From: a virus
Length of the DNA: 64,000 nucleotides
Direction: 5' to 3' (one strand)
Virus record (IMG/VR): IMGVR_UViG_3300042291_000957
Span: 1-64,000 of that record
In this document: piece by piece, positions 1 through 64,000 of the stretch
How the letters are laid out: each line of letters starts with the position of its first letter
Position numbering within the stretch: position 1 is the stretch's first letter
Translations under genes and position numbers: made by a program
Notes under the pieces: generated by a model
The model's database searches: none
What the model was told of the DNA's origin: nothing
What the model saw: only the letters and a program-made list of their open reading frames with translations

Positions 1-33
1 GCCACACGAAGAATACAGTCCCTACTACGGGGC

Positions 34-62
34 TTGACACATTGAGCTTTCTTTGCTATAAT
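34..62 (+). promoter_or_regulatory. sigma70-type early promoter
   Basis: TTGACA (34-39), 17-nt spacer, TATAAT (57-62), a perfect consensus. It drives the AAA ATPase at 94 through a short leader with AGGAGC. Confidence 0.9.
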
Positions 63-93
63 AGAGACTTACTAACACACAGGAGCGAACAAA

Positions 94-1146
94 ATGGCTA
101 CACTAGTTGAGATTACAGAAGGTGCTTACGGTGCCCGCAAGAACATGATTACTCCAGGCATCCGCTTGCAGATGATCAAGGACTTTGACGGCGAGGCAAT
201 CACCTGCTTGGCTGGCGATGAAATTGAAGGTGGTCGCAACCCCTACAAGAAGATCCGTGTTAAAGTGCCAGGCATTAGTGCCTACCGTGTAGTATCACAC
301 ATTGACGAAGCTCCTGTAGGAGACAACAGTTTGGTTCAGCTCAAGATAGCTGATACGGCTGTAGCACATATTAGCGATGAAGATCTCATCGAGAAGACTC
401 GTGCTCGCTTCCAAGTACTTACAGACATGACTAAGGCTGTTAAGGCTGGTGATGTACGTGCTATGATTGTGACAGGCCCTCCGGGTGTTGGCAAATCGTT
501 TGGCGTAGAAGAAGTGCTGACTAAGGACGACTTGTTCAATACGCTAGGCGAGCGCAAGCCACGCTATGAGATTGTGAAAGGTGCTATGAGTGCCATTGGC
601 TTGTACAGCAAGCTCTACGAGTTCTCAAGCGAGAAGAATGTTATTGTGTTTGATGACTGTGACTCAGTACTGTTAGATGACCTGAGCCTGAACATCTTGA
701 AGGCCGCTTTGGACAGTTCCAAGAAGCGTACTATCTCTTGGAACACTGACAGCCGTATCTTGCGTTCAGAAGGCATCCCAGATCGCTTCGAGTTCAAAGC
801 AGGTGCGATCTTTATTACCAACATCAAGTTTGAGAATGTACGCTCTAAGAAGTTGCAGGATCACTTGGCAGCTTTGGAAAGTCGTTGCCACTACATTGAT
901 CTGCAGATGGACACAGATCGTGAGAAGGTCTTGCGTATCAAGCAGATCGTTGCAGACGGTATGTTGGACGAGTACGAGCTGAGCGATGTGGCCAAGATCG
1001 ATGTTGTGGACTTTGTGTCTAACAACCGTGCTAAACTGCGCGAGCTGAGCCTGCGTACGGTGTTGAAGGTTGCACAATTGCGTAAGGCGTTTGCTAGCAA
1101 CTGGGAAGCAATGGCTGAAGTTACTGTTATGAAGCGAGGTGCCTAA
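94..1146 (+). CDS. AAA-family ATPase
   Basis: A 350-residue P-loop ATPase. A Walker A motif (GPPGVGKS) lies near residue 128 and a Walker B (VIVFDDCD) near residue 186. A sensor-1-like TN (FITNIKF) and an arginine (RF after GIPD) follow in AAA order. The first 100 residues are a separate, unrecognised N-terminal domain. ATG 94 is preceded by AGGAGCG at good spacing, directly downstream of a consensus promoter. The next gene starts inside the stop (TAATG), so the two are coupled. Substrate is unknown; the arrangement with a small zinc-like protein and a membrane peptide suggests an early host-takeover or remodelling ATPase. It is not a clamp loader or RuvB by motif layout. Confidence 0.85.
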   Translation: MATLVEITEGAYGARKNMITPGIRLQMIKDFDGEAITCLAGDEIEGGRNPYKKIRVKVPGISAYRVVSHIDEAPVGDNSLVQLKIADTAVAHISDEDLIEKTRARFQVLTDMTKAVKAGDVRAMIVTGPPGVGKSFGVEEVLTKDDLFNTLGERKPRYEIVKGAMSAIGLYSKLYEFSSEKNVIVFDDCDSVLLDDLSLNILKAALDSSKKRTISWNTDSRILRSEGIPDRFEFKAGAIFITNIKFENVRSKKLQDHLAALESRCHYIDLQMDTDREKVLRIKQIVADGMLDEYELSDVAKIDVVDFVSNNRAKLRELSLRTVLKVAQLRKAFASNWEAMAEVTVMKRGA

Positions 1147-1376
1147 TGGCAACAGACACCTTAGGGTGCCAGTGGATTGGTTCGGAGCAGACCCAGGCTC
1201 CGTTCCACTCCTGTGGTAAGAAAGTGTTCCCGGGCAAGAGCTACTGTGAAGATCACGTGTGGCTGGTCTACAAAAAGAACACTAACAAAGGCAACAAACG
1301 CAAGATCAATGAGATCGAGAAAGAGTTGGCTGAGATCAAACGTATTGAAGAAGTTGAGGAGATCATAAATGCTTAA
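1146..1376 (+). CDS. small zinc-binding-like protein with GcrA-type CHCC/H motif
   Basis: A 76-residue protein, coupled to the AAA ATPase by an ATG overlapping its stop. Residues 8-38 carry the spacing CQW...FHSCG...YCEDH, which resembles the C-terminal cysteine/histidine motif of GcrA-family cell-cycle regulators; the N-terminal DNA-binding helices of GcrA are absent. The C-terminal half is a Lys/Glu-rich, probably coiled helix. Function is unknown. The GcrA resemblance is read by eye and could be convergence on a generic zinc knuckle. Confidence 0.7.
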   Translation: MATDTLGCQWIGSEQTQAPFHSCGKKVFPGKSYCEDHVWLVYKKNTNKGNKRKINEIEKELAEIKRIEEVEEIINA

Positions 1377-1554
1377 AATTATTCTAGTCATTGCCCTAAT
1401 CATCTTCCTGTTGGCTATTGGGCCGTTCCTAGTCATTTGGAGTTGGAACGTGTTGTTTGGGACATCTTTGATGATCGCTTACAATTTGGAGACCTGGGCC
1501 GCTGTGGTTCTGTTGGGAGCCTTCCTTCGAGCTAACGTAACAGTAAAACGGTAA
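1369..1554 (+). CDS. small membrane protein, two predicted TM helices
   Basis: A 61-residue protein overlapping the end of the previous ORF by 8 nt. Residues 3-28 are a long hydrophobic stretch and residues 42-55 a second, with a basic C-terminus (NVTVKR), predicting two inner-membrane passes. Similar tiny two-helix proteins occur in T4-like phages of aquatic bacteria, but no function is known. Confidence 0.7.
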   Translation: MLKIILVIALIIFLLAIGPFLVIWSWNVLFGTSLMIAYNLETWAAVVLLGAFLRANVTVKR

Positions 1555-1563
1555 AACTGATCG

Positions 1564-1592
1564 TTGACCTTAACCGATCAAGACGCTATACT
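1564..1592 (+). promoter_or_regulatory. sigma70-type promoter
   Basis: TTGACC (1564-1569), 17-nt spacer, TATACT (1587-1592), upstream of the gene at 1638. One mismatch in each hexamer. Confidence 0.8.
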
Positions 1593-1637
1593 AGTTAAAC
1601 GCTGTTAGGGAACAGCCACAACAAAGGAAACTTAAAA

Positions 1638-1910
1638 ATGAAAAGATTCAATCCAGAAACAAAGACTTTCAAAGTCTTCACCGCACTGTACAATGGTCAG
1701 GCCCTGACCGCCAGTGAAGCCAAGAAGCGTTTTGGCGTAGGTAACTTGGCAGCAGAAGCCAGCCGCATCCGTCAGAGCGGTTATGCTGTTTATGCCAACA
1801 GCCGCAAAGCAGGCAACGGTGTTCAGGTCACTGAGTATGTGATGGGCAAGCCATCACGTGAGATCGTTGCTCTAGGCTACAAGGCCGCCGCAATGGGCAT
1901 CACTCTTTAA
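1638..1910 (+). CDS. winged-helix-like DNA-binding protein (putative)
   Basis: A 90-residue basic protein. Residues 17-50 (a run of ALTASEAKKRFGV... then AAEASRIRQSGYAVYA) fit a helix-turn-helix followed by a wing, the pattern of small phage winged-helix proteins that set out a search helix after an A/S-rich turn. Isolated monocistronic unit: own promoter before it and a strong terminator after it. Probable early transcriptional regulator; target unknown. Confidence 0.65.
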   Translation: MKRFNPETKTFKVFTALYNGQALTASEAKKRFGVGNLAAEASRIRQSGYAVYANSRKAGNGVQVTEYVMGKPSREIVALGYKAAAMGITL

Positions 1911-1929
1911 TTAGGGTTTCAAAGACAAG

Positions 1930-1944
1930 CCGATTCGCTCCCGG
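1930..1944 (+). repeat. 15-nt repeat copy 1 (CCGATTCGCTCCCGG)
   Basis: Identical to 8831-8845. Each copy sits just after a stop codon and just before a rho-independent terminator of an early gene. Confidence 0.75.
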
Positions 1945-1954
1945 GGCGTCTTTG

Positions 1955-1986
1955 GGGTGTTGTAGAAATACAACACCCTTTCTTTT
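1955..1986 (+). terminator. rho-independent terminator with GAAA tetraloop
   Basis: Perfect 10-bp stem GGGTGTTGTA / TACAACACCC around a GAAA loop, followed by TTTCTTTT. Ends the transcript of the gene at 1638. Confidence 0.9.
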
Positions 1987-1988
1987 GG

Positions 1989-2017
1989 TTGACAGTTTGG
2001 ACTAAAGACAGTATAAT
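1989..2017 (+). promoter_or_regulatory. sigma70-type early promoter
   Basis: TTGACA (1989-1994), 17-nt spacer, TATAAT (2012-2017), then the repeated leader ATACATACAGACACA and AGGAGC before ATG 2047. Confidence 0.92.
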
Positions 2018-2046
2018 AGATACATACAGACACAACAGGAGCCGAG

Positions 2047-2439
2047 ATGACAACATTAGAATTTAGACCCAAGTGTATCAATCATGGTTGCACTAAGCCC
2101 GTAACATATAGTCACAAAGATGAGCAAGGAAACAAACGCTGGAGAATTCATTGCGGGCATTGCCAAGGAGCCAGCTACGGACGGCACGCTCATGCTTCTG
2201 GGGTAACACCATTCAAGACTGGCTACTGCTCTAACAGTGATAGTCATTTAGGGTTTGCTTGTGCTATTAACTACAAGAAAGCTCCTTGGGCAATAGGCAT
2301 GACAGAGATAGATCACAAGAATGGTGATTGCACTGACAATCGTGTTAAGAACTTAGACGAGCTGTGCCCGATGTGCCATAAACGTAAAGGTCGACTACTC
2401 GGAGACTATAACAACATGAAACACTATCGTGTGGCGTAA
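2047..2439 (+). CDS. HNH endonuclease-like protein
   Basis: A 130-residue protein with several zinc-ligand pairs (CINHGC, CGHCQG) in the N-terminal half. The C-terminal half has the HNH signature: EIDHKNGDCTDNRVKNL (His of the ββα finger, then the central Asn) followed by LCPMCHKRKGR. This is the usual shape of phage HNH nucleases with an extra N-terminal zinc ribbon. It stands alone behind its own promoter, which is common for free-standing homing-type nucleases, but an early host-DNA-nicking role is equally possible. No intron or split neighbour is visible. Confidence 0.85.
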   Translation: MTTLEFRPKCINHGCTKPVTYSHKDEQGNKRWRIHCGHCQGASYGRHAHASGVTPFKTGYCSNSDSHLGFACAINYKKAPWAIGMTEIDHKNGDCTDNRVKNLDELCPMCHKRKGRLLGDYNNMKHYRVA

Positions 2440-2471
2440 GAGCCACACTGCCGGCACTCCAATCCCAGGGG

Positions 2472-2500
2472 TTGACAGTTTGGGCAAGAGGCTATATAAT
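2472..2500 (+). promoter_or_regulatory. sigma70-type early promoter
   Basis: TTGACA (2472-2477), 17-nt spacer, TATAAT (2495-2500), upstream of the gene at 2530. Confidence 0.92.
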
Positions 2501-2529
2501 AGAGACATACAGCAACAACGGAGCGAACC

Positions 2530-3180
2530 ATGTTTACAGCAGATCAAGTTTGGGGATTAGCGGTAGCGGCAGATCGTATCAATGAGGGCTACTTCAAAGA
2601 GCCTGTGTGGACTCAACCCGACAACGATCTAACAGGTCCTATGGTTCTGGTTAAAGATGCCAACAAGTTGATGGTCAAACAATGGCTCCGCGCCAATAAC
2701 TTTACAGCAGCTTCAGAAGCTGACATCGAGAAGGGTCGTGAGATTCGTCATTACTTCAACGGCTTCTTGCTCAAAGAACTATCGGGCAAGATCAACGACT
2801 TCGAGCGACAGGCACTCCGCATCGCCCAAATAGATGAGTTCACCAACAAGAACCTCCTGGAGTTTGCTATTGTAAGCTGCTTGCCCAGCACTCAACGGCG
2901 TGATGTTGACAAGAATGTCCTGGCTGCTGAAGTTAGGAACAGCACCCAGCTGACGGGCGAAGTTGGTGACAAGATACAGGGCGAGATCGAGATCGTTAAG
3001 AGCTACTACTCACAAGAGTACAATAAATTTAGAATCACAGCTAAACTGGTTGACAGCTTCGTTGATTTCTGGTATAATACTAACATGGACACAGGAAGTA
3101 GGGTGTCTATTAAAGCAAAGATTAAAAGTGTGCGTGGCGACAATACAACACAGTTAAACTTTGTAAAGAGAATTGGTTGA
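2530..3180 (+). CDS. conserved-looking protein of unknown function
   Basis: A 216-residue soluble, mixed-charge protein with no motif I recognise. The start ATG 2530 follows CGGAGCGAACC. Two oddities: a perfect TTGACA-17-TATAAT promoter lies inside the coding region (3050-3078), and the stop TGA (3178-3180) is part of the next promoter's -35 box (TTGACA, 3177-3182). An in-frame ATG at 3086 could give a 31-residue C-terminal product from the internal promoter. Confidence 0.7.
   Translation: MFTADQVWGLAVAADRINEGYFKEPVWTQPDNDLTGPMVLVKDANKLMVKQWLRANNFTAASEADIEKGREIRHYFNGFLLKELSGKINDFERQALRIAQIDEFTNKNLLEFAIVSCLPSTQRRDVDKNVLAAEVRNSTQLTGEVGDKIQGEIEIVKSYYSQEYNKFRITAKLVDSFVDFWYNTNMDTGSRVSIKAKIKSVRGDNTTQLNFVKRIG
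3050..3078 (+). promoter_or_regulatory. intragenic sigma70-type promoter
   Basis: TTGACA (3050-3055), 17-nt spacer, TATAAT (3073-3078), wholly inside the coding sequence of the gene at 2530. Confidence 0.65.
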
Positions 3181-3205
3181 CACTGAGCTGAGTTGGTGTT
3201 ATACT
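3177..3205 (+). promoter_or_regulatory. sigma70-type promoter of the MoxR gene
   Basis: TTGACA (3177-3182), 17-nt spacer, TATACT (3200-3205); the -35 box supplies the upstream gene's stop codon. Confidence 0.85.
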
Positions 3206-3240
3206 ATTAAAACTGAGAAACAACTTAAAGAGGTCTTAAA

Positions 3241-4326
3241 ATGGCAAAGAGCACAGATATTTCCGTCCGCCAAGTCGGTCCAAAAGCCGCAAAGCGTTCT
3301 ATCCGCAAGGCGATTCAAACACGCCGCCCAGTGTTCCTGTGGGGTCCCCCAGGCATTGGTAAATCCGACATTGTCAAGCAGATTGGCCAGGACGCAGGCC
3401 GTGATGTTATCGACGTTCGACTGGCTCTGTGGGAACCTACAGACATTAAAGGTATTCCTTATTACGATGCCAGCAAGGGCACAATGGTTTGGGCTCCTCC
3501 AGGTGAACTGCCTATGGATCCAGAGAGTACCGCAATCATCTTCTTGGACGAGTTGAACTCCGCTCCTCCAGCTGTTCAGGCCGCTGCCTATCAGTTGATC
3601 CTTAACCGCAAGGTTGGTACTTACCACTTGCCTAAGGGTGTTGACATTGTTGCCGCTGGTAACCGTGAAGGCGATCGTGGCGTGACATATCGTATGCCTG
3701 CTCCGCTGGCTAACCGTTTCATTCACTTGGAAGCCAAGGTAGACTTTGATGACTTCCAAGAGTGGGCTGTGATGAACAATGTGCATCCAGAGGTTGTAGG
3801 CTATGTAGGCTTTGCCAAGCAGGACCTGTACGACTTCGATCCCAAGAGCCCTTCAAAGGCCTTTGCTACTCCACGCTCGTGGGTGTTTGTAAGCGACCTG
3901 CTCTGGGAAGACGACACTGACATTGATACTCTGCACAACCTGATCGCAGGTGCCGTAGGTGATGGCTTGGCTGTGAAGTTCATGGCTCACCGCAAGATTG
4001 CAGGTCGCTTGCCTAAAGCAGAAGACATCCTTAAGGGCAAGGTCAAGGACCTGCAGATTAAGGAAGTGTCAGCGATGTATTCTTTGACTGTTAGCCTGTG
4101 CTACGAGTTGAAGGATCAAGCAGAGAAGAAGGCCAAGGACTTTGATTCTCAGGCTGATAACTTCTTCCGCTACATGATGGATAACTTCCCAACAGAGTTG
4201 GTAGTAATGGGTGCTAAGACAGGCCTGACAAACTACAACCTGCCATTGGATGCAACAAAGATGAAGAGCTTTGACGAGTTCCACAAGCGATTCGGTAAGT
4301 ATGTTTTGAGTGCAATGGAGAATTAA
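3241..4326 (+). CDS. MoxR-type AAA ATPase
   Basis: A 361-residue ATPase. Walker A is WGPPGIGKS near residue 37; Walker B is IIFLDELNSA near residue 99; a sensor-1 region (VAAGNREGD) and a P-A-P-L-A-N-R-F arginine-finger stretch follow. This order, with DELN and NRF, is typical of MoxR/AAA_5 proteins. MoxR ATPases normally act with VWA-domain partners as metal-insertion or remodelling chaperones, and exactly such a partner is the next gene. SD AAAGAGG lies ahead of ATG 3241. A stem-loop follows the stop. Client in the infected cell is unknown. Confidence 0.88.
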   Translation: MAKSTDISVRQVGPKAAKRSIRKAIQTRRPVFLWGPPGIGKSDIVKQIGQDAGRDVIDVRLALWEPTDIKGIPYYDASKGTMVWAPPGELPMDPESTAIIFLDELNSAPPAVQAAAYQLILNRKVGTYHLPKGVDIVAAGNREGDRGVTYRMPAPLANRFIHLEAKVDFDDFQEWAVMNNVHPEVVGYVGFAKQDLYDFDPKSPSKAFATPRSWVFVSDLLWEDDTDIDTLHNLIAGAVGDGLAVKFMAHRKIAGRLPKAEDILKGKVKDLQIKEVSAMYSLTVSLCYELKDQAEKKAKDFDSQADNFFRYMMDNFPTELVVMGAKTGLTNYNLPLDATKMKSFDEFHKRFGKYVLSAMEN

Positions 4327-4384
4327 GACCTCGCCCTTGCAGGGGCGGGGAGCTTCTCAGGGCTTGCCCGCCCACCTATAGAGT

Positions 4385-4416
4385 GCCAGGGTGTTGCGTA
4401 AATACAACATCCTGGC
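4385..4416 (+). terminator. stem-loop after the MoxR gene
   Basis: 12-bp stem GCCAGGGTGTTG / CAACATCCTGGC (one G-T pair), 8-nt loop. No clear T-tract follows, as the next -35 box starts 3 nt later, so it may be a weak terminator or an RNA-stabilising hairpin. Confidence 0.55.
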
Positions 4417-4419
4417 CAC

Positions 4420-4448
4420 TTGACAACTTCGTCGTTTGGTGCTATAAT
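4420..4448 (+). promoter_or_regulatory. sigma70-type early promoter
   Basis: TTGACA (4420-4425), 17-nt spacer, TATAAT (4443-4448), upstream of the VWA/metallopeptidase gene. Confidence 0.92.
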
Positions 4449-4473
4449 ATATACATACTAAGGAGAGCGACAC

Positions 4474-5682
4474 ATGGACCCGATCATCGATAAACTAACT
4501 ACTGCTAGAGTAGGCCTACTGCTCAAAGCACCCTTCTTCGGCAATATGGCAACTCGTATGCAATTGATCGAAGCAGACGACTGGTGCCCGACTGCGGCTA
4601 CTAATGGTCGCAATTTCTATTACAATACCAAGTTCGTGCAGAAGCTCTCAGTCAAGAAGCTGGAGTTCCTATTCGGACACGAGATCTGCCATTGCGTGTT
4701 TGATCACTTTGGTCGTGTAGGTAGCAGAGATCGTATGCTGTCTAACATCGCACAAGACTACGCTGTCAACCAGATACTGGTAGACGAACGCATTGGTGAG
4801 AAGATTACAGAAGTTAAGATCTGCTACGATGCCAAGTACCGCGGTATGGCTTGGGAAGAGATCTACGACGAGCTCTGGGAAAAAGCAGAAAAGATCTCTT
4901 TGCCTGACCTGCTCAAGCAATTGGGCGACTTGTTGGACGAGCACATCAACGAAGATGGTTCGGGCCCAGGCAAAGAAGGTGATGGAGACAAGCAGGGCAA
5001 AGGTATGCCCACTATGACTAAAGAAGAAGCACAACAGATCCGCGATGAGATCAAAGAAGCCATGATCCAAAGTGCCGCGGCAGCAGGTGCAGGCAAGACT
5101 CCTATGGGTATCCAGCGCCTGATCAAAGATATGACTGAACCCAAGATTAGCTGGCGCGATCTTGTGCGTCAAGAGATCCAAAGCATCATCCGCAATGACT
5201 ACACATTCACTCGCCCAAGCCGTAAGGGACAGATGTCAGGTGCTATCCTGCCTGGTATGAAAGAAGCAACTACCATTGACGTAGGCATCTGCATTGATAT
5301 GTCGGGCTCCATTGGTGAAGAGGATGCAACTGTATTCCTTTCAGAAGTCAAAGGCATTATGGATCAATACGAGGACTTCAAGATCAACCTGTGGTGCTTT
5401 GATACTGCTATCTATAATCACAAAGAGATCTCGCAAGACAACAGTCACGATCTTGAAGAGTATGAGCCACAAGGTGGCGGTGGTACTGACTTTGAAGTCA
5501 ACTGGGACTTTATGAAAGATAATGGCATTGCTCCCAAGAAGTTCATTATGTTCACAGACGGCTACCCTTGCGGCAGTTGGGGCGATGAGGATTATTGCGA
5601 CACTATCTTTATTGTCAAAGGCAATACAGAAGCAGAAGCACCTTTTGGCCAGACTGTTATCTACGAGAAAGAAGCGGCATAA
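4474..5682 (+). CDS. putative metallopeptidase fused to VWA-like domain (MoxR partner)
   Basis: A 402-residue protein with the layout of DUF2201/VWA-like proteins. An N-terminal zincin-like motif HEICHCVFDH (HExxH, near residue 69) is followed by a flexible Gly/Glu/Lys-rich linker (residues 160-190) and a C-terminal VWA-like fold with a MIDAS motif DMSGSIGE near residue 275, plus FTDGYP near 360. In bacteria this family is encoded beside a MoxR-type ATPase, as here. The two genes have separate promoters but adjacent positions and probably form one complex. Whether the peptidase site is active cannot be told from sequence. A terminator follows. Confidence 0.85.
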   Translation: MDPIIDKLTTARVGLLLKAPFFGNMATRMQLIEADDWCPTAATNGRNFYYNTKFVQKLSVKKLEFLFGHEICHCVFDHFGRVGSRDRMLSNIAQDYAVNQILVDERIGEKITEVKICYDAKYRGMAWEEIYDELWEKAEKISLPDLLKQLGDLLDEHINEDGSGPGKEGDGDKQGKGMPTMTKEEAQQIRDEIKEAMIQSAAAAGAGKTPMGIQRLIKDMTEPKISWRDLVRQEIQSIIRNDYTFTRPSRKGQMSGAILPGMKEATTIDVGICIDMSGSIGEEDATVFLSEVKGIMDQYEDFKINLWCFDTAIYNHKEISQDNSHDLEEYEPQGGGGTDFEVNWDFMKDNGIAPKKFIMFTDGYPCGSWGDEDYCDTIFIVKGNTEAEAPFGQTVIYEKEAA

Positions 5683-5715
5683 TGGAAGTGCCGGGCTGTG
5701 TGGCTTTTTAGCAAC

Positions 5716-5728
5716 AGGCCCCGCTGCT
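5716..5728 (+). repeat. 13-nt repeat copy 1 (AGGCCCCGCTGCT)
   Basis: Identical to 10338-10350; both copies lie a few tens of nt downstream of a stop codon in early gene 3' regions. Confidence 0.65.
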
Positions 5729-5742
5729 ATACGTGTACAAAG

Positions 5743-5767
5743 ACCCTAGAACTTCTAGGGTTTCTTT
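5743..5767 (+). terminator. rho-independent terminator
   Basis: Stem ACCCTAGAA / TTCTAGGGT around one base or a small loop, followed by TTCTTTT; ends the metallopeptidase/VWA transcript. Confidence 0.8.
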
Positions 5768-5776
5768 TGACTTTGG

Positions 5777-5805
5777 TTGACGGAATCGCCAAAAGGCATT
5801 ATAAT
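5777..5805 (+). promoter_or_regulatory. sigma70-type early promoter
   Basis: TTGACG (5777-5782), 17-nt spacer, TATAAT (5800-5805). It lies too close to the ATG at 5808 for that to be the start, supporting ATG 5838. Confidence 0.88.
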
Positions 5806-5837
5806 TAATGCTTACACACACTAAACAGGAGCTAGAT

Positions 5838-6191
5838 ATGCAAGCAGTCGCAACAGTTATCACAGAGCAGTTGGTACAGGACGCAACCAACGAGGCAGGC
5901 ATCCAGGCCCGCTCAGCGGCTAAGGCATTCCACGCCAAGCATGGCGATCGTGACGCTTGTGGCTTTGCCTGGGTAAACGTCTACGGTGTTCGTAGCAACT
6001 CTAAGTTGGGCAAGTGGTTGGCAGCCGCAGGCTTCCGCAAAGACTACACGGGTGCATTGTGCCTGTGGAATCCAAGCGGCTTTCCTACACAATCGATCAG
6101 CATCCTGGAAGCAGGCGCTGAGGCCTACGCAGAAGTGATCAAGACCAAGTTGGGCTTGGACAAGGTCTACGCAGGAAGCAGGTTGGATTAA
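5838..6191 (+). CDS. hypothetical protein
   Basis: A 117-residue protein, Ala-rich at the N-terminus, with an aromatic core (GFAWVNVYGV, GALCLWNPSG). No family recognised. ATG 5838 is chosen because AGGAGC sits 6-7 nt upstream, and the longer in-frame start at 5808 falls within 3 nt of the -10 box. Its stop overlaps the next start (TAATG). Confidence 0.75.
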   Translation: MQAVATVITEQLVQDATNEAGIQARSAAKAFHAKHGDRDACGFAWVNVYGVRSNSKLGKWLAAAGFRKDYTGALCLWNPSGFPTQSISILEAGAEAYAEVIKTKLGLDKVYAGSRLD

Positions 6192-6511
6192 TGGAAGCCC
6201 TCCGGGAAACAACCGGGGGTGCCTTTCCCCCGCACATATATCTACTAGATGGAAACAATCTAGTATCGTATATAAAGAGTGGAGAATCAGAACCATTCTA
6301 TTTTAAGAATCCTATTAAAGGGTTTGATAAACGTGGTAGGAAGTTTGCAACTGTAACTCCTAATCCGTTTAAAGTCAAAGTACAAAGTAATTTAATAACA
6401 GTAAAAGGCTCCAATGACAAAGAATACACAATCGATCCAGATGCAAAAACCTGTACCTGTCCAGGGTTCACTTTCCGAGGTGCCTGCAAACACTTGGCCA
6501 GCAATAGTTAA
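6191..6511 (+). CDS. SWIM zinc-finger protein
   Basis: A 106-residue protein ending in a SWIM motif, CTCPGFTFRGACKHL (C-x-C-x(n)-C-x-H, residues 88-102). SWIM modules bind DNA or protein partners and occur in small T4-like phage proteins. The middle (VKVQSNLITVKGSNDKEY) is the β-strand platform normally seen ahead of the finger. Translationally coupled to the previous gene by TAATG. Confidence 0.8.
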   Translation: MEALRETTGGAFPPHIYLLDGNNLVSYIKSGESEPFYFKNPIKGFDKRGRKFATVTPNPFKVKVQSNLITVKGSNDKEYTIDPDAKTCTCPGFTFRGACKHLASNS

Positions 6512-6529
6512 ACGACTGCTGAGTGGCAA

Positions 6530-6757
6530 ATGAAACGATTCACCTTTTGGCGTAATTCCATCATATCAGAAGTCTACGTGGTTGAGTGCGAGACTGAGGA
6601 GCAGGCCCGAACCATGCTGAACGACGGTGAAGTGGATGTATTCTCAGAGGAGTGGGTGGACTGGGCAACTAGGGACTACGAGCTAGAGCACGAAGAGATC
6701 ATAGACCCTTTGTACCGTATGGTTAAAGACTACGAATCGGTTGACAGTTTGGGCTAA
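6530..6757 (+). CDS. small acidic hypothetical protein
   Basis: A 75-residue, strongly acidic protein (many Glu/Asp in residues 25-75) with no recognised motif. The sequence YVVECETEEQARTML near residue 16 is typical of small phage proteins with a βαβ start. The stop TAA lies inside the spacer of the next promoter. Confidence 0.6.
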   Translation: MKRFTFWRNSIISEVYVVECETEEQARTMLNDGEVDVFSEEWVDWATRDYELEHEEIIDPLYRMVKDYESVDSLG

Positions 6758-6769
6758 TGGCAGTATAAT
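6741..6769 (+). promoter_or_regulatory. sigma70-type early promoter
   Basis: TTGACA (6741-6746), 17-nt spacer, TATAAT (6764-6769); overlaps the 3' end of the upstream gene. Confidence 0.92.
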
Positions 6770-6797
6770 AAACACATACACACAAACAGGAGCTGAA

Positions 6798-6983
6798 ATG
6801 ATCAAACTCAAAGACATCCGTGAAGGCAGCGTGGTCATCGTGCGTGGCGCATTTGGCAGTGGGCCTGAGGAGCGTGTCAAAGTAGAAGAGGTTCACGCAG
6901 ACGTAAAGAACGGCCGTCCAGGCATTGACTACGAAGGTAGCTGGGCATATCTTACCCAGGTTCAGCGTGTGGTTACCTACTGA
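6798..6983 (+). CDS. small hypothetical protein (β-barrel-like)
   Basis: A 61-residue protein. Early residues IREGSVVIVRGAFGSGPEERVKVEEV look like a KOW/SH3-type small β-barrel, an impression from strand and glycine spacing only. ATG 6798 has AGGAGC upstream and the standard repeated leader. Confidence 0.65.
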   Translation: MIKLKDIREGSVVIVRGAFGSGPEERVKVEEVHADVKNGRPGIDYEGSWAYLTQVQRVVTY

Positions 6984-6987
6984 TTGG

Positions 6988-7016
6988 TTGACACTTTGGG
7001 CGTTTGGCAGTATAAT
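6988..7016 (+). promoter_or_regulatory. sigma70-type early promoter
   Basis: TTGACA (6988-6993), 17-nt spacer, TATAAT (7011-7016); leader nearly identical to that at 6770-6797. Confidence 0.92.
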
Positions 7017-7043
7017 AAACACATACACACAAAGGAGCGATAG

Positions 7044-7310
7044 ATGAAAGCATTAGAGAAGTTTTTAAAAGACAAGAATCACTGGAACTCATTCTTCAAG
7101 GGTCCCCAGTATAGCCTCAACAGTGCCAAGGACCGTCAGGCTGTGGCAGACATGATTGACTCAGCCTTGAGTCCAGAGAACTTGACCTGCGATGGCGAAC
7201 TGAGCCGTACAGAGGTCAATCGTCGATACAAAGAGTTAATGACTGCGGCCAAGCAACTCAAGAAGTTTGATCCAACAGTAACCTTTTACGAATACGAAAC
7301 GGAGATCTAA
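7044..7310 (+). CDS. hypothetical protein
   Basis: An 88-residue, mainly helical, Lys-rich protein. First gene of a four-gene run (7044-8410) behind one promoter. No motif recognised. Confidence 0.7.
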   Translation: MKALEKFLKDKNHWNSFFKGPQYSLNSAKDRQAVADMIDSALSPENLTCDGELSRTEVNRRYKELMTAAKQLKKFDPTVTFYEYETEI

Positions 7311-7311
7311 G

Positions 7312-7944
7312 ATGCCTAATTGGTGTTCAAATCATATCACAGTGCGTGGCACTGATCCTGCGGCAATCAAGCGATTAGCCGATGCATTTGACAACGGTGA
7401 GTTCTGCGGTACAGTAGTGCCTATGCCAGAAGAACTCAACATTACATCAGGCTCGTTGGGTGATCCTGTAGAACAGGCTGAACTAGAGGCCAAGAGTGCG
7501 GCCAACTTAGAGAAACATGGATTCGCTAACTGGTATGACTTCAATGTGGCCAAGTGGGGAACCAAGTGGGAGATCGGCGGCAACGGTGATGTTGCAGAGA
7601 TTGATGTGGATGGCTTGAGCTTCTCTGCACCCTTTGAAAGTGCCTGGAGCCCACCCATTGGTGTATGTGAAGCATTGGCTGAACAGGGCTTCGACGTCAC
7701 CCTTTACTACTACGAACCCGGCATGGGCTTTGTGGGCAAGTGGGAAGATGGTTTTGATGACTACTACGAATATGCAGGCGAGAACTCCAAGACTGTGAGA
7801 GCCGCTATTGGTGATGAGCTAGACGATATGTTTGGCATCAGTGAGTCAATGGCTGAATACGAAGCAGAGAATGAAGAAGAGGAAGAACTCACCGAATGGC
7901 TCAAGGATGGCATTGACAAAAAAGCTCAGTTGGTTGCATTATGA
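7312..7944 (+). CDS. YubB/DUF1281-like ferredoxin-fold protein
   Basis: A 210-residue protein. The opening PNWCSNHITVRG and the later NWYDFNVAKWGTKWEI are hallmarks of the YubB (Api92-like, DUF1281) family, a ferredoxin-like fold found on plasmids and phages with no established function. The acidic tail (residues 180-200) is unusually Glu-rich. It lies 1 nt after the previous stop and overlaps the next start by 4 nt (ATGA). Confidence 0.8.
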   Translation: MPNWCSNHITVRGTDPAAIKRLADAFDNGEFCGTVVPMPEELNITSGSLGDPVEQAELEAKSAANLEKHGFANWYDFNVAKWGTKWEIGGNGDVAEIDVDGLSFSAPFESAWSPPIGVCEALAEQGFDVTLYYYEPGMGFVGKWEDGFDDYYEYAGENSKTVRAAIGDELDDMFGISESMAEYEAENEEEEELTEWLKDGIDKKAQLVAL

Positions 7945-8234
7945 AAGTAATCAAACTGGATCGACGTTACAGTGGCTACGGCACTTGGACACATAGGACC
8001 AATGGTGGTTATTGGCAGGGTGAAGAAGCTCGTGCCAAAGGACTAATGGACTTCTACGATATGAGATGCTATATGACGCAGATGAATGGCCCGGGTTGTT
8101 TCATACACGAAGCCTGGGCCATTAAGAAGCATGGACAGGCAGTGCCTGATTGGGCTTGGGATACGGACGGCAATGTGTTCTTTCGTGACTCAGCTTTGGT
8201 TAACTTCACTTTGGCAAAGGATAGATGGCAATGA
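7941..8234 (+). CDS. hypothetical protein
   Basis: A 97-residue, aromatic-rich protein (many Trp, Tyr, Gly) coupled by ATGA to the YubB-like gene. No family recognised. Aromatic density suggests a compact β domain. Confidence 0.65.
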   Translation: MKVIKLDRRYSGYGTWTHRTNGGYWQGEEARAKGLMDFYDMRCYMTQMNGPGCFIHEAWAIKKHGQAVPDWAWDTDGNVFFRDSALVNFTLAKDRWQ

Positions 8235-8410
8235 GTAGACTATACACGTTCGTGTTCACTGTTGAGTGTGCATCAACCGGCTCTCCAGATCTAAGTAGAG
8301 CGGAAGAAATGATACATCTGAACATGCAAGAACTGGTTTATGATGACGAGTTCATCGCGGCCCTAGATGAAAAGGAGAGCGTGACAATTCAAGTTAATTT
8401 GGTAAAATGA
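8231..8410 (+). CDS. small hypothetical protein
   Basis: A 59-residue protein. ATG 8231 (MSRLYTF) is preferred to the in-frame ATG at 8225; both overlap the previous gene. Residues 5-14 and 50-58 look like paired β-strands around an acidic helix. Function unknown. Confidence 0.6.
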   Translation: MSRLYTFVFTVECASTGSPDLSRAEEMIHLNMQELVYDDEFIAALDEKESVTIQVNLVK

Positions 8411-8414
8411 ATGG

Positions 8415-8443
8415 TTGACGCCAAACCAAATTGGCGTTACAAT
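8415..8443 (+). promoter_or_regulatory. sigma70-type promoter
   Basis: TTGACG (8415-8420), 17-nt spacer, TACAAT (8438-8443), with a longer than usual leader before ATG 8500. Confidence 0.8.
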
Positions 8444-8499
8444 AGTAATACGCTGCTAACACAGCTAATTTTTAACACACACAGAAAGAGATATTTAAA

Positions 8500-8829
8500 A
8501 TGGCTACAGATAAAAAATTCGCAGTCGCAGGTGCTTCAACGTTTGGTGGTGACACCAAGATCCGATTCGCTAACGATATGATGCGTACCAAGATCCTCCA
8601 GAAGAATGGTCACACTGACATTGACTTGGTTGACCTGCCCAAAGAGATGACCAAGGCTGAAATCGTTCAGCACTTGAAGAGCATCAAGTTCGGTCAAGGC
8701 AATGCCGCTATCGAAGCTGCCATTGCCTACGCAGAGAAAAAGAATCCGTCAAGTACTAAGACGGTCAAGGCCAAGACTGCTACGGTCACGGCCACAGCGA
8801 CTTCTGAATCAGAAGACGCACCGTTCTAA
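8500..8829 (+). CDS. small protein with SSB-tail-like C-terminus
   Basis: A 109-residue protein: a globular half (residues 1-80), then a Thr/Ala/Lys linker (KTVKAKTATVTATAT) and the acidic end SESEDAPF. The last residues resemble the acidic, Pro-Phe-ending tip of bacterial SSB (consensus DDDIPF), which recruits repair enzymes. The body is not an OB fold by eye. Single-gene transcript closed by a strong terminator. Confidence 0.7.
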   Translation: MATDKKFAVAGASTFGGDTKIRFANDMMRTKILQKNGHTDIDLVDLPKEMTKAEIVQHLKSIKFGQGNAAIEAAIAYAEKKNPSSTKTVKAKTATVTATATSESEDAPF

Positions 8830-8830
8830 A

Positions 8831-8845
8831 CCGATTCGCTCCCGG
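8831..8845 (+). repeat. 15-nt repeat copy 2 (CCGATTCGCTCCCGG)
   Basis: Exact copy of 1930-1944, placed 2 nt after the stop codon and 16 nt before the terminator stem. Confidence 0.75.
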
Positions 8846-8860
8846 CTAAGAACCTTGATA

Positions 8861-8892
8861 GAGACCCTACTAACACTAGGGTCTCTTTTTTT
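8861..8892 (+). terminator. rho-independent terminator
   Basis: Stem GAGACCCTA / TAGGGTCTC with a 7-nt loop, followed by seven T. Confidence 0.92.
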
Positions 8893-8894
8893 GG

Positions 8895-8923
8895 TTGACA
8901 TTTTGGACATTGTGCGTTATAAT
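8895..8923 (+). promoter_or_regulatory. sigma70-type early promoter
   Basis: TTGACA (8895-8900), 17-nt spacer, TATAAT (8918-8923). First of four promoters of a subtype with TTTTGGACA...GTGCG and a leader ACACTTAGCAACAAAGGA. Confidence 0.92.
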
Positions 8924-8952
8924 AACAGCTTACACACACAAAAGGACACACA

Positions 8953-9204
8953 ATGTTTACAAATTGCATAGCATACGCAAAGCTAGTTTACAACAAAAAA
9001 CTAAAAGCATACAAAGTACAATTTGCTTTTAACGTACACAAAAAGTTAGTAGGCACTGACTACAAATATATATTTCCTGTGCAAAGCAAATGCAACTATG
9101 TTAGTGGGGACTTACTTGCAGACAACTTGCAAAACGAGGTGCAACGCACTGTGGCATCTGCGCAACAAAGTTTGCGTACTACAAACATAGTATTTGTTGA
9201 CTAA
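8953..9204 (+). CDS. hypothetical basic protein (YC-depleted island)
   Basis: An 83-residue, Lys/Tyr/Asn-rich protein, pI clearly basic. Only one Pro and three Ser, as expected from the near absence of TC and CC. No motif recognised. ATG 8953 follows AAAGGACACACA. Confidence 0.7.
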   Translation: MFTNCIAYAKLVYNKKLKAYKVQFAFNVHKKLVGTDYKYIFPVQSKCNYVSGDLLADNLQNEVQRTVASAQQSLRTTNIVFVD

Positions 9205-9228
9205 ACTGTAGGGTTATACATAGCGCAT

Positions 9229-9257
9229 TTGACATTTTGGACAAAGTGCGCTATAAT
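9229..9257 (+). promoter_or_regulatory. sigma70-type early promoter
   Basis: TTGACA (9229-9234), 17-nt spacer, TATAAT (9252-9257); leader AACTTAGCAACAAAGGA. Confidence 0.92.
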
Positions 9258-9282
9258 AACAACTTAGCAACAAAGGAACACA

Positions 9283-9426
9283 ATGCAAAATACTAAAAGC
9301 AAATTAGACAGTTTAATGTTACAGTTACAAGCAGTGCTAGAACAAGCAGGACTAGACGAACACGAGCGCATACAAAATGCTTTTAATGCACTTGCAATAG
9401 AACTAGACGACACAATTATAGCATAA
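9283..9426 (+). CDS. small helical hypothetical protein
   Basis: A 47-residue ORF that is short but well supported: perfect promoter, AAAGGA 6-7 nt before ATG, and the shared codon bias of the island (no TC, no CC at all). The product is almost all helix with Leu/Gln/Glu repeats and may form a small coiled coil. Confidence 0.7.
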   Translation: MQNTKSKLDSLMLQLQAVLEQAGLDEHERIQNAFNALAIELDDTIIA

Positions 9427-9458
9427 CACTACAGCGCATAGGGTTATTGCGCACACAC

Positions 9459-9487
9459 TTGACATTTTGGACAGTGTGTGCTATAAT
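9459..9487 (+). promoter_or_regulatory. sigma70-type early promoter
   Basis: TTGACA (9459-9464), 17-nt spacer, TATAAT (9482-9487). Confidence 0.92.
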
Positions 9488-9513
9488 TAACACTTAGCAA
9501 CAAAGGAGTGTGT

Positions 9514-9735
9514 ATGCAAGTAGAAGTAGTGGACATTGAGGCGGATGGTTTTTACAAAGACGCTAATGTTAGCGGCAACTGCGTAAAGGTTACACTGCGC
9601 AAAGGCACAGAGGTTGCAAGCTGTAGGCAGATACTTATTTGGGATGAGGAGTACGCAGAGGACTGCTTTGAGGACTGGAAGGACTGCGCACTTGCAGGCG
9701 AAGAGGGATACACTTACACAGAAGGAGCGATATGA
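9514..9735 (+). CDS. acidic hypothetical protein (YC-depleted island)
   Basis: A 73-residue acidic protein. ATG 9514 is used; an in-frame GTG at 9508 would overlap the AAGGAG ribosome site. Residues after LIWDEEYAEDCFEDWKD are strikingly Asp/Glu/Trp-rich, which suggests DNA mimicry or a charged binding face. No TC dinucleotide in the whole gene. Coupled to the next gene by ATGA. Confidence 0.72.
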   Translation: MQVEVVDIEADGFYKDANVSGNCVKVTLRKGTEVASCRQILIWDEEYAEDCFEDWKDCALAGEEGYTYTEGAI

Positions 9736-9914
9736 AGACAGTTTTTGTAGTGCAAGCACAGGGCTTTGGAGATGACGAGGACGCTTTTGAGAACATTGCG
9801 GCGTTTAGTACACTGGCTCTGGCAGACGCACACATTGCGGAACTGCAAGCACAGGACGCAGAGGAAGACAACGAGTTTGTATACAATGTGGACGCAATAA
9901 CCCTGCAGGCCTAA
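9732..9914 (+). CDS. acidic hypothetical protein (YC-depleted island)
   Basis: A 60-residue, Asp/Glu/Ala-rich protein starting with a β-strand MKTVFVVQAQGFGDDED. It overlaps the previous gene by 4 nt, so both are made from the promoter at 9459. The start resembles small phage proteins of unknown role. Confidence 0.68.
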   Translation: MKTVFVVQAQGFGDDEDAFENIAAFSTLALADAHIAELQAQDAEEDNEFVYNVDAITLQA

Positions 9915-9930
9915 GGGCCTTTATATTTTG
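9906..9930 (+). terminator. possible weak terminator
   Basis: AGGCC / GGCCT stem with a TAAG loop, then TTATATTTT, overlapping the stop codon. Confidence 0.45.
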
Positions 9931-9931
9931 G

Positions 9932-9960
9932 TTGACAGATTGGCTAAAGTGCGCTATAAT
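9932..9960 (+). promoter_or_regulatory. sigma70-type early promoter
   Basis: TTGACA (9932-9937), 17-nt spacer, TATAAT (9955-9960); same GTGCGC discriminator and leader as the other island promoters. Confidence 0.92.
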
Positions 9961-9986
9961 TAACACTTAGCAACAAAGGACGTACA

Positions 9987-10325
9987 ATGTACAAAGTTAA
10001 CGCAACACTAAACACAAACGGCAACGGCTATTGGAGCAGGACTGTAGCGGCTGTAGAGATTACACGACTGCAACTTGCGTACACTAACGACGAGTTGGAC
10101 TTTGGCGAACTGCGTGTTTATTTTAACACTGCAACTTGGGATGTAAACAAGCAGGGGCTTATATACACAGACAAGCAGTTTATGCGAGAGCTTAAAGAAC
10201 TGTTAACTAGCAAGGGCTTTGACGCTAGCGATGTAAGCTACAGCGAGCAGGGAATGCAAGGGGACAATTACGTTAGCTGTGACGTTGGCGAGCGTTTTAT
10301 TAATACGTTTATGCAACAGGCATAA
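9987..10325 (+). CDS. hypothetical protein (YC-depleted island)
   Basis: A 112-residue protein with mixed strands and helices; last gene of the island. The 339-nt gene contains no TC and no CC dinucleotide. No family recognised; aromatic-rich N-terminus and acidic middle. Confidence 0.72.
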   Translation: MYKVNATLNTNGNGYWSRTVAAVEITRLQLAYTNDELDFGELRVYFNTATWDVNKQGLIYTDKQFMRELKELLTSKGFDASDVSYSEQGMQGDNYVSCDVGERFINTFMQQA

Positions 10326-10337
10326 CAATAGGGGTGT

Positions 10338-10350
10338 AGGCCCCGCTGCT
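10338..10350 (+). repeat. 13-nt repeat copy 2 (AGGCCCCGCTGCT)
   Basis: Exact copy of 5716-5728, 13 nt after the stop of the gene at 9987. Confidence 0.65.
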
Positions 10351-10359
10351 TAACGCCGG

Positions 10360-10388
10360 TTGACAGCTAGCCAAAACCCTGCTATAAT
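10360..10388 (+). promoter_or_regulatory. sigma70-type early promoter
   Basis: TTGACA (10360-10365), 17-nt spacer, TATAAT (10383-10388), upstream of 10419. Confidence 0.92.
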
Positions 10389-10418
10389 ACATTTACACTA
10401 ACACACTTTGGAGCCAAG

Positions 10419-10709
10419 ATGAACATCACCCAAATCAACACAGCGATCCTGCAAGGTGGCTGGACCAATGATCAACTGTCAAGTATGATCGATGCGGTCA
10501 AGTTCGCCCGAGCACGTCTCACAGAACAGACCAAACGAAACCTGCGTATCGGTGACAATGTCAACTTCAACAGCACCAAACTGGGCCAGAACGTCACCGG
10601 CGTTGTGATCAAGATTGCTATCAAGTTTGTGACTGTTAAGACAGTGTCAGGCCTGTGGCGAGTGCCGGCCAATATGCTTACAGTGATCGAAGACCGAGAA
10701 TATGCGTAA
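10419..10709 (+). CDS. hypothetical protein with β-barrel-like C-terminus
   Basis: A 96-residue protein: an N-terminal helix pair (residues 1-42), then a strand-rich part (RIGDNVNFNS...GVVIKIAIKFVTVKTVSGLWRVPANML) that looks like a small SH3/KOW-type barrel. TC-containing codons are again normal, marking the end of the island. Confidence 0.68.
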   Translation: MNITQINTAILQGGWTNDQLSSMIDAVKFARARLTEQTKRNLRIGDNVNFNSTKLGQNVTGVVIKIAIKFVTVKTVSGLWRVPANMLTVIEDREYA

Positions 10710-10717
10710 ATAAACAT

Positions 10718-10960
10718 ATGAGCAGATTAGAATACTTTAACAGGCCCTTAGTGGCTTTTGATCCTTCCAAGAAAGAACATCGCGGTTTTTATGCAGAGTT
10801 CCTAAAGAAGGGCGGTTGGGGTCAATGTCCAGTAAGGTTCATTGTGCCCGAAGATTGTGGAGGAGACCTGATCTCAATGATTAAGAACAGTCTTATACAA
10901 TACTACATTGAACGAGAGTTTAATATCAAGGCCAGGGTAGGACGCCATTATGGAATTTGA
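10718..10960 (+). CDS. hypothetical protein
   Basis: An 80-residue protein. ATG 10718 is chosen because upstream in-frame sequence overlaps the previous gene. No recognised domain; VRFIVPEDCGGDLISMIKN has a βα look. It overlaps the next gene by 11 nt. Confidence 0.6.
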   Translation: MSRLEYFNRPLVAFDPSKKEHRGFYAEFLKKGGWGQCPVRFIVPEDCGGDLISMIKNSLIQYYIEREFNIKARVGRHYGI

Positions 10961-11339
10961 TCTGTTGGCCTTCTTGATCGGCTGTGTGATTGGCGGCATC
11001 GTAGGTTGGCGAGTGTGTGATCGCTTTCATACCTCGCTGACCACAGACCTACTCAAGGCTGTGGGAGTTGGTGAGAGTCAGCTGAAAAAAGCCATAGAGA
11101 ATCTACAGGCCGAACTGCCGCAGGGCACTGAACCAGCACTACCTGGTGTAGAAGTTCGGGTTGAGTCTGTTGACAATCAACTGTATGTGTATCGTTTGGA
11201 CACTATGGAGTTCCTTTGCCAGGGTGCCACTAGGGATGACATCATCAACTGTTTGGCCACAAGGTTCCACAAGGATTTCAAGATTATAGTGAGTGAAGAG
11301 CACGGTGCGCAATATCTAAAACCCAACCCTACTGCCTAA
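10950..11339 (+). CDS. membrane-anchored hypothetical protein
   Basis: A 129-residue protein. Residues 4-23 (LLAFLIGCVIGGIVGWRVCD) form an N-terminal membrane anchor with a GxxxG-like pattern; the rest is cytoplasmic or periplasmic, with a helix then a β-rich C-terminal domain (residues 65-120). Function unknown. Confidence 0.68.
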   Translation: MEFDLLAFLIGCVIGGIVGWRVCDRFHTSLTTDLLKAVGVGESQLKKAIENLQAELPQGTEPALPGVEVRVESVDNQLYVYRLDTMEFLCQGATRDDIINCLATRFHKDFKIIVSEEHGAQYLKPNPTA

Positions 11340-11350
11340 AGGGGCTTTGA

Positions 11351-11379
11351 TTGACAGTGTGTCAGAATGGTGCTATAAT
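11351..11379 (+). promoter_or_regulatory. sigma70-type promoter giving a leaderless mRNA
   Basis: TTGACA (11351-11356), 17-nt spacer, TATAAT (11374-11379). The next ATG (11386) is 6 nt after the -10 box, where the transcript should begin. Confidence 0.88.
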
Positions 11380-11385
11380 AAACAC

Positions 11386-11622
11386 ATGACATACAAAAAC
11401 ATAGACAACATATTGCAGTGGACAGGTGCCGTGGCCATTGTGCTGGGACACGCCTTCAACGCCATGGGACCAGTGATGTATCCTTGGAACATCATTGTGT
11501 TTGCCATAGGAACTGTGATGTTTTTGCTGTGGGCTCTGCGAGTAGGCAATCGGCCACAGCTGATGGTCAACGTGGTTTCGTTGGCCATAGGTATTTTGGG
11601 TCTTGTCAAGGCTATCAGTTGA
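11386..11622 (+). CDS. multi-pass membrane protein (leaderless)
   Basis: A 78-residue protein with about three hydrophobic segments (residues 12-26, 31-47, 57-77). ATG 11386 sits at the predicted +1 of a perfect promoter with no room for a Shine-Dalgarno site, so translation should be leaderless; a longer upstream ORF start would precede the promoter's own -10 box. Confidence 0.65.
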   Translation: MTYKNIDNILQWTGAVAIVLGHAFNAMGPVMYPWNIIVFAIGTVMFLLWALRVGNRPQLMVNVVSLAIGILGLVKAIS

Positions 11623-11656
11623 TATTTGTAAACCAAACCAGCACCAAAGGCGTTAT

Positions 11657-11878
11657 ATGATTACACTAGAAGGTTTAAGTCAGCAACAGGTACAGATCGC
11701 TGAAATGTTGTGGAAATGCAACAGTCTTGAAGATGTTGATAGGTTGGTTAGGAATATGCCGCCTACCTATCGTCAAGATGCTGTGGTTGTGAAAGAGCTG
11801 TTGATAGCCGCTGGTTTGGATGACTACCAAGAAACTGATCTAGCCGAAAGGGCTTTGGTTGACATCTTTGGGCGGTAA
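11657..11878 (+). CDS. small helical hypothetical protein
   Basis: A 73-residue helical protein beginning MITLEGLSQQQVQIAEMLW. Start at ATG 11657; the longer in-frame ATG at 11603 lies inside the preceding gene. Similar small helical proteins are seen in T4-like phages of aquatic hosts, function unknown. Its stop lies in the spacer of the next promoter. Confidence 0.66.
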   Translation: MITLEGLSQQQVQIAEMLWKCNSLEDVDRLVRNMPPTYRQDAVVVKELLIAAGLDDYQETDLAERALVDIFGR

Positions 11879-11887
11879 TGTTACACT
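11859..11887 (+). promoter_or_regulatory. sigma70-type promoter
   Basis: TTGACA (11859-11864), 17-nt spacer, TACACT (11882-11887); overlaps the end of the preceding gene. Confidence 0.65.
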
Positions 11888-11910
11888 GTAAACACAGTAA
11901 GGAGAACGCA

Positions 11911-12264
11911 ATGAAGAAGTTTGTATTAGCAATCATGATCACGGTCAGTTCTATCGGTTCAGCACAGGCCTGGGGCGATCGCGAACAAGGCGCCCTGGCA
12001 GGCCTAATCGTAGGTGCCATCGCACACAGAGCCTTTAGCCAACCTCAGCAGACGGGCTATCCACCTGTTCAGCAAGGCTTCCCCCAGCAGATGCCTACTC
12101 AGCAGTATCCTGTCTACTCCCCACAGCCACAGATCATTGTACAGGCTCCGGACATAATCTATCAGCCACAGCCTATGCAACGGCAGTGCCATACCTTTCC
12201 ACAGTATGATGTCTACGGCCGCTTTCACGGCAACCGCACTGTGTGCCGTATGGTTCCTTACTGA
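11911..12264 (+). CDS. secreted Gln/Pro-rich protein
   Basis: A 117-residue protein with a clear Sec signal peptide: MKK, hydrophobic core, and the cleavage-like AQA-W near residue 19. A glycine-alanine helix (GALAGLIVGAIAHRAF) follows, resembling a glycine-zipper insertion segment, then a Gln/Pro/Tyr-rich stretch and a CHTF...RTVCR pair that could form a disulphide. Probably acts in the envelope or periplasm. ATG 11911 has AAGGAG upstream. Confidence 0.75.
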   Translation: MKKFVLAIMITVSSIGSAQAWGDREQGALAGLIVGAIAHRAFSQPQQTGYPPVQQGFPQQMPTQQYPVYSPQPQIIVQAPDIIYQPQPMQRQCHTFPQYDVYGRFHGNRTVCRMVPY

Positions 12265-12293
12265 TTGACTAGAATCACTTTTGGCGTTATAAT
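12265..12293 (+). promoter_or_regulatory. sigma70-type promoter
   Basis: TTGACT (12265-12270), 17-nt spacer, TATAAT (12288-12293). Confidence 0.88.
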
Positions 12294-12321
12294 TAACACT
12301 TAGACACACTAGGAGCGCGAT

Positions 12322-12435
12322 ATGTTAAAGCTGATTGGATTCTGCACAGTGATATGGGCCTTGTTCTACTTTGGCATTGCTCAGTTGGCAGCCATCTGGG
12401 GCATGGTGGCCTTGAGTTCTGTGGCTAGTCTGTGA
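12322..12435 (+). CDS. 37-residue membrane peptide
   Basis: A short hydrophobic ORF with good expression signals: promoter 12265-12293, AGGAGCG 7 nt before ATG 12322, and a TGATG overlap with the next gene. The product is one long hydrophobic helix with two Trp. Size and hydrophobicity fit a membrane-modifying peptide. Confidence 0.65.
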   Translation: MLKLIGFCTVIWALFYFGIAQLAAIWGMVALSSVASL

Positions 12436-12836
12436 TGCAGTATCACATAGAAGCTGGCGCTAAGACTCGCCAGTACATAGAAGCAGTCTTGCCCTCCATG
12501 CTCACACAGTTGGGACTGAACAGTAGCCGCAGACTGTTGGTCGTAAAGGTTGATCAAGATCTAGAAGAGATGGGCACCACAGTGCCGCTCACAGGTATAG
12601 ACACATTCCTGGTTGTGCTCAAGCCTACTCGCAACTGGGTGAACCTAGGAGTCACTTTGGCACACGAGTTGACTCACGTGGCGCAGTTTGCCAAAGGTCT
12701 ACTCAAACCCACAGCCAAGGGCAGGTTGTGGAAGGGCAAGCTCTACAAGAACAATCATCCTTATCTTGATCAACCCTGGGAAATACAGGCCTTTGCCAAG
12801 CAGGAAATCATATTCCGTAGGGCAATAGAGTTGTAA
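12435..12836 (+). CDS. SprT/zincin-like metallopeptidase
   Basis: A 133-residue protein with the zinc-protease signature LAHELTHVAQ (HExxH) near residues 75-84 and a downstream Glu in WEIQAFAKQE at about 115-124 as a probable third ligand. The size and the late Glu fit minimal SprT-like or gluzincin-type domains. Coupled to the membrane peptide by TGATG, suggesting a shared envelope or protein-processing role. Substrate unknown. Confidence 0.75.
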   Translation: MQYHIEAGAKTRQYIEAVLPSMLTQLGLNSSRRLLVVKVDQDLEEMGTTVPLTGIDTFLVVLKPTRNWVNLGVTLAHELTHVAQFAKGLLKPTAKGRLWKGKLYKNNHPYLDQPWEIQAFAKQEIIFRRAIEL

Positions 12837-12855
12837 AAATACAACACCATTTTGG

Positions 12856-12884
12856 TTGACTGATTGGGCTAATGGCCGTATAAT
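12856..12884 (+). promoter_or_regulatory. sigma70-type early promoter
   Basis: TTGACT (12856-12861), 17-nt spacer, TATAAT (12879-12884). Confidence 0.9.
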
Positions 12885-12917
12885 TAACACATACACACAA
12901 ACAAACAGGAACACACA

Positions 12918-13229
12918 ATGGCTAAACTGTTAATCACAACCCAGACATACGAGAACTACGGTGCCCACGATTGGGACGGTGTTGGCGAGTGCCCACAGTA
13001 CTGGAAAGCCAAGGGTGGTTCGGACTACGTGGTCAAGAACATCAACGTCAACAAGGTCACAGAGACCGTGATGGGTGTGCGTGGTCAGATCGAGTGCGAC
13101 AACTACGCTTTCCGCGAAACAATCATTGACTGGACTATCGTGGCTGACGATGCGCTCACAGAGTTTGAGCAGAGCCAGTTGGCTTACGAGGGCAAGATCC
13201 GTTATGGTTCTAAGGAGTTGGCATGGTAA
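12918..13229 (+). CDS. hypothetical protein
   Basis: A 103-residue protein opening with a strand then Tyr/Trp/Gly-rich segments (TYENYGAHDWDGVGECPQYWK). The pattern recurs in small phage proteins but I know no function. It overlaps the next small gene by 7 nt. Confidence 0.7.
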   Translation: MAKLLITTQTYENYGAHDWDGVGECPQYWKAKGGSDYVVKNINVNKVTETVMGVRGQIECDNYAFRETIIDWTIVADDALTEFEQSQLAYEGKIRYGSKELAW

Positions 13230-13318
13230 TTGAACAGGCTATTGTAAACCTAATCATAGTGTTTATCCCTGTAATCATTATGGGTATTGCTATCCTAGTG
13301 GTTGACGGATTGGACTAA
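13223..13318 (+). CDS. 31-residue membrane peptide
   Basis: A single hydrophobic helix (residues 7-27, Ile/Val-rich). ATG 13223 has AAGGAG upstream within the previous gene; the stop TAA lies in the spacer of the next promoter, an arrangement repeated in this arm. Confidence 0.55.
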   Translation: MVIEQAIVNLIIVFIPVIIMGIAILVVDGLD

Positions 13319-13330
13319 TGATCGTATAAT
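13302..13330 (+). promoter_or_regulatory. sigma70-type early promoter
   Basis: TTGACG (13302-13307), 17-nt spacer, TATAAT (13325-13330). Confidence 0.88.
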
Positions 13331-13360
13331 AGATACATACAGACACAAAAGGAACACACG

Positions 13361-13444
13361 ATGACAGATACACAAATTATTGTAACAGTTCTAGTAGTAG
13401 CAGTTGTTTTTGCAGTTAAGGTATGGATTCTTACAAAGATCTAA
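13361..13444 (+). CDS. 27-residue membrane peptide
   Basis: One hydrophobic helix (IIVTVLVVAVVFAVKVWIL) behind its own promoter and AAAGGA ribosome site. Second of two consecutive tiny membrane ORFs; function unknown. Confidence 0.55.
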   Translation: MTDTQIIVTVLVVAVVFAVKVWILTKI

Positions 13445-13479
13445 TACACTGACAGGTTAAAGGGTTATTATTTGTTTGG

Positions 13480-13508
13480 TTGACTGATTGGCAAATTGAA
13501 CATATAAT
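13480..13508 (+). promoter_or_regulatory. sigma70-type promoter of the ORF-less transcript
   Basis: TTGACT (13480-13485), 17-nt spacer, TATAAT (13503-13508). Unlike all neighbours, no SD/ATG follows. Confidence 0.88.
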
Positions 13509-13514
13509 AGATAC

Positions 13515-13835
13515 AAGAAGAAACAAAAAGCAAGGCGATCCTCAAATGTAAGAACCCAGCAGAAATGCAAGCAGGGTTGTAACTAAAGGATACGAAGCGA
13601 GTTTAGAGACTCGGTCTAAGCAGAACAGTTAGAAAAGAGTTAGAGGTTACCTACACCGTTAGGGACTGTAAAGAGAGAAGCGAAGGGGCACCTACGCAAT
13701 CTTACAGTCCAAGAAGGCAAGGCGAAAGCTGAGGTTGACGGATACGGTAGGAAGTAATGACCGGCACGGCCTGTGAGAGATGCGCTTACGGGTAGAGACA
13801 GAGAGTTGACAATGGTTCCTTTAATTCTTTTCTAA
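13515..13835 (+). ncRNA. candidate structured non-coding RNA, about 320 nt
   Basis: No ORF longer than 12 codons exists in the + strand between two consensus promoters. Several local stems can be drawn: AACCC/GGGTT (13553-13557 with 13574-13578) enclosing GCA-GAAA-TGC; CGAGT/ACTCG (13598-13613); a 9-bp GGACTGTAA/TTACAGTCC (13663-13671 with 13702-13710); CGGT/ACCG (13745-13748 with 13760-13763); CCTGT/ACGGG (13770-13774 with 13788-13792). Purine-rich joining segments (GAAGCGAAGG, AAGGCGAAAGC) look like tertiary-contact elements. It does not match tRNA, tmRNA, group I or group II core motifs that I can recognise. Ends are approximate: +1 inferred from the -10 box, 3' end placed before the next promoter near TTCTTTTCT. 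Confidence 0.6.
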
Positions 13836-13839
13836 CTGG

Positions 13840-13868
13840 TTGACACCTAGCCCAAAAGAACATATAAT
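13840..13868 (+). promoter_or_regulatory. sigma70-type early promoter
   Basis: TTGACA (13840-13845), 17-nt spacer, TATAAT (13863-13868). Confidence 0.92.
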
Positions 13869-13897
13869 AGATACATACAGACACAAAGGAGCACACA

Positions 13898-14056
13898 ATG
13901 ACTAATCAACTTACCGTAGCACAACTGATCCAACTCTTGCAAGCCATTCCTAACCAGAACGCTCGTGTAGATATGGCCATGAACCAAGAGTACCAAGATG
14001 CCGTTGAGGCTTCAGACATTAACGACTACGGCGATCTCGTTGTAATCGGCCAATAA
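13898..14056 (+). CDS. small hypothetical protein
   Basis: A 52-residue ORF with promoter, standard leader and AAAGGAGC before ATG 13898. The sequence VAQLIQLLQAIP...VDMAMNQEY... resembles small phage proteins with an N-terminal helix and a β-hairpin end. Its stop is inside the inverted repeat of the next promoter. Confidence 0.68.
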   Translation: MTNQLTVAQLIQLLQAIPNQNARVDMAMNQEYQDAVEASDINDYGDLVVIGQ

Positions 14057-14093
14057 CCCAGCGGTTGACTGGGTTATCGTTTGACAGTATAAT
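14054..14093 (+). promoter_or_regulatory. promoter with its -35 box inside a hairpin
   Basis: TTGACT (14065-14070), 17-nt spacer, TATAAT (14088-14093). An inverted repeat TAACCCAG / CTGGGTTA (14054-14061 with 14069-14076) surrounds most of the -35 hexamer. It could be an operator or a hairpin that ends the upstream RNA. Confidence 0.75.
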
Positions 14094-14124
14094 AGACACA
14101 TACAAACACACTAGGGAACACAAA

Positions 14125-14508
14125 ATGGCCAAAGTAAATTATGACGCATTCCGCTCATTCGACATTAACGAATGCTGTGACCACTTTGACAGTGAGAAGC
14201 AGGCAAACTGGAAGAAGATTGGCAAGTTCATCGTAGCAGATGGACAAGACTACGCCCACATTATGGAGTCAGAATTCGACTTTGAAGACACAGGTGCAGG
14301 CGAGTACGAGGCCTTTGCCGCAGGCGTCAAGTATGCGCTCACAAAGATGAACATTGCATTTGAGGCAGCAGGTCTGGACTTGGAAGTTAAAGAAGCAGAT
14401 TTGGTAGAAAGCATGGGATACATGTTGGTACTTGCTGACGATGAGCCTGAGGACTTTGTGAAACGTGTTATGAAGAAGCCTGTGCTACACGTGGAAAGCT
14501 GGGTCTAA
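14125..14508 (+). CDS. acidic hypothetical protein
   Basis: A 127-residue, strongly acidic protein (Asp/Glu clusters throughout) with a helical centre. ATG 14125 follows GGGAACACAAA; the longer upstream start lies inside the promoter. No family recognised. Runs directly into the next gene (stop then ATG). Confidence 0.68.
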   Translation: MAKVNYDAFRSFDINECCDHFDSEKQANWKKIGKFIVADGQDYAHIMESEFDFEDTGAGEYEAFAAGVKYALTKMNIAFEAAGLDLEVKEADLVESMGYMLVLADDEPEDFVKRVMKKPVLHVESWV

Positions 14509-14745
14509 ATGGGTTGGGTAGTATACGATGAGCGCACAGGGCATATGGAGAAGTACTACAAGAAGGCTGCCACTGCCCGGCGCATAGTGACCCAGCACAA
14601 TACAGAACGCCAGTACGATGGATGGACCTATCAGCCAAGTAGGATGTGGGCCTGTTGCTCATACAGAGACTATGAAGGCATCCTACTGGGCCTCAAAGGT
14701 GAAGCACTCAAGATGTGGCAGTTTTGCAACACTCAACTTGGTTGA
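14509..14745 (+). CDS. hypothetical protein
   Basis: A 78-residue basic, aromatic-rich protein starting MGWVVYDERTG, with KYYKKAATARRIVTQHN as a likely helix. Stop TGA (14743-14745) is within the next -35 box. Function unknown. Confidence 0.65.
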   Translation: MGWVVYDERTGHMEKYYKKAATARRIVTQHNTERQYDGWTYQPSRMWACCSYRDYEGILLGLKGEALKMWQFCNTQLG

Positions 14746-14770
14746 CTGATTGGCTATCCTTTGCTATAAT
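14742..14770 (+). promoter_or_regulatory. sigma70-type early promoter
   Basis: TTGACT (14742-14747), 17-nt spacer, TATAAT (14765-14770). Confidence 0.9.
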
Positions 14771-14800
14771 AGACACATAGCAAGCAAAAAGGTAGCCAAA

Positions 14801-15280
14801 ATGATTAGACTGATTAGCACTGTAATTTTAGCGTTCACAGCATTCACAGCCCAGGCAGCTCAAGAACACATGGAGTTCAAGACAGCACAAGATTGCCAGG
14901 CTGTGTTTACAGGCTTCCACACACAGACCAAACAGCTGGGCTTGACACGCTATGATCACCAAGGTCAAGCCTACTTTGTCAAAGACGGTTATGTGGGCTA
15001 CTGGTCAGCTGGCAATGGCTGTGATCAAGCTGCCAAGTTGACTATGGAACCCGTGGCTGAATTCAAAGCACGATTTGCTGCCAACAACAAGGCACAGGCT
15101 GACGAAGCATTTTGCTCCAGCATGACCTGCAAGGTATTGGTAGGTACAGCGGTAGTGGTTGTACTGGCAGCGGCTCTTAAGGGTGGTGCCAATGTTGGCT
15201 GTGTTCTTCCTAGCGATCGTGCTAGTGATGGTAGCCGTTGCGGTAACCGTGCTAGTTCTGTGCGTCCAGGCGGTAAGTGA
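14801..15280 (+). CDS. secreted protein with C-terminal membrane helix
   Basis: A 159-residue protein. Residues 1-19 are a signal peptide (hydrophobic core then AQA-AQ). The mature part has three Cys (AQDCQAV, GNGCDQA, CSSMTC) and ends with a hydrophobic helix (KVLVGTAVVVVLAAALKGG). The tail after that is low-complexity. A hydrophobic ORF in another frame begins at 15192 inside it. Placement in the envelope is likely; function unknown. Confidence 0.68.
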   Translation: MIRLISTVILAFTAFTAQAAQEHMEFKTAQDCQAVFTGFHTQTKQLGLTRYDHQGQAYFVKDGYVGYWSAGNGCDQAAKLTMEPVAEFKARFAANNKAQADEAFCSSMTCKVLVGTAVVVVLAAALKGGANVGCVLPSDRASDGSRCGNRASSVRPGGK

Positions 15281-15284
15281 TTGG

Positions 15285-15313
15285 TTGACAAGTTATCCAA
15301 AAGACAGTATAAT
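15285..15313 (+). promoter_or_regulatory. sigma70-type early promoter
   Basis: TTGACA (15285-15290), 17-nt spacer, TATAAT (15308-15313). Confidence 0.92.
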
Positions 15314-15339
15314 AAACACATACAAACAAAGGAGCACAT

Positions 15340-15561
15340 ATGTTTCATACAGACCAACAAGTAGAGTTCAAGCAGACACTGCGCAGGTTCACAGAAGCTG
15401 CCTACAACAACTATGGCGGTCACGCTTATGCCGCAGGCTACCTAGAGAGTATGGCTGTACAGATGCTGGCTGTAATGAGCAAGCGTGAACAGCAGGGCTT
15501 TATCCGTGCTATGCAAGACGCTGTTAAACAGCAACAGGCTCAAGCTAAGGAGCCAGTATGA
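15340..15561 (+). CDS. small helical hypothetical protein
   Basis: A 73-residue protein, helical, with a Gln/Ala-rich end. Phage-like conserved appearance (AYAAGYLESMAVQMLAVMSKREQ). AAAGGAGC before ATG 15340. Overlaps the next gene by 4 nt. Confidence 0.68.
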   Translation: MFHTDQQVEFKQTLRRFTEAAYNNYGGHAYAAGYLESMAVQMLAVMSKREQQGFIRAMQDAVKQQQAQAKEPV

Positions 15562-15758
15562 GCTACACAGTATTCAAACACAACCAAGAGTACGGGCCGC
15601 GCAAGGGACTAGAAGGCCCTTTTCACTACCCTAACGGACAGGTTCTGTACTATGATCCTAAGGCAGGTGAGTACTGGGATCCCCGTACAGACTTCTATGT
15701 GCCTCATGATGATGTCCATCGCCTTCAGAATTCAATCTTCGACTTGGTGAGAGGATGA
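15558..15758 (+). CDS. small aromatic-rich hypothetical protein
   Basis: A 66-residue protein, Tyr/Pro/Gly-rich with repeated short strands (FHYPNGQVLYYDPKAGEYWDP). ATGA coupling with the gene before. Last gene of the + strand early run. Confidence 0.65.
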   Translation: MSYTVFKHNQEYGPRKGLEGPFHYPNGQVLYYDPKAGEYWDPRTDFYVPHDDVHRLQNSIFDLVRG

Positions 15759-15787
15759 AGGTGAGGGGTAGGTTGGTGGTCGGTGAC

Positions 15788-15860
15788 AGGTGGTGAGGGG
15801 TATAGGTTATAGTGTATACTATACTACTACTATTGTACTAGTGGTAGCAAATCACCACCT
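15788..15860. repeat. 9-bp inverted repeat bounding a 55-nt loop
   Basis: AGGTGGTGA (15788-15796) and TCACCACCT (15852-15860) are perfect complements, in a G-rich/TA-rich stretch that separates the early arm from the mixed-strand region. No gene in 15759-15942. Confidence 0.6.
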
Positions 15861-15884
15861 CAAAAGCAAAAGTACTCCACCCTA

Positions 15885-16276
15885 ATTTTTTACGCAGCCT
15901 ATTTTTTATCCCTGTAGACCCATTTGGTACACAAACTATACTATGAATCACTCACTACATCACAGAGACATTGCAGGTGCCCATCTTAATCCTGGAGACC
16001 ACTGTCTAGTCACTGAGCACAATAGACTTATCCTAGCTAGAGTTGTTAAATGCTATGATGCCTCAAATGGCGTACAGCTACAGCCACTTAACAGCACAGC
16101 AGGTGGTCGTAGATCAAAGCCCAATCAAAAGCTGATCAGACGGGAGTGCTACAATGTATATCGTCTAGCGGACACTGAAATCACCATGAGCATACTGAGA
16201 GGCGCAGTATAAATCCCAGATCAAAAAAATTTGCGCAGGATTTTTTTATCACACTAGACCCATTTCGGTTCCACAG
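15885..16276. repeat. imperfect direct repeats flanking the ORF at 15943
   Basis: About 48 nt near 15885-15932 resemble 16228-16276: both contain CGCAG, a T6-7 run with ATC, the exact TAGACCCATTT (15915-15925 and 16255-16265), GGT and CCACA/ACACA. The left copy lies just before ATG 15943 and the right copy just after the ORF stop. Confidence 0.55.
15943..16212 (+). CDS. hypothetical protein
   Basis: An 89-residue basic protein, His-rich at the start, with an LNPGDHCLVTEHNRLILARVVKC segment like a small β-barrel. No ribosome site is obvious; the TATACT immediately before ATG may mean a leaderless start. Bounded by imperfect direct repeats. Confidence 0.5.
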   Translation: MNHSLHHRDIAGAHLNPGDHCLVTEHNRLILARVVKCYDASNGVQLQPLNSTAGGRRSKPNQKLIRRECYNVYRLADTEITMSILRGAV

Positions 16277-16564
16277 TACTAGCACACTAGATCGAGCACG
16301 ATTGAACAAGAGTGCGGCCAGATCGTGTGCAGAATTAACTACTCTGATAACCCACTGAAAATCTGCTTTTTGCGCGGTGCGCTTCGCGCTCTCAGACTCT
16401 GGCTCCGACCTAATCACGCTAGGTAAATACTCGATGCGAATATTATACTCTTTTCTTAATCTTGCACCAGCACCCTTGTTCTTTCTAGGGTTCATATACA
16501 GCCTACTTGCTCCCAGCTCACATTGTGGGTCGGATTGGAGTATGCCAGCCATGTGGTTTGTCAT
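16181..16564 (-). CDS. hypothetical protein
   Basis: A 127-residue, basic N-terminal part (RLYMNPRKNKGAGARLRKEYNIRIEYLPSVIRSEPESESAKR) with the look of a small nucleic-acid-binding domain. The reading frame can be extended a dozen residues upstream without an ATG. Its 3' end overlaps the + gene at 15943 by 32 nt, and the last 35 residues look less natural, so the true end may have been altered. Confidence 0.45.
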   Translation of the reverse strand: MTNHMAGILQSDPQCELGASRLYMNPRKNKGAGARLRKEYNIRIEYLPSVIRSEPESESAKRTAQKADFQWVIRVVNSAHDLAALLFNRARSSVLVLWNRNGSSVIKKSCANFFDLGFILRLSVCSW

Positions 16565-16592
16565 GTGCCTAGCACATTCATTTCCTTGGGTT

Positions 16593-16877
16593 TTACGCTT
16601 TCAACAATACTACCTTACCCGGAATTGAAAAACAGCAGTGATAAGCACCGTTGAGCACAGCCCAACTTTCCCAGTAGTAGATCTCCAATAAGTCTTGTCT
16701 ATTGGGGGGACACCATACTAGATCGTGAATCTCAATAACGCCCACGGGGCCCTTGATGGTAACAGTACAATGGTATTCTCCAGTAGTGGTCAACAGTTCA
16801 AGCATTACATACTTATGATCACAGATCGTTCGCTTTCTTGAATCAAATATGATTGCATTTGATATATACTCTAGCAT
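16593..16877 (-). CDS. hypothetical protein
   Basis: A 94-residue protein, strand-rich, with several Cys/His/Trp (LVWCPPN, YYWESWAVLNGAYHCC). Divergent from the SGNH-like gene at 16908 with a 30-nt gap. No family recognised. Confidence 0.5.
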   Translation of the reverse strand: MLEYISNAIIFDSRKRTICDHKYVMLELLTTTGEYHCTVTIKGPVGVIEIHDLVWCPPNRQDLLEIYYWESWAVLNGAYHCCFSIPGKVVLLKA

Positions 16878-16907
16878 TGTACACTACAAAAACTGAGGAT
16901 GCTCAAC

Positions 16908-17744
16908 ATGAAAACACTACACACCTTTGGCTGTTCTATAACACAAGGACACGCACTTCCGGACGTGGTACGAGCTCCACCCAATGCTCACGAACTGGCT
17001 GCTTTGGGACGAGCTGCGCATTGGTCAGATGAGCATATACTTGCACCTAGTCAATATGCCTGGCCTCAGTTACTGGCTGATCGATTGGGTATTCCTGTTC
17101 AAAATCATGCTCGTCGTGGCGCATGTTTTCAGCAGATTGCTCGCCAGTGCGCTGTGGCAGCTCCCAGCATTGAATCAGGTGATCTAGTGATTGTGATGTG
17201 GACCTATCTCAGCCGTGTGAGTCTGCAATGGCCCGCTAGAACAGCAGTGCCACTCACACACCTTGTGGACACTGGTTTTTGGCGCACATATGTAAAACCG
17301 GGATTCAACAAGTTGTTTGGACTCAGCGTTTCAGATCGCAGCCACCCGGACATGGATGAACGCATCTATACCTACATACACAATAGTTCAAGATACACAT
17401 TTGATCCCATGGGCATCTACGATAGATACCACAACAGTCTACTGTTACAGACCATGTGTGACGGATTCCTCCAGGCACGTGGTGCCCGAGTCATACATCT
17501 CAGTGTGGAGCCTGAAACATATTTGACACAGCTTGAGGCAGCTAGATCTAATCTGGATCCATCATTGCAAGCACCCTGGGTGATTCCCGATCCAAACACT
17601 TGGTATAACCTTGATGTAGATCATCTCAGCTGTCAAGTGATACATGATCCTAGCATACCCACAGCAGGTGATGACCATCACCCCAGTGTTCAACATCATA
17701 TAAATTTTGCTGATCATATCCGTGAACAGCACTTTTCTAACTGA
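16908..17744 (+). CDS. SGNH/GDSL-like hydrolase
   Basis: A 278-residue protein with SGNH-like blocks in order: FGCSITQG near residue 7 (block I, with Cys in place of the usual Asp before the Ser), NHARRGA near 63 (block II-like), VIVMWTYLSRVS near 92, and DDHHPS near 254 (Asp-x-x-His, block V). Such hydrolases remove O-acetyl or other esters from surface sugars. ATG 16908 is preferred to the in-frame ATG 16899 because GAGGA lies about 8 nt upstream. Faces the next SGNH-like gene tail to tail. Confidence 0.65.
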   Translation: MKTLHTFGCSITQGHALPDVVRAPPNAHELAALGRAAHWSDEHILAPSQYAWPQLLADRLGIPVQNHARRGACFQQIARQCAVAAPSIESGDLVIVMWTYLSRVSLQWPARTAVPLTHLVDTGFWRTYVKPGFNKLFGLSVSDRSHPDMDERIYTYIHNSSRYTFDPMGIYDRYHNSLLLQTMCDGFLQARGARVIHLSVEPETYLTQLEAARSNLDPSLQAPWVIPDPNTWYNLDVDHLSCQVIHDPSIPTAGDDHHPSVQHHINFADHIREQHFSN

Positions 17745-17747
17745 TCC

Positions 17748-18593
17748 TTATTGACCTAGCAGGTGAGGTATGAAGTGGTGAGCAATTAGCTTGTGCGCTT
17801 CGAGACTATAATGTTCTTCGTCAACTTTCATATGCTCGATATCAACACCTAGCTGTTGGTTGATCCACAGTTCTGCCGGTGTTTCCATAATTTTAATTGC
17901 CTGTAGATCTCTAAACTTGTTGGTCAGCGGAAGATGTACCCTTGCATTAATCCTCCATAGGTACACTGGTATATCTCGTTCTGCACACATTGCATCGATC
18001 AAAGCAATGTCTTTGTGATAGTCTTCGTTGGTAATATGCGTTAGCAGATCGTTAAAGAGTTTAATCTGCATATAATTACGTTCGTATCCTTGCCAAGGAG
18101 TTGCGCCGCTGACTGGATAGTTGTCTTTGTAAGGTTTGATTTTTTCTATCCAATGAGGCTTTTCATTCCACTCTACAATCTTTCCATCAATAGTTTTGTT
18201 GTCCTCGTAGAGAATAAACTTGTCAGACTTCAAGAACTGTTTTGTAAAATACTCCAAGGGCAGGTTAGGAAATCCGAAGCCCGACGTGCCGTCTTCGGCG
18301 AGGTTACAGCCCATTACCCATCTATCCCAGTATGTGCCCTGCAGAGAAACTGCGGAAATATCCTTATGTTGTTCTAACATATGACGAATCCATCTTACAT
18401 ATTTTCTGTTTGGAGCACCGCCTTGAGAATACACATAACACTGACTACTGGCCAAGTGACAGGCATATATTGTAGAGTAGTTGTTCTCGGACCACAACCA
18501 TACTTTATCAACTGATTTGTCGTACCAATACCCGTGACAGTGGCTGTCACCGATAAACAATACCTTTCCTTTATGATTCATAATTTTACTCAT
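17748..18593 (-). CDS. SGNH/GDSL-like hydrolase
   Basis: A 281-residue protein: block I LFIGDSHCHGY near residues 12-22 with the nucleophile Ser, block II-like SQGGAPN near 57, GTYWDRW near 86 (block III position), and DEEHYSLEAHK near 262 with the D-x-x-H dyad. Convergent with the other SGNH-like gene and 3 nt apart. Low similarity to it beyond the motifs. A host glycan or its O-acetyl groups are plausible substrates given the sugar operons downstream. Confidence 0.68.
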   Translation of the reverse strand: MSKIMNHKGKVLFIGDSHCHGYWYDKSVDKVWLWSENNYSTIYACHLASSQCYVYSQGGAPNRKYVRWIRHMLEQHKDISAVSLQGTYWDRWVMGCNLAEDGTSGFGFPNLPLEYFTKQFLKSDKFILYEDNKTIDGKIVEWNEKPHWIEKIKPYKDNYPVSGATPWQGYERNYMQIKLFNDLLTHITNEDYHKDIALIDAMCAERDIPVYLWRINARVHLPLTNKFRDLQAIKIMETPAELWINQQLGVDIEHMKVDEEHYSLEAHKLIAHHFIPHLLGQ

Positions 18594-18648
18594 TTATACT
18601 TAACTATAACAGATTGCTGCTTTATGGTCAAGAAATATTTAACCACGA

Positions 18649-18654
18649 TAAATA
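18649..18654 (+). promoter_or_regulatory. T4-late-like TAAATA element
   Basis: CGATAAATAACTGCATG: TAAATA followed by exactly 5 nt and the ATG at 18660. Confidence 0.7.
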
Positions 18655-18659
18655 ACTGC

Positions 18660-18869
18660 ATGAAAGAACAATATCTACTACCTATGGCCCGAAGCACAGT
18701 CACCGGGCAAACTGTTAAAACACAGGATCTTACTGGCACACGTTTTGCACTCAATCAACGAAGATTGGCACAAGACATGGCCGATCAAACAGCGGCCAAA
18801 ATGTCTGCTAGAACCGGTGAGTCTTGGTTGGGATTCGTGCAACTGTATACCCCAACTCAGCGCCAATAA
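18660..18869 (+). CDS. small hypothetical late protein
   Basis: A 69-residue basic protein (KEQYLLPMARSTVTGQTV...). ATG 18660 follows the late-type TAAATA by 5 nt. Residues 35-50 (RRLAQDMADQTAAKMSAR) form a helix. Ends within a terminator stem. Likely expressed late; a virion-associated role is a guess. Confidence 0.6.
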   Translation: MKEQYLLPMARSTVTGQTVKTQDLTGTRFALNQRRLAQDMADQTAAKMSARTGESWLGFVQLYTPTQRQ

Positions 18870-18905
18870 CTATCTGTACAGATAGTTCACTGAGTCGGGG
18901 TTTTC
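18850..18905 (+). terminator. terminator with nested palindrome
   Basis: Outer stem CCCC-A-ACTCAG / CTGAGT-C-GGGG (one mismatch) encloses the perfect 20-nt palindrome AACTATCTGT/ACAGATAGTT (18868-18887); TTTTCTC follows. Confidence 0.8.
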
Positions 18906-19046
18906 TCTAAATATTTCCGCACCGTTTTTAAGGTAGAACTTGCCAGCTATTTCAGTCTTTGGGCTCAGAGTCACATCTTTAGCAGCCTTCATGATTGCGT
19001 GTGTAAATAATCCATGTTACAAATAATTAATTGTTGAGAAAAAAAT

Positions 19047-20534
19047 ATGAACATTGCAATTTTAGGGGGTGGAAGTGCTGGATGGATCACGGCTCTTTTG
19101 ACTCAAGCGTATCACCCATTTAATAGCATAACTGTAATTGAGAGCGAATCTATTGGAATTTTAGGAGCAGGAGAAGGCACTACTCCACAGTTTATTGATT
19201 TCCTCGATAGGGTTAATATACCCGTATCAGATCTAATTAAGAATTGCAAAGCAACAATTAAAAGTGGAATTAATTTTGAAAATTGGAATGGCGATAATAA
19301 AAAATACTTTCATTCTTTTGGACCAATTGGTCAAATATCAGAATGGAACGATATATTAATTGAAAACGCAATAATAAACAATAATCAAATTGATACCTTA
19401 AGTTTTGCAAAAAAAACTTCTAGTTTAGAAAAAGTTGGATTTTCTTTTAAAGACGTTGTTTCAGACAACAGAAATCCAATTTCAAATTTTAATTATCATT
19501 GCATATATGCTTTGCATTTTGATGCTAGATTGTTAGCACAATACTTTAGAAAAATTGCTGAGGAACGAGGAATTATTAGAGTAGAAGGAGAATTAAAATC
19601 AGTTGTAGCAGATGATTGTGGAAATATAAAACAAATACAATTGAAAAATAACAAACAAATTGACTGTGATTTTGTATTTGATTGTTCTGGGTTTGCAAGA
19701 TTATTGATTGGCAAACATTTTCAAACAGAATGGATTTCTTATAACAAACATTTACCAATGAATACAGCCTTACCATTTTTTATTGAACATGATGATAACG
19801 TATCACCTCAGACTGATGCAATTGCAATGAAGTATGGGTGGATTTGGAAAATACCAGTTCAGGGAAGATATGGTTGTGGTTACGTCTTTGATTCTAATTT
19901 TATAAATGAAGATCAAGCTCTTCAAGAAGCTGAAGAATATTTTAATGTTGAATTAAAATCTCCAAAGACATTTAAATTTGAAGCTGGAACATTTAGAGAT
20001 ACACTAGTTAAAAACTGTATGGCAGTTGGGTTATCTCAGAGTTTTATAGAACCCCTAGAAGCAACATCAATTTTTATAAGTTACTCGAATCTAACAGATT
20101 TTTTAAAGTATGATGGTTTTTCTTCTAAAACAGAATCATTTTATAAAAAATTTAACTCTATTTGTTTAGATAGGAATACTGAAGTTAGAGATTTTGTTTA
20201 CCTTCATTACATAACAAAAAGAAATGATTCAGATTTTTGGCGAAATTTTCAAAGCAACAATCCAATGATAGACACTGTTCATGAAACGTTGGAATGGATG
20301 AAAGAAACCAAAACTCTTGATGTTGATATACAGAAGAAATCTTTTTCAATTCGTGGCTGGATGCAGGTGGCAAATGGATTAGGCTTGTTTAAATACGATA
20401 CTAGAAACAGAAAAACTCATGTATTCAGTCAAGAATATATTAATTCTTATAATTCAAACTTTCTTAAAAATCAAGAAAACATGTTAAAGATTTGTATTTC
20501 CCATAAAGATTTTTTAAATTATTTAAAGCAATAA
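19047..20534 (+). CDS. flavin-dependent tryptophan-halogenase-like protein
   Basis: A 495-residue protein with the family layout. FAD-binding GGGSAGW (residues 7-13), GEGTTP near 46, a Lys in KATIKSGINFENW near residues 68-80 (region of the catalytic Lys in PrnA), the halogenase marker W-x-W-x-I in GWIWKIP near 268, and GLSQSFIEPLEATSI near 330-345. The substrate may be free or peptide-bound indole; phage substrates are unknown. It is clearly more AT-rich than the genes on its left, pointing to separate acquisition. The flavin reductase partner would have to come from the host. Confidence 0.85.
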   Translation: MNIAILGGGSAGWITALLTQAYHPFNSITVIESESIGILGAGEGTTPQFIDFLDRVNIPVSDLIKNCKATIKSGINFENWNGDNKKYFHSFGPIGQISEWNDILIENAIINNNQIDTLSFAKKTSSLEKVGFSFKDVVSDNRNPISNFNYHCIYALHFDARLLAQYFRKIAEERGIIRVEGELKSVVADDCGNIKQIQLKNNKQIDCDFVFDCSGFARLLIGKHFQTEWISYNKHLPMNTALPFFIEHDDNVSPQTDAIAMKYGWIWKIPVQGRYGCGYVFDSNFINEDQALQEAEEYFNVELKSPKTFKFEAGTFRDTLVKNCMAVGLSQSFIEPLEATSIFISYSNLTDFLKYDGFSSKTESFYKKFNSICLDRNTEVRDFVYLHYITKRNDSDFWRNFQSNNPMIDTVHETLEWMKETKTLDVDIQKKSFSIRGWMQVANGLGLFKYDTRNRKTHVFSQEYINSYNSNFLKNQENMLKICISHKDFLNYLKQ

Positions 20535-20586
20535 AATTTCATCTATTGCCGAGATCAAAAAACGTGGTTTTTGACACAATTATATG

Positions 20587-20615
20587 TTGACTGTGTAAAT
20601 ATTATACTGTATAAT
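20587..20615 (+). promoter_or_regulatory. sigma70-type promoter
   Basis: TTGACT (20587-20592), 17-nt spacer, TATAAT (20610-20615), leader with AAGGAG before ATG 20645. Confidence 0.85.
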
Positions 20616-20644
20616 TAAACTTATATCAATCACAAGGAGTCCAA

Positions 20645-21340
20645 ATGTTCGGAACAAATTACACTGGCGATATCTCAGATTATCGCTCTGCAGAAGAAAT
20701 CAATTCGGCTATGGGCCGGGTCTATGGTCATATGACCGTGGCTGTGGCCATATCAATGTTGGTCAGCTGGTTTGTGGGCACAACACCCGATCTGCTGGCT
20801 TTCTTTTTTACAGGTGTGCTAAAATGGATTGTGATCTTTGCACCACTGGCAGCTATTCTGGCCTTGACCTTTGCCAGTGAACGATTCAACAAAAGTCAAT
20901 TACAGCTATTCTTACACGGCTTTGCTGCTCTTATGGGACTTAGCATGGCCACCATATTTGCTGTGTTTACAATGGGATCAATTGTGAGTGCCTTTATGGG
21001 TGCGGCCATTCTGTTTGCAGTAATGAGTGGCTATGGCTACTTTACCAAGCGAAGCCTAGACAGCATGGGCAAGTTCATGATTGTGGGTCTAATTGCCATC
21101 ATCATTGCCAGTATTGTTAATATCTTTATTGGATCAACAGTCATGCAAATGGTTATCTCAGCACTGGCTATCATAATCTTTTTGGGTCTTACTGCCTACG
21201 ACACACAAAAGATACGTGAAACTGTATCAGTAGAAGGCGACACAGGACGTGAAGAAGTACTGGGAGCTCTTACACTGTACATGGACTTTATCAATCTGTT
21301 CATCAACCTACTACAGTTGTTCGGCCTAAAGAAAGACTAA
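20645..21340 (+). CDS. BI-1/YccA-family inner-membrane protein
   Basis: A 231-residue protein with about seven TM segments and the C-terminal marks of the Bax-inhibitor-1 family: GLTAYDTQKIRE near residue 180 and ALTLYMDFINLFINLLQLFG at the end. Bacterial members (YccA, YbhL) sit in the inner membrane; YccA modulates the FtsH protease. A phage copy could shield phage proteins from FtsH or shift lysis timing. Own promoter, then an overlapping 44-residue ORF (TAATG). Confidence 0.85.
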   Translation: MFGTNYTGDISDYRSAEEINSAMGRVYGHMTVAVAISMLVSWFVGTTPDLLAFFFTGVLKWIVIFAPLAAILALTFASERFNKSQLQLFLHGFAALMGLSMATIFAVFTMGSIVSAFMGAAILFAVMSGYGYFTKRSLDSMGKFMIVGLIAIIIASIVNIFIGSTVMQMVISALAIIIFLGLTAYDTQKIRETVSVEGDTGREEVLGALTLYMDFINLFINLLQLFGLKKD

Positions 21341-21474
21341 TGTGGTGCGTGAGTTATTATCTAGTTGGCGGAACATTCACATCCAAGACCTTTGATAGTC
21401 TGACTGAAGCTACGCATTTTATGGTGTATAAAATCTGCACCTGGAACGTACACGACTGCTATCGTGTAGATTAA
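21340..21474 (+). CDS. 44-residue hypothetical protein
   Basis: ATG 21340 overlaps the BI-1 stop (TAATG). Product is aromatic/Cys-rich, three Cys. It meets the - strand NTase-like gene with a 4-nt tail-to-tail overlap. The start of the sequence (WCVSYYLVGGTF) looks like a small βαβ phage protein. Confidence 0.55.
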   Translation: MWCVSYYLVGGTFTSKTFDSLTEATHFMVYKICTWNVHDCYRVD

Positions 21475-22178
21475 TTCAAGGGCTGGGTCTGTTCTAGGCT
21501 CAGTTCTTGATCTTCTAGTTCACGTATCAGATCTGTGATTTCGTCAATAAGACCTAGGTTTCGAACAATTTTGAAAACTAGGTTTTCTACTGACCACTCA
21601 CCCGCACGTTCCAAACCTGCCTGACGCATCTTGGTAATCTTGTCCTTGACCACTCTCAGTTGTTCTAGATCTTTGCTCAGCAGAGCTCTTTCGATGTCTC
21701 GCATGACACCATCTTTTTTAGCTTCCACAGCACTATCATCTACTTCTGGTTTGATTTTCTTGGGTTCAACCAGCCATTGACTTTGAACTATGCTATACAC
21801 GCCTGTGCTGTGGTGTGGCTCATCTTCGCCCTGTACATAACATTCTACAGGTAAACCTTTAATGGTAATTGTGTGCTGTTCTGCCCACAGTGCCTTTTTG
21901 GCCGAAAACAGTTCTCGTTCTTCATCGCTAGGTGTCCCGGGCACAATTAGATGCAGATCTAGATCTGAGTAGGCAGTCCACGTATAGTTGGCATTTGAGC
22001 CAGTGATGGTGTAATCAATGATCTTTAGATCAACACCGATGAATTCTTCAAAGGCTCTAGCTATCTGTTTTAGTTTTTCTGTAACTTCAGGCGCTAATTC
22101 TCCATCACGCCATATCTTGGGATTTAATCGACGATTTACTGTGACCACCGATGATTCTGTAAACTCTCTTAGCTTCAC
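21471..22178 (-). CDS. nucleotidyltransferase-fold protein (MNT-like)
   Basis: A 235-residue protein. ITGSNANYTWTAYSDLDLHLIV near residues 60-82 is the polβ-type nucleotidyltransferase motif GS-x(n)-(S/T)DxD. A GTG start at 22178 is preferred: it gives MKLREFTES, starts 1 nt after the previous stop and has GGTACGGAG upstream, whereas the ATG at 22256 lies deep inside the preceding gene. C-terminal half is a helical bundle. The reaction is unknown; nucleotide or AMP transfer to protein or RNA is typical of the fold. Confidence 0.68.
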   Translation of the reverse strand: MKLREFTESSVVTVNRRLNPKIWRDGELAPEVTEKLKQIARAFEEFIGVDLKIIDYTITGSNANYTWTAYSDLDLHLIVPGTPSDEERELFSAKKALWAEQHTITIKGLPVECYVQGEDEPHHSTGVYSIVQSQWLVEPKKIKPEVDDSAVEAKKDGVMRDIERALLSKDLEQLRVVKDKITKMRQAGLERAGEWSVENLVFKIVRNLGLIDEITDLIRELEDQELSLEQTQPLN

Positions 22179-22179
22179 T

Positions 22180-22521
22180 TTAAACTCCGTACCTGTTGCG
22201 TTTTGCCTGAGCCACAGGGCTAGCTGTAACTGTACTGTCAGTTTCGTGACTGCCACGATCTGCTACTACTTTTCCCTTGTGTCCAGTGGCTCGTTCTCCG
22301 GCACGTATAATTTCTTCTTCTTGTGGAGTATAGGCACTGATAACAGCGTGTTGAGCAGTGACACTAGTTGGCGCAATTTCGTGATTGGCCATAGCAAGTC
22401 CGAATCTATAGGCCTGATAGCCATCACTGCTAGGCATGGAGGGAAACTCAAAAGTGGTTGACATAGGCCCACTTTTTCTTTTTGAAAAACTACGTTCTAC
22501 AATAAATTCTTTGGCTCGCAT
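22180..22521 (-). CDS. hypothetical late protein (MRAKEF-type start)
   Basis: A 113-residue protein whose opening MRAKEFIVERSF is a style common to T4-like phages of aquatic hosts. A late-type TAAATA lies 4 nt before its ATG. Middle has ITAQHAVISAYTPQEEEIIRAGE-like helix; no known function. Confidence 0.65.
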   Translation of the reverse strand: MRAKEFIVERSFSKRKSGPMSTTFEFPSMPSSDGYQAYRFGLAMANHEIAPTSVTAQHAVISAYTPQEEEIIRAGERATGHKGKVVADRGSHETDSTVTASPVAQAKRNRYGV

Positions 22522-22524
22522 TCA

Positions 22525-22761
22525 TTATTTAGCCCACATTAAATGATAAATGGTTAATGCTTGTTCATCGTAGAATTCTGCTACTAGGCGGCAGAATATA
22601 TTGTTTCTTTCTAACACCAGCTGGCATACAGTATGCGGTTGACTCAACAGCCATTTAGTCTGATCTAGTCCTAGAGTTTTATGCACCTCGGGCCAACTGA
22701 TTTCGAGGTACTCGTTATTTTCGGGCTGCCATTTTAACAGTTCTACTCGATTATTCTTCAT
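22525..22761 (-). CDS. hypothetical protein
   Basis: A 78-residue protein with Trp-rich helices, overlapping the 3' end of gp41 by 11 nt. No recognised motif. Confidence 0.6.
   Translation of the reverse strand: MKNNRVELLKWQPENNEYLEISWPEVHKTLGLDQTKWLLSQPHTVCQLVLERNNIFCRLVAEFYDEQALTIYHLMWAK
22526..22531 (-). promoter_or_regulatory. T4-late-like TAAATA element
   Basis: On the - strand GCTAAATAATGAATG: TAAATA, 4 nt, ATG of the gene starting at 22521. Confidence 0.65.
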
Positions 22762-24181
22762 CGTTCATTGAGTTTAAAATCTCACGTAGCTTGGTACTTT
22801 GCACACTGCCACGAACTCGACCTAGACTAGAACCCTGCGTAGGATCCGCTATTTCTCCAGTTTCTGGATCTGCTTTTATAGTTGATCTGTTTTTAATGCT
22901 TTCAATTAATGAACTAGACCCACGACTAGTAGCACCGTTAGATTCTTGTTCGTCTTCGGGTAGATCGCTAATTTTAAGAGTTTCAATATTAAACTCTAGA
23001 TCAATTTTCATACCGACGCCACTACTCGAACGTGTTTTCATTAACTGTAATTGATACCTACCACGTTCACGCATTGCACGACTTGTAAAGATACCAATCA
23101 CATTATCTGCCGTTTGAATCTTAGATAGTCCACCTGAAATGTGACTGTGATCAAATTCAACTTCTTCAACTGCACCACGATTTAACTGTGCCGCAGTCAC
23201 GAACACACATTGCTTTTCCATTGCTAGATTACGCAGTTCTTCTGACACATACTTGTCCTTGACAAACAGATTTTCTGCGGAGATCTTTTTGCCAATGGGC
23301 ATTAACAAGTCCATATAGTCTACTAATAGAACATCAACTTTCTTGCTGCATTTGATTTCATATTCTTTTAGATATGCACGGATATCATTTACAGTCTTGC
23401 CACTTGGCATATATTTGACCTGTAGCATACCTGACTTCTTGCCAATCATCTTGACCTTCATTTCGATGTCGTCTAGATTCTTAAAGATTTCTCTAGTGCT
23501 GACTCCAGTCACCATACTGTCAATACGCATACTTACCAATGCTTCTGAAAGTTCCAGGGTTAGGTATACCACATTAAGGCCAGCCAGAGCAAAGTTAACA
23601 CCTAGATTTGCCAAAAACAAACTCTTGCCTGCACCTGATCCACCTGCAAATATGTTAAGCTCTCCACGATTAAATCCTCCAAACAACTTACGATCCATAC
23701 AGGGCCATCCTGTACTGACCTGTCCGTTCTTGTCCTTTAGTCCCATTAGGCGTGCTCTAGGGTCTGCAAAATAATCTGTGCCCATATCGCGAGCAAGTCC
23801 AATCTGAACTGCTTCTTTGATCAAGGCCTCTACTTCACCGTAGTTTTTATTTTCCAATAATTCAGCACTACTAATAATGGCACGTTCTAATGCCTTGTGA
23901 CGAGTAAAGTTTTCAAACTCGTCAAGCAGCCAGTCCATATGACCTTCTTTCATATCTTCAGGCCGTTTAAGATCTGTTCTACAACTGGCATTGACCATGT
24001 CAAAATCTGGCAATACATTATAGCCCTTGGCGTATTCATTCATGAACTCTGCGGCATCTTGCAGTTTACGATCAAATAGTGTATGATCGAAAATACCTTG
24101 ACAACGAACAAATACTTCTGCATCAGCCAGCATTAGTTCAAGGTATAGTTTTTGTACTTCGTATCCGTAATCTTTAATCAT
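22751..24181 (-). CDS. gp41: replicative DNA helicase gp41 (DnaB-type)
   Basis: A 476-residue protein matching T4 gp41/DnaB architecture. An N-terminal helical domain precedes STGWPCMDRKLFGGFNRGEL near 162-181, Walker A GGSGAGKS near 190, Walker B VDVLLVDYMDLL near 283, and a Gln/Arg stretch (VTAAQLNRG) near 325. It unwinds the fork 5'-3' as a hexamer with the primase gp61, encoded just downstream. Start ATG 24181 lies 5 nt after a TATAAT, so the message may be leaderless. Tail beyond residue 420 is Ser/Arg/Glu-rich and longer than usual. Confidence 0.93.
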   Translation of the reverse strand: MIKDYGYEVQKLYLELMLADAEVFVRCQGIFDHTLFDRKLQDAAEFMNEYAKGYNVLPDFDMVNASCRTDLKRPEDMKEGHMDWLLDEFENFTRHKALERAIISSAELLENKNYGEVEALIKEAVQIGLARDMGTDYFADPRARLMGLKDKNGQVSTGWPCMDRKLFGGFNRGELNIFAGGSGAGKSLFLANLGVNFALAGLNVVYLTLELSEALVSMRIDSMVTGVSTREIFKNLDDIEMKVKMIGKKSGMLQVKYMPSGKTVNDIRAYLKEYEIKCSKKVDVLLVDYMDLLMPIGKKISAENLFVKDKYVSEELRNLAMEKQCVFVTAAQLNRGAVEEVEFDHSHISGGLSKIQTADNVIGIFTSRAMRERGRYQLQLMKTRSSSGVGMKIDLEFNIETLKISDLPEDEQESNGATSRGSSSLIESIKNRSTIKADPETGEIADPTQGSSLGRVRGSVQSTKLREILNSMNDEE

Positions 24182-24186
24182 AATAT

Positions 24187-24215
24187 ATTATACACTTTTT
24201 ATACACAAATAGCAA
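24187..24215 (-). promoter_or_regulatory. sigma70-type promoter (weak -35) of gp41
   Basis: On the - strand TTGCTA, 17-nt spacer, TATAAT (24192-24187), then ATATT and ATG. Confidence 0.55.
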
Positions 24216-25143
24216 TATGTTTTACTGGATCCCATTCTTGTTGAACTCGCTGTTTAGTATGATATAAAACAGCACCAATACTGCTGCTAGGGTCTCCGGG
24301 ATTGGGCAATGACCAAATGTATTTGAATTTAGGTTCGACCACTGCTTTGTTTGCTCGGCTGTTCATAGCACATCCGCCCATGTATACTAGGCAATCTGCA
24401 TTTGTTAGTTCTTTTGCCTTGTTCATAATCATTTCAATTTGTTCTTCAAACACTAATTGAACGGCGGCAGCAAGATTGCATTCGTCTTCTATGCTATCTA
24501 TATAAAATTTTTGATCCTTAACACCTTTGTGAAAATTATAATTCAATTCTAAAAGACCTGTAAAATATTTCTTTACTCTGTAATAGAAAAACAAAGGATT
24601 GCCGTTTTCTGCCATTGCCTGTAATTTCCATTCGTCTCGAATTGGGGTCATTCCAAGAGCGCGAGTGAATGCACTGTAAAATAGTCCCAGACTGTGCGGA
24701 TAACTACGGCTCCATACTTTTGTCATTTCGCCGTGAACACAATTCCATATAGTTGCACACTCGAACTCACCAATAGCGTCCAGCACAACAACTGCACAAT
24801 GATTGAACGGACTAGTGTAGTATCCGGCCGCAGCATGACTGCCATGATGAGGAGTATAAGTAACAGGTGCATAGTGAATTTTTATTTTATTTAAATATCT
24901 TCTAGGCAGAACATTCATATCGAATGCTCTATTATATTGTCCAGCACGTAATTGTCTTGCTTTTTTGATCCACGGACGCTCGTACCAAAATATACGATCT
25001 GGAGCTCCGTGACACAGTGCTTCAAAAATTGCAGTTTGCTCTAATTCGTCATTAGAAGAACTTTGATTTGATATTAATTTACCGTTATTGATCACCGCAA
25101 GACTGCTGCCGTGATTAAGAGCGTTAATTCCCCAAGCAATCAT
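24199..25143 (-). CDS. carbamoyltransferase, N-terminal (Kae1-like) domain only
   Basis: A 314-residue member of the NodU/CmcH family. WGINALNHGSSLAVI at the N-terminus is the ATPase-fold phosphate loop, THHGSHAAAGYYTSPF-like residues (near 99) give the metal-binding His pair, VVVLDAIGE follows, and the C-terminal GGCAMNSRANK...NPGDPSSSIGA motif completes the Kae1-like domain. Cellular relatives carry an additional C-terminal YrdC-like domain of about 200 residues, absent here. Such short forms occur in T4-like aquatic phages. It probably carbamoylates a sugar or nucleotide. Confidence 0.82.
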   Translation of the reverse strand: MIAWGINALNHGSSLAVINNGKLISNQSSSNDELEQTAIFEALCHGAPDRIFWYERPWIKKARQLRAGQYNRAFDMNVLPRRYLNKIKIHYAPVTYTPHHGSHAAAGYYTSPFNHCAVVVLDAIGEFECATIWNCVHGEMTKVWSRSYPHSLGLFYSAFTRALGMTPIRDEWKLQAMAENGNPLFFYYRVKKYFTGLLELNYNFHKGVKDQKFYIDSIEDECNLAAAVQLVFEEQIEMIMNKAKELTNADCLVYMGGCAMNSRANKAVVEPKFKYIWSLPNPGDPSSSIGAVLYHTKQRVQQEWDPVKHIAICV

Positions 25144-25256
25144 TTATAGATAAAAGGATCACGTTTTCTTAGTTCTTCCAAACGTTTTTTCATCCTTTGT
25201 TTTTCTTTATACTGATAGAACGGATAGCTTATCCAATACCATATTTTTTTAAACAT
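25140..25256 (-). CDS. 38-residue basic small protein
   Basis: ATG 25256 to TGA 25140; the stop overlaps the carbamoyltransferase start (ATGA) and the start overlaps the primase gene by 8 nt, so all three are coupled. Product: MFKKIWYWISYPFYQYKEKQ, then a Lys/Arg/Glu helix ending RDPFIYK. An amphipathic or membrane-associated N-terminus is likely. Near-identical tiny ORFs occupy the same context in related phages as far as I recall. Confidence 0.72.
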   Translation of the reverse strand: MFKKIWYWISYPFYQYKEKQRMKKRLEELRKRDPFIYK

Positions 25257-26265
25257 TTTCATTCCTTATTTTTATCTTTTGTTCTTGCATTTTCTTTGCC
25301 ATTTCTAATCTAATAGCACCGTGTTGTGCGGTCTTGATAGCATCAACTATCACAAATAATTTACCATATTTTTTCACAGCATCTGCACAATCTTTAATAT
25401 CTTTATCCCAGTTAGGGAATGCCACTGACCAATCGTAGTCTATGGCCTGTTTGATCAAAAGTACTCCAGCTTGATCTTGATCAGGAATAACAATAACTTC
25501 TTTGCCTAATTGATTAATTATGTGTGCCTGTTGTTGTGATATTTCATTAGTCAATAATGCAACTCCGTCGATTGCTAACGCATCAAACGGTCCTTCGCAC
25601 ACAAACACATATTTGTTCAAGGGATCCTGTGCATCAACATTAAACACAAAGAAAGGATGCTGATCTGACAAATACTTAGGTCTGCCTTCTTTGATCTTAC
25701 GTGCAGTATTACCAACTACGACTCCATCATACTTAAAAGGAATAATTACACGATCAATGAATCCAGGGGCGGGACTCCAACAGAAATTACCATCCATAGG
25801 ATCGTATCCTCTGCCTATTAGATAATCAATGACCTTGCCAATGTCTTCGGCAATGTCTGGCAAGTATGCACTATTAACCCACTCTGCAATAGTAAGTGTT
25901 GCTTCAGGTAGATCTTTCTTGGTAAATTTAACCTTCTCAACAAAGTGTTCAGGTTCGTAGTCTAGACTTTCAGTTTTTAGTGCTTCAAAGACCAAATGTT
26001 TGATCTCATCATCATTAGCACCTAGCCATCGACATAATGTTTTAAACTTTTCAGTAAGTGTTCTTCCTGGTTGCCAATTGGCTGTATATTTGCAATTGAA
26101 ACAGTTGTAGACAACTCCTTCACTAAACATTATGCCAGCACGTTTTCGAGTATCTCTTGCGTGACCTCTATGGTGACAACAAGGTGCATTGAAACTAATC
26201 CACCCGCTAGGGCTGGATTTAATCTTGGGCAATAATAAACGGAATCGGTCTAAGACAAGTGTCAT
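25249..26265 (-). CDS. gp61: DNA primase gp61
   Basis: A 338-residue primase. An N-terminal zinc site CCHHRGH...CFNCKY (residues 29-58) is followed by a TOPRIM core: the Glu of FVCEGPFDALAID near 218, IPDQDQAG (DxDxxG) near 258, and a conserved Lys-Asp patch (DWSVAFPNWDKDIKD). It makes RNA primers with gp41. Its ATG (26265) lies 6 nt after a TATACT -10 box, so the mRNA is predicted to be leaderless. Confidence 0.9.
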   Translation of the reverse strand: MTLVLDRFRLLLPKIKSSPSGWISFNAPCCHHRGHARDTRKRAGIMFSEGVVYNCFNCKYTANWQPGRTLTEKFKTLCRWLGANDDEIKHLVFEALKTESLDYEPEHFVEKVKFTKKDLPEATLTIAEWVNSAYLPDIAEDIGKVIDYLIGRGYDPMDGNFCWSPAPGFIDRVIIPFKYDGVVVGNTARKIKEGRPKYLSDQHPFFVFNVDAQDPLNKYVFVCEGPFDALAIDGVALLTNEISQQQAHIINQLGKEVIVIPDQDQAGVLLIKQAIDYDWSVAFPNWDKDIKDCADAVKKYGKLFVIVDAIKTAQHGAIRLEMAKKMQEQKIKIRNENV

Positions 26266-26271
26266 AGACTT

Positions 26272-26300
26272 AGTATACTATCTATATAGTACTTTGTCAA
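26272..26300 (-). promoter_or_regulatory. sigma70-type promoter of the primase, leaderless
   Basis: On the - strand TTGACA (26300-26295), 17-nt spacer, TATACT (26277-26272), then AAGTCT and ATG 26265. The stop of the adjacent gene is in the spacer. Confidence 0.82.
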
Positions 26301-27081
26301 CGGTTCCGGAGGTAGGAGTGTGTTTTATTCTAAACCAATTGTATTTGCCGGTCAAATTGTAATAGTCATTGGTGGCGTTTTCGAAATTCAATGTAGCAAT
26401 ATCAGCCCAAACTTCTGGATTCCCGCCGTCACTGAGACTGCCTTGAATAATCACAGATCCACTATAGTTTGTAAAATACAATTGAAATGTATGCAAAGAG
26501 TTCGGAGCAGTTACTTCTGGTTTAGCATCTATAATGCCGCTAACATAATAATCAGTGAAATCTTCCCCAAAACTCTTGTGCAGGCTAAACACTTTAATAG
26601 AATTGCTGATTGTGGGTGCGCCGTAGATAGAATGTGCTACTTCTATAGTCCCCAGCGTTCCGTACTGACTGTCAGAATACAAAGGAGTTTTTTCAATTAC
26701 TAGGTATTCGTCTGCATTTATAGTAGTTCTAGTTTCTCTATGCAGACTGTATTGATAACTGCCTGTTTCGATATCTAGTAGGTCAGCAGCAGTAAGGGTA
26801 ACGTTAATTTTGCCTGTGACTAGATCAGTGACTGTACAGTCTTTTTCTAAAATTAATTCTTGAGTGTCTCTACCTACTAGGGTAAAAACTACTGTAGATC
26901 CGGTTATATTCAAGGATTTTTGATCGGCATTTTTGACCTGCACTTTGATCCGGTTATCCATTCCGCCGTAGACTTTTATGTTTCGTTGATACACTTTTCG
27001 ATACCTCTCTGTTGTCCAGGCGCCGACATTTGTAAATACATCGATGTTATTTGGGTATAAATAAACTGAAATTTGTTGCAT
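26278..27081 (-). CDS. probable virion/baseplate-type β protein
   Basis: A 267-residue, strand-rich protein without catalytic motifs. Residues 40-130 (KVQVKNADQKSLNITGSTVVFTLVG, ...LLDIETGSYQYSL) resemble the Ig-like N-terminal domain of baseplate/fibre proteins (BppU-type). The C-terminal half (FQLYFTNYSGSVIIQGSLSDGG, WADIATLNF, YNWFRIKHTPTSG) resembles F5/8-like binding jelly rolls of tail or fibre proteins. A late TAAATA is at 27102-27107 upstream. Role as a virion or adsorption component is inferred. Confidence 0.6.
   Translation of the reverse strand: MQQISVYLYPNNIDVFTNVGAWTTERYRKVYQRNIKVYGGMDNRIKVQVKNADQKSLNITGSTVVFTLVGRDTQELILEKDCTVTDLVTGKINVTLTAADLLDIETGSYQYSLHRETRTTINADEYLVIEKTPLYSDSQYGTLGTIEVAHSIYGAPTISNSIKVFSLHKSFGEDFTDYYVSGIIDAKPEVTAPNSLHTFQLYFTNYSGSVIIQGSLSDGGNPEVWADIATLNFENATNDYYNLTGKYNWFRIKHTPTSGTVDKVLYR
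27056..27063 (+). promoter_or_regulatory. T4-late-like promoter TATAAATA
   Basis: Exact match to the T4 late consensus TATAAATA, 47 nt upstream of ATG 27111. Confidence 0.7.
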
Positions 27082-27101
27082 ACATTAACGGACCTTTAGC
27101 A

Positions 27102-27107
27102 TATTTA
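27102..27107 (-). promoter_or_regulatory. T4-late-like TAAATA element
   Basis: On the - strand AGATAAATATGC, 20 nt before ATG 27081, interleaved with the + strand late promoter. Confidence 0.62.
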
Positions 27108-27110
27108 TCT

Positions 27111-27482
27111 ATGAGAATCACAGAAAACCTACAGCAAAACTTTCCATTCATATCCGTGTTAAACCACGTAGATCAAGAATATGTTGGTATTATAATCAAT
27201 CAAGATAATCAGATCACTAGTATGTACGACTATTCGTTGATAAAATCAGACCTAGAAAAAAGTAGGTTTATAGAACTAGGAGAAGCTTGGTGGTGGGAAT
27301 CTAATCGTCAAATACCCATTAGTATTTTTCTTGCTAGAGAAATTTTTACTTACAGATATGCCATAAGAAATTTTGCAACTAAAGATATCAAAGTTATATT
27401 AGGACCAATTACCAGTCTTAATGACATCATAATTAAACGTGTAAAAAGAAAATCTATTACACTGGTAAGAAGAGTACCTTAA
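27111..27482 (+). CDS. hypothetical protein
   Basis: A 123-residue protein, starting MRITENLQQNF; the upstream TTG start at 27051 would precede the late promoter. Contains a helix-rich middle (EAWWWESNRQIPISIFLAREIF) and a basic end. Single + strand gene in a - strand block, behind a TATAAATA element. No function known. Confidence 0.62.
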   Translation: MRITENLQQNFPFISVLNHVDQEYVGIIINQDNQITSMYDYSLIKSDLEKSRFIELGEAWWWESNRQIPISIFLAREIFTYRYAIRNFATKDIKVILGPITSLNDIIIKRVKRKSITLVRRVP

Positions 27483-28066
27483 GAGTATCCGTAACTGATA
27501 CCTTCGCAGATCAAATTCATTTGTACTGCTATTGCTACAGCATATGCTGTAGCATGACTTTTCTTAAAGTAATAATCATCGGTCTCTGGTTTTGTCCACA
27601 CTTCTGCCATTACTGTGGTCCAATCTTTTCCTATCAAATAACGCTTGGCTGGACGTATCATCCCCAATACTGCCGCTAGTTGTTCTATGCTTTTCGGCTG
27701 CATTTCTTTGAGTATTGAACCATGCCCGTTGACGTGAAAGAGCAAGCTGGTGAAATCGTCTTGTAATAGCAAATCCCATAATGGCTCCTGATTCATTAGA
27801 TATACTAAATGCTCTTCATCTTTAATGCCGTTGTATAATCCAACATTGAGAAAATCTATTTTAAAATACTCTCGTTGTTCAGCGATATCATAGGGTACTG
27901 CACACAATCCTGTTAGTGCATTAACTGGTACTTCGTGCATGTAGATACCAGTATTATGCTTGACCAACCGATTGTTTTCAACACGGCTGGCTCCTATGTG
28001 TTTAAATAATTTTAGTGCAGAATCTCTGTCTGTAAAATCTATGTCTATATCAGGCATCTTTACCAT
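27479..28066 (-). CDS. DnaE (Pol III alpha)-like fragment
   Basis: A 195-residue protein with two motifs of the C-family polymerase: PDIDIDFTDRD at residues 5-15, which corresponds to the catalytic Asp pair PDxDxDF of DnaE, and FKKSHATAYAVAIAVQM near residue 167, matching FNKSHAxxYA in the DnaE fingers. It lacks the PHP nuclease, thumb, most fingers, β-binding and OB domains of the about 1100-residue enzyme, so it cannot be a full polymerase. Start at ATG 28066 overlaps the preceding gene. It may be a repurposed palm module with a role in replication regulation. Confidence 0.72.
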   Translation of the reverse strand: MVKMPDIDIDFTDRDSALKLFKHIGASRVENNRLVKHNTGIYMHEVPVNALTGLCAVPYDIAEQREYFKIDFLNVGLYNGIKDEEHLVYLMNQEPLWDLLLQDDFTSLLFHVNGHGSILKEMQPKSIEQLAAVLGMIRPAKRYLIGKDWTTVMAEVWTKPETDDYYFKKSHATAYAVAIAVQMNLICEGISYGYS

Positions 28067-28238
28067 CCCAAACTGCTATTTTTTTCCACTGTAATTTTCC
28101 CGAAGTTTCATACGGCACATAAACTTCACCAGTTTCTTTATCAGCCAACATCCACTTACCTGGACATTTTGTTTTGATCTTTAGAGTCACTGGCTTAGCT
28201 AGTTCTTGAGATTCTGTGCCGTCTAATAATTTCCTCAT
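28050..28238 (-). CDS. small hypothetical protein
   Basis: A 62-residue protein with a β-rich middle (KIKTKCPGKWMLADKETGEVYVPYE) suggesting a small OB-like or SH3-like fold. It overlaps its neighbours at both ends. Confidence 0.6.
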   Translation of the reverse strand: MRKLLDGTESQELAKPVTLKIKTKCPGKWMLADKETGEVYVPYETSGKLQWKKIAVWDGKDA

Positions 28239-28477
28239 TAGTTAAGTCTTGTAGTTTCAAACAATAATAATGGCAATGTTTCTGCTAAAAACTGTGCATA
28301 TTCTTCAGCGTCTTCAGAGTCCTCAAATCCGGAAAATTTTACATAAACGTCACTGGAGTCTTCAGCTACAACTACTTCAATGTCAATGTCGTCTCTTGAT
28401 ATATGTTCTTCATTGTCCTTAAGTTCTTCTTCAACGATTTCTGGTTCCGGCTCTTCTCGTCGTTTTTTAAAAATCAT
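28238..28477 (-). CDS. small acidic hypothetical protein
   Basis: A 79-residue, strongly acidic protein: basic MIFKKRREE start, then Glu/Asp-rich. The second half (VVVAEDSSDVYVKFSGFEDSEDAEEYAQFL) has a βαβ look. Coupled to genes on both sides. Confidence 0.6.
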   Translation of the reverse strand: MIFKKRREEPEPEIVEEELKDNEEHISRDDIDIEVVVAEDSSDVYVKFSGFEDSEDAEEYAQFLAETLPLLLFETTRLN

Positions 28478-29160
28478 AATATTTTTGCCTCCTTAATGAC
28501 ATCTTTTATTAATTCAACATCAGCAGGCAGTGCTTTAAATCGTTTCATCCAAAATTGCGGATCAATATATGGCTCAACAATGGCCAATTGTTCGTCATTC
28601 ATTTTTGTCAACATCTCTTTGCCTGCTTTTGTATTTAACACCAGCCAAGGACTAATTGTGCCTTCTTTAATATCATGAGTGGCTCGATTGAGATTGACAT
28701 AGGCAAAATAGTGTTCCCATTGTGCATTGTTCACGTTAGCCCAATCCATCATGGTTTTAATCGATCTTTGAATAGCACCGTCTGCGGGTTCTATTTTTAT
28801 CAATTCAGAAACATAGGTATCATAAAGTTCATCACGACACCAATGGTCTAGTTTGATACCACTCTTGATCACATAGTCTATAAATCTTTCTGGATATATC
28901 GGCGATGTATTAATTAGAAAACTTCCGAATTTAACAAAAGCAGTATAGTATGGACTACTAGCAAAATCATCAAAATTTTTATTAGACTTTGTTGATTGGG
29001 TAATTTCATAAAACCTTTGATAGGTTAGGAGTCCTGCCTGAACATGTTTTTCTGTCTTTGACATATGGCGACGTTTTTGTTCGCAGACATGAACAAAGAG
29101 TGTTTTTTCTTTGGCAAATAGTTTTTCACAAAATTCGCATTTATAATTTAAGTTCTGCAA
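28474..29160 (-). CDS. zinc-finger protein of unknown function
   Basis: A 228-residue protein. YKCEFCEKLFAKEKTLFVHVCEQKRRH at the N-terminus is a classic C2H2/C2HC finger. A TTG start at 29160 is proposed because the first ATG in frame would delete the finger, and the upstream ORF start at 29244 lies deep in the neighbour. The rest is a helical domain (FASSPYYTAFVKFGSFLIN...). Neighbouring replication genes suggest a DNA-processing role. Confidence 0.65.
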   Translation of the reverse strand: MQNLNYKCEFCEKLFAKEKTLFVHVCEQKRRHMSKTEKHVQAGLLTYQRFYEITQSTKSNKNFDDFASSPYYTAFVKFGSFLINTSPIYPERFIDYVIKSGIKLDHWCRDELYDTYVSELIKIEPADGAIQRSIKTMMDWANVNNAQWEHYFAYVNLNRATHDIKEGTISPWLVLNTKAGKEMLTKMNDEQLAIVEPYIDPQFWMKRFKALPADVELIKDVIKEAKIL

Positions 29161-29620
29161 TTTGTTTTTTATCCCAACCAAGGTCTTGGCAGTATTCTTT
29201 GATTTCTTTGTCTGTGGTAATTGCGGCAAGAGTTTCAATATCATTGTGTTTCATATTAGGAAAGAATTGACTAATTATTTCTTCTTTTTTATTCTTGGAT
29301 TTTTTTAAGGGTATGTATTCGTGAAAATGTGTTTTACCATTACCATAGCTGCATAGGCACAACAACATCCAAACCAATTTGGGATGTTGCTGTATCACGG
29401 CCCAATTCTTATTGTAAATTTCATTTGTGATTTCTACAAAATGTTCTTGGATTTCTCTGTTAGAACTTTTAACACCACTAATGTAGCGATTTAAATTCCA
29501 AAAGTCTCCTTTGATTTCTTTGCGACCTTCGTCTGTAGTAGCATCCCAAAGTTCTTTGACTCCTAGATCTACAGCAGGAATTATGTCTTTAAAAAGGTCT
29601 ACGTGTTTATTTTTTGCCAT
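29141..29620 (-). CDS. possible clamp-loader small subunit (gp62-like)
   Basis: A 159-residue helical protein. The run FWNLNRYISGVKSSNREIQEHFVEITNEIYNKNW then HPKLVWMLLCLC resembles the helical body of phage clamp-loader A subunits (T4 gp62 family), and its position among gp41, gp61 and other replication genes is fitting. The match is by memory and pattern only; gp44 is not in this window. Confidence 0.45.
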   Translation of the reverse strand: MAKNKHVDLFKDIIPAVDLGVKELWDATTDEGRKEIKGDFWNLNRYISGVKSSNREIQEHFVEITNEIYNKNWAVIQQHPKLVWMLLCLCSYGNGKTHFHEYIPLKKSKNKKEEIISQFFPNMKHNDIETLAAITTDKEIKEYCQDLGWDKKQIAELKL

Positions 29621-29888
29621 TGTCTTTGCTTAAATGATATACTATTATAGCACGATCTAACACAGATTGCAATGTCTTATTTGTCCTAGCGGCTCGCCGA
29701 ATTTCTCCCCAAAGTTGATCTTCTTTCATATGCTCATATAACGGACGACCGTCGTGAGTTCTTGGATCTATTTTGTTTTCATACTGATATCCAATTAACT
29801 TACGATCAGTTTTGCCGGGTTCTCTAGCGTAGATCTCCTCGCCATTACGTTCGTAGACATAGGTAGTGCCTGGTTTAAGTGTTCCCAT
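29607..29888 (-). CDS. small hypothetical protein
   Basis: A 93-residue protein; start MGTLKPGTTYVYERNG at 29888 rather than the ATG at 29903. β-hairpin N-terminus, helical basic C-terminus. Known-looking in T4-like aquatic phages, no function. Overlaps both neighbours by about 14 nt. Confidence 0.62.
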   Translation of the reverse strand: MGTLKPGTTYVYERNGEEIYAREPGKTDRKLIGYQYENKIDPRTHDGRPLYEHMKEDQLWGEIRRAARTNKTLQSVLDRAIIVYHLSKDNGKK

Positions 29889-30444
29889 GATCAATTTCTG
29901 CAAGAATAAAATATTTTTTTATCAGCATTGGTGTTTTCTGTCCTTTGGGGATTTTGGTATTTTCCAAGTATTGTTCGTCTAAAATTTTATAACCTAAATT
30001 TAAAAATTTTTGGCGCCACCATTCTTTAGATTCTAATATTAAGTGAGCATTTCGTCCATCGGGTAAAATTAATTTTGCCGGGCTAAGAGCTATTAAATGA
30101 TAAATGTATCGACTTCTTTTAGAAAGATATTCTAAAGTTTGATCTACAAATTCAGGTTCAATGTGTTCTAAAACATCTGTAGACATTAACAGATCCACAT
30201 ATACATCATCTAGAGAAGAATCAAACTTACAATTTCCTGGATCATACCCTTGTATTATTTTGTCTGGATATTGTTCTTTTAATTTATCTACTAACCTTCC
30301 TTTACCGCATCCAAAATCTAAAATGCTGTTAGGTTTGATTTTAGCAATAAAGTCTTCAGCGAATTTTGGAATTTTAGATCTTTTGCCAAACGGAGTATCG
30401 GCATGTATGTCTGTTAGAATTTTTTTATATTTGTCGCTAATCAT
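29875..30444 (-). CDS. class I SAM-dependent methyltransferase
   Basis: A 189-residue protein with motif I ILDFGCGKGRL near residues 40-50, DP at 68 (acidic end of β2), and LMSTDVLEHIEP near 88 (motif IV-like). C-terminus YLENTKIPKGQKTPMLIKKYFILAE. First gene at the replication side of the sugar operon; substrate probably a sugar or its lipid-linked form. Confidence 0.75.
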   Translation of the reverse strand: MISDKYKKILTDIHADTPFGKRSKIPKFAEDFIAKIKPNSILDFGCGKGRLVDKLKEQYPDKIIQGYDPGNCKFDSSLDDVYVDLLMSTDVLEHIEPEFVDQTLEYLSKRSRYIYHLIALSPAKLILPDGRNAHLILESKEWWRQKFLNLGYKILDEQYLENTKIPKGQKTPMLIKKYFILAEIDHGNT

Positions 30445-31277
30445 TTTACTCTTAATAACTCTTGTATAGTATATAATTGTTGCATAAACGGAGACGGAGT
30501 ATCAAGCACACTAGATTCAAGATCACCCGCCCTTCTTGGGCATATGTTAACTTTAAAATCACAATTATTAACTTTCTTATACAAGTTAATCATTTGTTTT
30601 ACTGTTGTGCCTACGCCGTGGCCTAAGTTTTCAATTTGATTTGTCGAACGATCAATTGCTTGTTCTAGAGCATGACAAATTTCATTGACATGCGTATAGT
30701 CTCGAACAGCCGAGCCATCTAGAGTATTATAATCATTGCCGAACAAGTTAAATTCACCAGTCTTTTCAGCATTCATTAAATTCCACATTAGCCCATCTGG
30801 ATTAGTTGGATTAATGCCGTCACTGCCTGTAACATTATAAAATCTAAAAATAGTAAACGGTATACTTCGTTCTTTACAATATTGATCTACAATTTGTTCA
30901 GACGCTCGTTTGCTAATACCGTAGGGATTATTCATTGGACCTGCTGACCCTGTACTAGCATGAACAAATCTCTTGTATTTTAACTCTTGGAGTATTCGTA
31001 GTGTGCCTAGAGTATTTGTTTTATAATACACTATGGGATTTTTTACACTTCGTCCTACAGCAACTTCTGCTGCCAAATGAATTACACAATCAAATTCAAA
31101 ATCAGTATCCCATAAGAAGTATCCGGGCATTGTGATATCGTTTCGAGCCTGTTCTTTAACTGGCAGTTGTGGTACTTTTCTATCTAGACCGTAGAGTTCT
31201 AGATCGGTTCGCTTACCTAAGAACTTGGTTAGGTGCGAACCAATATATCCGGCATTACCTGTTATTAATATTTTCAT
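30441..31277 (-). CDS. NAD-dependent sugar epimerase, GalE-like
   Basis: A 278-residue extended SDR: GNAGYIGSHL (GxxGxxG) at the N-terminus, catalytic Tyr-x-x-x-Lys in NPYGISKRA near 117, a Thr/Ser in ASTGSAG just ahead, and GSAVRDYTHV near 200, typical of UDP-hexose 4-epimerases. Slightly shorter than GalE (about 340). Overlaps neighbours by 4 nt on each side (ATGA). Confidence 0.82.
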   Translation of the reverse strand: MKILITGNAGYIGSHLTKFLGKRTDLELYGLDRKVPQLPVKEQARNDITMPGYFLWDTDFEFDCVIHLAAEVAVGRSVKNPIVYYKTNTLGTLRILQELKYKRFVHASTGSAGPMNNPYGISKRASEQIVDQYCKERSIPFTIFRFYNVTGSDGINPTNPDGLMWNLMNAEKTGEFNLFGNDYNTLDGSAVRDYTHVNEICHALEQAIDRSTNQIENLGHGVGTTVKQMINLYKKVNNCDFKVNICPRRAGDLESSVLDTPSPFMQQLYTIQELLRVK

Positions 31278-31834
31278 TTTTCTAATACAAGAAATCCACA
31301 GTCATCATTGTCGTGATATTTTATACGCCACTGCGGATTATTGGCCCACCATTTTCTTATACCTGCATAGGTTTCAAATCTAGGTTCTGCTACATCATGA
31401 AATACCAAGTATCTCGAAACTTTGTCTGCGTGTAATCTTAGTTCATTATAAGTATGCTCTTCGGTATGCATAGTATCTATGAATAATAATTCACAGGGTT
31501 CGATTTCTATTTCTAAATCATTACCTAACACAAATTGAAATTCAACTCCGGCTTCTTCTGCTGCTTGTTGAAATAACTCTTTGTCTAATGTTGTACCTTG
31601 ATCAACAGTAACGAATTTTTTTGGTCTCAACATTAACCAGGCAGATGTTGAACATCCTTGGAATGGACCAAATTCTGTAATAGTTTCTACACCCTGAAAT
31701 GTCTGCTGTATGTAATCCATTCGACGATACATATCACCGACCATTTTCCAGCGAACACCCTCTCTAGTTTTGTTTTTAAAACTGTTAAAAATTTCTTCAA
31801 TTATCATAAATTTTCCTGTTATTAAAACTTTCAT
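31274..31834 (-). CDS. methyltransferase-like protein with a transplanted SDR N-terminus
   Basis: A 186-residue protein. The core from MIIEEIFNSFK (ATG 31807) has TEFGPFQGCSTS near 53-64 (motif I) and LLFIDTMHTEEH near 118 (post-I/IV), as in CmcI/Methyltransf_24-type proteins. The start that overlaps the previous stop (ATGA, 31834) adds MKVLITGKF, which looks like the first residues of a Rossmann SDR such as its neighbour MKILITGN. That suggests a recombination joint. Both starts are possible. Confidence 0.68.
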   Translation of the reverse strand: MKVLITGKFMIIEEIFNSFKNKTREGVRWKMVGDMYRRMDYIQQTFQGVETITEFGPFQGCSTSAWLMLRPKKFVTVDQGTTLDKELFQQAAEEAGVEFQFVLGNDLEIEIEPCELLFIDTMHTEEHTYNELRLHADKVSRYLVFHDVAEPRFETYAGIRKWWANNPQWRIKYHDNDDCGFLVLEK

Positions 31835-32385
31835 TCTATAAATTTTAACACAAGTTCTGAACCCTGCCAATCTTTAAATTGTTCTTTCCACCAATCTGGG
31901 TCTAATCTATCTGCTTTGAAATATTCGGCTAGTGTATGATCGCCTTTTGATGATTTTCCTTTTTTTAGTCGATTGCCTATAAAACAGAATTTTGTAGCCA
32001 TCTGCATTAGTTGATTAACTACCGTTGGAAAATCTGCATCGGGAATTCCGGTCAGAGATTGAATTGCAATTATGCTGTCAAATTTAGCATCTTGTTCGGG
32101 ATGCTTAGAATATTCATCAACACAGGGATCAAACAGATAAAACGAATCCAGGCCTAGCCATTTATCAAAGGACGCTCCGTTAAACCATTCTTTATATTTT
32201 TCTTCATTATAATAATGAAATGCCTTGCCGCAGCCATAGTCTAATAATGTCTTAGCATTGTGTTTCTCAACAAGTGCTTTGATATCGGAATGATAACCTA
32301 AGGTCGCTACTCCCGAGTAGACTTCTTTTTTAAGATGATATTGTTTTACTCGATCAATTGTTTGATAGTATACATTGCTATACAT
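31831..32385 (-). CDS. class I methyltransferase-like protein
   Basis: A 184-residue protein: motif I-like TLLDYGCGKAFHY near residue 44, then FYLFDPCVDEY and DSIIAIQSLTGIPD. The family of short MTases with a modified loop is common in phage glycan clusters. Stop overlaps the next start. Confidence 0.7.
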   Translation of the reverse strand: MYSNVYYQTIDRVKQYHLKKEVYSGVATLGYHSDIKALVEKHNAKTLLDYGCGKAFHYYNEEKYKEWFNGASFDKWLGLDSFYLFDPCVDEYSKHPEQDAKFDSIIAIQSLTGIPDADFPTVVNQLMQMATKFCFIGNRLKKGKSSKGDHTLAEYFKADRLDPDWWKEQFKDWQGSELVLKFIE

Positions 32386-33016
32386 TTTTTAAAATTTCCT
32401 TATATATTCCTAAATACCATTCTGCAGTTTTTTGATCTCCTTTAAGAGTTAAAAATGTGCCGCTGCCTTGGCCAAAACTCATCCAATCACCTACATTTAA
32501 TTTTTTATAGTGATATTTGTTATCTAATATATTTAAAATATCTTGATCCCAACCATATTGCCAATTTTCTAAAGGCATTGATAATAGTTGTTCTCTAAAT
32601 TCATTTCTAAATTTAGAATCACTACCGTAGGTAACTAATCCGGCCATCCATCTTATATTTTTTTGATGTCGTTGTACGTGTATTGTGGATATAATTATAT
32701 GCAACTCGTCTCTTGTAAATTGTCTAGTACACAGCGTGTCGCAATCTAGTGTCATGACTAATTCGTCGTTAGGAAATAGTTCTGCACATTTTAAAAATCG
32801 AACCGCCTGATAATATGGAACTTTACAAGATTCGTTTGGAAAGTCAACAATGTCTTCGTGGTATGTTACTCCTGAAATTTTATAATAAGAATTTCTAGGA
32901 TTTACAATAACGATGTGTACATTTAGCCAAGGAGTAAATTTTTGTATGCTTCTTGCACAATTTATGGCCCAGGTGTCGTAATATGCAGAATCACAGGCTA
33001 GTAAAATATTATACAT
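32378..33016 (-). CDS. GT-A glycosyltransferase-like protein
   Basis: A 212-residue protein: MYNILLACDSAYYDTWAINCARSI start, an LDCDTL DXD-type motif near residue 94 (metal/sugar-nucleotide binding) and a WDQDILN pattern near 163, as in GT8-like enzymes. Adds an unknown sugar. Overlaps next gene by 8 nt. Confidence 0.65.
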   Translation of the reverse strand: MYNILLACDSAYYDTWAINCARSIQKFTPWLNVHIVIVNPRNSYYKISGVTYHEDIVDFPNESCKVPYYQAVRFLKCAELFPNDELVMTLDCDTLCTRQFTRDELHIIISTIHVQRHQKNIRWMAGLVTYGSDSKFRNEFREQLLSMPLENWQYGWDQDILNILDNKYHYKKLNVGDWMSFGQGSGTFLTLKGDQKTAEWYLGIYKEILKNV

Positions 33017-33017
33017 A

Positions 33018-33833
33018 TTAAAAGTTTTTCATTTCCAATAACATAACATCATACGAAGGTATTTTAAAGTCAATAAGTTTTCTAGTATCGATCAATATTT
33101 TATTAACTGGCTTAGGCCCTTGCGTTCTTAATATTGTTTTTTCTAATTGATACACTTCGTTTATTTTTGACACTAGATCATACTTAGTGATTTTGTTTTC
33201 ATTATTAACCACGTGATATACACCTGTTATTATGGGATTACACATATATTTTTCAATGCACTTTGCAAGTTCTAATGTAGTAATACCATTCCACCAAGCA
33301 TTGTCCCATCCTTGTAATTCTTGCTGTGGGTTAGTTACAATCCATTGAAATAATCCAGTGCCCGTTGATTTAATTTCTGGCCCAATAATGCTCATTCTAA
33401 ATGTAACATCTTTATCATTGTTAATTTCGCCTAGAGATTTTGACTTGCCATACAAGTTAGTTTCGGTGTGTGTATCCGATTCAACATAGTTTCCTTTTTT
33501 GCCATCAAACACACAATCAGTTGATAAGTGAACTACTCGTGTCTTGCTGTTTAAAAAGGTATGCTCTAAGAAGTGTGGGAACCATCCATTGATTAATGCA
33601 GCACGATCCGGACGATCGTTACTATCTTTGACTAACAATCCTACACAATTAATTACAAAGTCAAACATATTTGTAAATTCATTGAGACGCTGTACTTCTG
33701 CAAGATTCTCAACATCCATGATAAGATCTGCATCAGACCTTGCCATTGTACTTACATTGTGTCCCTGCTGTTTGAGATATCGCGTGATAACATGACCAGC
33801 CATACCGTTGCTGCCAACTACTAAGACTTTCAT
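33018..33833 (-). CDS. RmlD-type NAD(P)-dependent sugar reductase
   Basis: A 271-residue SDR: GSNGMAGHVI (GxxGxxG), INCVGLLV, STDCVFDGKKGNYVESD and YGKSKSLGE (YxxxK) follow the order of RmlD/4-dehydrorhamnose reductases. It lacks the C-terminal cupin of CapF/WbjC (about 370 residues). Its neighbours are a CapE-like dehydratase and a UDP-GlcNAc 2-epimerase, so it most likely reduces the 4-keto-6-deoxy-HexNAc intermediate as WbvR does. Coupled by ATGA to the dehydratase. Confidence 0.8.
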   Translation of the reverse strand: MKVLVVGSNGMAGHVITRYLKQQGHNVSTMARSDADLIMDVENLAEVQRLNEFTNMFDFVINCVGLLVKDSNDRPDRAALINGWFPHFLEHTFLNSKTRVVHLSTDCVFDGKKGNYVESDTHTETNLYGKSKSLGEINNDKDVTFRMSIIGPEIKSTGTGLFQWIVTNPQQELQGWDNAWWNGITTLELAKCIEKYMCNPIITGVYHVVNNENKITKYDLVSKINEVYQLEKTILRTQGPKPVNKILIDTRKLIDFKIPSYDVMLLEMKNF

Positions 33834-34822
33834 ATAAAATTACCCTTCTTGAGCATTTCTTTAATGGCATCGTGTTGCATAATAAATGTTTTAGAACTAA
33901 ATTCTTCTTGTGAAAACTTTTCTAAATTACTATATTTGTCTACTAATGTTTGTTTAGGATTAAATGGCAGTATCACAAAGTATGCATCGTCATATTTGTA
34001 AGACATCACTGCTTCGTGTTTTGATATCAACATCTCATCTAATTTTTCGCCCGGCTTACTGCCCATCTCTGTAATTTCTGCATTACCGTAGACACTTATT
34101 AATATGTCTGCAATGTCTTTGATGTATGCCGCTGGCATATTCATTACAAATGTTTCACCGCCTATACTTTCTTCGGCAGCTTTAAATAGTAAACCAATTG
34201 CTTCTTCAAGTGTTAAAAAGAATCGAGTCATTCTTAGATCAGTAATAGTAACTGGGCCACCACTGCGAATCTGTTCAATAAAGTACGGAATAACACTGCC
34301 ATTAGACCCCATGACATTTCCGCCACGAACGCAGACAAATCTAGTATGGTCCGTTAGATCGTTTGCCTGAATAATTAATTTTTCACCTACTGCTTTAGTC
34401 ATTCCATATAAATTCAATGGTTCAACGGCCTTGTCAGTGGATACATCGATAACTTTTTTAACACGATTTTCAATCGCAGCATTAACAACATTTGTTGTGC
34501 CTATTACATTTGTTTTAATAGCTTCCTGAGGCTGATCTTCGCAGATAGGTACATGTTTAAGAGCTGCCATGTGAAAAATATAATCAACATTTTTAGTAGC
34601 AAACTTAACTGCTTCGTAGTCTCTAACATCACCTATGATGTATTTGATCTTGGGATTTTTAAACTTGCGTTGCATTAATACCTGCTGAAGTTCACCTCTT
34701 GAGAAAATAATAATCTCTTTAGGATTGTGTTTTTCAAGCATTAATCGAGTCAGTGTTTGTCCCCACGACCCGGTGCCGCCGGTAATTAAAATTCGTGCGT
34801 TGTCAAAAATACTGTTATTCAT
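33830..34822 (-). CDS. UDP-GlcNAc 4,6-dehydratase (CapE/PseB-like SDR)
   Basis: A 330-residue extended SDR: GGTGSWGQ, GDVRDYEAV, HMAALKHVP, VSTDKAVEPLNLYGMTKAVGEK (Thr/Asp-Lys, Tyr-x-x-x-Lys), and RGGNVMGSNGSVIPYFIEQI, a strong CapE/FlaA1 family match. The C-terminal region FSSKTFIMQHDAIKEML matches CapE more than PseB. It would make UDP-2-acetamido-2,6-dideoxy-hexos-4-ulose. Confidence 0.85.
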   Translation of the reverse strand: MNNSIFDNARILITGGTGSWGQTLTRLMLEKHNPKEIIIFSRGELQQVLMQRKFKNPKIKYIIGDVRDYEAVKFATKNVDYIFHMAALKHVPICEDQPQEAIKTNVIGTTNVVNAAIENRVKKVIDVSTDKAVEPLNLYGMTKAVGEKLIIQANDLTDHTRFVCVRGGNVMGSNGSVIPYFIEQIRSGGPVTITDLRMTRFFLTLEEAIGLLFKAAEESIGGETFVMNMPAAYIKDIADILISVYGNAEITEMGSKPGEKLDEMLISKHEAVMSYKYDDAYFVILPFNPKQTLVDKYSNLEKFSQEEFSSKTFIMQHDAIKEMLKKGNFI

Positions 34823-35573
34823 ATTTTACTCCAATATCATCTGGGTTGTGGAACAGTGCTCTATGTTTGTTATCTAGGGATTCCACTTCTTCTGCAGGTC
34901 TTGTATTTGTATAGTAATATAAAATTAATGATCTACGACTTCTATCCTCTGGGCACTTTAACGGAGTAGGATGTCCGTGAAAACTAAAATCGTCAGTTCT
35001 AAATACAACCAGTCTGTTGAGTAATGGACTAATCTTGTCAACACACACGTCCGGTTTGTTGTTTGGGGTCCTTGACCACATTTCTAAATGGCCTCCCCAT
35101 TCTTCTTGCCAATCATCGTTTAGATATAGGATAACATTTAATCTTCGGTGTACTCCCATTAGATCGTGCCAGTTGCCGTCTGCGTGTACTGCTAGTGTGC
35201 CGCCTGTATTAATCTGATTAAATCCACCGCCTGTTAGATACGGATCGGGAATAAGTCCATCAACGCCAGTTAGCTTAGATAGGAATCTTAAAAATGTTCC
35301 ACCATTTAAAAAATTAATTAAATTTAATGTGTTAGCGGGAACATCACTGTCATCCTTCCAATCACTGCGCCATTTAATCTGAATTTTATCGTGGTTGCGT
35401 TTGTCCCAACTTTCAAAATTTTCATTGTTAAAGTCAGTTAGTGTTTCATTAATAACTTCTTGTGTAAAAAAATTATCTATAGCAATATAGTTAAACGGTT
35501 GCTTAGATTGAAATTTACTAGACAGATCTTCTAGATTAAATTTATCAAATTCTACATATTTCTTTTTCATCAA
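34815..35573 (-). CDS. 2OG-Fe(II) oxygenase (P4H-like)
   Basis: A 252-residue protein. FNQINTGGTLAVHADGNWHD gives the H-x-D iron ligands, SFHGHPTPLKCP the second His, and RSRRSLILYYY the 2OG-binding Arg. Prolyl-hydroxylase-type family, frequent in aquatic T4-like phages. Substrate may be a sugar-bearing protein or lipid. Overlaps the dehydratase by 8 nt. Confidence 0.85.
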   Translation of the reverse strand: MMKKKYVEFDKFNLEDLSSKFQSKQPFNYIAIDNFFTQEVINETLTDFNNENFESWDKRNHDKIQIKWRSDWKDDSDVPANTLNLINFLNGGTFLRFLSKLTGVDGLIPDPYLTGGGFNQINTGGTLAVHADGNWHDLMGVHRRLNVILYLNDDWQEEWGGHLEMWSRTPNNKPDVCVDKISPLLNRLVVFRTDDFSFHGHPTPLKCPEDRSRRSLILYYYTNTRPAEEVESLDNKHRALFHNPDDIGVKYE

Positions 35574-35579
35574 TCGTCC

Positions 35580-36647
35580 TTAGTTTGACAGTAGTATGTT
35601 AACAACTACGTCTGATACATTATTTTGATCGTACTCTGCAGGTACTTTCCAGTTTCGGTCAGCTGACTTCATTCTGTTAAAGCAGGCAACAATATTGTCT
35701 TTATCTAACCCACTAATTACATTAGAACCACACCAAACAGTTTCAGGACGCTCAGTAGTATCTCTAATTGTAACAGTTGGTATTTTAAATAAACACATTT
35801 CTTCTTGCACAGTGCCCGAATCTGAGATTGCCATAAAACTGTTTTGTTCAAGATTTACAAAATCAAAAAATCCAAACGGTTCTAAAATAATAATGTTGTC
35901 AGTGTTTACATTAAATTTTTGTATTTTATCTCGAGTTCTAGGATGACAACTAAACACAATTTTATATTCTTTAGAAATTTCTTGTAATGCTGCAAAAATA
36001 CTTTTAAGTCTATGATCATCGTCAACATTCTCAGCTCGATGCGCGGTTACAATAATGTATTTGTTTGGTTCTAGATTTAATTTATTAAGTATCGACGATT
36101 GTGAAATTTTACTTTGATATTTGTTGATAACTTCTTTAATAGGGTTGCCAGTAACTGCAATTCTATTGTTAGGAACACCTTCTCTTAGCAAGTTTTGTCT
36201 ACTTAATTCTGTATAGGGCAAGTTGTACGTACTAATTGCATCAATAACTTTTCTATTTTTTTCTTCGGGAACTTTTAAATCGTTACATCTATTTCCAGCT
36301 TCCATATGGTACACTGGGATGTTAAATCTTTCAGCAACAAACGCAGACAATCCTGAATTAGTATCGCCTAGTACTAAAACTCGTGTGGGGTTAAACTCGT
36401 TGATTGCCTGTTCTACACCGGTAAAAATTTTACCAAGTTGTTCACCAAATGACGCAGATTTGCTGTCAATAATTTTATTAGGGTGACGTAATTCTAATTC
36501 TTGAAAAAATATTTCATTAAGATTAGGATCATAATTTTGCCCGGTGTGTAACACATAATGCTCGCAGGCTGCGTCAAGTTTAGGGATAATACAAGACAAT
36601 CTTATAATTTCAGGTCTTGTTCCTAAAATTGTTAAAATTTTAGCCAT
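35580..36647 (-). CDS. UDP-N-acetylglucosamine 2-epimerase (WecB/CapG-like)
   Basis: A 355-residue GT-B-fold epimerase: TILGTRPEIIRLSCI start, HTGQNYDPNLNEIFF, VLGDTNSGLSAF, HMEAGNR, VTAHRAENVDD near 202, and ISDSGTVQEE near 275 with RDTTERPE. All match WecB/CapG. In this cluster it most likely inverts C2 of the 6-deoxy-HexNAc (as in CapG/WbvD) rather than making ManNAc. Confidence 0.92.
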   Translation of the reverse strand: MAKILTILGTRPEIIRLSCIIPKLDAACEHYVLHTGQNYDPNLNEIFFQELELRHPNKIIDSKSASFGEQLGKIFTGVEQAINEFNPTRVLVLGDTNSGLSAFVAERFNIPVYHMEAGNRCNDLKVPEEKNRKVIDAISTYNLPYTELSRQNLLREGVPNNRIAVTGNPIKEVINKYQSKISQSSILNKLNLEPNKYIIVTAHRAENVDDDHRLKSIFAALQEISKEYKIVFSCHPRTRDKIQKFNVNTDNIIILEPFGFFDFVNLEQNSFMAISDSGTVQEEMCLFKIPTVTIRDTTERPETVWCGSNVISGLDKDNIVACFNRMKSADRNWKVPAEYDQNNVSDVVVNILLSN

Positions 36648-37173
36648 TAGAGAATGCGCCTACAAAGTATTGGTTAAGGCCTTTTAAGTTTAAGTGTTCC
36701 CAGTCAGCAAAATCTTGCCTGTGCCATAGACTTTTATGTATATCAAAATTATTACCATAACACCACAGTGATGGATCATTTACATTTTTATGATTGTCAT
36801 CCCATATTTCTTCTAGAGGAGTTAATAAAATAATTTTCTTTTTAGTTATTTTTTTAACGTCATTAATTAACTGTAAGCCAGCTGCTTTATCTAAATGTTC
36901 AATAAAATCGATCATTAACACATAGTCAAATTGTTCGTTTTTAACTACGTCTAATATATTATCTGTTTCTAGATTTGCAACGATATCAGGATTAACATCG
37001 GCCCAGGCGTCAACAGTTAAGATTCTACTGCATTTGTTAATAAATGGATTGGAGTACAACTTAGGGCCGCATCCTAGATCTAATAATGTACTACCTTGTT
37101 CAATTATACTGTGTAGGTAATTAATGAGTTGATCATTAGAACTTGCACGTTTTCCGTTAATTATGTGTTTCAT
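36640..37173 (-). CDS. class I SAM-dependent methyltransferase
   Basis: A 177-residue protein with motif I LLDLGCGPKL near 30, TVDAWAD (acidic β2) near 53 and VLMIDFIEHL near 86. Acts probably on a sugar. Overlaps the 2-epimerase by 8 nt. Confidence 0.78.
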   Translation of the reverse strand: MKHIINGKRASSNDQLINYLHSIIEQGSTLLDLGCGPKLYSNPFINKCSRILTVDAWADVNPDIVANLETDNILDVVKNEQFDYVLMIDFIEHLDKAAGLQLINDVKKITKKKIILLTPLEEIWDDNHKNVNDPSLWCYGNNFDIHKSLWHRQDFADWEHLNLKGLNQYFVGAFSNG

Positions 37174-37928
37174 TTTATATCTTCCTTATTGTTTGCTCTA
37201 ATAGACAGATTTTTAATATTTTCATTGTGAAAGACAGCGTTATCTTGAGTAGCTGCAGGATTCAACGGATTGTTAAATCCTTTACCGTGATATTGATGTA
37301 CAACCCAGGGCTTTTCTACAAACTGTATCTGCAGTTCTTTCTTTTTAATTCTTTGAATAAATTCGTCATCGTCATAATTAAAGCCAGCAGCGTATCTTTC
37401 ATCAAATCCATTTAACTCTATTAAATTTTTTCTAGTTATTGCTGTGGTAAAATGATAAGATGCAGGTCGATGCACACTGTGATTATACCAACGGCCTGCT
37501 GAAGTTGTTACATCCAGATAGTTGTTCTTGTGCAAATCAGTTAGTTCCCGTTTGCCGCTAGCAAAGCAATGAAACGAAAGATATACATCATCGTTTAGAT
37601 TATTTTCAGTATAAGAAATAACATCGCCCATATGACAACATTCTGGATTTTGAATAATTATTTTATCGCCTTTACTAGCTCTAAATCCTATGTTATAAGG
37701 TATCGACGGACCAACATACGATTTTTTTGAATTGATTGTCTGCATCTTAATAATTTTAAAATTTAAAGATGGAAATTCTTTTGGCAAGTTATCTACAGAA
37801 TGTGCTGCGGCACTATAATCGTCTACAATAACAATTTCAAAATTTTTAGATAGGCTTTTTTCAAAAGTTGTTAGAGTATACCGCAATTGCGGTAATCGAT
37901 TATAGTAGGCCATTACTATGGATATCAT
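37170..37928 (-). CDS. GT2-family glycosyltransferase
   Basis: A 252-residue GT-A enzyme: SIVMAYYNRLPQLRYTL start, EIVIVDDYSA (first DD), NPECCHMGDV at the DXD position, GFDERYAAGFNYDDDEFIQRI (catalytic ED/DDEF) and VHQYHGKG near the end. Inverting GT2 that extends a surface glycan or glycolipid; ATGA coupled. Confidence 0.82.
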   Translation of the reverse strand: MISIVMAYYNRLPQLRYTLTTFEKSLSKNFEIVIVDDYSAAAHSVDNLPKEFPSLNFKIIKMQTINSKKSYVGPSIPYNIGFRASKGDKIIIQNPECCHMGDVISYTENNLNDDVYLSFHCFASGKRELTDLHKNNYLDVTTSAGRWYNHSVHRPASYHFTTAITRKNLIELNGFDERYAAGFNYDDDEFIQRIKKKELQIQFVEKPWVVHQYHGKGFNNPLNPAATQDNAVFHNENIKNLSIRANNKEDIK

Positions 37929-38542
37929 GATAATTCTAATTCCGCCATTACATACTTAGGCCTTCGATTGAAAGTATTAATAATTTTTACACCTTCTTCA
38001 GCTTCGGGCGTGCCTGTTTTTTTGTACATGACTCGTAAATCCATCACAATTCGTGTTCCTGGATGGGAATGTTTTAAAATTAAATCTCGATAGGTGTTCA
38101 CCGGATAATGAAATCCGCAAGATACCCATGAAGTAATCAAATCGAATTTAACATCTGCTGGAATATTGATATTATTACAATCAATTAGATGATAATTAGT
38201 AGTTCCTAATTTTTTTAATTCTATATCTAAATTTTCTAAAGGATGATAAAATAAAAAGTCATCAACATTTGTGTGATATTTTCCAGTCACTGCTGTAAGC
38301 GATTTAGATTCATTATCGCGAGTATCGCCGTCTAACAACCATAATTCGGAGTTGTATTTCTCATTGAACAATCTAGATTCCCAAGCAAGTCCACATCCAA
38401 TGTCTAAAATTTTCAATGGAGGCGTAGTTAAGTGCTTGTCTAATATTTCAAAGTTTTCAATTTTGTATTGTTGATATGCTTCTGTATCCCAAAGACCGCC
38501 ATCGCCGATCCATTTTTTTGGTTCTCTTTTTTCTTCTGTCAT
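37925..38542 (-). CDS. class I methyltransferase-like protein
   Basis: A 205-residue protein: LKILDIGCGLAWES near 43 (motif I), LWLLDGDTR near 67 (β2 acidic) and LITSWVSCGFHYPVN near 135. Similar to sugar or lipid-modifying MTases. ATGA coupled with neighbours. Confidence 0.75.
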   Translation of the reverse strand: MTEEKREPKKWIGDGGLWDTEAYQQYKIENFEILDKHLTTPPLKILDIGCGLAWESRLFNEKYNSELWLLDGDTRDNESKSLTAVTGKYHTNVDDFLFYHPLENLDIELKKLGTTNYHLIDCNNINIPADVKFDLITSWVSCGFHYPVNTYRDLILKHSHPGTRIVMDLRVMYKKTGTPEAEEGVKIINTFNRRPKYVMAELELS

Positions 38543-38883
38543 TTAGAATATCCCACGGTTTCTCTTGCAATATCATCGTGGTCAAATTCAGCCCAATATA
38601 ATTCAAAGGCAACACAATCAGTAACTGCTTCAAACTGATGATATTCGCCCGGAGCAACTTTGGTATACTGTCCAGGTTTTAATAGTGTTTCGTCAACTAG
38701 ATCATAATTATTCTTCCATACACGAATAATCATTTCTCCTTGTTCAACAAAAAATCCATTCCATTTAAATTTGTGTTTGTGTTTTGAACATACGCCGCCT
38801 GCACGAGCTTCGATGCGATGAAATTCTAATACACCGTTTGCTTCAAGGAGTTCTGTTTGACCCCATACTTTTCCTTGTTTCAT
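38539..38883 (-). CDS. cupin-domain protein
   Basis: A 114-residue single cupin: HRIEARAGGVCSKHKHKFKWNGFFVEQGEMIIRV is motif 1 (H-x-H ... E ... G), then KPGQYTKVAPGEYHQFEA is motif 2 (P-G-x-x-H). Family of sugar-nucleotide isomerases/epimerases (mannose-6-P isomerase-like, small). First part of the operon, ATGA coupled to the MTase. Confidence 0.82.
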   Translation of the reverse strand: MKQGKVWGQTELLEANGVLEFHRIEARAGGVCSKHKHKFKWNGFFVEQGEMIIRVWKNNYDLVDETLLKPGQYTKVAPGEYHQFEAVTDCVAFELYWAEFDHDDIARETVGYSK

Positions 38884-38906
38884 ATAATATCCTTATTTTT
38901 TACTTA

Positions 38907-39413
38907 TCACAAAACTTTGTCCAGTTGCAGTATTTCACTTTGTCTGCTGACTTCTTTGACAAAATAAGCACACGGCGGGTTAGGATCATCGTGTAAAGGA
39001 ACAGTTAATAACTGTCCGTTTTTCATTTTGGGAAAATACCAACGCACATCTTGATAAATGTTAACGATCTCTATAGGCATGTATTCACATTTAAATCCTT
39101 TTACTGGATTAAAAATAAATGCATCAAATCCACGTTCATTAATGCTGGTCAACGGTAATACTTCCGGATCCATACCGCAGTCACGATCTCCTACTATCAT
39201 ACACCAGTCTAGGGGCATCTGTATTTCATATCCGCCAATGTTTAACAATATTGCAGGGCTATTAAATGATTCAAGAAAAATCAACGGCATAAAGAAGAAA
39301 TCAGGCTCGCTAGGATTTGAATTATCTAGTACTGAAAATCTTGTATCTTCATCTACCTCATCTGGCAATTCGTTTAGATCAAAAGATCTATTGTTTAGTG
39401 TTAGTATTTTCAT
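38907..39413 (-). CDS. conserved hypothetical protein
   Basis: A 168-residue protein: MKILTLNNRSFDLNELPDEVDEDTRF then β-rich. Its phrases (PLDWCMIVGDRDCGMDPEVLPLTSIN, DVRWYFPKMKNGQLLTVPL, CAYFVKEVSRQ) look widely conserved in T4-like aquatic phages. No function known. Own gap before it (no overlap). Confidence 0.7.
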   Translation of the reverse strand: MKILTLNNRSFDLNELPDEVDEDTRFSVLDNSNPSEPDFFFMPLIFLESFNSPAILLNIGGYEIQMPLDWCMIVGDRDCGMDPEVLPLTSINERGFDAFIFNPVKGFKCEYMPIEIVNIYQDVRWYFPKMKNGQLLTVPLHDDPNPPCAYFVKEVSRQSEILQLDKVL

Positions 39414-39466
39414 AATTTCTTATTGATCCTTTATATTTCTAATAATTTTTTAAGATATCTACAATT

Positions 39467-40114
39467 TCATCTATTAACATTGTTAGCTTGCTCCTTGGCT
39501 AATCTAATACATTCCATATTAGGGTTTTTTCTTTTTCCATTACCCCAAGTATGACAAAACCAAGGTCCGGTGTTTTTTGCATTAAATTTAGCATTCATAT
39601 ATTCTATTTTTACTTTAGAATCATCTACACAATTTCCTAGTGCGGTATTATCGTGATGCGGTAATGGAATATCAAATCTATATTTTAAGTATGGCAACAT
39701 GTGATCTCTACTGGCCTTGTTTAATATGAATACACCAGCATTAAATTCACCGTTATCAGGAACACCATATCTGACCACACTCCAATGAGTACAAACTTTG
39801 AAACTATCTAATGATGGATACATTTCGAAAATACTAGGACTATCATGATATATTAAAACATCGGAATCTAAATATAAAATTTGATCATATTCATCAGTCC
39901 ACTTTGATTCTTCAAATAATCTAAATCTTTCGTAAGTAGGATGTATATAATTTATATATGGATCTGTCAATAATATATAATCGGCATCTATTCTTTTAGC
40001 ATACTGTCTAGCCAATGTAAATGATATTTCGCTTAAAGTATCAAAACTTGGTAGAAGATTTGGATTCCCGTATTTTTTAGTGTCAATATATATTTGGACA
40101 ATTAAATTTTTCAT
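39467..40114 (-). CDS. GT8-like glycosyltransferase
   Basis: A 215-residue GT-A protein. QILYLDSDVLIYHDSPSIF (DxD) near 78, NAGVFILNKASRDHM near 125, DNTALGNCVDD near 155 and FCHTWG near 190 match the retaining GT8 pattern. Starts MKNLIVQIYID. Coupled to uvsW. Confidence 0.75.
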   Translation of the reverse strand: MKNLIVQIYIDTKKYGNPNLLPSFDTLSEISFTLARQYAKRIDADYILLTDPYINYIHPTYERFRLFEESKWTDEYDQILYLDSDVLIYHDSPSIFEMYPSLDSFKVCTHWSVVRYGVPDNGEFNAGVFILNKASRDHMLPYLKYRFDIPLPHHDNTALGNCVDDSKVKIEYMNAKFNAKNTGPWFCHTWGNGKRKNPNMECIRLAKEQANNVNR

Positions 40115-41565
40115 ATATTGACCTTTGTTATCACGAAGGGGTACTTCGCTTCTTTATAAAATTTCTTACGTTCCGTAAGATGTCTTTTAGCGTATTTGCA
40201 GGCGCTGGTGATATCCCAGATTTCCACGTGGTCTTTGTCTTCGGCTCTCCGAATACCCCGTCCAATGCTTTGTATAACTCGAACAAAGCTCTTTCCGGGC
40301 TCAATAAGAACCAAATTAAAAATACGGGGGATATTAATACCCACAGCGGCCACACCGTAAGTCGCCACAATAATCTTATCAGCACTAGTTTTAATTTCAT
40401 CATATTCTTCTTTTCTGTCAGTTAATTTAACTGCTCCGCTAATGAACACACTGTCTGGCAACATTGCAGTTAGTTTGTCGCCTGTGTCAATTCTATTCAC
40501 TAGTACAAGAGTGTTGCCGGTCTGAGAAATTTCTTTGATTTTATTCCCCATCCAACTGATACGATGATCGTCAGTGACTAGAAAGCTATATTCTTCTTGA
40601 TAATTACGGAAAACCTGCACGTCATTGGTTTGTAGAATATTGATCTGTAAATTAGCCAACACGCCTTTTTCTTGTAGATCGTGTGCAGATACTTGATTGA
40701 TTACTGGACCTATACTGGCAAGAATTCCTTGAAATTCCCATGCTTCTTTAGGCACAGTACCTGTAAGTCCCCAACGTATGGCGCAGTTGCTAAAATTCTG
40801 TGTAAGAAGTTTTGTTAACACGTCTGCTTTGGCCTGATGTACTTCGTCTATGATAATAGCTGCTACACCCTCGATAAACTCTGCCAAGCTAAGTGTAGCA
40901 TCGTCATAACTTTTCTTATCAAGTACGTTGAGACTTTGCCACGTACAGATAGTATGAGTACGACCTAGTTCTTTCCTATCACCAAAGTACACGCCAACGT
41001 CTAGTCCAAGATTTCGATAATCTTCTTCAGTCTGTACTACTAGACTTTTGTTAGGTACGATAACCATGGTGCGACCATAGGGCTCGCACAAGTGGCTGAG
41101 CGTGGCAGTGGTAATGGTCTTGCCAGCACCTGTAGCCACTTCTTGCAAGGCCTGTGTATTTTCTAAAAATTTGTTGACAACATCAAATTGATAATCACGC
41201 AGTACAATGGGCGTGCCAGCTTCAGGATGTCCCTTGGGCCAAGTCTTGCCTTGATCGGCCCAGTAATTTTCTGTGATAGGTTCAAATTCTATTCGACTGT
41301 GTTGTCTTAGATCTTCTATGTCAATTTCATATCCTGCATCTTCAATTATAGGCAGTATTACATCTAGATGTGCAAGATATCCCGTCCCGCCAATACCAAA
41401 ATAAGTTTTAGTTCCATCCCATCTGCCCAGCTTGTAAGAAGGCATATGACGTGCGTAAGGCAAATCAAACTTTAATTTGTTGGCGATCTTTCGACGTGTT
41501 TCTACTGCAAGTCCTTCGAACTTGATATTTACTTCGTCTTTAATTATAAGTCTACAAGATGTCAA
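40111..41565 (-). CDS. uvsW: UvsW-type DNA helicase
   Basis: A 484-residue SF2 helicase. After an N-terminal domain (residues 1-110), motifs I ATGAGKT near 143, II DEVHQ near 240, III GLTGTVP near 268, and VI QSIGRGIRR near 438 appear in order. It reanneals and branch-migrates recombination intermediates and clears origin R-loops in T4. ATG 41565 starts inside the 3' end of the preceding gene. C-terminal KRHLTERKKFY matches UvsW. Confidence 0.93.
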   Translation of the reverse strand: MTSCRLIIKDEVNIKFEGLAVETRRKIANKLKFDLPYARHMPSYKLGRWDGTKTYFGIGGTGYLAHLDVILPIIEDAGYEIDIEDLRQHSRIEFEPITENYWADQGKTWPKGHPEAGTPIVLRDYQFDVVNKFLENTQALQEVATGAGKTITTATLSHLCEPYGRTMVIVPNKSLVVQTEEDYRNLGLDVGVYFGDRKELGRTHTICTWQSLNVLDKKSYDDATLSLAEFIEGVAAIIIDEVHQAKADVLTKLLTQNFSNCAIRWGLTGTVPKEAWEFQGILASIGPVINQVSAHDLQEKGVLANLQINILQTNDVQVFRNYQEEYSFLVTDDHRISWMGNKIKEISQTGNTLVLVNRIDTGDKLTAMLPDSVFISGAVKLTDRKEEYDEIKTSADKIIVATYGVAAVGINIPRIFNLVLIEPGKSFVRVIQSIGRGIRRAEDKDHVEIWDITSACKYAKRHLTERKKFYKEAKYPFVITKVNI

Positions 41566-42748
41566 ATGATGTTGCCCCTTTGGGTAGAGTTGGTTTTATT
41601 TCACCTAGATAAATTACACATGGATGACTAGTCATCCAGTCGTTTACATAGGTATTGGGATTGATATATAAGTTATTTGTAACAACAATTTTAACATCAA
41701 TGTTATTTTTAAACAACCACTTAGCCGGTTTATGTTCAAATATAAAAATTTTTCCGTCTTCAACAGGTCTCCCAAGATCATTGTCTTTGATCCATTGATT
41801 AAGCCCAGTGTTAGATTCTTTACTTTCTCTAAAACAAATTCTAATATCAGACCTTGAAATTTGACATTTTTCAGAATCTTTTATAAATGTTTCTAACCAT
41901 TGTTCTTTGTTGGATGCACGATCTAACACTATAGAAATTTTACCATCTATTTTTTTATATACATCAAACAATTTTTCGTTGCTATCAATCCAAAAAATAT
42001 TGTTGTTACTTGATGCAATTTTTTCCACAATTTCTTGTGATTTTGAAACAAGTTTTAAAGGAAACTGCATGGCTTTTGCTAACAACATATCGTGGTATAT
42101 ATCACCAGTTGAATTTTTTTCAAAGTATGCATCTGCATATTCATTGCTGTTTATCAAGACCAATTGATTTTCAAAAATTGTACTGTGAGGCACGAAATCT
42201 TCCTGATTGGCCCATATTTCTTCCACCAATTCTACTGCCTCTAAAAAAGAATCATCTATTTCAAAATTATGTTTTTGTAAAAATTCATACAGAGCCACAA
42301 CATTGATTTCTGAAAATTTTACTTCTCTCAGTTTCTTTTCTTGATTCCACTTCGAATGCCTAAAATGGTCTTTTTCAGTTGAAAATTCTCGGTCAAATGT
42401 TTCTTTCATACTAAACGGGAATTTTAAAAATATCAAAAGTTCTCCAGTCTCATCTTTTTCTACAAATATTTTTTTGGTGAGATCTAGTATTCTAAATTCA
42501 TTTTTCCATACTGGATTTTCAATTTGATCAGAATAGTCAAAATTATATTTTTGTGCTATGACCTTGTGTTTTTTTAGTATTTTTACAATCAGTCCAGCCT
42601 GACTCTGAGTCAACAGTGATCCATTTGATATCAACGAATAAAAATTATAAGTGGCACTTTGATCTTGACCAGTCAAGGCAAAACCGTGACGTACCATAAG
42701 ATTATAAAATTCTAAAAAGATGTCTTCAGTGTATTGATACGGTACCAT
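41552..42748 (-). CDS. helicase-associated protein of unknown function
   Basis: A 398-residue protein. ATG 42748 (MVPYQYTEDIF) is preferred because it sits 6 nt after a TATAAT -10 box; the ATG at 42868 would be upstream of the promoter. The centre (FRILDLTKKIFVEKD, then LKFPFSMKETFDREF and HSKWNQEKKLREVKFSE) resembles the HARP-type region before SNF2-like helicase cores. No Walker A or DEAH is present. Its 3' end overlaps uvsW by 14 nt, so a partner role with UvsW is inferred. Confidence 0.6.
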   Translation of the reverse strand: MVPYQYTEDIFLEFYNLMVRHGFALTGQDQSATYNFYSLISNGSLLTQSQAGLIVKILKKHKVIAQKYNFDYSDQIENPVWKNEFRILDLTKKIFVEKDETGELLIFLKFPFSMKETFDREFSTEKDHFRHSKWNQEKKLREVKFSEINVVALYEFLQKHNFEIDDSFLEAVELVEEIWANQEDFVPHSTIFENQLVLINSNEYADAYFEKNSTGDIYHDMLLAKAMQFPLKLVSKSQEIVEKIASSNNNIFWIDSNEKLFDVYKKIDGKISIVLDRASNKEQWLETFIKDSEKCQISRSDIRICFRESKESNTGLNQWIKDNDLGRPVEDGKIFIFEHKPAKWLFKNNIDVKIVVTNNLYINPNTYVNDWMTSHPCVIYLGEIKPTLPKGATSFDIL

Positions 42749-42754
42749 TGTTAT

Positions 42755-42783
42755 ATTATAACACCGATAATTTTTAAAATCAA
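42755..42783 (-). promoter_or_regulatory. sigma70-type promoter, leaderless geometry
   Basis: On the - strand TTGATT (42783-42778), 17-nt spacer, TATAAT (42760-42755), then 6 nt and ATG 42748. Confidence 0.72.
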
Positions 42784-43634
42784 CTATGTGTTTGTAATAG
42801 ATGCTCGATGTGTTTCTGTAGTCTAAGAATTGGCATTCCCTGACCAATCTCTTCCACAGTCCACTCACTATGACAGAGTTTTAAAAACCATTCATCTCGA
42901 TCCAGCAGTTGAGGATTCTCCAAATTTTCCCATTTTTCACTAACCGGATGTGCCAAACTTGATGTATCGCATATTACAGGAATTCCATTTATAGCTGCCT
43001 GCACGGCCGGTCCGCTATTATGATTTATTACACAATGGTAATTGTAATTAATGTCAAAATCGTCATAACTGTTTTGTATTTTTCTTGGCGTCTCAACCAC
43101 AGCGTCTACAAATTTCTCACGAATTTGTGATCTTGGGTGGGGCCTAACCACGATTTTTCTATCACTGTATTTCTTTATTTCGAGAATGGTTTGCTTGACC
43201 CATTGTTCCATTGATGGTTGATCGCACCATTGCAAACTAGCACTATGTTGGCAGGCAATTAGAATTTCTTGCCTTCGATGATGATTTACAGGTTGTAGTG
43301 AAACCCCTAAAATTTGTGGTCTTGCTAGATCTAAATCTTGTTGATTGCCAAATATACCAAAATTGTTGATATGGTTTAGTCCTATTCGCCAGGTCATTCC
43401 TCTTTTTAAATTTCCCACCTCGATGATTATAATAGGTCTGTGATTTTTAATAGAATTTTCATAGATCAACTTATTTGGCCGCATTCTCCCTTGCCATAGC
43501 ACAGACCAAATCACACCTACATCTTCATCCCTATCTACTACTGAATGTCCTAGTTTTTTTAAGCCTGCAGAAAAGGCTGCAAATACAGGAGTGCTGTTTA
43601 GTGCTCCATTTTCTTGATAAATTCTAAAACGCAT
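42780..43634 (-). CDS. GT-B-like glycan-transfer family protein (paralog 1)
   Basis: A 284-residue protein: MRFRIYQENGALNSTPVF start, VIWSVLWQGR and ILIACQHSASLQWCDQPSMEQWVKQTILEIKKYSDRKIVVRPHPRS, then YHCVINHNSGPAVQAAINGIPVICD, matching the GT-B folding pattern of capsule-type (KpsC/CapS-like) transferases: R-x-HP motif, then an N-S-G-P-A/S turn and GIP. Shares these blocks with genes at 44898, 45814, 46905 and 47672. Confidence 0.65.
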   Translation of the reverse strand: MRFRIYQENGALNSTPVFAAFSAGLKKLGHSVVDRDEDVGVIWSVLWQGRMRPNKLIYENSIKNHRPIIIIEVGNLKRGMTWRIGLNHINNFGIFGNQQDLDLARPQILGVSLQPVNHHRRQEILIACQHSASLQWCDQPSMEQWVKQTILEIKKYSDRKIVVRPHPRSQIREKFVDAVVETPRKIQNSYDDFDINYNYHCVINHNSGPAVQAAINGIPVICDTSSLAHPVSEKWENLENPQLLDRDEWFLKLCHSEWTVEEIGQGMPILRLQKHIEHLLQTHS

Positions 43635-43645
43635 TTTCTTTGAAA

Positions 43646-43651
43646 TAAATA
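43646..43651 (+). promoter_or_regulatory. T4-late-like TAAATA element (+ strand)
   Basis: GAAATAAATATAT, 12 nt before ATG 43664; faces a - strand copy at 43658-43663. Confidence 0.55.
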
Positions 43652-43657
43652 TATGAG

Positions 43658-43663
43658 TATTTA
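43658..43663 (-). promoter_or_regulatory. T4-late-like TAAATA element (- strand)
   Basis: CATTAAATACTC, 23 nt before ATG 43634; divergent and interleaved with the + strand element. Confidence 0.55.
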
Positions 43664-44071
43664 ATGAAACGTATGAACAAATTTATTAAAAGAATTAGTA
43701 AATCAAAAAAAAATATTAGAAATATTCTAGTAGTAGGCACCGGATGGGAGAAACTACCAAATCTTTGTAATGGATTTGCCAGTGTGTTTGTAATTTCTAC
43801 CGGAACGCAAGACTTTCGAAGAAAAAATCTCATATATAAAGAAAGTTTCGATCAAATAGAAACATTGCCAGACATAGACGCTATTGTGATGGATAGAGAT
43901 CAAGACATACATGTGTCTAAATTGCTCCCGTTACTTCAAAGGTATCAATCAGTTATACTAGTTCAAGGTGTTGAGTTGTTTGCCAAGACAGAATACAAGT
44001 TTTTGAAAACATACGGATATGCTGTCACAGAAATGTTCGGAGATTCTCATATATGGAAAAAAATAAATTGA
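43664..44071 (+). CDS. hypothetical protein in glycosylation block
   Basis: A 135-residue, basic start (MKRMNKFIKRISKSKKNIRN) then β/α units (ILVVGTGWEKL, SVFVISTG, AIVMDRDQDI, YQSVILVQGVELF). Rossmann-like pattern without a clear catalytic motif; could be a trimmed MTase or SDR. Overlaps the next gene by 19 nt. Confidence 0.55.
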   Translation: MKRMNKFIKRISKSKKNIRNILVVGTGWEKLPNLCNGFASVFVISTGTQDFRRKNLIYKESFDQIETLPDIDAIVMDRDQDIHVSKLLPLLQRYQSVILVQGVELFAKTEYKFLKTYGYAVTEMFGDSHIWKKIN

Positions 44072-44901
44072 AAATTGCAGTCGTAACTACCTTTCACGGA
44101 GAAGGTCTAGAAAAGTATGCACAACGTATGATCAATACTTTTTGCACTAACTGGCCTGCTGAAGTTGTTCTTCATCTCTATCCGGAAAACTGTAATCCTG
44201 CAATCAGTGATCACAGTCACGTTACGCTGAAAAGGTTAGAAGAAGTTGAAGAATTGATGGCTTTCAAAAACACATGGCAAGGTGTACCTAAAGCCAACGG
44301 CGACGTCAGCGCCGACCCGGTGAGATCACTAAGAAAGGATGCCGGCAAAGGATTCAAATGGCACGCAGTAAGATTTGCACACAAAGTCTATGCTATTTTT
44401 GACTGTGCAAGGACTACCGATGCAGATATCTTGGTATGGATGGACGCAGACACTATTTGCCATAGTCCTATATCCATGCAAAACTTGTACAGAATGATTC
44501 CTGCAGATTCAGAACTGTGTTATCTTGGAAGAAAAGGCAAATATTCAGAGTGTGGATTATATTCTATGAACCTACGCAGTCCTAATGTACAGGCATTCTT
44601 GAAAGAATTTCAAAGATTCTATGATCAAGCAGAACAGGGAATTTTTCAGTTAGCCGAATGGCATGACAGTTTTGTTTTTGATGCTGTGCGTGTGAAATTT
44701 CCACAAATGAGGCAGTTAGATTGGGCTGCTCATCTACATGATATTCGTCCTAGATTAGGAAGTTCACAAGGTGAAGGCCATCCGTTAATCAACAGCGAAT
44801 GGGGTGCCTGGTTAGATCATCTTAAGGGAGGCCGAAAGAAATTAGGTCGTAGTAAGTTAGAAGATCTAAAGGTTAAAAGAACGGAAGCCTACTGGAGCTA
44901 G
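44053..44901 (+). CDS. GT-A glycosyltransferase-like protein
   Basis: A 282-residue protein: LKIAVVTTFHGEGLEKYAQRM start, DADILVWMDADTICHSP near 130 with the DXD motif, and SEWGAWLDHLKGGRKKLGRSKL near the end. Probably retaining GT. On the + strand, converging with the glycosyl cluster. Confidence 0.7.
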   Translation: MEKNKLKIAVVTTFHGEGLEKYAQRMINTFCTNWPAEVVLHLYPENCNPAISDHSHVTLKRLEEVEELMAFKNTWQGVPKANGDVSADPVRSLRKDAGKGFKWHAVRFAHKVYAIFDCARTTDADILVWMDADTICHSPISMQNLYRMIPADSELCYLGRKGKYSECGLYSMNLRSPNVQAFLKEFQRFYDQAEQGIFQLAEWHDSFVFDAVRVKFPQMRQLDWAAHLHDIRPRLGSSQGEGHPLINSEWGAWLDHLKGGRKKLGRSKLEDLKVKRTEAYWS

Positions 44902-45821
44902 ATATATTGTTTAAAAAATTTCCAAGCTTCGCCGGATCGGAGTTCATCAAAATTCCAATGACACATACTAATTTTTTCAACCCAGGCTTGGCGTTCTAGC
45001 AAAACTGGATTTTCTATATTACTTAGATCAATATTGGCTACTGCAACTGTTTGACTGTGTTCTGGTATAGGATCAGTTAAAAAAATTGGAATTCCTTCAA
45101 TTACACTAGCTACACTAGGACTACTATTGTAAACTACTGTAGCCCAGGCATTATGTAAATCTTCTTTGAGCTCGGTTCTAGTACTAAGTGAAACTGCCTT
45201 GTGATTTATCTTGAGATAGCCCATAATTTTTTTATCTCCAGGATGCGCTCTGACAACTATCGGCCTCTGGCTATATTTTCTTATTTCTAAGATAGTGGAA
45301 TTCATCCATTGTATAACATCTAGCCCTCCCATACTCCATCCGCCATTACGTTGAAGACATAATAGAATATGATTACCAGTTTTACGATATGGTTTTAGTG
45401 AAATATTTAAATTTTGACTAATTTTTTGCCACCTAGTATGATCAACATCTTTATCAAAATAAAATCCTGTGGTAGGAAATACTCCGTCGAAGCTATATCT
45501 CAGATAATGCCAAGGATTAGCTTTATTTGAAAACAAAAAAAGACTGCTGTCTACTATTAGCGATCTTTTATTTTGACTTTTTTGCAGATTTACCACATTT
45601 TTTCTTAATTGCAGATGCGGTGCAGATTTACCCTGATCATGTACAAAACCTTGTATCAGTGCAACGTCACAAGGAACAACATTTGTTCCATAGTGTGCCA
45701 CAGCGGTATCACCTATAGTTGTAACACCTTGACAAAAATAATCTAATATTTGGGGTTTTTCTAAATTTTTGTTATTAGGTGGTATACCAGCATAGTAAGC
45801 CACTGCTGTGATATTAGACAC
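44898..45821 (-). CDS. GT-B-like glycan-transfer family protein (paralog 2)
   Basis: A 307-residue paralog: HILLCLQRNGGWSMGGLDVIQWMNSTILEIRKYSQRPIVVRAHPGD, then ATVVYNSSPSVASVIEGIPIFLTDP and LSNIENPVLLERQAW, closely following the block order of paralog 1. N-terminal third diverged. Convergent with the + strand GT by 4 nt. Confidence 0.65.
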   Translation of the reverse strand: MSNITAVAYYAGIPPNNKNLEKPQILDYFCQGVTTIGDTAVAHYGTNVVPCDVALIQGFVHDQGKSAPHLQLRKNVVNLQKSQNKRSLIVDSSLFLFSNKANPWHYLRYSFDGVFPTTGFYFDKDVDHTRWQKISQNLNISLKPYRKTGNHILLCLQRNGGWSMGGLDVIQWMNSTILEIRKYSQRPIVVRAHPGDKKIMGYLKINHKAVSLSTRTELKEDLHNAWATVVYNSSPSVASVIEGIPIFLTDPIPEHSQTVAVANIDLSNIENPVLLERQAWVEKISMCHWNFDELRSGEAWKFFKQYI

Positions 45822-46908
45822 CGTGATATTCCTTCACAATATTCAATGCAGTGCCGTCCATTAGTTCATCGTAAGTAAATTGACAATAGCTGAGCCACGC
45901 TAGCCAATCTCCTAGTGGTCCATAATATAAATCGTTGACCTGTGCAAGATTGTTTCTAGTTACAGAATTACTCACGTGCTTGTTAAGGGTAATAGCAGGT
46001 ATACCAGCCCAAATAGATTCTACAGCACTATTGGAATTGATGCTGACTGTGCAATAGTAATCCCCTTGCATTAATGTTTTATATAGACTAGTTCGACTTT
46101 TTTTATTGACCTTGGATCTAATTTCTATAGGTCGGTCTGTGTGTTTTTTTAATTCCAGTATAACAGATTCTGTCCAAGATTTTGCTTCTACGTGCATGAT
46201 GCTAGCAGCAAATTCTCCCGGTTCAACAATCAATATCTTCTTACCCTCTTTACGCCAGGGACTAGGAAATTCTGTAAAATTTTTTAACCTATCTGCAGGT
46301 GCAATAAATTGATTATTAAAATGCAAGTGATTTCTTGTGAGCCTATGCCACTTTTTATTGGATTCAATAAAATTTGTATATCCGCTATCTATAAACCAAA
46401 ACGGGAGATTGTTATCAATTTTATCTACAATGATATGTTCATTACCCACAGTGTTTCTTAACAGGCAATCTTCTACACTGTTTATGAAATCTTTCCGTCT
46501 AACCATAGTTGCTGTAGGATCAATTTGTTGTCCAACAGTTTTGATAAAATATTGTCGATTACTTTTCATATAAGAGTCAATAATATTGTTGACTCCTAAT
46601 TTTTCTATTACATATTCTGTTTGTTTATGTATTTGACCAAAATAATTTTTTCTATAGTTTTCTAAAATTGTATTGACTTTACTGCGCCATTCTGTAGTAT
46701 CTGCAGTTACTCCCCTTAGCAATTTTTGTTTAAATTTATCACGGAATTTTTCAATGTCAAATTTATGATGATTTCTTTTGTCAATAACAAAATCTATTGC
46801 TTCGGCGGTTTTTAATTCATTTAACTCAATATGAGAACAATGATCTTTTAGATCTATAAGACTTATAAGATAGTGTGCAATTTCTTTGTCGTTTACTAGT
46901 AGTTTCAT
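45814..46908 (-). CDS. GT-B-like glycan-transfer family protein (paralog 3, long N-terminus)
   Basis: A 364-residue paralog with an extra helical N-terminal 150 residues (Asn/Lys/Glu-rich, RKDFINSVEDCLL) before the shared blocks: FWFIDSGYTNF, KWHRLTRNHLHF, WTESVILELKKHTDRPIEIRSKVNK, CTVSINSNSAVESIWAGIPAITL, SYCQFTYDELMDGTA. Overlaps both neighbours by 4-8 nt. Confidence 0.62.
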   Translation of the reverse strand: MKLLVNDKEIAHYLISLIDLKDHCSHIELNELKTAEAIDFVIDKRNHHKFDIEKFRDKFKQKLLRGVTADTTEWRSKVNTILENYRKNYFGQIHKQTEYVIEKLGVNNIIDSYMKSNRQYFIKTVGQQIDPTATMVRRKDFINSVEDCLLRNTVGNEHIIVDKIDNNLPFWFIDSGYTNFIESNKKWHRLTRNHLHFNNQFIAPADRLKNFTEFPSPWRKEGKKILIVEPGEFAASIMHVEAKSWTESVILELKKHTDRPIEIRSKVNKKSRTSLYKTLMQGDYYCTVSINSNSAVESIWAGIPAITLNKHVSNSVTRNNLAQVNDLYYGPLGDWLAWLSYCQFTYDELMDGTALNIVKEYHGV

Positions 46909-47675
46909 TGGTTTAATATTTTCCAGGCTGTGCCGTTGGCAATTTCTTCATTAGTGAATTGACCATAAGACAAGGTCTTACACATCTTAGTTATATCTTC
47001 TAATAGTGGTCTATACGGATTTTTAAGTGTGGACAGATCAGTAGATGCCAATGTGCTGGCTGCGCAAGGCACTGAAATAAATGCAGGAATACCGTATAGT
47101 ACACTTTCCAAAGATGCTATACTATTAAAAGAAACAGTGGCATAGACTCCGCTATCAAAAGCATTATAGATAGAATATCCGTGATTTCTTTCGCTTCTTG
47201 CACCCTTGACCCTAACTTCAACAGGAAGATCTGAATAAGTTTTGATTTTTTCTGTAGTTTCTACAATCCAAGCATCGCAGTCTATATCATAATATCTACA
47301 GGCTTTAGGATTAGGTAATACTAACAAAATTTTCTTATTGTGATTTTTCCATCCTTGCCATACTAGTCTAGGATCTTGTTTCTGTAATTTTTCCCATCTA
47401 TCAGAATCTACATTTTTAGGAAGTGAATGTTGTAGATTGTTTTTAACTACTCTGTGCCATATTTTTTTCCCGGAAGTATTTCCTGGACTAGGAAAATTCC
47501 CCAAATAACCAGTATCTATATAATAGAAATCTCTTTGCGTTTTTTGACATTCAACTATTTCACTTTTGCTAGTTACACCACGAACTACCATAGGCTTAGA
47601 AAATTCTTCCATTTTTGTTGTACAGTAATTAGTTGACCCTTGTACCAAAGCTTCTTCTAAAGATATTTCTTTCAT
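46905..47675 (-). CDS. GT-B-like glycan-transfer family protein (paralog 4)
   Basis: A 256-residue paralog: FYYIDTGYLGNFP, IWHRVVKNNLQHS, KILLVLPNPKACRYYDIDCDAWIVETTEKIKTYSDLPVEVRVKG, ATVSFNSIASLESVLYGIPAFIS, LSYGQFTNEEIANGTAW. Closest in the set to paralog 5. ATGA coupled. Confidence 0.62.
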   Translation of the reverse strand: MKEISLEEALVQGSTNYCTTKMEEFSKPMVVRGVTSKSEIVECQKTQRDFYYIDTGYLGNFPSPGNTSGKKIWHRVVKNNLQHSLPKNVDSDRWEKLQKQDPRLVWQGWKNHNKKILLVLPNPKACRYYDIDCDAWIVETTEKIKTYSDLPVEVRVKGARSERNHGYSIYNAFDSGVYATVSFNSIASLESVLYGIPAFISVPCAASTLASTDLSTLKNPYRPLLEDITKMCKTLSYGQFTNEEIANGTAWKILNQ

Positions 47676-48463
47676 TGTGTTAATAGTTCCATTGCTTTGC
47701 CGTTTTTTAATTCGTTGTTGTGAAACTGCCCGTAGGCTAGATGACAGGCCCAGGCATATAATTTATCTTGATCAGGGTAGTAAGGAGTTTGGATCTTACT
47801 GATATCTTGAAGACTTACTGGACTTGCTGCATTTGTGGGAGCAAGAGTAAATGCTGGAATACCATGAAATATACTTTCTATTGCTGCAACACTGTTGAAT
47901 GTTACTAGAGCAAATACATCATTATCAAGCGCCTGCTGTAATGTGTCTGTGACAATTCTATCTATTCTTTTAGGTGCTCGCTCTCTAACTATTACTGGTC
48001 TATCAGTGTGTTCTTTGATTTTTGCAACAGTTTCATGAACCCATTGATCCTTAGTAACTCCGTAGAATTTGCAAGGTTTTTCGTCTGGCGCTGCAACCAG
48101 TATCTTTCTGCCGTCTTTTTTCCAGGGACGAAAAGTTTTATTAAATTTTTTAAAACGATCGTCTGGTCGCGAAATAATCTCACTGTGTTGTAGATCGTTT
48201 TTTACTATGCGATGCCAAAGTTTCCAACCGTTAGGATTAGATGCAGTTCTCTCATTGCCAAAATATCCCGTGTCCATATAATAAAATGTGCGGCCGTCTT
48301 TCCAACAACGTTTCATTATTTTGTGTTTAAGAATTCCTCTTAAAATAATTGGATCTTGAGAATCTGTATAAACAAAATCTTCTGTTGACACTGGTACAGT
48401 TTTGCATCCCGAGGCAAACAAGTTAATGTATTCGTCCTCACCTTCTTTACTTAGAAAAATCAT
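47672..48463 (-). CDS. GT-B-like glycan-transfer family protein (paralog 5)
   Basis: A 263-residue paralog: FYYMDTGYFGNER, LWHRIVKNDLQHSEI, KILVAAPDEKPCKFYGVTKDQWVHETVAKIKEHTDRPVIVRE, ALVTFNSVAAIESIFHGIPAFTL, LAYGQFHNNELKNGKAME. The blocks line up with paralog 4 with small gaps. Its 3' end overlaps its neighbour's start. Confidence 0.62.
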   Translation of the reverse strand: MIFLSKEGEDEYINLFASGCKTVPVSTEDFVYTDSQDPIILRGILKHKIMKRCWKDGRTFYYMDTGYFGNERTASNPNGWKLWHRIVKNDLQHSEIISRPDDRFKKFNKTFRPWKKDGRKILVAAPDEKPCKFYGVTKDQWVHETVAKIKEHTDRPVIVRERAPKRIDRIVTDTLQQALDNDVFALVTFNSVAAIESIFHGIPAFTLAPTNAASPVSLQDISKIQTPYYPDQDKLYAWACHLAYGQFHNNELKNGKAMELLTQ

Positions 48464-49137
48464 AGATTGCGTTGTAGACAGTAATCTGTATAAATGCGTT
48501 CACGGTGCCATTCATCTCCCATAGGAGTTGTAGCAAAGTCGTGAAAACTTGGAGTACCTAAGGTGTAGTGTAACAGCTTTGCATCTTGATTTGCGCCGAA
48601 CTCATCAGGCAACCAGTTCCATACTTTAGGTAATTCTCCAACCAATTCATCAGCAAGCCAAGTAAATCTATGAAGTTGAGCGCCTGTGGCAGTTTCAATA
48701 AATTCAGGTGTTACTACTTTATTTGCGGAATGACCGCAATTCCAAAGAATAACACTTGACCAATTCTTTCGAGGATAATTTTCGTTTTTAGCACCGAGGT
48801 ACTTTTCTGTCATTTTAGTTTTGTAGTCGTGTTTAACTACCATTACTGCTTTGCTGTCGTCTCGAAGAGCCCATAACTTTTCAATATCATCTCTAACTAG
48901 CATGTCGCCATCCATAAAGATTGCCCAGCCTTTATATTCCATTAGGTGTGGAACTAAGAAGCGACTGTATATAAACTGATTACTACCGTCGGTATGTGTT
49001 TCTTGATAATCTTGCATATTTGTTAACGCAAGTGGTGTAAACGAAATTGGTTTACTAGAATGTCTAATAATACTGTTGGCACATACATGGTATGCTATTG
49101 CTTCTCTATGGTCATAACCGATAAAAATATTAATCAT
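48460..49137 (-). CDS. GT8-like glycosyltransferase
   Basis: A 225-residue protein: MINIFIGYDHREAIAYHVCANSI start (a typical GT8 phage form), GWAIFMDGDMLVRDDI with the DXD motif near 76, WNCGHSANKVVTPEF near 131 and LPDEFGANQDAKLLHYT near 190. Common in T4-like phages with sugar cassettes. ATGA coupled to both neighbours. Confidence 0.75.
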   Translation of the reverse strand: MINIFIGYDHREAIAYHVCANSIIRHSSKPISFTPLALTNMQDYQETHTDGSNQFIYSRFLVPHLMEYKGWAIFMDGDMLVRDDIEKLWALRDDSKAVMVVKHDYKTKMTEKYLGAKNENYPRKNWSSVILWNCGHSANKVVTPEFIETATGAQLHRFTWLADELVGELPKVWNWLPDEFGANQDAKLLHYTLGTPSFHDFATTPMGDEWHRERIYTDYCLQRNL

Positions 49138-49898
49138 TTTCTTTCTATGTCCTCTTCTACACAGTTTTCACCATATTGAATTTCAATAACTCGCAAGGGT
49201 TGATCTGTCTCATTACATAACTTATGCCATTGAGTTTTATTGATATGTATGTGTTGATGCTGTGTATATTCACCTAATAAATCCATGTCTGAGCTTTGAT
49301 CTATTGTATAGACTGTAGCTATGCCTTCAGCTACAAACCAATGTTCTGCACGGTCTTGGTGACGTTGCATACTGAGACAAGTTTTAGGATTGACTGTTAG
49401 TTCTTTGAGTTTAACATGATTGCCAACTTCATGTAGTACTCGATAGTACCCCCAGGCTCTACCAGTTTTAGGTGCTTTCCATTCTTGAAGAATCCACGAA
49501 CTAGAATTCTTTTTATCTTCACCACCCACACCAAACACAAATTCTAGGTTGTTGTCTTGAATATCCATTTCTGGAATATTCTTATCTGTTCTATCGCCAC
49601 CGTTGGCAAAGATGATTGTATCTTCTGGAAAATCTTTTCTAACTTCTAGTATAGCACCTTTTGATGAGCCGTCGGCATCGTCAAAATCATAAACAATACC
49701 GTCTACGCATTTAATATTGTCTACGATATATGATCGTTCAGAAAAAGGCATAAAGGCTGCACCTTTTTTACGAACAAGCCATTCATCGGAATTGAGCCCT
49801 ACAAGGAGTATGTCTCCTAGTTCTTTGGCTGCTTGGAAGTAGGCAATGTGCCCGGAATGTAGAGGATCAAATCCACCTGTGACTAATATTATTTTCAT
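49134..49898 (-). CDS. nucleotidyltransferase-cupin fusion
   Basis: A 254-residue two-domain protein. Residues 1-135: cytidylyltransferase-like fold (VTGGFDPLHSGHIAYFQ, HxGH signature, and NSDEWLVRKKG, ERSYIVDNI). Residues 140-250: mannose-6-phosphate-isomerase-like cupin (LSMQRHQDRAEHWFVAEGIATVYT, INKTQWHKLCNETDQPLRVIEIQYG). It probably activates a sugar phosphate and joins an isomerase step. A TAAATA late element lies 5 nt before its ATG. Confidence 0.8.
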   Translation of the reverse strand: MKIILVTGGFDPLHSGHIAYFQAAKELGDILLVGLNSDEWLVRKKGAAFMPFSERSYIVDNIKCVDGIVYDFDDADGSSKGAILEVRKDFPEDTIIFANGGDRTDKNIPEMDIQDNNLEFVFGVGGEDKKNSSSWILQEWKAPKTGRAWGYYRVLHEVGNHVKLKELTVNPKTCLSMQRHQDRAEHWFVAEGIATVYTIDQSSDMDLLGEYTQHQHIHINKTQWHKLCNETDQPLRVIEIQYGENCVEEDIERK

Positions 49899-49903
49899 GC
49901 AGA

Positions 49904-49909
49904 TATTTA
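49904..49909 (-). promoter_or_regulatory. T4-late-like TAAATA element
   Basis: On the - strand AGATAAATATCTGCATG: TAAATA, 5 nt, ATG 49898. The element lies inside a GCAGA/TCTGC stem. Confidence 0.7.
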
Positions 49910-49931
49910 TCTGCGTATATAATGAACTAGT

Positions 49932-50387
49932 TCAAAGAGTGGCGTCTTCTAACCCGGCTGTGCGTAGTTTTACAATATTGCTTAATTGCCACTGCTTTAT
50001 ATCTAGAGCCTTGATAATGCCCAACCATTTATTTCTAAGTAGGGCGAAATCGTTAATAATCTTTTCGAAATCTACAACGTCAGCTTCGCCTTCGACAAAC
50101 TTTTCACAGTCTCTACTGCTTAACTGACGTTGATAGGTTTCAAGATACTTGCGAAAGTGTTGACTACGAAGTCTACGAAGTTCAATATTGAGATATTCTA
50201 AAATACCTTCAATTTCTTGAAGTTGGTTAAATCGATTTTCTACAATGCCGGGCATCTGCGCAGAGGCTTTTTCAATGTTACCTGCTACACGGACATCTTG
50301 TTTTGCATGAATTAATTCAGCTTCATAATAGGCCACAGCATCCGGAATATTTGAAATATCTTTAGAAACACGATCGTACCAATTCAT
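49932..50387 (-). CDS. uvsY: UvsY-like recombination mediator (putative)
   Basis: A 151-residue helical, basic/acidic mixed protein, gene-adjacent to uvsX as in T4 relatives. Size fits UvsY (137). The C-terminal pattern (LLRNKWLGIIKALDIKQWQLSNIVKLR) resembles the UvsY helix that contacts gp32-ssDNA. UvsY loads UvsX onto gp32-coated ssDNA. The call rests on position, size and loose similarity. Confidence 0.55.
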   Translation of the reverse strand: MNWYDRVSKDISNIPDAVAYYEAELIHAKQDVRVAGNIEKASAQMPGIVENRFNQLQEIEGILEYLNIELRRLRSQHFRKYLETYQRQLSSRDCEKFVEGEADVVDFEKIINDFALLRNKWLGIIKALDIKQWQLSNIVKLRTAGLEDATL

Positions 50388-50618
50388 TTATTCCTCATCT
50401 TCGTAGCTATCTTCATCCTCAATTTCTTCACCATCGATGACATAGTTAATTGCATCATCAAGATATGAGTCAACTCCTTTGAGACTGTCAAGCACACTTT
50501 CTTTAATACCATAATCCATTAGTGTATTAACAAAATCTGCTGCCACATCTTTGCGATGTTTCTCTGGTATGTGTTCTAATACCAATGTCCAAATATCTGC
50601 AATTAAATCTTCTTTCAT
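50388..50618 (-). CDS. small acidic hypothetical protein between uvsX and uvsY
   Basis: A 76-residue protein: helical first half (IWTLVLEHIPEKHRKDVAADFVNTLM), very acidic end (EEIEDEDSYEDEE). Overlaps uvsX by 4 nt (ATGA). May modulate the recombinase. Confidence 0.65.
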   Translation of the reverse strand: MKEDLIADIWTLVLEHIPEKHRKDVAADFVNTLMDYGIKESVLDSLKGVDSYLDDAINYVIDGEEIEDEDSYEDEE

Positions 50619-51694
50619 TCGGTGACCTCCAAGTCTGGTTCAACTGTAGTAGTTATCTCAGAAGTGGAAATTTCACCGTGTTTAGAAATGTCTGCCATTG
50701 CAATGTCTAGGCCGTCTTTCTCATTCTTTTCCCAAGCCTTGCGGAACTGTTTGATGATCTCACCGTCTTTGGTTGTGTAGACAAGGCTGTTACCTTCTTT
50801 CTTGAGCATGCCTTTAGCTTCGAACAGGTCGACTAATCCACTATATGGACTCATACCTGTTTCATAAGGAATCTCAACCTGTACACTTTCAAACGGCTTT
50901 GCATAACGAGTTTTCATAATCTTACAGGCTGCACGAATACCCTGTACGGTTGTGGTCTTATTGCCGTCTGCATCAAGTTTCAATTTCAACTTACGCATGG
51001 CAACAACGATTGAACTTGCGTAGATAAAACCTTGACCACCACTAATCTTGTCATCCGGATCAAACATGTCTTGACTTGCGTATGTGTGATTGGTACATAC
51101 CATACCAATATTGTAGGCGCCGAACATATTAACACAGTTGCGAACCAGTGCTGTCAGTGCCTTAGGCTTACGGCCCATGTCACCTTTCATGTCGCCTGCT
51201 TGAAACTGATTAACGTCTGTAGGAGTCAACAACATACCTAACGAATCAATAATGAACAAGATCTTAGGACGATCTGCTTCATCCATAGTTTTATATTCTG
51301 CAATAAACTCTGTAATAGTCTTTGCCACGTCATCAATCATAGCCATATTAAGTTTTAACAACTTATCTGGACTTGTGTCAACGCCAAGAGCGTGTAACCA
51401 TTTTTCGTCAAGTGCGTTTTCTGTATCGATTAAGATAGGATAAATGCCTGCTTTCTGTGCGTTTGCTACAAGATTGCCTGAACAGATAAATGATTTACCT
51501 GCACCACTTTCTCCTGCAAACACAGTTACCTTGCCTAACGGAATACCACGATCAAAATATCCGCTGATAAGATAGTTTAATGCGTAGTTGTTTGTACTGA
51601 CCCAGTCAGTTGGGTCGTTGAAGCCAATACTTAAACCGTCGATAGATTTAGTAATTGACTTTCTAAATTTAGAAATATCAAATGCTTTTGCCAT
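50615..51694 (-). CDS. uvsX: UvsX recombinase (RecA family)
   Basis: A 359-residue RecA-like strand-exchange protein. GESGAGKS Walker A near 54, ILFIIDSLGMLL Walker B near 145, a Gly-rich loop (SGGQGFIYASSIVVAM) near 215 and CTNHTY near 195, as in T4 UvsX. ATG 51694 (MAKAFDISKFRKS) is preferred to the extended start at 51742. Works with gp32 and UvsY in recombination-dependent replication. A hairpin lies between it and gp32. Confidence 0.93.
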   Translation of the reverse strand: MAKAFDISKFRKSITKSIDGLSIGFNDPTDWVSTNNYALNYLISGYFDRGIPLGKVTVFAGESGAGKSFICSGNLVANAQKAGIYPILIDTENALDEKWLHALGVDTSPDKLLKLNMAMIDDVAKTITEFIAEYKTMDEADRPKILFIIDSLGMLLTPTDVNQFQAGDMKGDMGRKPKALTALVRNCVNMFGAYNIGMVCTNHTYASQDMFDPDDKISGGQGFIYASSIVVAMRKLKLKLDADGNKTTTVQGIRAACKIMKTRYAKPFESVQVEIPYETGMSPYSGLVDLFEAKGMLKKEGNSLVYTTKDGEIIKQFRKAWEKNEKDGLDIAMADISKHGEISTSEITTTVEPDLEVTE

Positions 51695-51719
51695 ATTATT
51701 TTTTTTGCCCTGTTGAGAA

Positions 51720-51747
51720 ATAGAGTGTGAGTTGCCCCACACTCTAT
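51720..51747 (-). other. intercistronic hairpin gp32-uvsX
   Basis: 10-bp stem ATAGAGTGTG / CACACTCTAT with an 8-nt loop and no T-tract after it; likely an RNA-processing or stability element between the two genes. Confidence 0.65.
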
Positions 51748-51758
51748 GTTTAGTCTAA

Positions 51759-52754
51759 TTACTTTTGACGATTGCGAATCATGGCAAGGATGTCTTGCGC
51801 ACGACTTGCACTTTCACCAGTAGGTGCTGCTGGTGCTGCCTTCACTGCCGGAGTAGCAGGTTCTTCCCAAGGAGCATCTTCTTCAACTGCTGAAGCGGCT
51901 ACTGGAGCGGCCACTGCGGCACGTGGTGCGGCAGATTTATTAGGATCACCTGTTGCTTGACCCATTCCAGCTGGTTTGAAGTACTGACCCCAACGTTCCA
52001 TATCATATGCTTCACCGTCAACTGACGCTTCAAACATTTCCTTCATAACCTTAAGCTCAACATCTGTTGGCTTCTTAGGTAGGAAGTCGCTTAGATTGTG
52101 TAATCCAAACTGTTCAATTGCTGCCTTGTCGGCGTCGGAAATAGCACGTTCACGACGGCTCCACTTTGATGTAGAGTAGTCAGCAAATCCGCCTTTGCTG
52201 GTCTTAGCAATACGGAAGTCAACACCACGCATAAAGTCAGTTGGCAATTCTTCCAACTCTGGATCCATCAATGCTGAACGGATAATTTGATAGATTTGAG
52301 GACCGATGATAAATCTACGAATTGGATTTTCTGGTGTCTTATCTTCCTTAATAGGATCTTCAACAACAAAGCCTTGGAAAATGTACGAACGCTTTTTCCA
52401 ATACTTACGCCCCATTTCTTCTAGAGCTTTGTCTTTAAACCAGCCACGAACTTCTGTAAGAATTGGACAGGCCGTACCGTCATTGTACATTTCTACACAA
52501 GGAACCTGTACCTGCACAGCTCGTGAATCTGTTTCGCCTTTGATACCTGCAAACGGCAATTTGATCATTGCACGTTCTACCCAAAAGAATGTATTGGCAG
52601 AGTTGCCGTCTGGTAGTAAGCGAATTACTGCTTCCTTACCTTCCTGCATATTCCAATGTGGGTAAATTGCGTTGTCTCCACCGCCGGTGGATTGTCCTGT
52701 GGACTTTGATTGTGCTTCTTGAAGTTTCGCACGAATTTCTGCTAATGTTGCCAT
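51759..52754 (-). CDS. gp32: ssDNA-binding protein gp32
   Basis: A 331-residue gp32-type SSB. N-terminal basic helix (LAEIRAKLQEAQSKS) for cooperative binding, an OB core (residues 30-230) with AVIRLLPDGNSANTFFWVER, a Cys pair VPCVEMYNDGTACP and GRKYWKKRSYIFQGFVVEDP, then an Ala/Pro-rich, acidic linker and tail. Placed in front of uvsX in transcription order. GGAGG lies 7-8 nt before ATG 52754. Confidence 0.88.
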   Translation of the reverse strand: MATLAEIRAKLQEAQSKSTGQSTGGGDNAIYPHWNMQEGKEAVIRLLPDGNSANTFFWVERAMIKLPFAGIKGETDSRAVQVQVPCVEMYNDGTACPILTEVRGWFKDKALEEMGRKYWKKRSYIFQGFVVEDPIKEDKTPENPIRRFIIGPQIYQIIRSALMDPELEELPTDFMRGVDFRIAKTSKGGFADYSTSKWSRRERAISDADKAAIEQFGLHNLSDFLPKKPTDVELKVMKEMFEASVDGEAYDMERWGQYFKPAGMGQATGDPNKSAAPRAAVAAPVAASAVEEDAPWEEPATPAVKAAPAAPTGESASRAQDILAMIRNRQK

Positions 52755-52810
52755 TTTAAATGCCTCCTATGTTATGCCTAAAATGTTTATATGCCTTATG
52801 CACATATGTT

Positions 52811-52839
52811 ATTATGCGCTTTTTATTTAGCAAGGTCAA
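52811..52839 (-). promoter_or_regulatory. promoter of gp32 with a late element in the spacer
   Basis: On the - strand TTGACC, 17-nt spacer containing CTAAATA, CATAAT (52816-52811). The spacer holds a late-type TAAATA, so gp32 could be expressed both early and late. Confidence 0.65.
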
Positions 52840-52872
52840 TGATTTTTTGTTTATTTTTGATTTTATTTTGCC

Positions 52873-52892
52873 AATAAAAAAGCCCAGGGCTT
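52873..52892 (-). terminator. weak terminator overlapping a stop codon
   Basis: On the - strand AAGCCCTGGGCTTTTTT; a short palindrome then T6, covering the stop of the small gene upstream of gp32. Confidence 0.5.
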
Positions 52893-53127
52893 AACCGTGA
52901 GCTTTTCTATATTTGGCCAATGCCATTTGTCTAGCTAGCCATAATCTAAACTTTACATAGTCTGATAGGTCATCATCTTCAACTAACTTACCAAACTCTG
53001 CGCTTCGTCGATTACGGCCATAAGTGATCTCATCATCAAGGACAAGATCACTATCTTCTAAATCAAATTTACTTCGCTGGAACAGCGGCTGGCTTTGCGT
53101 CTGCTTTAGGTGCGTCTTTCTTAGCAC
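52891..53127 (-). CDS. small acidic/basic hypothetical protein, start uncertain
   Basis: The well-formed part is the last 60 residues (KFDLEDSDLVLDDEITYGRNRR, ...EFGKLVEDDDLSDYVKFRLWLARQMALAKYR), a style seen in T4-like aquatic phages. No ATG exists in frame; GTG 53127 or 53133 would overlap the AKP-rich gene, and the upstream frame is a frameshifted reading of that gene. A +1 frameshift from the AKP gene would join the two; this is untested. Confidence 0.45.
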   Translation of the reverse strand: MLRKTHLKQTQSQPLFQRSKFDLEDSDLVLDDEITYGRNRRSAEFGKLVEDDDLSDYVKFRLWLARQMALAKYRKAHG

Positions 53128-53287
53128 TGTCACTTTTTGCAGGCTTTTTCTCTTCCTTCTTAACTTCAGCCTTGGCAGGTGCTGTTGCAACCGGGGCTGC
53201 TGGCTTGGCTTCTTCTTTCTTGGCAGGTGCTTGTGCAAATGCTGATACTGCGAACACGGTAGCGAGGATTGCGATTACTGATTTCAT
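53069..53287 (-). CDS. secreted Lys/Ala/Pro-rich protein
   Basis: A 72-residue protein: signal peptide MKSVIAILATVFAVSAFAQA (cleavage after AFA/AQA), then a low-complexity Lys/Ala/Pro/Glu mature chain (KKEEAKPAAP and relatives). A highly charged periplasmic tail of this kind is unusual for a phage core position. SD AAAGGAAA before ATG 53287. Confidence 0.7.
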   Translation of the reverse strand: MKSVIAILATVFAVSAFAQAPAKKEEAKPAAPVATAPAKAEVKKEEKKPAKSDSAKKDAPKADAKPAAVPAK

Positions 53288-53376
53288 TTTAAAGTTTCCT
53301 TTGGTTATGTAGGAATTTCTACCCCTACATATATATAACGCGGTAGCCTATGAACTCGTTGACAAGCAATTTAGCC

Positions 53377-53401
53377 AAAAAGAAAGGGCACCTAAGTGCC
53401 C
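53377..53401 (-). terminator. rho-independent terminator
   Basis: On the - strand GGGCAC-TTAG-GTGCCC followed by TTTCTTTTT; ends the transcript of the 664-residue gene upstream. Confidence 0.88.
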
Positions 53402-53421
53402 GATCTAGTTGATATTATATC

Positions 53422-55416
53422 TTAATAGCCTGCAAGTTCTCTAATACGAGCAAGTTCTGCAATCTGCGGATCTTGCTGTTGTGGAGCCATTCTTTCTACC
53501 ATTTTGCGAGCAACCATTTCTGCCTGTTCGCCAAACTTCTTGCCTACCATAATAGCAACGCCTTCTGGGCCTTTAGGGAATGTGCCTGATTCACGATCAT
53601 AAAATGTATGAACAAATTCTGCTAACTCTTGAACATTCATTTTAGACTGCATGCCTCGTTGTGCTAATGCTTTAGCACTATCTTGACCTGTTCGGTTCGG
53701 ATTGTTGGGCTTTTTAAAATTTGACTTTTCATCATCTGCATCCCAAGGAGGAGAATTGTCATCGTCGTCTTTTTTAGACGGTTCAGTGTCAGCTTCTCCC
53801 ATACCTAGTTCTTGTTTTCTACGTGCTAGACCAGCGGAGCTAGTTGGCGATTTTGTTTTCTCGTCATCTATATCCTTGGTGCTCATTTTCCAATCATCGT
53901 CGCCTTTGGCTTTTCTCATAAAAGCAGGAACATCACTTTTATTTGGACCATCGGATCCTTCTTGTGGTGCTTCTGGCGCTGTTATATCACCCCCTTGGTC
54001 AGTCGCCGGCGCTTCACCTTCTGGCGGAACAAAATCTCCAAAGTCTAGTTGTTCTAGAGTATCCGGCGCATTTTGTTCTAACCATTCTTTTACTAGACCC
54101 CTTACACAACTGTCCGGGTCTTGTTTTGATTGTTCTTTTATTTCTTGAAATAATTGTGGATCTTCAATTATGCCTTTTAGGCTTTCAATAGCATTTGTGC
54201 CATCGACACCTGCTGGAAAATGTTGTCCTACTAATTCTTGTAATTCTTTTATGGCTGCTGATTTTTCTTCTTCATCTTCGCTGGAAATTGCCGAAGCTTC
54301 TCCTAGCCCCATTGCCCAAGTTTCAAATCTAGCAAATGGATCGTTGTAATTTACACTAACCTCGTTTTCTACTACGTCTGGTTGTGTCATTTCGACTATG
54401 TCGTCATAGCCTATTTCGCTTTCTTTCATTAGTCTATATAGAACAGGAAATACTGATTTGATATCTTCTTTGAAATTTCTTACTGTGAATTGATCTGTGT
54501 ACTGTTCTACTACGTCTTGTGGAATCTCTACGGGTTCCATTGCCTGGAAATTTTCTTTGTATGCCTCGTAATGACCTTGTTTGGCCAGTGCTTTGATTTG
54601 TTCTCTTAGACCATTTAGATACTGCGACGATCTTTCTACAATAGAGTTGTTCATTGAATTCATTAGGTCATTGCGCACGACATAACTTTCAAAACTTTTT
54701 AGTTGCGCAATTTCTTCACTCATACCTACAATACTTTTTCCAAGGTCATCGTAAGGTAATCCACCATTGGCCACGTGACGTTGCATTGCACGAGCGCCAG
54801 CTAGATGGATAAAGGGATATTTGAATCTTTCACCGTCTTGATTTTCCACAAACAATGCGCCGATGTTTCTTGTTCTACTACCAGGGGCAGTGTCGTCCAT
54901 AACTGCTTTGCTGTGTTTGATGATTAGACGTGTGTCCATTAATTTTTGGAAGCTGACGTTCTTGCTGCCATACATTGCGCTTTCGCTCATAATTGATTCT
55001 CCAACAGTGGGGGATGTATTTGGTTGTGATTGTTTGGGCGTATTATACTGACTTAGAAATGCAAAGTCTCTACGATCTAAATTGTCTTTGGCAATATCTC
55101 TAGTATCAAAGCTCATCAATCTTCTTTTTGCAAATAACCGTAATTCTTTTAGAAATCCATACCATCCTTCTTTCTGGGTGGTGTCCATGCTTTCTGTAAT
55201 ACCTGTACTAAAATAAACTTTGATAGAATTATTTTCAGCAAGACTAATACTTACATGGCCAATTGCCGCTTCACCGTCTTTGTAATCAAAATCAAAGAAT
55301 CTTGCTTCTTCGGGATTGATAGTGATAGCACCGGTATCATTTCCTAATTTTAGGCCAGAAAATCTACTACGTATTTTGTAGAATAGATCAGTGGCAATGT
55401 TGTTTGTTGCATCCAT
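53422..55416 (-). CDS. large protein of unknown function (664 aa), late
   Basis: ATG 55416 lies 5 nt after a TAAATA late element; an in-frame TTG at 55431 is the only longer start. Domains: a β-rich first 110 residues, a helical middle with RERFKYPFIHLAGARAMQRHVANGG-like conserved phrasing near residues 195-225, an acidic Pro/Ser/Glu-rich linker (residues 440-590), and a helical end (FVHTFYDRESGTFPKGPEGVAIMVGKKFGE). Adjacent to gp17; a virion or assembly role is likely. Not recognised. Confidence 0.7.
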   Translation of the reverse strand: MDATNNIATDLFYKIRSRFSGLKLGNDTGAITINPEEARFFDFDYKDGEAAIGHVSISLAENNSIKVYFSTGITESMDTTQKEGWYGFLKELRLFAKRRLMSFDTRDIAKDNLDRRDFAFLSQYNTPKQSQPNTSPTVGESIMSESAMYGSKNVSFQKLMDTRLIIKHSKAVMDDTAPGSRTRNIGALFVENQDGERFKYPFIHLAGARAMQRHVANGGLPYDDLGKSIVGMSEEIAQLKSFESYVVRNDLMNSMNNSIVERSSQYLNGLREQIKALAKQGHYEAYKENFQAMEPVEIPQDVVEQYTDQFTVRNFKEDIKSVFPVLYRLMKESEIGYDDIVEMTQPDVVENEVSVNYNDPFARFETWAMGLGEASAISSEDEEEKSAAIKELQELVGQHFPAGVDGTNAIESLKGIIEDPQLFQEIKEQSKQDPDSCVRGLVKEWLEQNAPDTLEQLDFGDFVPPEGEAPATDQGGDITAPEAPQEGSDGPNKSDVPAFMRKAKGDDDWKMSTKDIDDEKTKSPTSSAGLARRKQELGMGEADTEPSKKDDDDNSPPWDADDEKSNFKKPNNPNRTGQDSAKALAQRGMQSKMNVQELAEFVHTFYDRESGTFPKGPEGVAIMVGKKFGEQAEMVARKMVERMAPQQQDPQIAELARIRELAGY

Positions 55417-55421
55417 AGTTA

Positions 55422-55427
55422 TATTTA
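55422..55427 (-). promoter_or_regulatory. T4-late-like TAAATA element
   Basis: On the - strand TTGATAAATATAACTATG: TAAATA, 5 nt, ATG 55416. Starts directly after the gp17 stop. Confidence 0.72.
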
Positions 55428-57017
55428 TCAAAACCCGCTACTGACAAAGATCGGCATTGGCATTTGATCTTCTGTGAGTTTTTCTGTCATTTTTTCGTAG
55501 ATTTTAGGATCCCAATCGCTGAGAATAGTGGCCATACGCAGTATTAGTAATGTTGCACTCACAAGATCGTCGTGTTCTCCGGTCTTGGCTCCAAATCCTA
55601 CTCCGTGAGCTACAAAAGTTTTTAATTCGGAAATCAAAGGCTTACTATTGATCTTCATCTTTTGTGTTTCTAGCATATGCTTGAGCTGACTGCAGGTGGT
55701 TATTTTTGTACGGTGTGTAGTGTTAAATCCCTTACGGAATTTTCGAACATGACCTTTACGTATAGGCTCACTTAGGAACAGTCCAGGAAAGTTTTCTTCA
55801 CCTATATTATTGATCACAATTAATGCAGCTTCACCTAAGGTGTTATTTTCTACACTGTAGTAGATCTGCGAACTTGCACCACCTAGTTCTGTGCTTCTGT
55901 CTTGAATATATTTGCAGACTTCTCTTAGGTGTTTTACTTGAGTTTGTATAGGAGTTAGATTGTGACGCCACTCGGCTACCTGAATCATACTAGGCATTTC
56001 AAACACCTGGATGGCAGCATAGTCTCCACCAGTACCAAGACTGGGATCTAATGATACTAGATAGGTGCATCTAGAATCAATTTCTTTATACCAACGTGTT
56101 TGGCCCATGGTCATTATGGGATCGACACCTTTAAGTTCTGCAAGTTTAACAGCATTGATCAGTGTTTCATCAAAGATTAAAAATTCGCAATCAAATTCTC
56201 TACGAAATCGCTCGTCCCCTATTTTGGCTCGTTCTGTTTGTGCCCAGGCATCGTCGCGATCAGGGTGTTCATTCCAGTGTGCAAAAAAACTGTGAAATCC
56301 GTTGGCTCCTAATGGAGTTTCATTGCCAAATTCATCAAAACGTTTTTGAGCTTCTGTCCAAATAAGTGCAAACTGATCTTCGTCTGAGTTTGGAGTTGAT
56401 GTAATAATACATTTACCACCAGTTGACAGGGTTGGTGATAATGCAGTCCAAAACTCTTTGGCTTTTTCTGGGGGTTGTACAAATGCAAACTCATCGCAAT
56501 AGATCAATGAAAGAGATTTACCACGACCTGTATTTTCTGTAGTTGTCACTGCCTGTATACGAGCGCCGTTGTCATATTCGATGGTATTTCTGTTATACGA
56601 ATAAACGCCAGCACGAATAAAGTCTGGCAAGTTTTCATAGCCGAATCGATAACGATTCATAATATCCTGCGCACCTTCATATTTGTGAGCGGCAATAAGC
56701 ACTTGTGCTTCTGGAACAAACTGTGTGTACCATAATAGGTATCCTGTGGCACAGGTAGTTTTGCCCATCTGACGAGGTAGCATACCAATAGACTGTTTAT
56801 AGTTGTGGTATGATTGAATCAATCGTTCTTGATACTCGTAGGGTACAAAAGGAATTGATCCTCGTACAGGATGTTGAATCTTTAAAAAGTTTTTACAAAA
56901 ATACAGCGGACCGTTAACAGGATCCATACAGGCTTCTAGATGCTTGACTTCCTCTAACGTGTATCGTTGAGGTGCGTGTGCTTTCTTAATTAAATTACCG
57001 TCTAGTGATTTTGCCAT
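55428..57017 (-). CDS. gp17: terminase large subunit gp17
   Basis: A 529-residue packaging motor. ATPase: PRQMGKTTCATG (Walker A-like) near 86 and LIYCDEFAF (Walker B) near 171 with TSTPNS motif III near 205. Nuclease: YLVSLDPSLGTG near 316, YSVENNTLG and EHDDLVSATLL near 482 carry the RNase-H-like acidic triad. Start ATG 57017 is 5 nt after TAAATA. It cuts concatemers and pumps DNA into the prohead with gp16. Confidence 0.95.
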   Translation of the reverse strand: MAKSLDGNLIKKAHAPQRYTLEEVKHLEACMDPVNGPLYFCKNFLKIQHPVRGSIPFVPYEYQERLIQSYHNYKQSIGMLPRQMGKTTCATGYLLWYTQFVPEAQVLIAAHKYEGAQDIMNRYRFGYENLPDFIRAGVYSYNRNTIEYDNGARIQAVTTTENTGRGKSLSLIYCDEFAFVQPPEKAKEFWTALSPTLSTGGKCIITSTPNSDEDQFALIWTEAQKRFDEFGNETPLGANGFHSFFAHWNEHPDRDDAWAQTERAKIGDERFRREFDCEFLIFDETLINAVKLAELKGVDPIMTMGQTRWYKEIDSRCTYLVSLDPSLGTGGDYAAIQVFEMPSMIQVAEWRHNLTPIQTQVKHLREVCKYIQDRSTELGGASSQIYYSVENNTLGEAALIVINNIGEENFPGLFLSEPIRKGHVRKFRKGFNTTHRTKITTCSQLKHMLETQKMKINSKPLISELKTFVAHGVGFGAKTGEHDDLVSATLLILRMATILSDWDPKIYEKMTEKLTEDQMPMPIFVSSGF

Positions 57018-57022
57018 ACTGT

Positions 57023-57028
57023 TATTTA
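57023..57028 (-). promoter_or_regulatory. T4-late-like TAAATA element of gp17
   Basis: On the - strand CAGTAAATAACAGTATG: TAAATA, 5 nt, ATG 57017. Confidence 0.72.
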
Positions 57029-57029
57029 C

Positions 57030-57059
57030 TGAAAAAAATAGGCTCCGAAGAGCCTATTT
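57030..57059 (-). terminator. rho-independent terminator with UUCG loop
   Basis: On the - strand AAATAGGCTC-TTCG-GAGCCTATTT plus further T; perfect 10-bp stem and the stable C(UUCG)G tetraloop. Ends the gene at 57077. Confidence 0.93.
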
Positions 57060-57076
57060 GAGTTTATGTTGTTATA

Positions 57077-57430
57077 TTAAGCAACAGTAATACTTGTTGC
57101 TGCTGTAACGGTAGTTCCTGTAACGTCAACATCATTAGGGCCAACTACTGTACCTAGGTTTCTAATCCTAGTTTGAATATCTGCTGCTGAAAGACTTAAA
57201 TCAGTAACAATGTGTATTGTTCCTGCCGATGAATCAGTTACCAAAAACATCAAAGGATTAATTTCTTTAACAATCATTTCAACTGTTTCGTCTACAGCAT
57301 CATCTTCTGCTCTTAGATCTCGTGCGCTTGCTGCTGCATTTTTCACCGTGATTAAAAATGCATTAGCATTTAAATTATACAGGGTGGCTACGGTACAGTT
57401 GAGTCCGTTAGTTCTTGTAAATGATCCCAT
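57077..57430 (-). CDS. probable small virion protein
   Basis: A 117-residue, Thr/Val/Ala/Asn-rich β protein with no Cys in most of its length, resembling decoration or fibre-type structural proteins. GGAG lies 6 nt ahead of ATG 57430. Enclosed between a structural operon and gp17 with its own terminator. Exact role unknown. Confidence 0.62.
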   Translation of the reverse strand: MGSFTRTNGLNCTVATLYNLNANAFLITVKNAAASARDLRAEDDAVDETVEMIVKEINPLMFLVTDSSAGTIHIVTDLSLSAADIQTRIRNLGTVVGPNDVDVTGTTVTAATSITVA

Positions 57431-57440
57431 TTATAGCTCC

Positions 57441-58316
57441 TTAATCTTTTAATCTACCATCAGCTTCAGCTGACTTTAACATTGCTGCACGGTCTGGATA
57501 GCTACCACGCTTGACATCTTTGGCAGCAGCCTTTTCACCTTTAGTAGGATTCTTAACGTGCTTTAATGCGTCAAACTTTTCAGATTTAGCTTCTGCTAAA
57601 CGATTACGTAGTTCGTTTCTAATAGAAGTTCTTAAATCAACAGCTTCAACACGTTGCATAGGGTTGTCGCCGCCTGCTACTTTAGGGTATGTGCCTTTAG
57701 GTCCGTTCATACCGCCAGCAAGTTTGTTCACCATGTAGTCAATGTCTTTGTATTTTTCTTCCGGCTCGTTGGCATATTCATTTTTCTTTTCGTCATCTTT
57801 TTCCATGCCGCGATCATCGTCTTGATCATCTTTATCGCTTGAGACTTTGTCAATGTCATTGTCGTCAGGCATATTGTCAGAGTCCATGTCGCTTGGGCCG
57901 CCCATATTATCTGCATCTGGCTCATCGTGTGGTTTGTCCATGTCTAGATCTGGCAACATTTTTAATGGTCCAGCATCTAGGTTACCGAGATCACCTATAG
58001 CAGATATGCTAGGTCCTGGAGGAGTCAACGATGGCATTGCAGTCATGGTAGGCATTGGCATCATCTTGGATGGCTGGTTAATCATATCTGGATTAACTTT
58101 AGTCATAAGTTTCATTAAACTTTCAATGTTGTCCATACCTTGTGCATTAAGATTCACACTCATACTAGGATGACTTGGCGGTGGTGTTTGACTAGTCACC
58201 GACGGTGGCATACTCATAGGCATAGGTGCATCACCGCAGGCTTCTGTAGCAGGCATTGATTGTGTAGTTGGTTGATCCAAGTCTCTCATCTTGGCTAACA
58301 GTTGATTAAAGTCCAT
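57441..58316 (-). CDS. disordered Met/Pro/Asp-rich late protein
   Basis: A 291-residue protein. Residues 15-110 are Met/Pro/Ser/Gln-rich; 115-190 Asp/Met/Lys-rich (DMDKPHDEPDADNMGGPSD, acidic); the end is a folded, basic piece (RVEAVDLRTSIRNELRNRLAEAKSEKFDALKHVKNPTKG). Looks like a scaffold- or core-type assembly protein. Follows the previous gene by 0-1 nt. Confidence 0.62.
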   Translation of the reverse strand: MDFNQLLAKMRDLDQPTTQSMPATEACGDAPMPMSMPPSVTSQTPPPSHPSMSVNLNAQGMDNIESLMKLMTKVNPDMINQPSKMMPMPTMTAMPSLTPPGPSISAIGDLGNLDAGPLKMLPDLDMDKPHDEPDADNMGGPSDMDSDNMPDDNDIDKVSSDKDDQDDDRGMEKDDEKKNEYANEPEEKYKDIDYMVNKLAGGMNGPKGTYPKVAGGDNPMQRVEAVDLRTSIRNELRNRLAEAKSEKFDALKHVKNPTKGEKAAAKDVKRGSYPDRAAMLKSAEADGRLKD

Positions 58317-58885
58317 TATTTACTCCCCATTGCGCTTTTAAGGCCTAACTTGTCGGTCTTGCCTTTGGGCAGCTTATATTCTGTTGGCCCAGTTTGATCT
58401 TTTTTACGTTGTTTTGCAGTTTTTTCAAGGTCTTTTAAAAAGCCTTTGTTGAAGTCATCACCAAAATAGTCTTTGTGTTTGGCATTTGTATTTTCTTTGT
58501 AGTTGGAATCTGTTAACAGTGCTTGTCCTGATGGTTCGTTGTCTAGCAGAACTTGATCAGCTTCTGTTGGTTCACTACCACCTCGTACACGAAAGCTGGA
58601 TTCGTCGAGTCCCAGTGCCTTGACATCATTAGTTATTTCTGGTCCTGTAATAGGATATTCACAAATTACTTCGAACACAGTTACTTCACAATTTTTCATT
58701 GTGGGGAAGTCCAGAGGCAATGCCTGTATTGGTGTGGTCTTGATTTTTTCTAACTTGATACATTTGCAGCGATCTAGTGCTGTCTTCAAGTTTTCTTGAA
58801 AAGCCTCGGGCAATTCTCCAGCCACTTTGACTTTAAAGTTATAGATTTTTTTGCTTTCGGCAAGATATTCTGTAAATGGTTTCAT
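58316..58885 (-). CDS. conserved late protein (MKPFTEYL start)
   Basis: A 189-residue protein: MKPFTEYLAESKKIYNFKVKVAGELPEAF start, then βαβ modules and a basic Lys/Gly-rich end. The opening resembles a class of prohead-core peptides in T4-like aquatic phages. TAAATA 5 nt before ATG 58885. Role unknown. Confidence 0.62.
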   Translation of the reverse strand: MKPFTEYLAESKKIYNFKVKVAGELPEAFQENLKTALDRCKCIKLEKIKTTPIQALPLDFPTMKNCEVTVFEVICEYPITGPEITNDVKALGLDESSFRVRGGSEPTEADQVLLDNEPSGQALLTDSNYKENTNAKHKDYFGDDFNKGFLKDLEKTAKQRKKDQTGPTEYKLPKGKTDKLGLKSAMGSK

Positions 58886-58890
58886 GTTAG

Positions 58891-58896
58891 TATTTA
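58891..58896 (-). promoter_or_regulatory. T4-late-like TAAATA element
   Basis: On the - strand GCATAAATACTAACATG: TAAATA, 5 nt, ATG 58885; overlaps the preceding stop. Confidence 0.72.
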
Positions 58897-59382
58897 TGCT
58901 TTGCCGCTTAATTTCTTAATGAGCTCGTTGCGATCTGTAATTACATAACCCTGTCCGTTGATTACATCATTTGGATCTTCGTTATTGTCTTTGTCAATCT
59001 TGTATTTTTTAAGCTGTAGATCTATGGCTTTGAGCTTTTTATCAATCTTTGCTGCTTTTGCTGTAATAGCATTGCCCATCATAGAACTTGCCACTTCAAA
59101 TATGCGGCCGCTGTAACGAACTTCAACATTCATACCTAGATCCATTAGATCGTCGTAGGCTTTTTCTGCTTTACTAGCAAGATTGTCTAACTCATTATCG
59201 TTTAAATCATTTAATTCAACTATCTGCGGCAGATTTCTAGTAATTTGATTAACAGCTTCAATGCTTTCATCTAGTGTTTTTACTTCCGTGGCTTTTTCTA
59301 CTAATTCTTCGTTAATAGATTTAGGAACAATGTTTATTTGTTTATCGTCTAAATTAAATAATTCTTCAAGTTTCTTGGTCAT
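58894..59382 (-). CDS. gp16: terminase small subunit gp16 (putative)
   Basis: A 162-residue helical protein. ELFNLDDKQINIVP start and a central helical hairpin (ASKAEKAYDDLMDLGMNVEVRYSGRIFEVASSMMGNAITAKAAKIDKKLKAIDLQLKKYK) match the central oligomerisation domain of T4 gp16, with charged flexible ends. Recognises DNA and regulates gp17. Not directly adjacent to gp17 here. Confidence 0.72.
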   Translation of the reverse strand: MTKKLEELFNLDDKQINIVPKSINEELVEKATEVKTLDESIEAVNQITRNLPQIVELNDLNDNELDNLASKAEKAYDDLMDLGMNVEVRYSGRIFEVASSMMGNAITAKAAKIDKKLKAIDLQLKKYKIDKDNNEDPNDVINGQGYVITDRNELIKKLSGKA

Positions 59383-59387
59383 AGCAA

Positions 59388-59393
59388 TACTTA
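59388..59393 (-). promoter_or_regulatory. late-like element (variant TAAGTA)
   Basis: On the - strand CTGATAAGTATTGCTATG: TAAGTA, 5 nt, ATG 59382. Confidence 0.5.
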
Positions 59394-59831
59394 TCAGCGT
59401 TTTGAACCTTGATGGAAAATATGTTCCTCGTTGACCACACGAAATTTTATACCTTGCTGCTTACACCATTTAGTAGCAGCTTCCCATTTGGCCATATTCT
59501 TTATATATTGTTGTTGATTATAAACGCTCTTGCCAACATTGGCCAGCAGCGTTTGACTAGCTGGCTTTACTTCAACCACTTCCGCATGTTTTGCTCCGTT
59601 CTTGTCGACGTAGGTAATAAAAAAATCAGGAACATATATAGTATATTTTCCTGTTAGCGGATCTCTGTAGGGTATTTGTATGCTTTCGCTGGCCCATTTT
59701 TCTACCCCTTGATGCTCGTCTAGCATACGCATGAATACAAATTCCCAACTTGATCTTGCCAATGGTGTTTTGATCCCAACATATTTGCCAGGATTTTTCA
59801 TTTCGAATCTTCCTTGAGCAAATTTGGCCAT
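59394..59831 (-). CDS. gp4: head completion protein gp4 (nuclease-fold)
   Basis: A 145-residue homolog of T4 gp4. ARSSWEFVFMRMLDEHQGVEKWASESIQIPYRDPLTGKYTIYVPDFFITY and VVEVKPASQT (near 85-95) match the PD-(D/E)xK-like core D-x(n)-ExK of gp4, with WEAATKWCKQQGIKFRVVNEEH at the end. It stabilises filled heads before tail joining. Start overlaps the preceding gene. Confidence 0.83.
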   Translation of the reverse strand: MAKFAQGRFEMKNPGKYVGIKTPLARSSWEFVFMRMLDEHQGVEKWASESIQIPYRDPLTGKYTIYVPDFFITYVDKNGAKHAEVVEVKPASQTLLANVGKSVYNQQQYIKNMAKWEAATKWCKQQGIKFRVVNEEHIFHQGSKR

Positions 59832-60202
59832 TATGGTAAAATATTTCTTGTTTGATTTATCTTGATGACATTCACAGCTCTAAATCCCAATGAAGATGTA
59901 TTAGGACGATATTTGTTGAGAATCTGTGCGACTACTGCACTAAGTTGGGTACCGTTGAGTTCTTTCAAGGTGTCTAGTATTTCAAAAACTTGGACACCAT
60001 CAACTTTGGCTTGACGCAGTATAGTCATTGCTGTGGTTGTAGCAGCTTCTTTTTCAAATCCCTTACTTGTAAAAAATCCTATGCTGGCAGAGACTTCATT
60101 GGCTCCGAATTCTAAAGGTCGGCGGCCGTAGGTATCAAAAAATAATTTTGTACTTGCAGCACTGTCTGTTTTTGTAACTGCTGGTAAATTAATTGAGCTC
60201 AT
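59831..60202 (-). CDS. hypothetical late structural-module protein
   Basis: A 123-residue protein, Thr/Ala/Ser-rich helices then a basic end (SLGFRAVNVIKINQTRN). Sits between the tube-like protein and gp4, coupled to both. Function unknown. Confidence 0.6.
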   Translation of the reverse strand: MSSINLPAVTKTDSAASTKLFFDTYGRRPLEFGANEVSASIGFFTSKGFEKEAATTTAMTILRQAKVDGVQVFEILDTLKELNGTQLSAVVAQILNKYRPNTSSLGFRAVNVIKINQTRNILP

Positions 60203-61281
60203 GGAAATTCCACCGGGCTTTCATTACTGCTGCCTGATGACTGTGGGAATGTGTTATTAGCTGACTGCGTTTGCAAAACTTTTCTAGTGGCGGTAGTGGC
60301 TGCAATAGATCCCAATGCTGCTCCTATTTTAGGAAAGCTGGCTCCTACAATGCCGCCAACGGTGTTGGCCGCTGTTAAAATATTTGCAGGATTTTTTAAT
60401 TCTCCAATAACTCCGTCTACTGTAGGGAATTGTCCCCCATTGTTTTTGTAGGTATTGATTTGAGAAATTGCTGTGCTTATAAAGCCACCTGGATTTTTTA
60501 ATATATTCTTTTTAGTTACATCACCAAATACCGATTCAATACCACCTAGCACATCACCGATTGGGCCAAGCACATTACCCAGTCCCAGCGAGCCACCTAA
60601 GACATTTGGACTCTGTACAACATCGTAGGATAGGCTAGCAAATCCATCGGGCTGTCCATAGGCCACACTGCCCGAAAGATATTTTACGCCTTCGTATTCA
60701 ACGGTCATTGTGTTATCTAGTGGTTCATTTGACGAATAGTCCACTTGCCCGTGAGACCAAGATTTAATTCTAGGCGCCATTAGTTCATATCCGTTAAATC
60801 TATGCCTACTTAAAGTATATAGAGATATTTTTTTAAAAAAGTTTGTTGGAGTAGCAAATCCCATCCCGTATGCTCCAGAATAATTGAACAGACTCATGGG
60901 ATGATTGATTTGATCGTTTCCTCCGTCATAGGCATAGTGTGCATAGTAGGCCGAATACAATGAATGCATCAAACCGGCATTGTCATCGTGGAATGTTAAA
61001 CTAATAGGTTCGTAATTTATTTTCTTATAAACGTGTTTGGTACGATTGTACACATTTTTAGTTGACGTGTCAAAGTTAAATTTAGGCAGGTCGGTTGATT
61101 TGATTAGTAGGCTAACTTCACGTTCAGCTCCCGAGAATACAGCATAATAAAGAAATTTGGTTCTAGGAGTCAGTCGATAGTTGTTGTCAACAAATATTCG
61201 TGTGGCATGCTGAAAATTCCCAACTACTCCTTTGGGTCCTCTGAGAGCACTATTTAAAAATCTTGTAAACTTATTGGCCAT
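60199..61281 (-). CDS. tube-fold-like tail protein (tube initiator/baseplate type)
   Basis: A 360-residue protein. Residues 30-180 (ISLTFHDDNAGLMHSLY, DLPKFNFDTSTKNVYNRTKHVYKKINYEP) follow the β pattern of tail-tube gp19 and its relatives gp48/gp54 at the tube base. The last 130 residues are Gly/Val/Ile-rich with repeats. TAAATA 5 nt before ATG 61281. It could be a gp54- or gp48-type tube initiator, or a second tail tube. Confidence 0.55.
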   Translation of the reverse strand: MANKFTRFLNSALRGPKGVVGNFQHATRIFVDNNYRLTPRTKFLYYAVFSGAEREVSLLIKSTDLPKFNFDTSTKNVYNRTKHVYKKINYEPISLTFHDDNAGLMHSLYSAYYAHYAYDGGNDQINHPMSLFNYSGAYGMGFATPTNFFKKISLYTLSRHRFNGYELMAPRIKSWSHGQVDYSSNEPLDNTMTVEYEGVKYLSGSVAYGQPDGFASLSYDVVQSPNVLGGSLGLGNVLGPIGDVLGGIESVFGDVTKKNILKNPGGFISTAISQINTYKNNGGQFPTVDGVIGELKNPANILTAANTVGGIVGASFPKIGAALGSIAATTATRKVLQTQSANNTFPQSSGSSNESPVEFP

Positions 61282-61286
61282 ATAAT

Positions 61287-61292
61287 TATTTA
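61287..61292 (-). promoter_or_regulatory. T4-late-like TAAATA element
   Basis: On the - strand GACTAAATAATTATATG: TAAATA, 5 nt, ATG 61281. Confidence 0.72.
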
Positions 61293-61297
61293 GTCAT

Positions 61298-61327
61298 AAA
61301 AAAAGCCCGATATATTCGGGCTTTTTT
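61298..61327. terminator. bidirectional terminator
   Basis: AGCCCGA / TCGGGCT stem with a TATAT loop flanked by A7 and T6; ends gp19 transcripts. Confidence 0.9.
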
Positions 61328-61343
61328 GGGATTATGATATTAA

Positions 61344-61979
61344 TCAACCAGGATTGCTACCTACTGCTAGAGCACTAGCGGCTGATCTAGCTGCGCCGGC
61401 GGTGCCTATGCCAATAACTCCAACTGAATCTGGTGTATTCATTGCATTATCATAGACAATAGTCAGAGCCACTGTGGCTGGTTCGTTAGTTGTATAGTTT
61501 AAATCACCGTAGTCAGTGTTTTGCAAGAAACATCCATAACATTCCCAGGTTTCTAAAACTACAGGAGCAGCAGCACCGTTACCACCGTCTAGTATTTCAA
61601 TACGTGTGGTAAACTTGTAGTCAATACCAGAGCGGGCGCTAGCCTGCTCATGAAAATCAAACTGTTTCTGAATCTGTTGACCAACTAACTTGATAACATT
61701 ACTGCTGGCATCGTCTCTGAGATTCAACGTGATGTTTTCCCAAGTGTACTTGCCTGCAATTTTAATCTTGGAATTGTAAATTTCGATTGGAATTTCCTCA
61801 AAGGAAACTTTTGGTCGAGTAACGTCCATGACCTGTTTGGTAAGTTCTGTACTAGCCGATGTGCCGAAACCCAGTAAAGTAACACGAAAGCGATACTTTA
61901 GTTTCGGCATCAACATACCGGTATTTGAACCAGGACCAGATGGGTTAATCGAGTAGTTTGTTAATGATGTAATTGCCAT
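61344..61979 (-). CDS. gp19: tail tube protein gp19
   Basis: A 211-residue tube protein: LKYRFRVTLLGFGTSASTELTKQVMDVTRPKVSFEEIPIEIYNSKIKIAGKYTWENITLNLRDD matches T4 gp19 (163) with its paired β-hairpins; TWECYGCFLQNTDYGDLNYTTNEPATVALTIVYDNA follows. The C-terminus is about 40 residues longer than T4's. CGGAG lies 9-10 nt before ATG 61979. Confidence 0.9.
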   Translation of the reverse strand: MAITSLTNYSINPSGPGSNTGMLMPKLKYRFRVTLLGFGTSASTELTKQVMDVTRPKVSFEEIPIEIYNSKIKIAGKYTWENITLNLRDDASSNVIKLVGQQIQKQFDFHEQASARSGIDYKFTTRIEILDGGNGAAAPVVLETWECYGCFLQNTDYGDLNYTTNEPATVALTIVYDNAMNTPDSVGVIGIGTAGAARSAASALAVGSNPG

Positions 61980-61999
61980 TGTCTTATGCTCCGATATTG

Positions 62000-62005
62000 T
62001 ATTTA
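62000..62005 (-). promoter_or_regulatory. T4-late-like TAAATA element of gp19
   Basis: On the - strand GAATAAATACAATATCGGAG, 20 nt before ATG 61979, leaving room for a Shine-Dalgarno site. Confidence 0.62.
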
Positions 62006-62009
62006 TTCA

Positions 62010-64000
62010 TTAAATTTCACCTGTGTTCTTGAGACGCAATGGTATGTAAATAAATTCAACGGCCTTGGTTGGCTCAATGGCAACATCTACATATAATTCA
62101 TTACGATCAATTCTACTTGGTGTGTTGTTGGTTTCGTCGCATACTACTGCAAAGTCATAGATAGCTCTTAGACCCACTAGTTCCAGCAACAAACTTTCTA
62201 CAGCTTGTTTGATCTCGTCACGGGTGATAGAATCATTTGGCTCAAAGATATATGGGCGAGCTAGTTTTGTTAGTTGACTACGTAGATATACAACTAAACG
62301 AGCTACGTTAATACGATCCAGTGCTGATGCATTTCTTGCACGAGTCTTTTGACCATAAGCTACCAGTCCTGTGCCAACAAAGAACGGAATTGGATTAACC
62401 TTTAGATCATACAGTGTATCTCTTTGACCGTTGTTTAAAGCAACGCTTTGGAATTCACCGGTCAACGAATCAATGTATCCCACTGCTGTGGCATTAGTAA
62501 TACCACCACGGCGTGTACCTGCTGGGGCAAACCAAGGAAAGCTCACTTGGTCGCTTAGAGCAATAGTTCTTAGCATCATGTGACTGGCTGGAACCACAGC
62601 ATTTGCGCCTGTAAGATCAGTGGTAAATCCATTTGGATAGTAAACCGCTGCATATTCGTCATAGGTAACAATACCATTGTCTCCGTTGTCCAGTGCTAGA
62701 TTAGCATTGGTACCCCAGGTAGTTAGACTTGTTGCATCACTCTTTAGACGCAATGGTGTATCACCGACCACAAAAGCTGTGACCTTGCGATCCAGATTCA
62801 AGTTGATTAGATTGCTGAGTGCTTCTGGATATCCAGGGCAAGCAATTAGGTTGAAGTTTCTGCGTTCTTCATCACGAGCTTCTTCGCTGGTGTCAATGGC
62901 GCTCTTCAATGCAGCAACCACAGCTGATCTCTGGGCCTTGCGACCAAAGCTGCCTGAACCATCTTCATTGTTAGGGCTAGCAGTGGTCCAACGATCTGGC
63001 CAGTATGCTTCCATACTTGGTGATCCTGATTGTCTTTCGTTGTCTGCTGTAGTATCAATATAACCATCGTTGTATTTCTTGACGTTTCCACCGCTTCTAC
63101 GTAGGTTCCACAGCAACATGCCTTTGGGATATAGATCTGGATCCGGTGCATCTGGATCTAAAAAGTTGTTGGTCAACAAGTCTTTGATTGATCCAGTAGG
63201 CGCAGCCGTAGTCGAGCCTCCAGTTGTACCTGCACGAGCATCTGCAAATAACACACCTTCTTCTGTGGTTTGATCGGTTTTGTCAACCAGAACCCATTTT
63301 AGTGCAAGTTTTGTGCCTGCGTCAGGATTGAATTTGTATATGCTTGGGAAATTTTCTAGATCTGCTGTGCTGATCCAAATATCACCGCTGACCAGCGCAG
63401 TGCCGTCAGTTTGTGTTTCAGGCATTGTTGCGGATACAAGTGGACCTTCTGGATCAGTGCCAGTGTATCCTGTGAAGTTTTGATAGCCCACCCAGGTTGT
63501 GCCATTGTGAATCATTAGATCTACATCGCCAAAGGCAGGATTGTACCATAGTTGTCCGTCTGCTGGCTCTTCTAATGGAGCATCCGGAGTGGCAGCAAAC
63601 ACATCACCAACCAATGGAATCCATAAGGAAGCCAAATAACCTTCTTGTGCTCCTGTGGCCAAGCCACCTGACAATGCGTAGAAATTACTGGTGCCAGCAC
63701 CTGTTTCTAGGTTGTAGGCTGTAAACAATGTACTAACAGCAGTACCTGTGACATCAGTTAGTCTGATGTCGCCACCGGTCTTGTGTGTGATCACTAATTC
63801 GTTGCTGGTAGTAACACTAGCAACTACGTTGTTTGTGATAGCATCGCCAGCTGAATCAGTGTAACTAGCAGCGTTAATTAATCCTGCGATTGTAAACGCA
63901 TCGTCTGCTGTGCCTGCTGCTGTGAATGTAAATGAAGCTGCTGTGCTCAGTGCAGTATCTCCAACAATCGACTGTTTGATTGTGAAGGTTCTTGCTACTG
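62010..64000 (-). CDS. gp18: tail sheath protein gp18, 5' end beyond window
   Basis: The frame runs open to the window edge, so the N-terminus is missing; the GTG at 63794 is only an internal start-like codon. The last 90 residues (IFEPNDSITRDEIKQAVESLLLELVGLRAIYDF, then DETNNTPSRIDRNELYVDVAIEPTKAVEFIYIPL) are the tail sheath C-terminal domain. Residues around 63550-63480 contain GQLWYNPAFGDVDLMIHNGTTWVGYQ, an inserted module shared with tail-fibre-like proteins. Upstream of gp19 as in T4. Confidence 0.92.
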   Translation of the reverse strand, partial: VARTFTIKQSIVGDTALSTAASFTFTAAGTADDAFTIAGLINAASYTDSAGDAITNNVVASVTTSNELVITHKTGGDIRLTDVTGTAVSTLFTAYNLETGAGTSNFYALSGGLATGAQEGYLASLWIPLVGDVFAATPDAPLEEPADGQLWYNPAFGDVDLMIHNGTTWVGYQNFTGYTGTDPEGPLVSATMPETQTDGTALVSGDIWISTADLENFPSIYKFNPDAGTKLALKWVLVDKTDQTTEEGVLFADARAGTTGGSTTAAPTGSIKDLLTNNFLDPDAPDPDLYPKGMLLWNLRRSGGNVKKYNDGYIDTTADNERQSGSPSMEAYWPDRWTTASPNNEDGSGSFGRKAQRSAVVAALKSAIDTSEEARDEERRNFNLIACPGYPEALSNLINLNLDRKVTAFVVGDTPLRLKSDATSLTTWGTNANLALDNGDNGIVTYDEYAAVYYPNGFTTDLTGANAVVPASHMMLRTIALSDQVSFPWFAPAGTRRGGITNATAVGYIDSLTGEFQSVALNNGQRDTLYDLKVNPIPFFVGTGLVAYGQKTRARNASALDRINVARLVVYLRSQLTKLARPYIFEPNDSITRDEIKQAVESLLLELVGLRAIYDFAVVCDETNNTPSRIDRNELYVDVAIEPTKAVEFIYIPLRLKNTGEI

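What the first reader, a model, noticed from the sequence alone, without database searches (positions are those of the whole stretch)
8891..10335. Strand-specific near-loss of TC and CC in a 1.45-kb gene island
Reading the + strand by eye, TC occurs only 3 times (9075, 9157, 9818) and CC only 5 times, four of them in the 9901-9919 hairpin, while GA, the complement of TC, occurs about 80 times. Base composition alone would predict dozens of TC. The rule crosses codon boundaries, leaders and spacers, and covers five genes that share a promoter subtype; sequence on both sides is normal. Because only the mRNA-sense strand is affected, I infer selection or mutation acting on RNA or one DNA strand: an escape from a UC/CC-cutting ribonuclease, a TC/CC-preferring cytidine deaminase history, or extreme codon avoidance.
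Basis: seen in the sequence. Interest (0 to 1): 0.86.

Follow-up and report, generated by a model that had tools for sequence, protein, structure and literature searches.

The report
Phage genes purged of TC and CC
Many freshwater phages carry one small cluster of short early-type genes whose messages almost completely lack the letter pairs UC and CC, which points to strong selection to hide these messages from a factor that recognises pyrimidine-C, perhaps the bacterial terminator Rho or an unknown RNase.

Summary
Window 8885-10338 has 8 YC (TC+CC) where codon-matched resampling of the five genes alone gives 74 (minimum of 2,000 runs 49; genes observed 7). It is not a local accident. Dozens of related IMG/VR contigs have the same kind of island, always on the coding strand. 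The strictest hold 1-2 YC where 89-135 are expected. Four records of 90-353 kb each have exactly one island above threshold.

The island ends fit transcription units, from promoter to terminator. Depleted genes share a promoter variant (TGYGY-TATAAT: 51/73 against 15/363, p=2e-35), so this behaves like a regulon. Selection, not deamination, made it: YC is replaced by anything (YT only about 21%), T does not rise, conserved Ser switches from TCN to AGY, conserved Pro can be lost, and a terminator arm ATAACCC becomes ATAACAC.

YC is exactly the dinucleotide bound by Rho's primary RNA site, so Rho evasion is my leading mechanism. A YC-specific RNase fits the site-by-site strictness about as well. 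The agent is not proven. A weaker avoidance of TGA/GAT/GGT, with the same context preference on the other strand, remains unexplained. The proteins have no known family.

The parts
8885..10338 (+). YC-free island (maximal-scoring segment)
   Evidence: score 98.9, 8 YC in 1454 nt; the only such segment in the 90-kb record
8860..8886 (+). intrinsic terminator of the upstream gene; left border of the island, with normal YC
   Evidence: terminator scan; sequence
8895..8923 (+). first island promoter TTGACA-17-TATAAT with TGCGT before the -10 box
8953..9204 (+). gene 1, 83 aa (family F14), basic; contains the one conserved Phe-Pro that keeps TC+CC
   Evidence: YC 3 observed against 19 expected
9229..9257 (+). 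internal promoter, TGCGC before the -10 box, inside a YC-free dyad AGCGCA...TGCGCT
9283..9426 (+). gene 2, 47 aa (family F33), 0 YC
9423..9447 (+). remnant terminator arms ATAACAC...AGGGTTAT; outside islands the 5' arm can be ATAACCC, so here CCC reads CAC
   Evidence: compare L045 5325 ataaccctacagcgcat|AGGGTTAT
9459..9487 (+). internal promoter, TGTGC before the -10 box
9514..9735 (+). gene 3, 73 aa (family F55), acidic, 0 YC; all homologues fetched have 0 YC
9732..9914 (+). gene 4, 60 aa (family F23), acidic
9907..9920 (+). terminator hairpin AGGCCTAAGGGCCT that keeps CC pairs
9932..9960 (+). promoter of gene 5, TGCGC before the -10 box
9987..10325 (+). gene 5, 112 aa (family F0), 0 YC; AlphaFold2 model pLDDT 94, no PDB match

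Best explanation
A promoter-defined set of small early-type phage genes is under site-by-site purifying selection on the sense transcript to contain no pyrimidine-C (YC) dinucleotide. Shown: the depletion, its recurrence, its coding-strand bias, its transcription-unit borders, its link to one promoter variant, and that selection rather than C-to-T mutation produced it. Inferred: the agent is an RNA-acting factor that reads YC. The best named candidate is host Rho, whose six primary sites each bind a YC dinucleotide on nascent RNA. YC-free messages would give Rho nothing to load on, so these genes could be fully transcribed when ribosomes do not follow RNA polymerase closely, for example at the very start of infection or when the host's translation has been shut down by defence or starvation. 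My estimate is about 0.7 for selection on the sense RNA and about 0.35-0.4 for Rho as the agent.
For: Codon-matched test: 7 against 74. TC and CC are both lost, and C after a purine is not (AC 0.30 against 0.24, GC 0.32 against 0.25), so the rule is YC and not C. Recurrence in dozens of contigs: F55 homologues all 0 YC, L146 1 of 89, L160 2 of 135, L007 2 of 121 expected. One island per record in 90, 208, 280 and 353 kb, on the coding strand in either orientation. Borders: 30 nt upstream of first promoters normal (3.0 against 2.6 YC), promoter spacers 0.42 of normal, transcribed part 0.06 (p=1e-7); the exit side ends at the terminator. Promoter variant OR 54, p=2e-35. Against mutation: YC to YT only 21%, Ser TCN in normal homologues but AGY in depleted ones, ATAACCC to ATAACAC. 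Many leftover YC sit where Rho could hardly act: promoter spacers, terminator hairpins, SD-to-ATG gaps. Rho's YC specificity: PMC13323073, PMC9160355; Rho as a barrier to phage genes: PMC13323073.
Against: Rho needs several YC spaced 9-13 nt, so selection should relax long before YC reaches zero, yet the strictest islands are at about 1%; leftover YC show no avoidance of each other at 5-20 nt (ratio 0.88, z -0.7). Other genes of the same phages with similar sigma-70 promoters keep normal YC although Rho would meet them too. Even a terminator stem, where YC is paired, was changed. The TGA/GAT/GGT avoidance is not predicted. Promoter spacers are partly depleted (0.42). No Rho domain was found in four phage records; host and its Rho are unknown.
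Confidence: 0.4

Rival explanations
1. A YC-specific endoribonuclease, made by the phage for host shut-off or by the host as defence, is active when this regulon is expressed. Every YC is a cut site, so messages that must survive lost all of them. If the enzyme is phage-made, the island would be its own operon plus co-expressed takeover or anti-defence genes.
For: Explains strictness at each single site and random spacing of leftovers, confinement to one promoter-defined set, and sense-strand bias with transcript borders. The proteins are small and of unknown family.
Against: No YC-specific bacterial or phage RNase was found in the literature search (limited). No gene is common to every island. 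Gene 1 has only weak RNase-H-like fold hits, none significant. A paired stem was changed too. TGA/GAT/GGT avoidance is unexplained.
Confidence: 0.3
2. DNA-level selection: a DNA-targeting system recognises YC, best WYCA, for example a CRISPR PAM, and the phage purged this motif from the one locus (such as an anti-CRISPR operon) where targeting is fatal.
For: The same context order TCA>TTC>CCA>ACC>ATC on both strands (r=0.78). PAM depletion in phages is known (PMC12174588, PMC4246573). Island proteins are small, mostly acidic and variable in content, as anti-defence proteins often are (own knowledge).
Against: Cold YC contexts are lost only on the coding strand. Borders follow promoters and terminators. 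Spacer-by-spacer selection would not reach zero over 1.5 kb. The other-strand signal also occurs without YC loss in families F26 and F15 and is absent in depleted F41.
Confidence: 0.13
3. Transcription-coupled cytosine deamination (APOBEC-like YC preference) on the non-template strand mutated the genes.
For: YC is the classic deaminase context and the non-template strand is the exposed one (own knowledge; TC preference in PMC7449416).
Against: Replacement is not C-to-T; T does not rise; NNA codons replace NNC; CCC to CAC; GAT to GAC and GAA to GAG are the wrong direction; no deaminase domain in three of four records, the window's included.
Confidence: 0.04
4. Codon or amino-acid usage peculiar to small accessory genes.
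For: A-ending codons rise and proline is nearly absent.
Against: Junctions, leaders and terminator arms obey the rule; neighbouring small genes do not; the F21 family is depleted only beside island genes.
Confidence: 0.03

Closest known systems
Rho-driven purine bias of bacterial genes (PMC13323073)
   Same: Coding-strand sequence shaped so that Rho cannot load on CC/UC of nascent RNA; purine-ending codons favoured
   Different: Here confined to one regulon, almost absolute, and aimed at YC while C after purine is kept; Rho involvement not tested
PAM depletion in phages (PMC12174588, PMC4246573)
   Same: Phage sequence purged of a very short motif
   Different: PAM depletion is genome-wide, mild and counted on both strands; this is local, near-total and coding-strand biased
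Avoidance of RNase or mRNA-interferase sites, such as UU/UA loss against RNase L in hepatitis C virus (own knowledge)
   Same: Loss of a dinucleotide from the message itself
   Different: No enzyme with YC specificity is known for these phages; only one gene cluster is affected
APOBEC3 footprint in viral genomes (PMC7449416)
   Same: TC (and CC) under-represented on one strand
   Different: No C-to-T product excess; transversions and codon-family switches instead

Membership tests
Rho-evasion / purine-bias genes | Loss of YC on the transcribed sense RNA | tested here: met
Rho-evasion / purine-bias genes | Avoidance aimed at rut-like series of YC at 9-13 nt spacing | tested here: not met
   leftover YC pairs at 5-20 nt are 0.88 of expectation, z -0.7
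Rho-evasion / purine-bias genes | Expression depends on YC through Rho | not testable with these tools
   needs a bicyclomycin or rho-mutant expression assay
RNase cut-site avoidance | Every single site avoided, no clustering rule | tested here: met
RNase cut-site avoidance | A nuclease with that specificity in phage or host | tested here: inconclusive
   no domain found in island proteins; whole genomes not annotated for RNases
APOBEC-type deaminase footprint | C-to-T products in excess | tested here: not met
CRISPR PAM depletion | Equal depletion on both strands, independent of transcription units | tested here: not met
   only the WYCA contexts are shared by both strands
Codon-usage bias | Confined to codons, absent from junctions and spacers | tested here: not met

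The most novel reading that the evidence does not exclude
The phages run a dedicated regulon with its own promoter variant whose transcripts are exempt, by containing no YC, from a YC-specific RNA-destroying or transcription-stopping activity deployed during infection, so that dinucleotide content itself marks protected from unprotected RNA.
Probability: 0.25. Interest if true: 0.95.

Novelty: new variant of a known kind. Interest (0 to 1): 0.85.

Why it matters
Dinucleotide avoidance is known genome-wide in viruses, but a near-absolute purge restricted to one promoter-defined gene set is, as far as I could find, undescribed. It marks a set of short unknown phage proteins as one functional regulon, it can be used to find such genes in any sequence without homology, and it makes a direct test possible of what reads YC during infection (Rho or a new RNase).

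Tried and rejected
Deaminase history and codon bias rejected. Unusually unstructured mRNA rejected: MFE per nt -0.214 against -0.194 for shuffles, flank -0.250 against -0.238. Sunlight (UV) dipyrimidine mutation rejected: TT is kept or favoured and the effect is local. No phage record matched the window DNA; only a distant gene-5 hit in Xanthomonas phage X1. No bacterial genome was found to carry gene 5, so the host is unknown. Structure search of genes 1 and 5 gave no significant PDB match. A Psu (Rho inhibitor) search found nothing, but its control rang nowhere.

Full report
Observation. The island is 8885-10338. It holds five genes of 47-112 aa behind four TTGACA-17-TATAAT promoters. Resampling synonymous codons with the neighbours' usage gives 73.6 +/- 7.3 YC in the five genes; 7 are there. 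Codon junctions carry 3 YC. C as such is not avoided: C after a purine is raised. The rule is therefore that C may follow only a purine.

Recurrence. The record is a 90.4-kb virus contig with no close match among 50,697 phage records. It encodes terminase, tail sheath, DnaB-like helicase and UvsX-like recombinase. Homologues of gene 5 and gene 1 were fetched from IMG/VR, later also of genes 3 and 4 and of two other island genes. Islands recur in dozens of contigs. The strictest are L146 (1 YC, 89 expected), L160 (2 of 135) and L007 (2 of 121, both in one conserved proline codon). That proline itself is gone in L141, L146 and L160. All gene-3 homologues have zero YC. In four records read whole (90, 208, 280, 353 kb) there is exactly one island each above threshold, on the coding strand in either orientation. 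In 12-kb loci a second small island is sometimes seen (L048, L149).

Selection, not mutation. Remote gene-5 homologues (56-60% identity) have normal YC and the most YC-rich of them encode conserved serines by TCN; depleted ones use AGY. At sites where normal homologues have YC, depleted ones have RC, RG, RA, YA, YG and YT; YT is 21%, against 27% between two normal homologues. Val, Thr and Ala move to A-ending codons rather than to T, and Ile to both. Outside islands the hairpin ATAACCC...AGGGTTAT occurs; inside, the arm often reads ATAACAC, which breaks a stem pair but removes two CC. These facts reject a deaminase footprint.

Transcript level. First promoters have normal YC in the 30 nt upstream of -35, 0.42 of normal between the hexamers, and 0.06 downstream. 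At the exit the depletion lasts to the terminator, which itself keeps YC. Leftover YC sit in promoter spacers, terminators, and between Shine-Dalgarno and ATG, besides a few codons. I take this as evidence for selection on the RNA. The partial depletion of promoter spacers is a caveat; part of it may come from the shared promoter variant.

A regulon. Depleted genes have TGYGY before TATAAT in 51 of 73 promoters, normal genes in 15 of 363 (p=2e-35); ATTTTGG after the -35 box is likewise enriched. Related promoters are not independent, so the p-value is optimistic, although near-identical ones were removed. Internal promoters often lie within a YC-free dyad. Gene families are mostly private to the island (F0, F14, F55, F41, F23, F33 and others). 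Family F21 is depleted in L045 inside the island and normal in others outside it. No protein has a known domain. Gene 5 has a confident model without a PDB match.

A second, weaker rule. After codon control TGAT (0.11), TGGT (0.23), TGA, GAT and GGT are also under-used in the sense strand. Their reverse complements are the same words that head the list on the coding strand (TCA, TTC, CCA, ACC, ATC; r=0.78). Total GR is nearly unchanged (0.92), so this is a shift of context, and it is partly independent: families F26 and F15 show it with normal YC, and F41 shows YC loss almost without it. It could be a DNA-level component or a separate codon preference. I do not explain it.

Mechanism. Rho binds CC or UC dinucleotides on nascent RNA (PMC13323073; YC dimers in PMC9160355) and is a barrier to foreign genes (PMC13323073). 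That identity, the coding-strand bias and the transcript borders make Rho my first choice. Against it stand the strictness, the lack of any spacing rule among leftovers and the normal YC of neighbouring genes. A YC-specific RNase explains those better, but no such enzyme is known to me or was found. Either way the regulon must be expressed when the YC-reading activity matters more than for the rest of the genome.

Verdict. A real, strong, conserved and, as far as I found, undescribed feature; the mechanism class is supported, the agent is open.

Noticed in passing
window 13480-13830: A promoter-driven, apparently non-coding transcript (gttagaaaagagttagaggttacctacaccgttaggg...) that recurs near islands in many related contigs; no Rfam match.
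   Followed up: partly
window 1-16000 and related loci: Nearly every small gene has its own consensus TTGACA-17-TATAAT promoter, often overlapping the terminator hairpin of the gene upstream.
   Followed up: partly
L048 6831, L017 6603, L058 6635 and other loci (families F26, F15): Genes just outside islands avoid TGA/GAT/GGT (0.56-0.70 of expected) without losing YC.
   Followed up: partly
window 19047-20534: Tryptophan halogenase-like gene (phrog_2928, E 2e-106).
   Followed up: no
window about 16000-20000: Strand composition changes and long genes switch to the minus strand beyond about 20 kb.
   Followed up: no
G004:C1:51741-52154: A dCMP/cytidine deaminase domain in the 208-kb relative only, probably nucleotide metabolism.
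   Followed up: no
window 9987-10325: Gene 5 has close predicted-structure relatives in BFVD (A0A6J5TA95, M1HTR4, A0A1J0F9Z3), and one distant homologue in Xanthomonas phage X1.
   Followed up: partly
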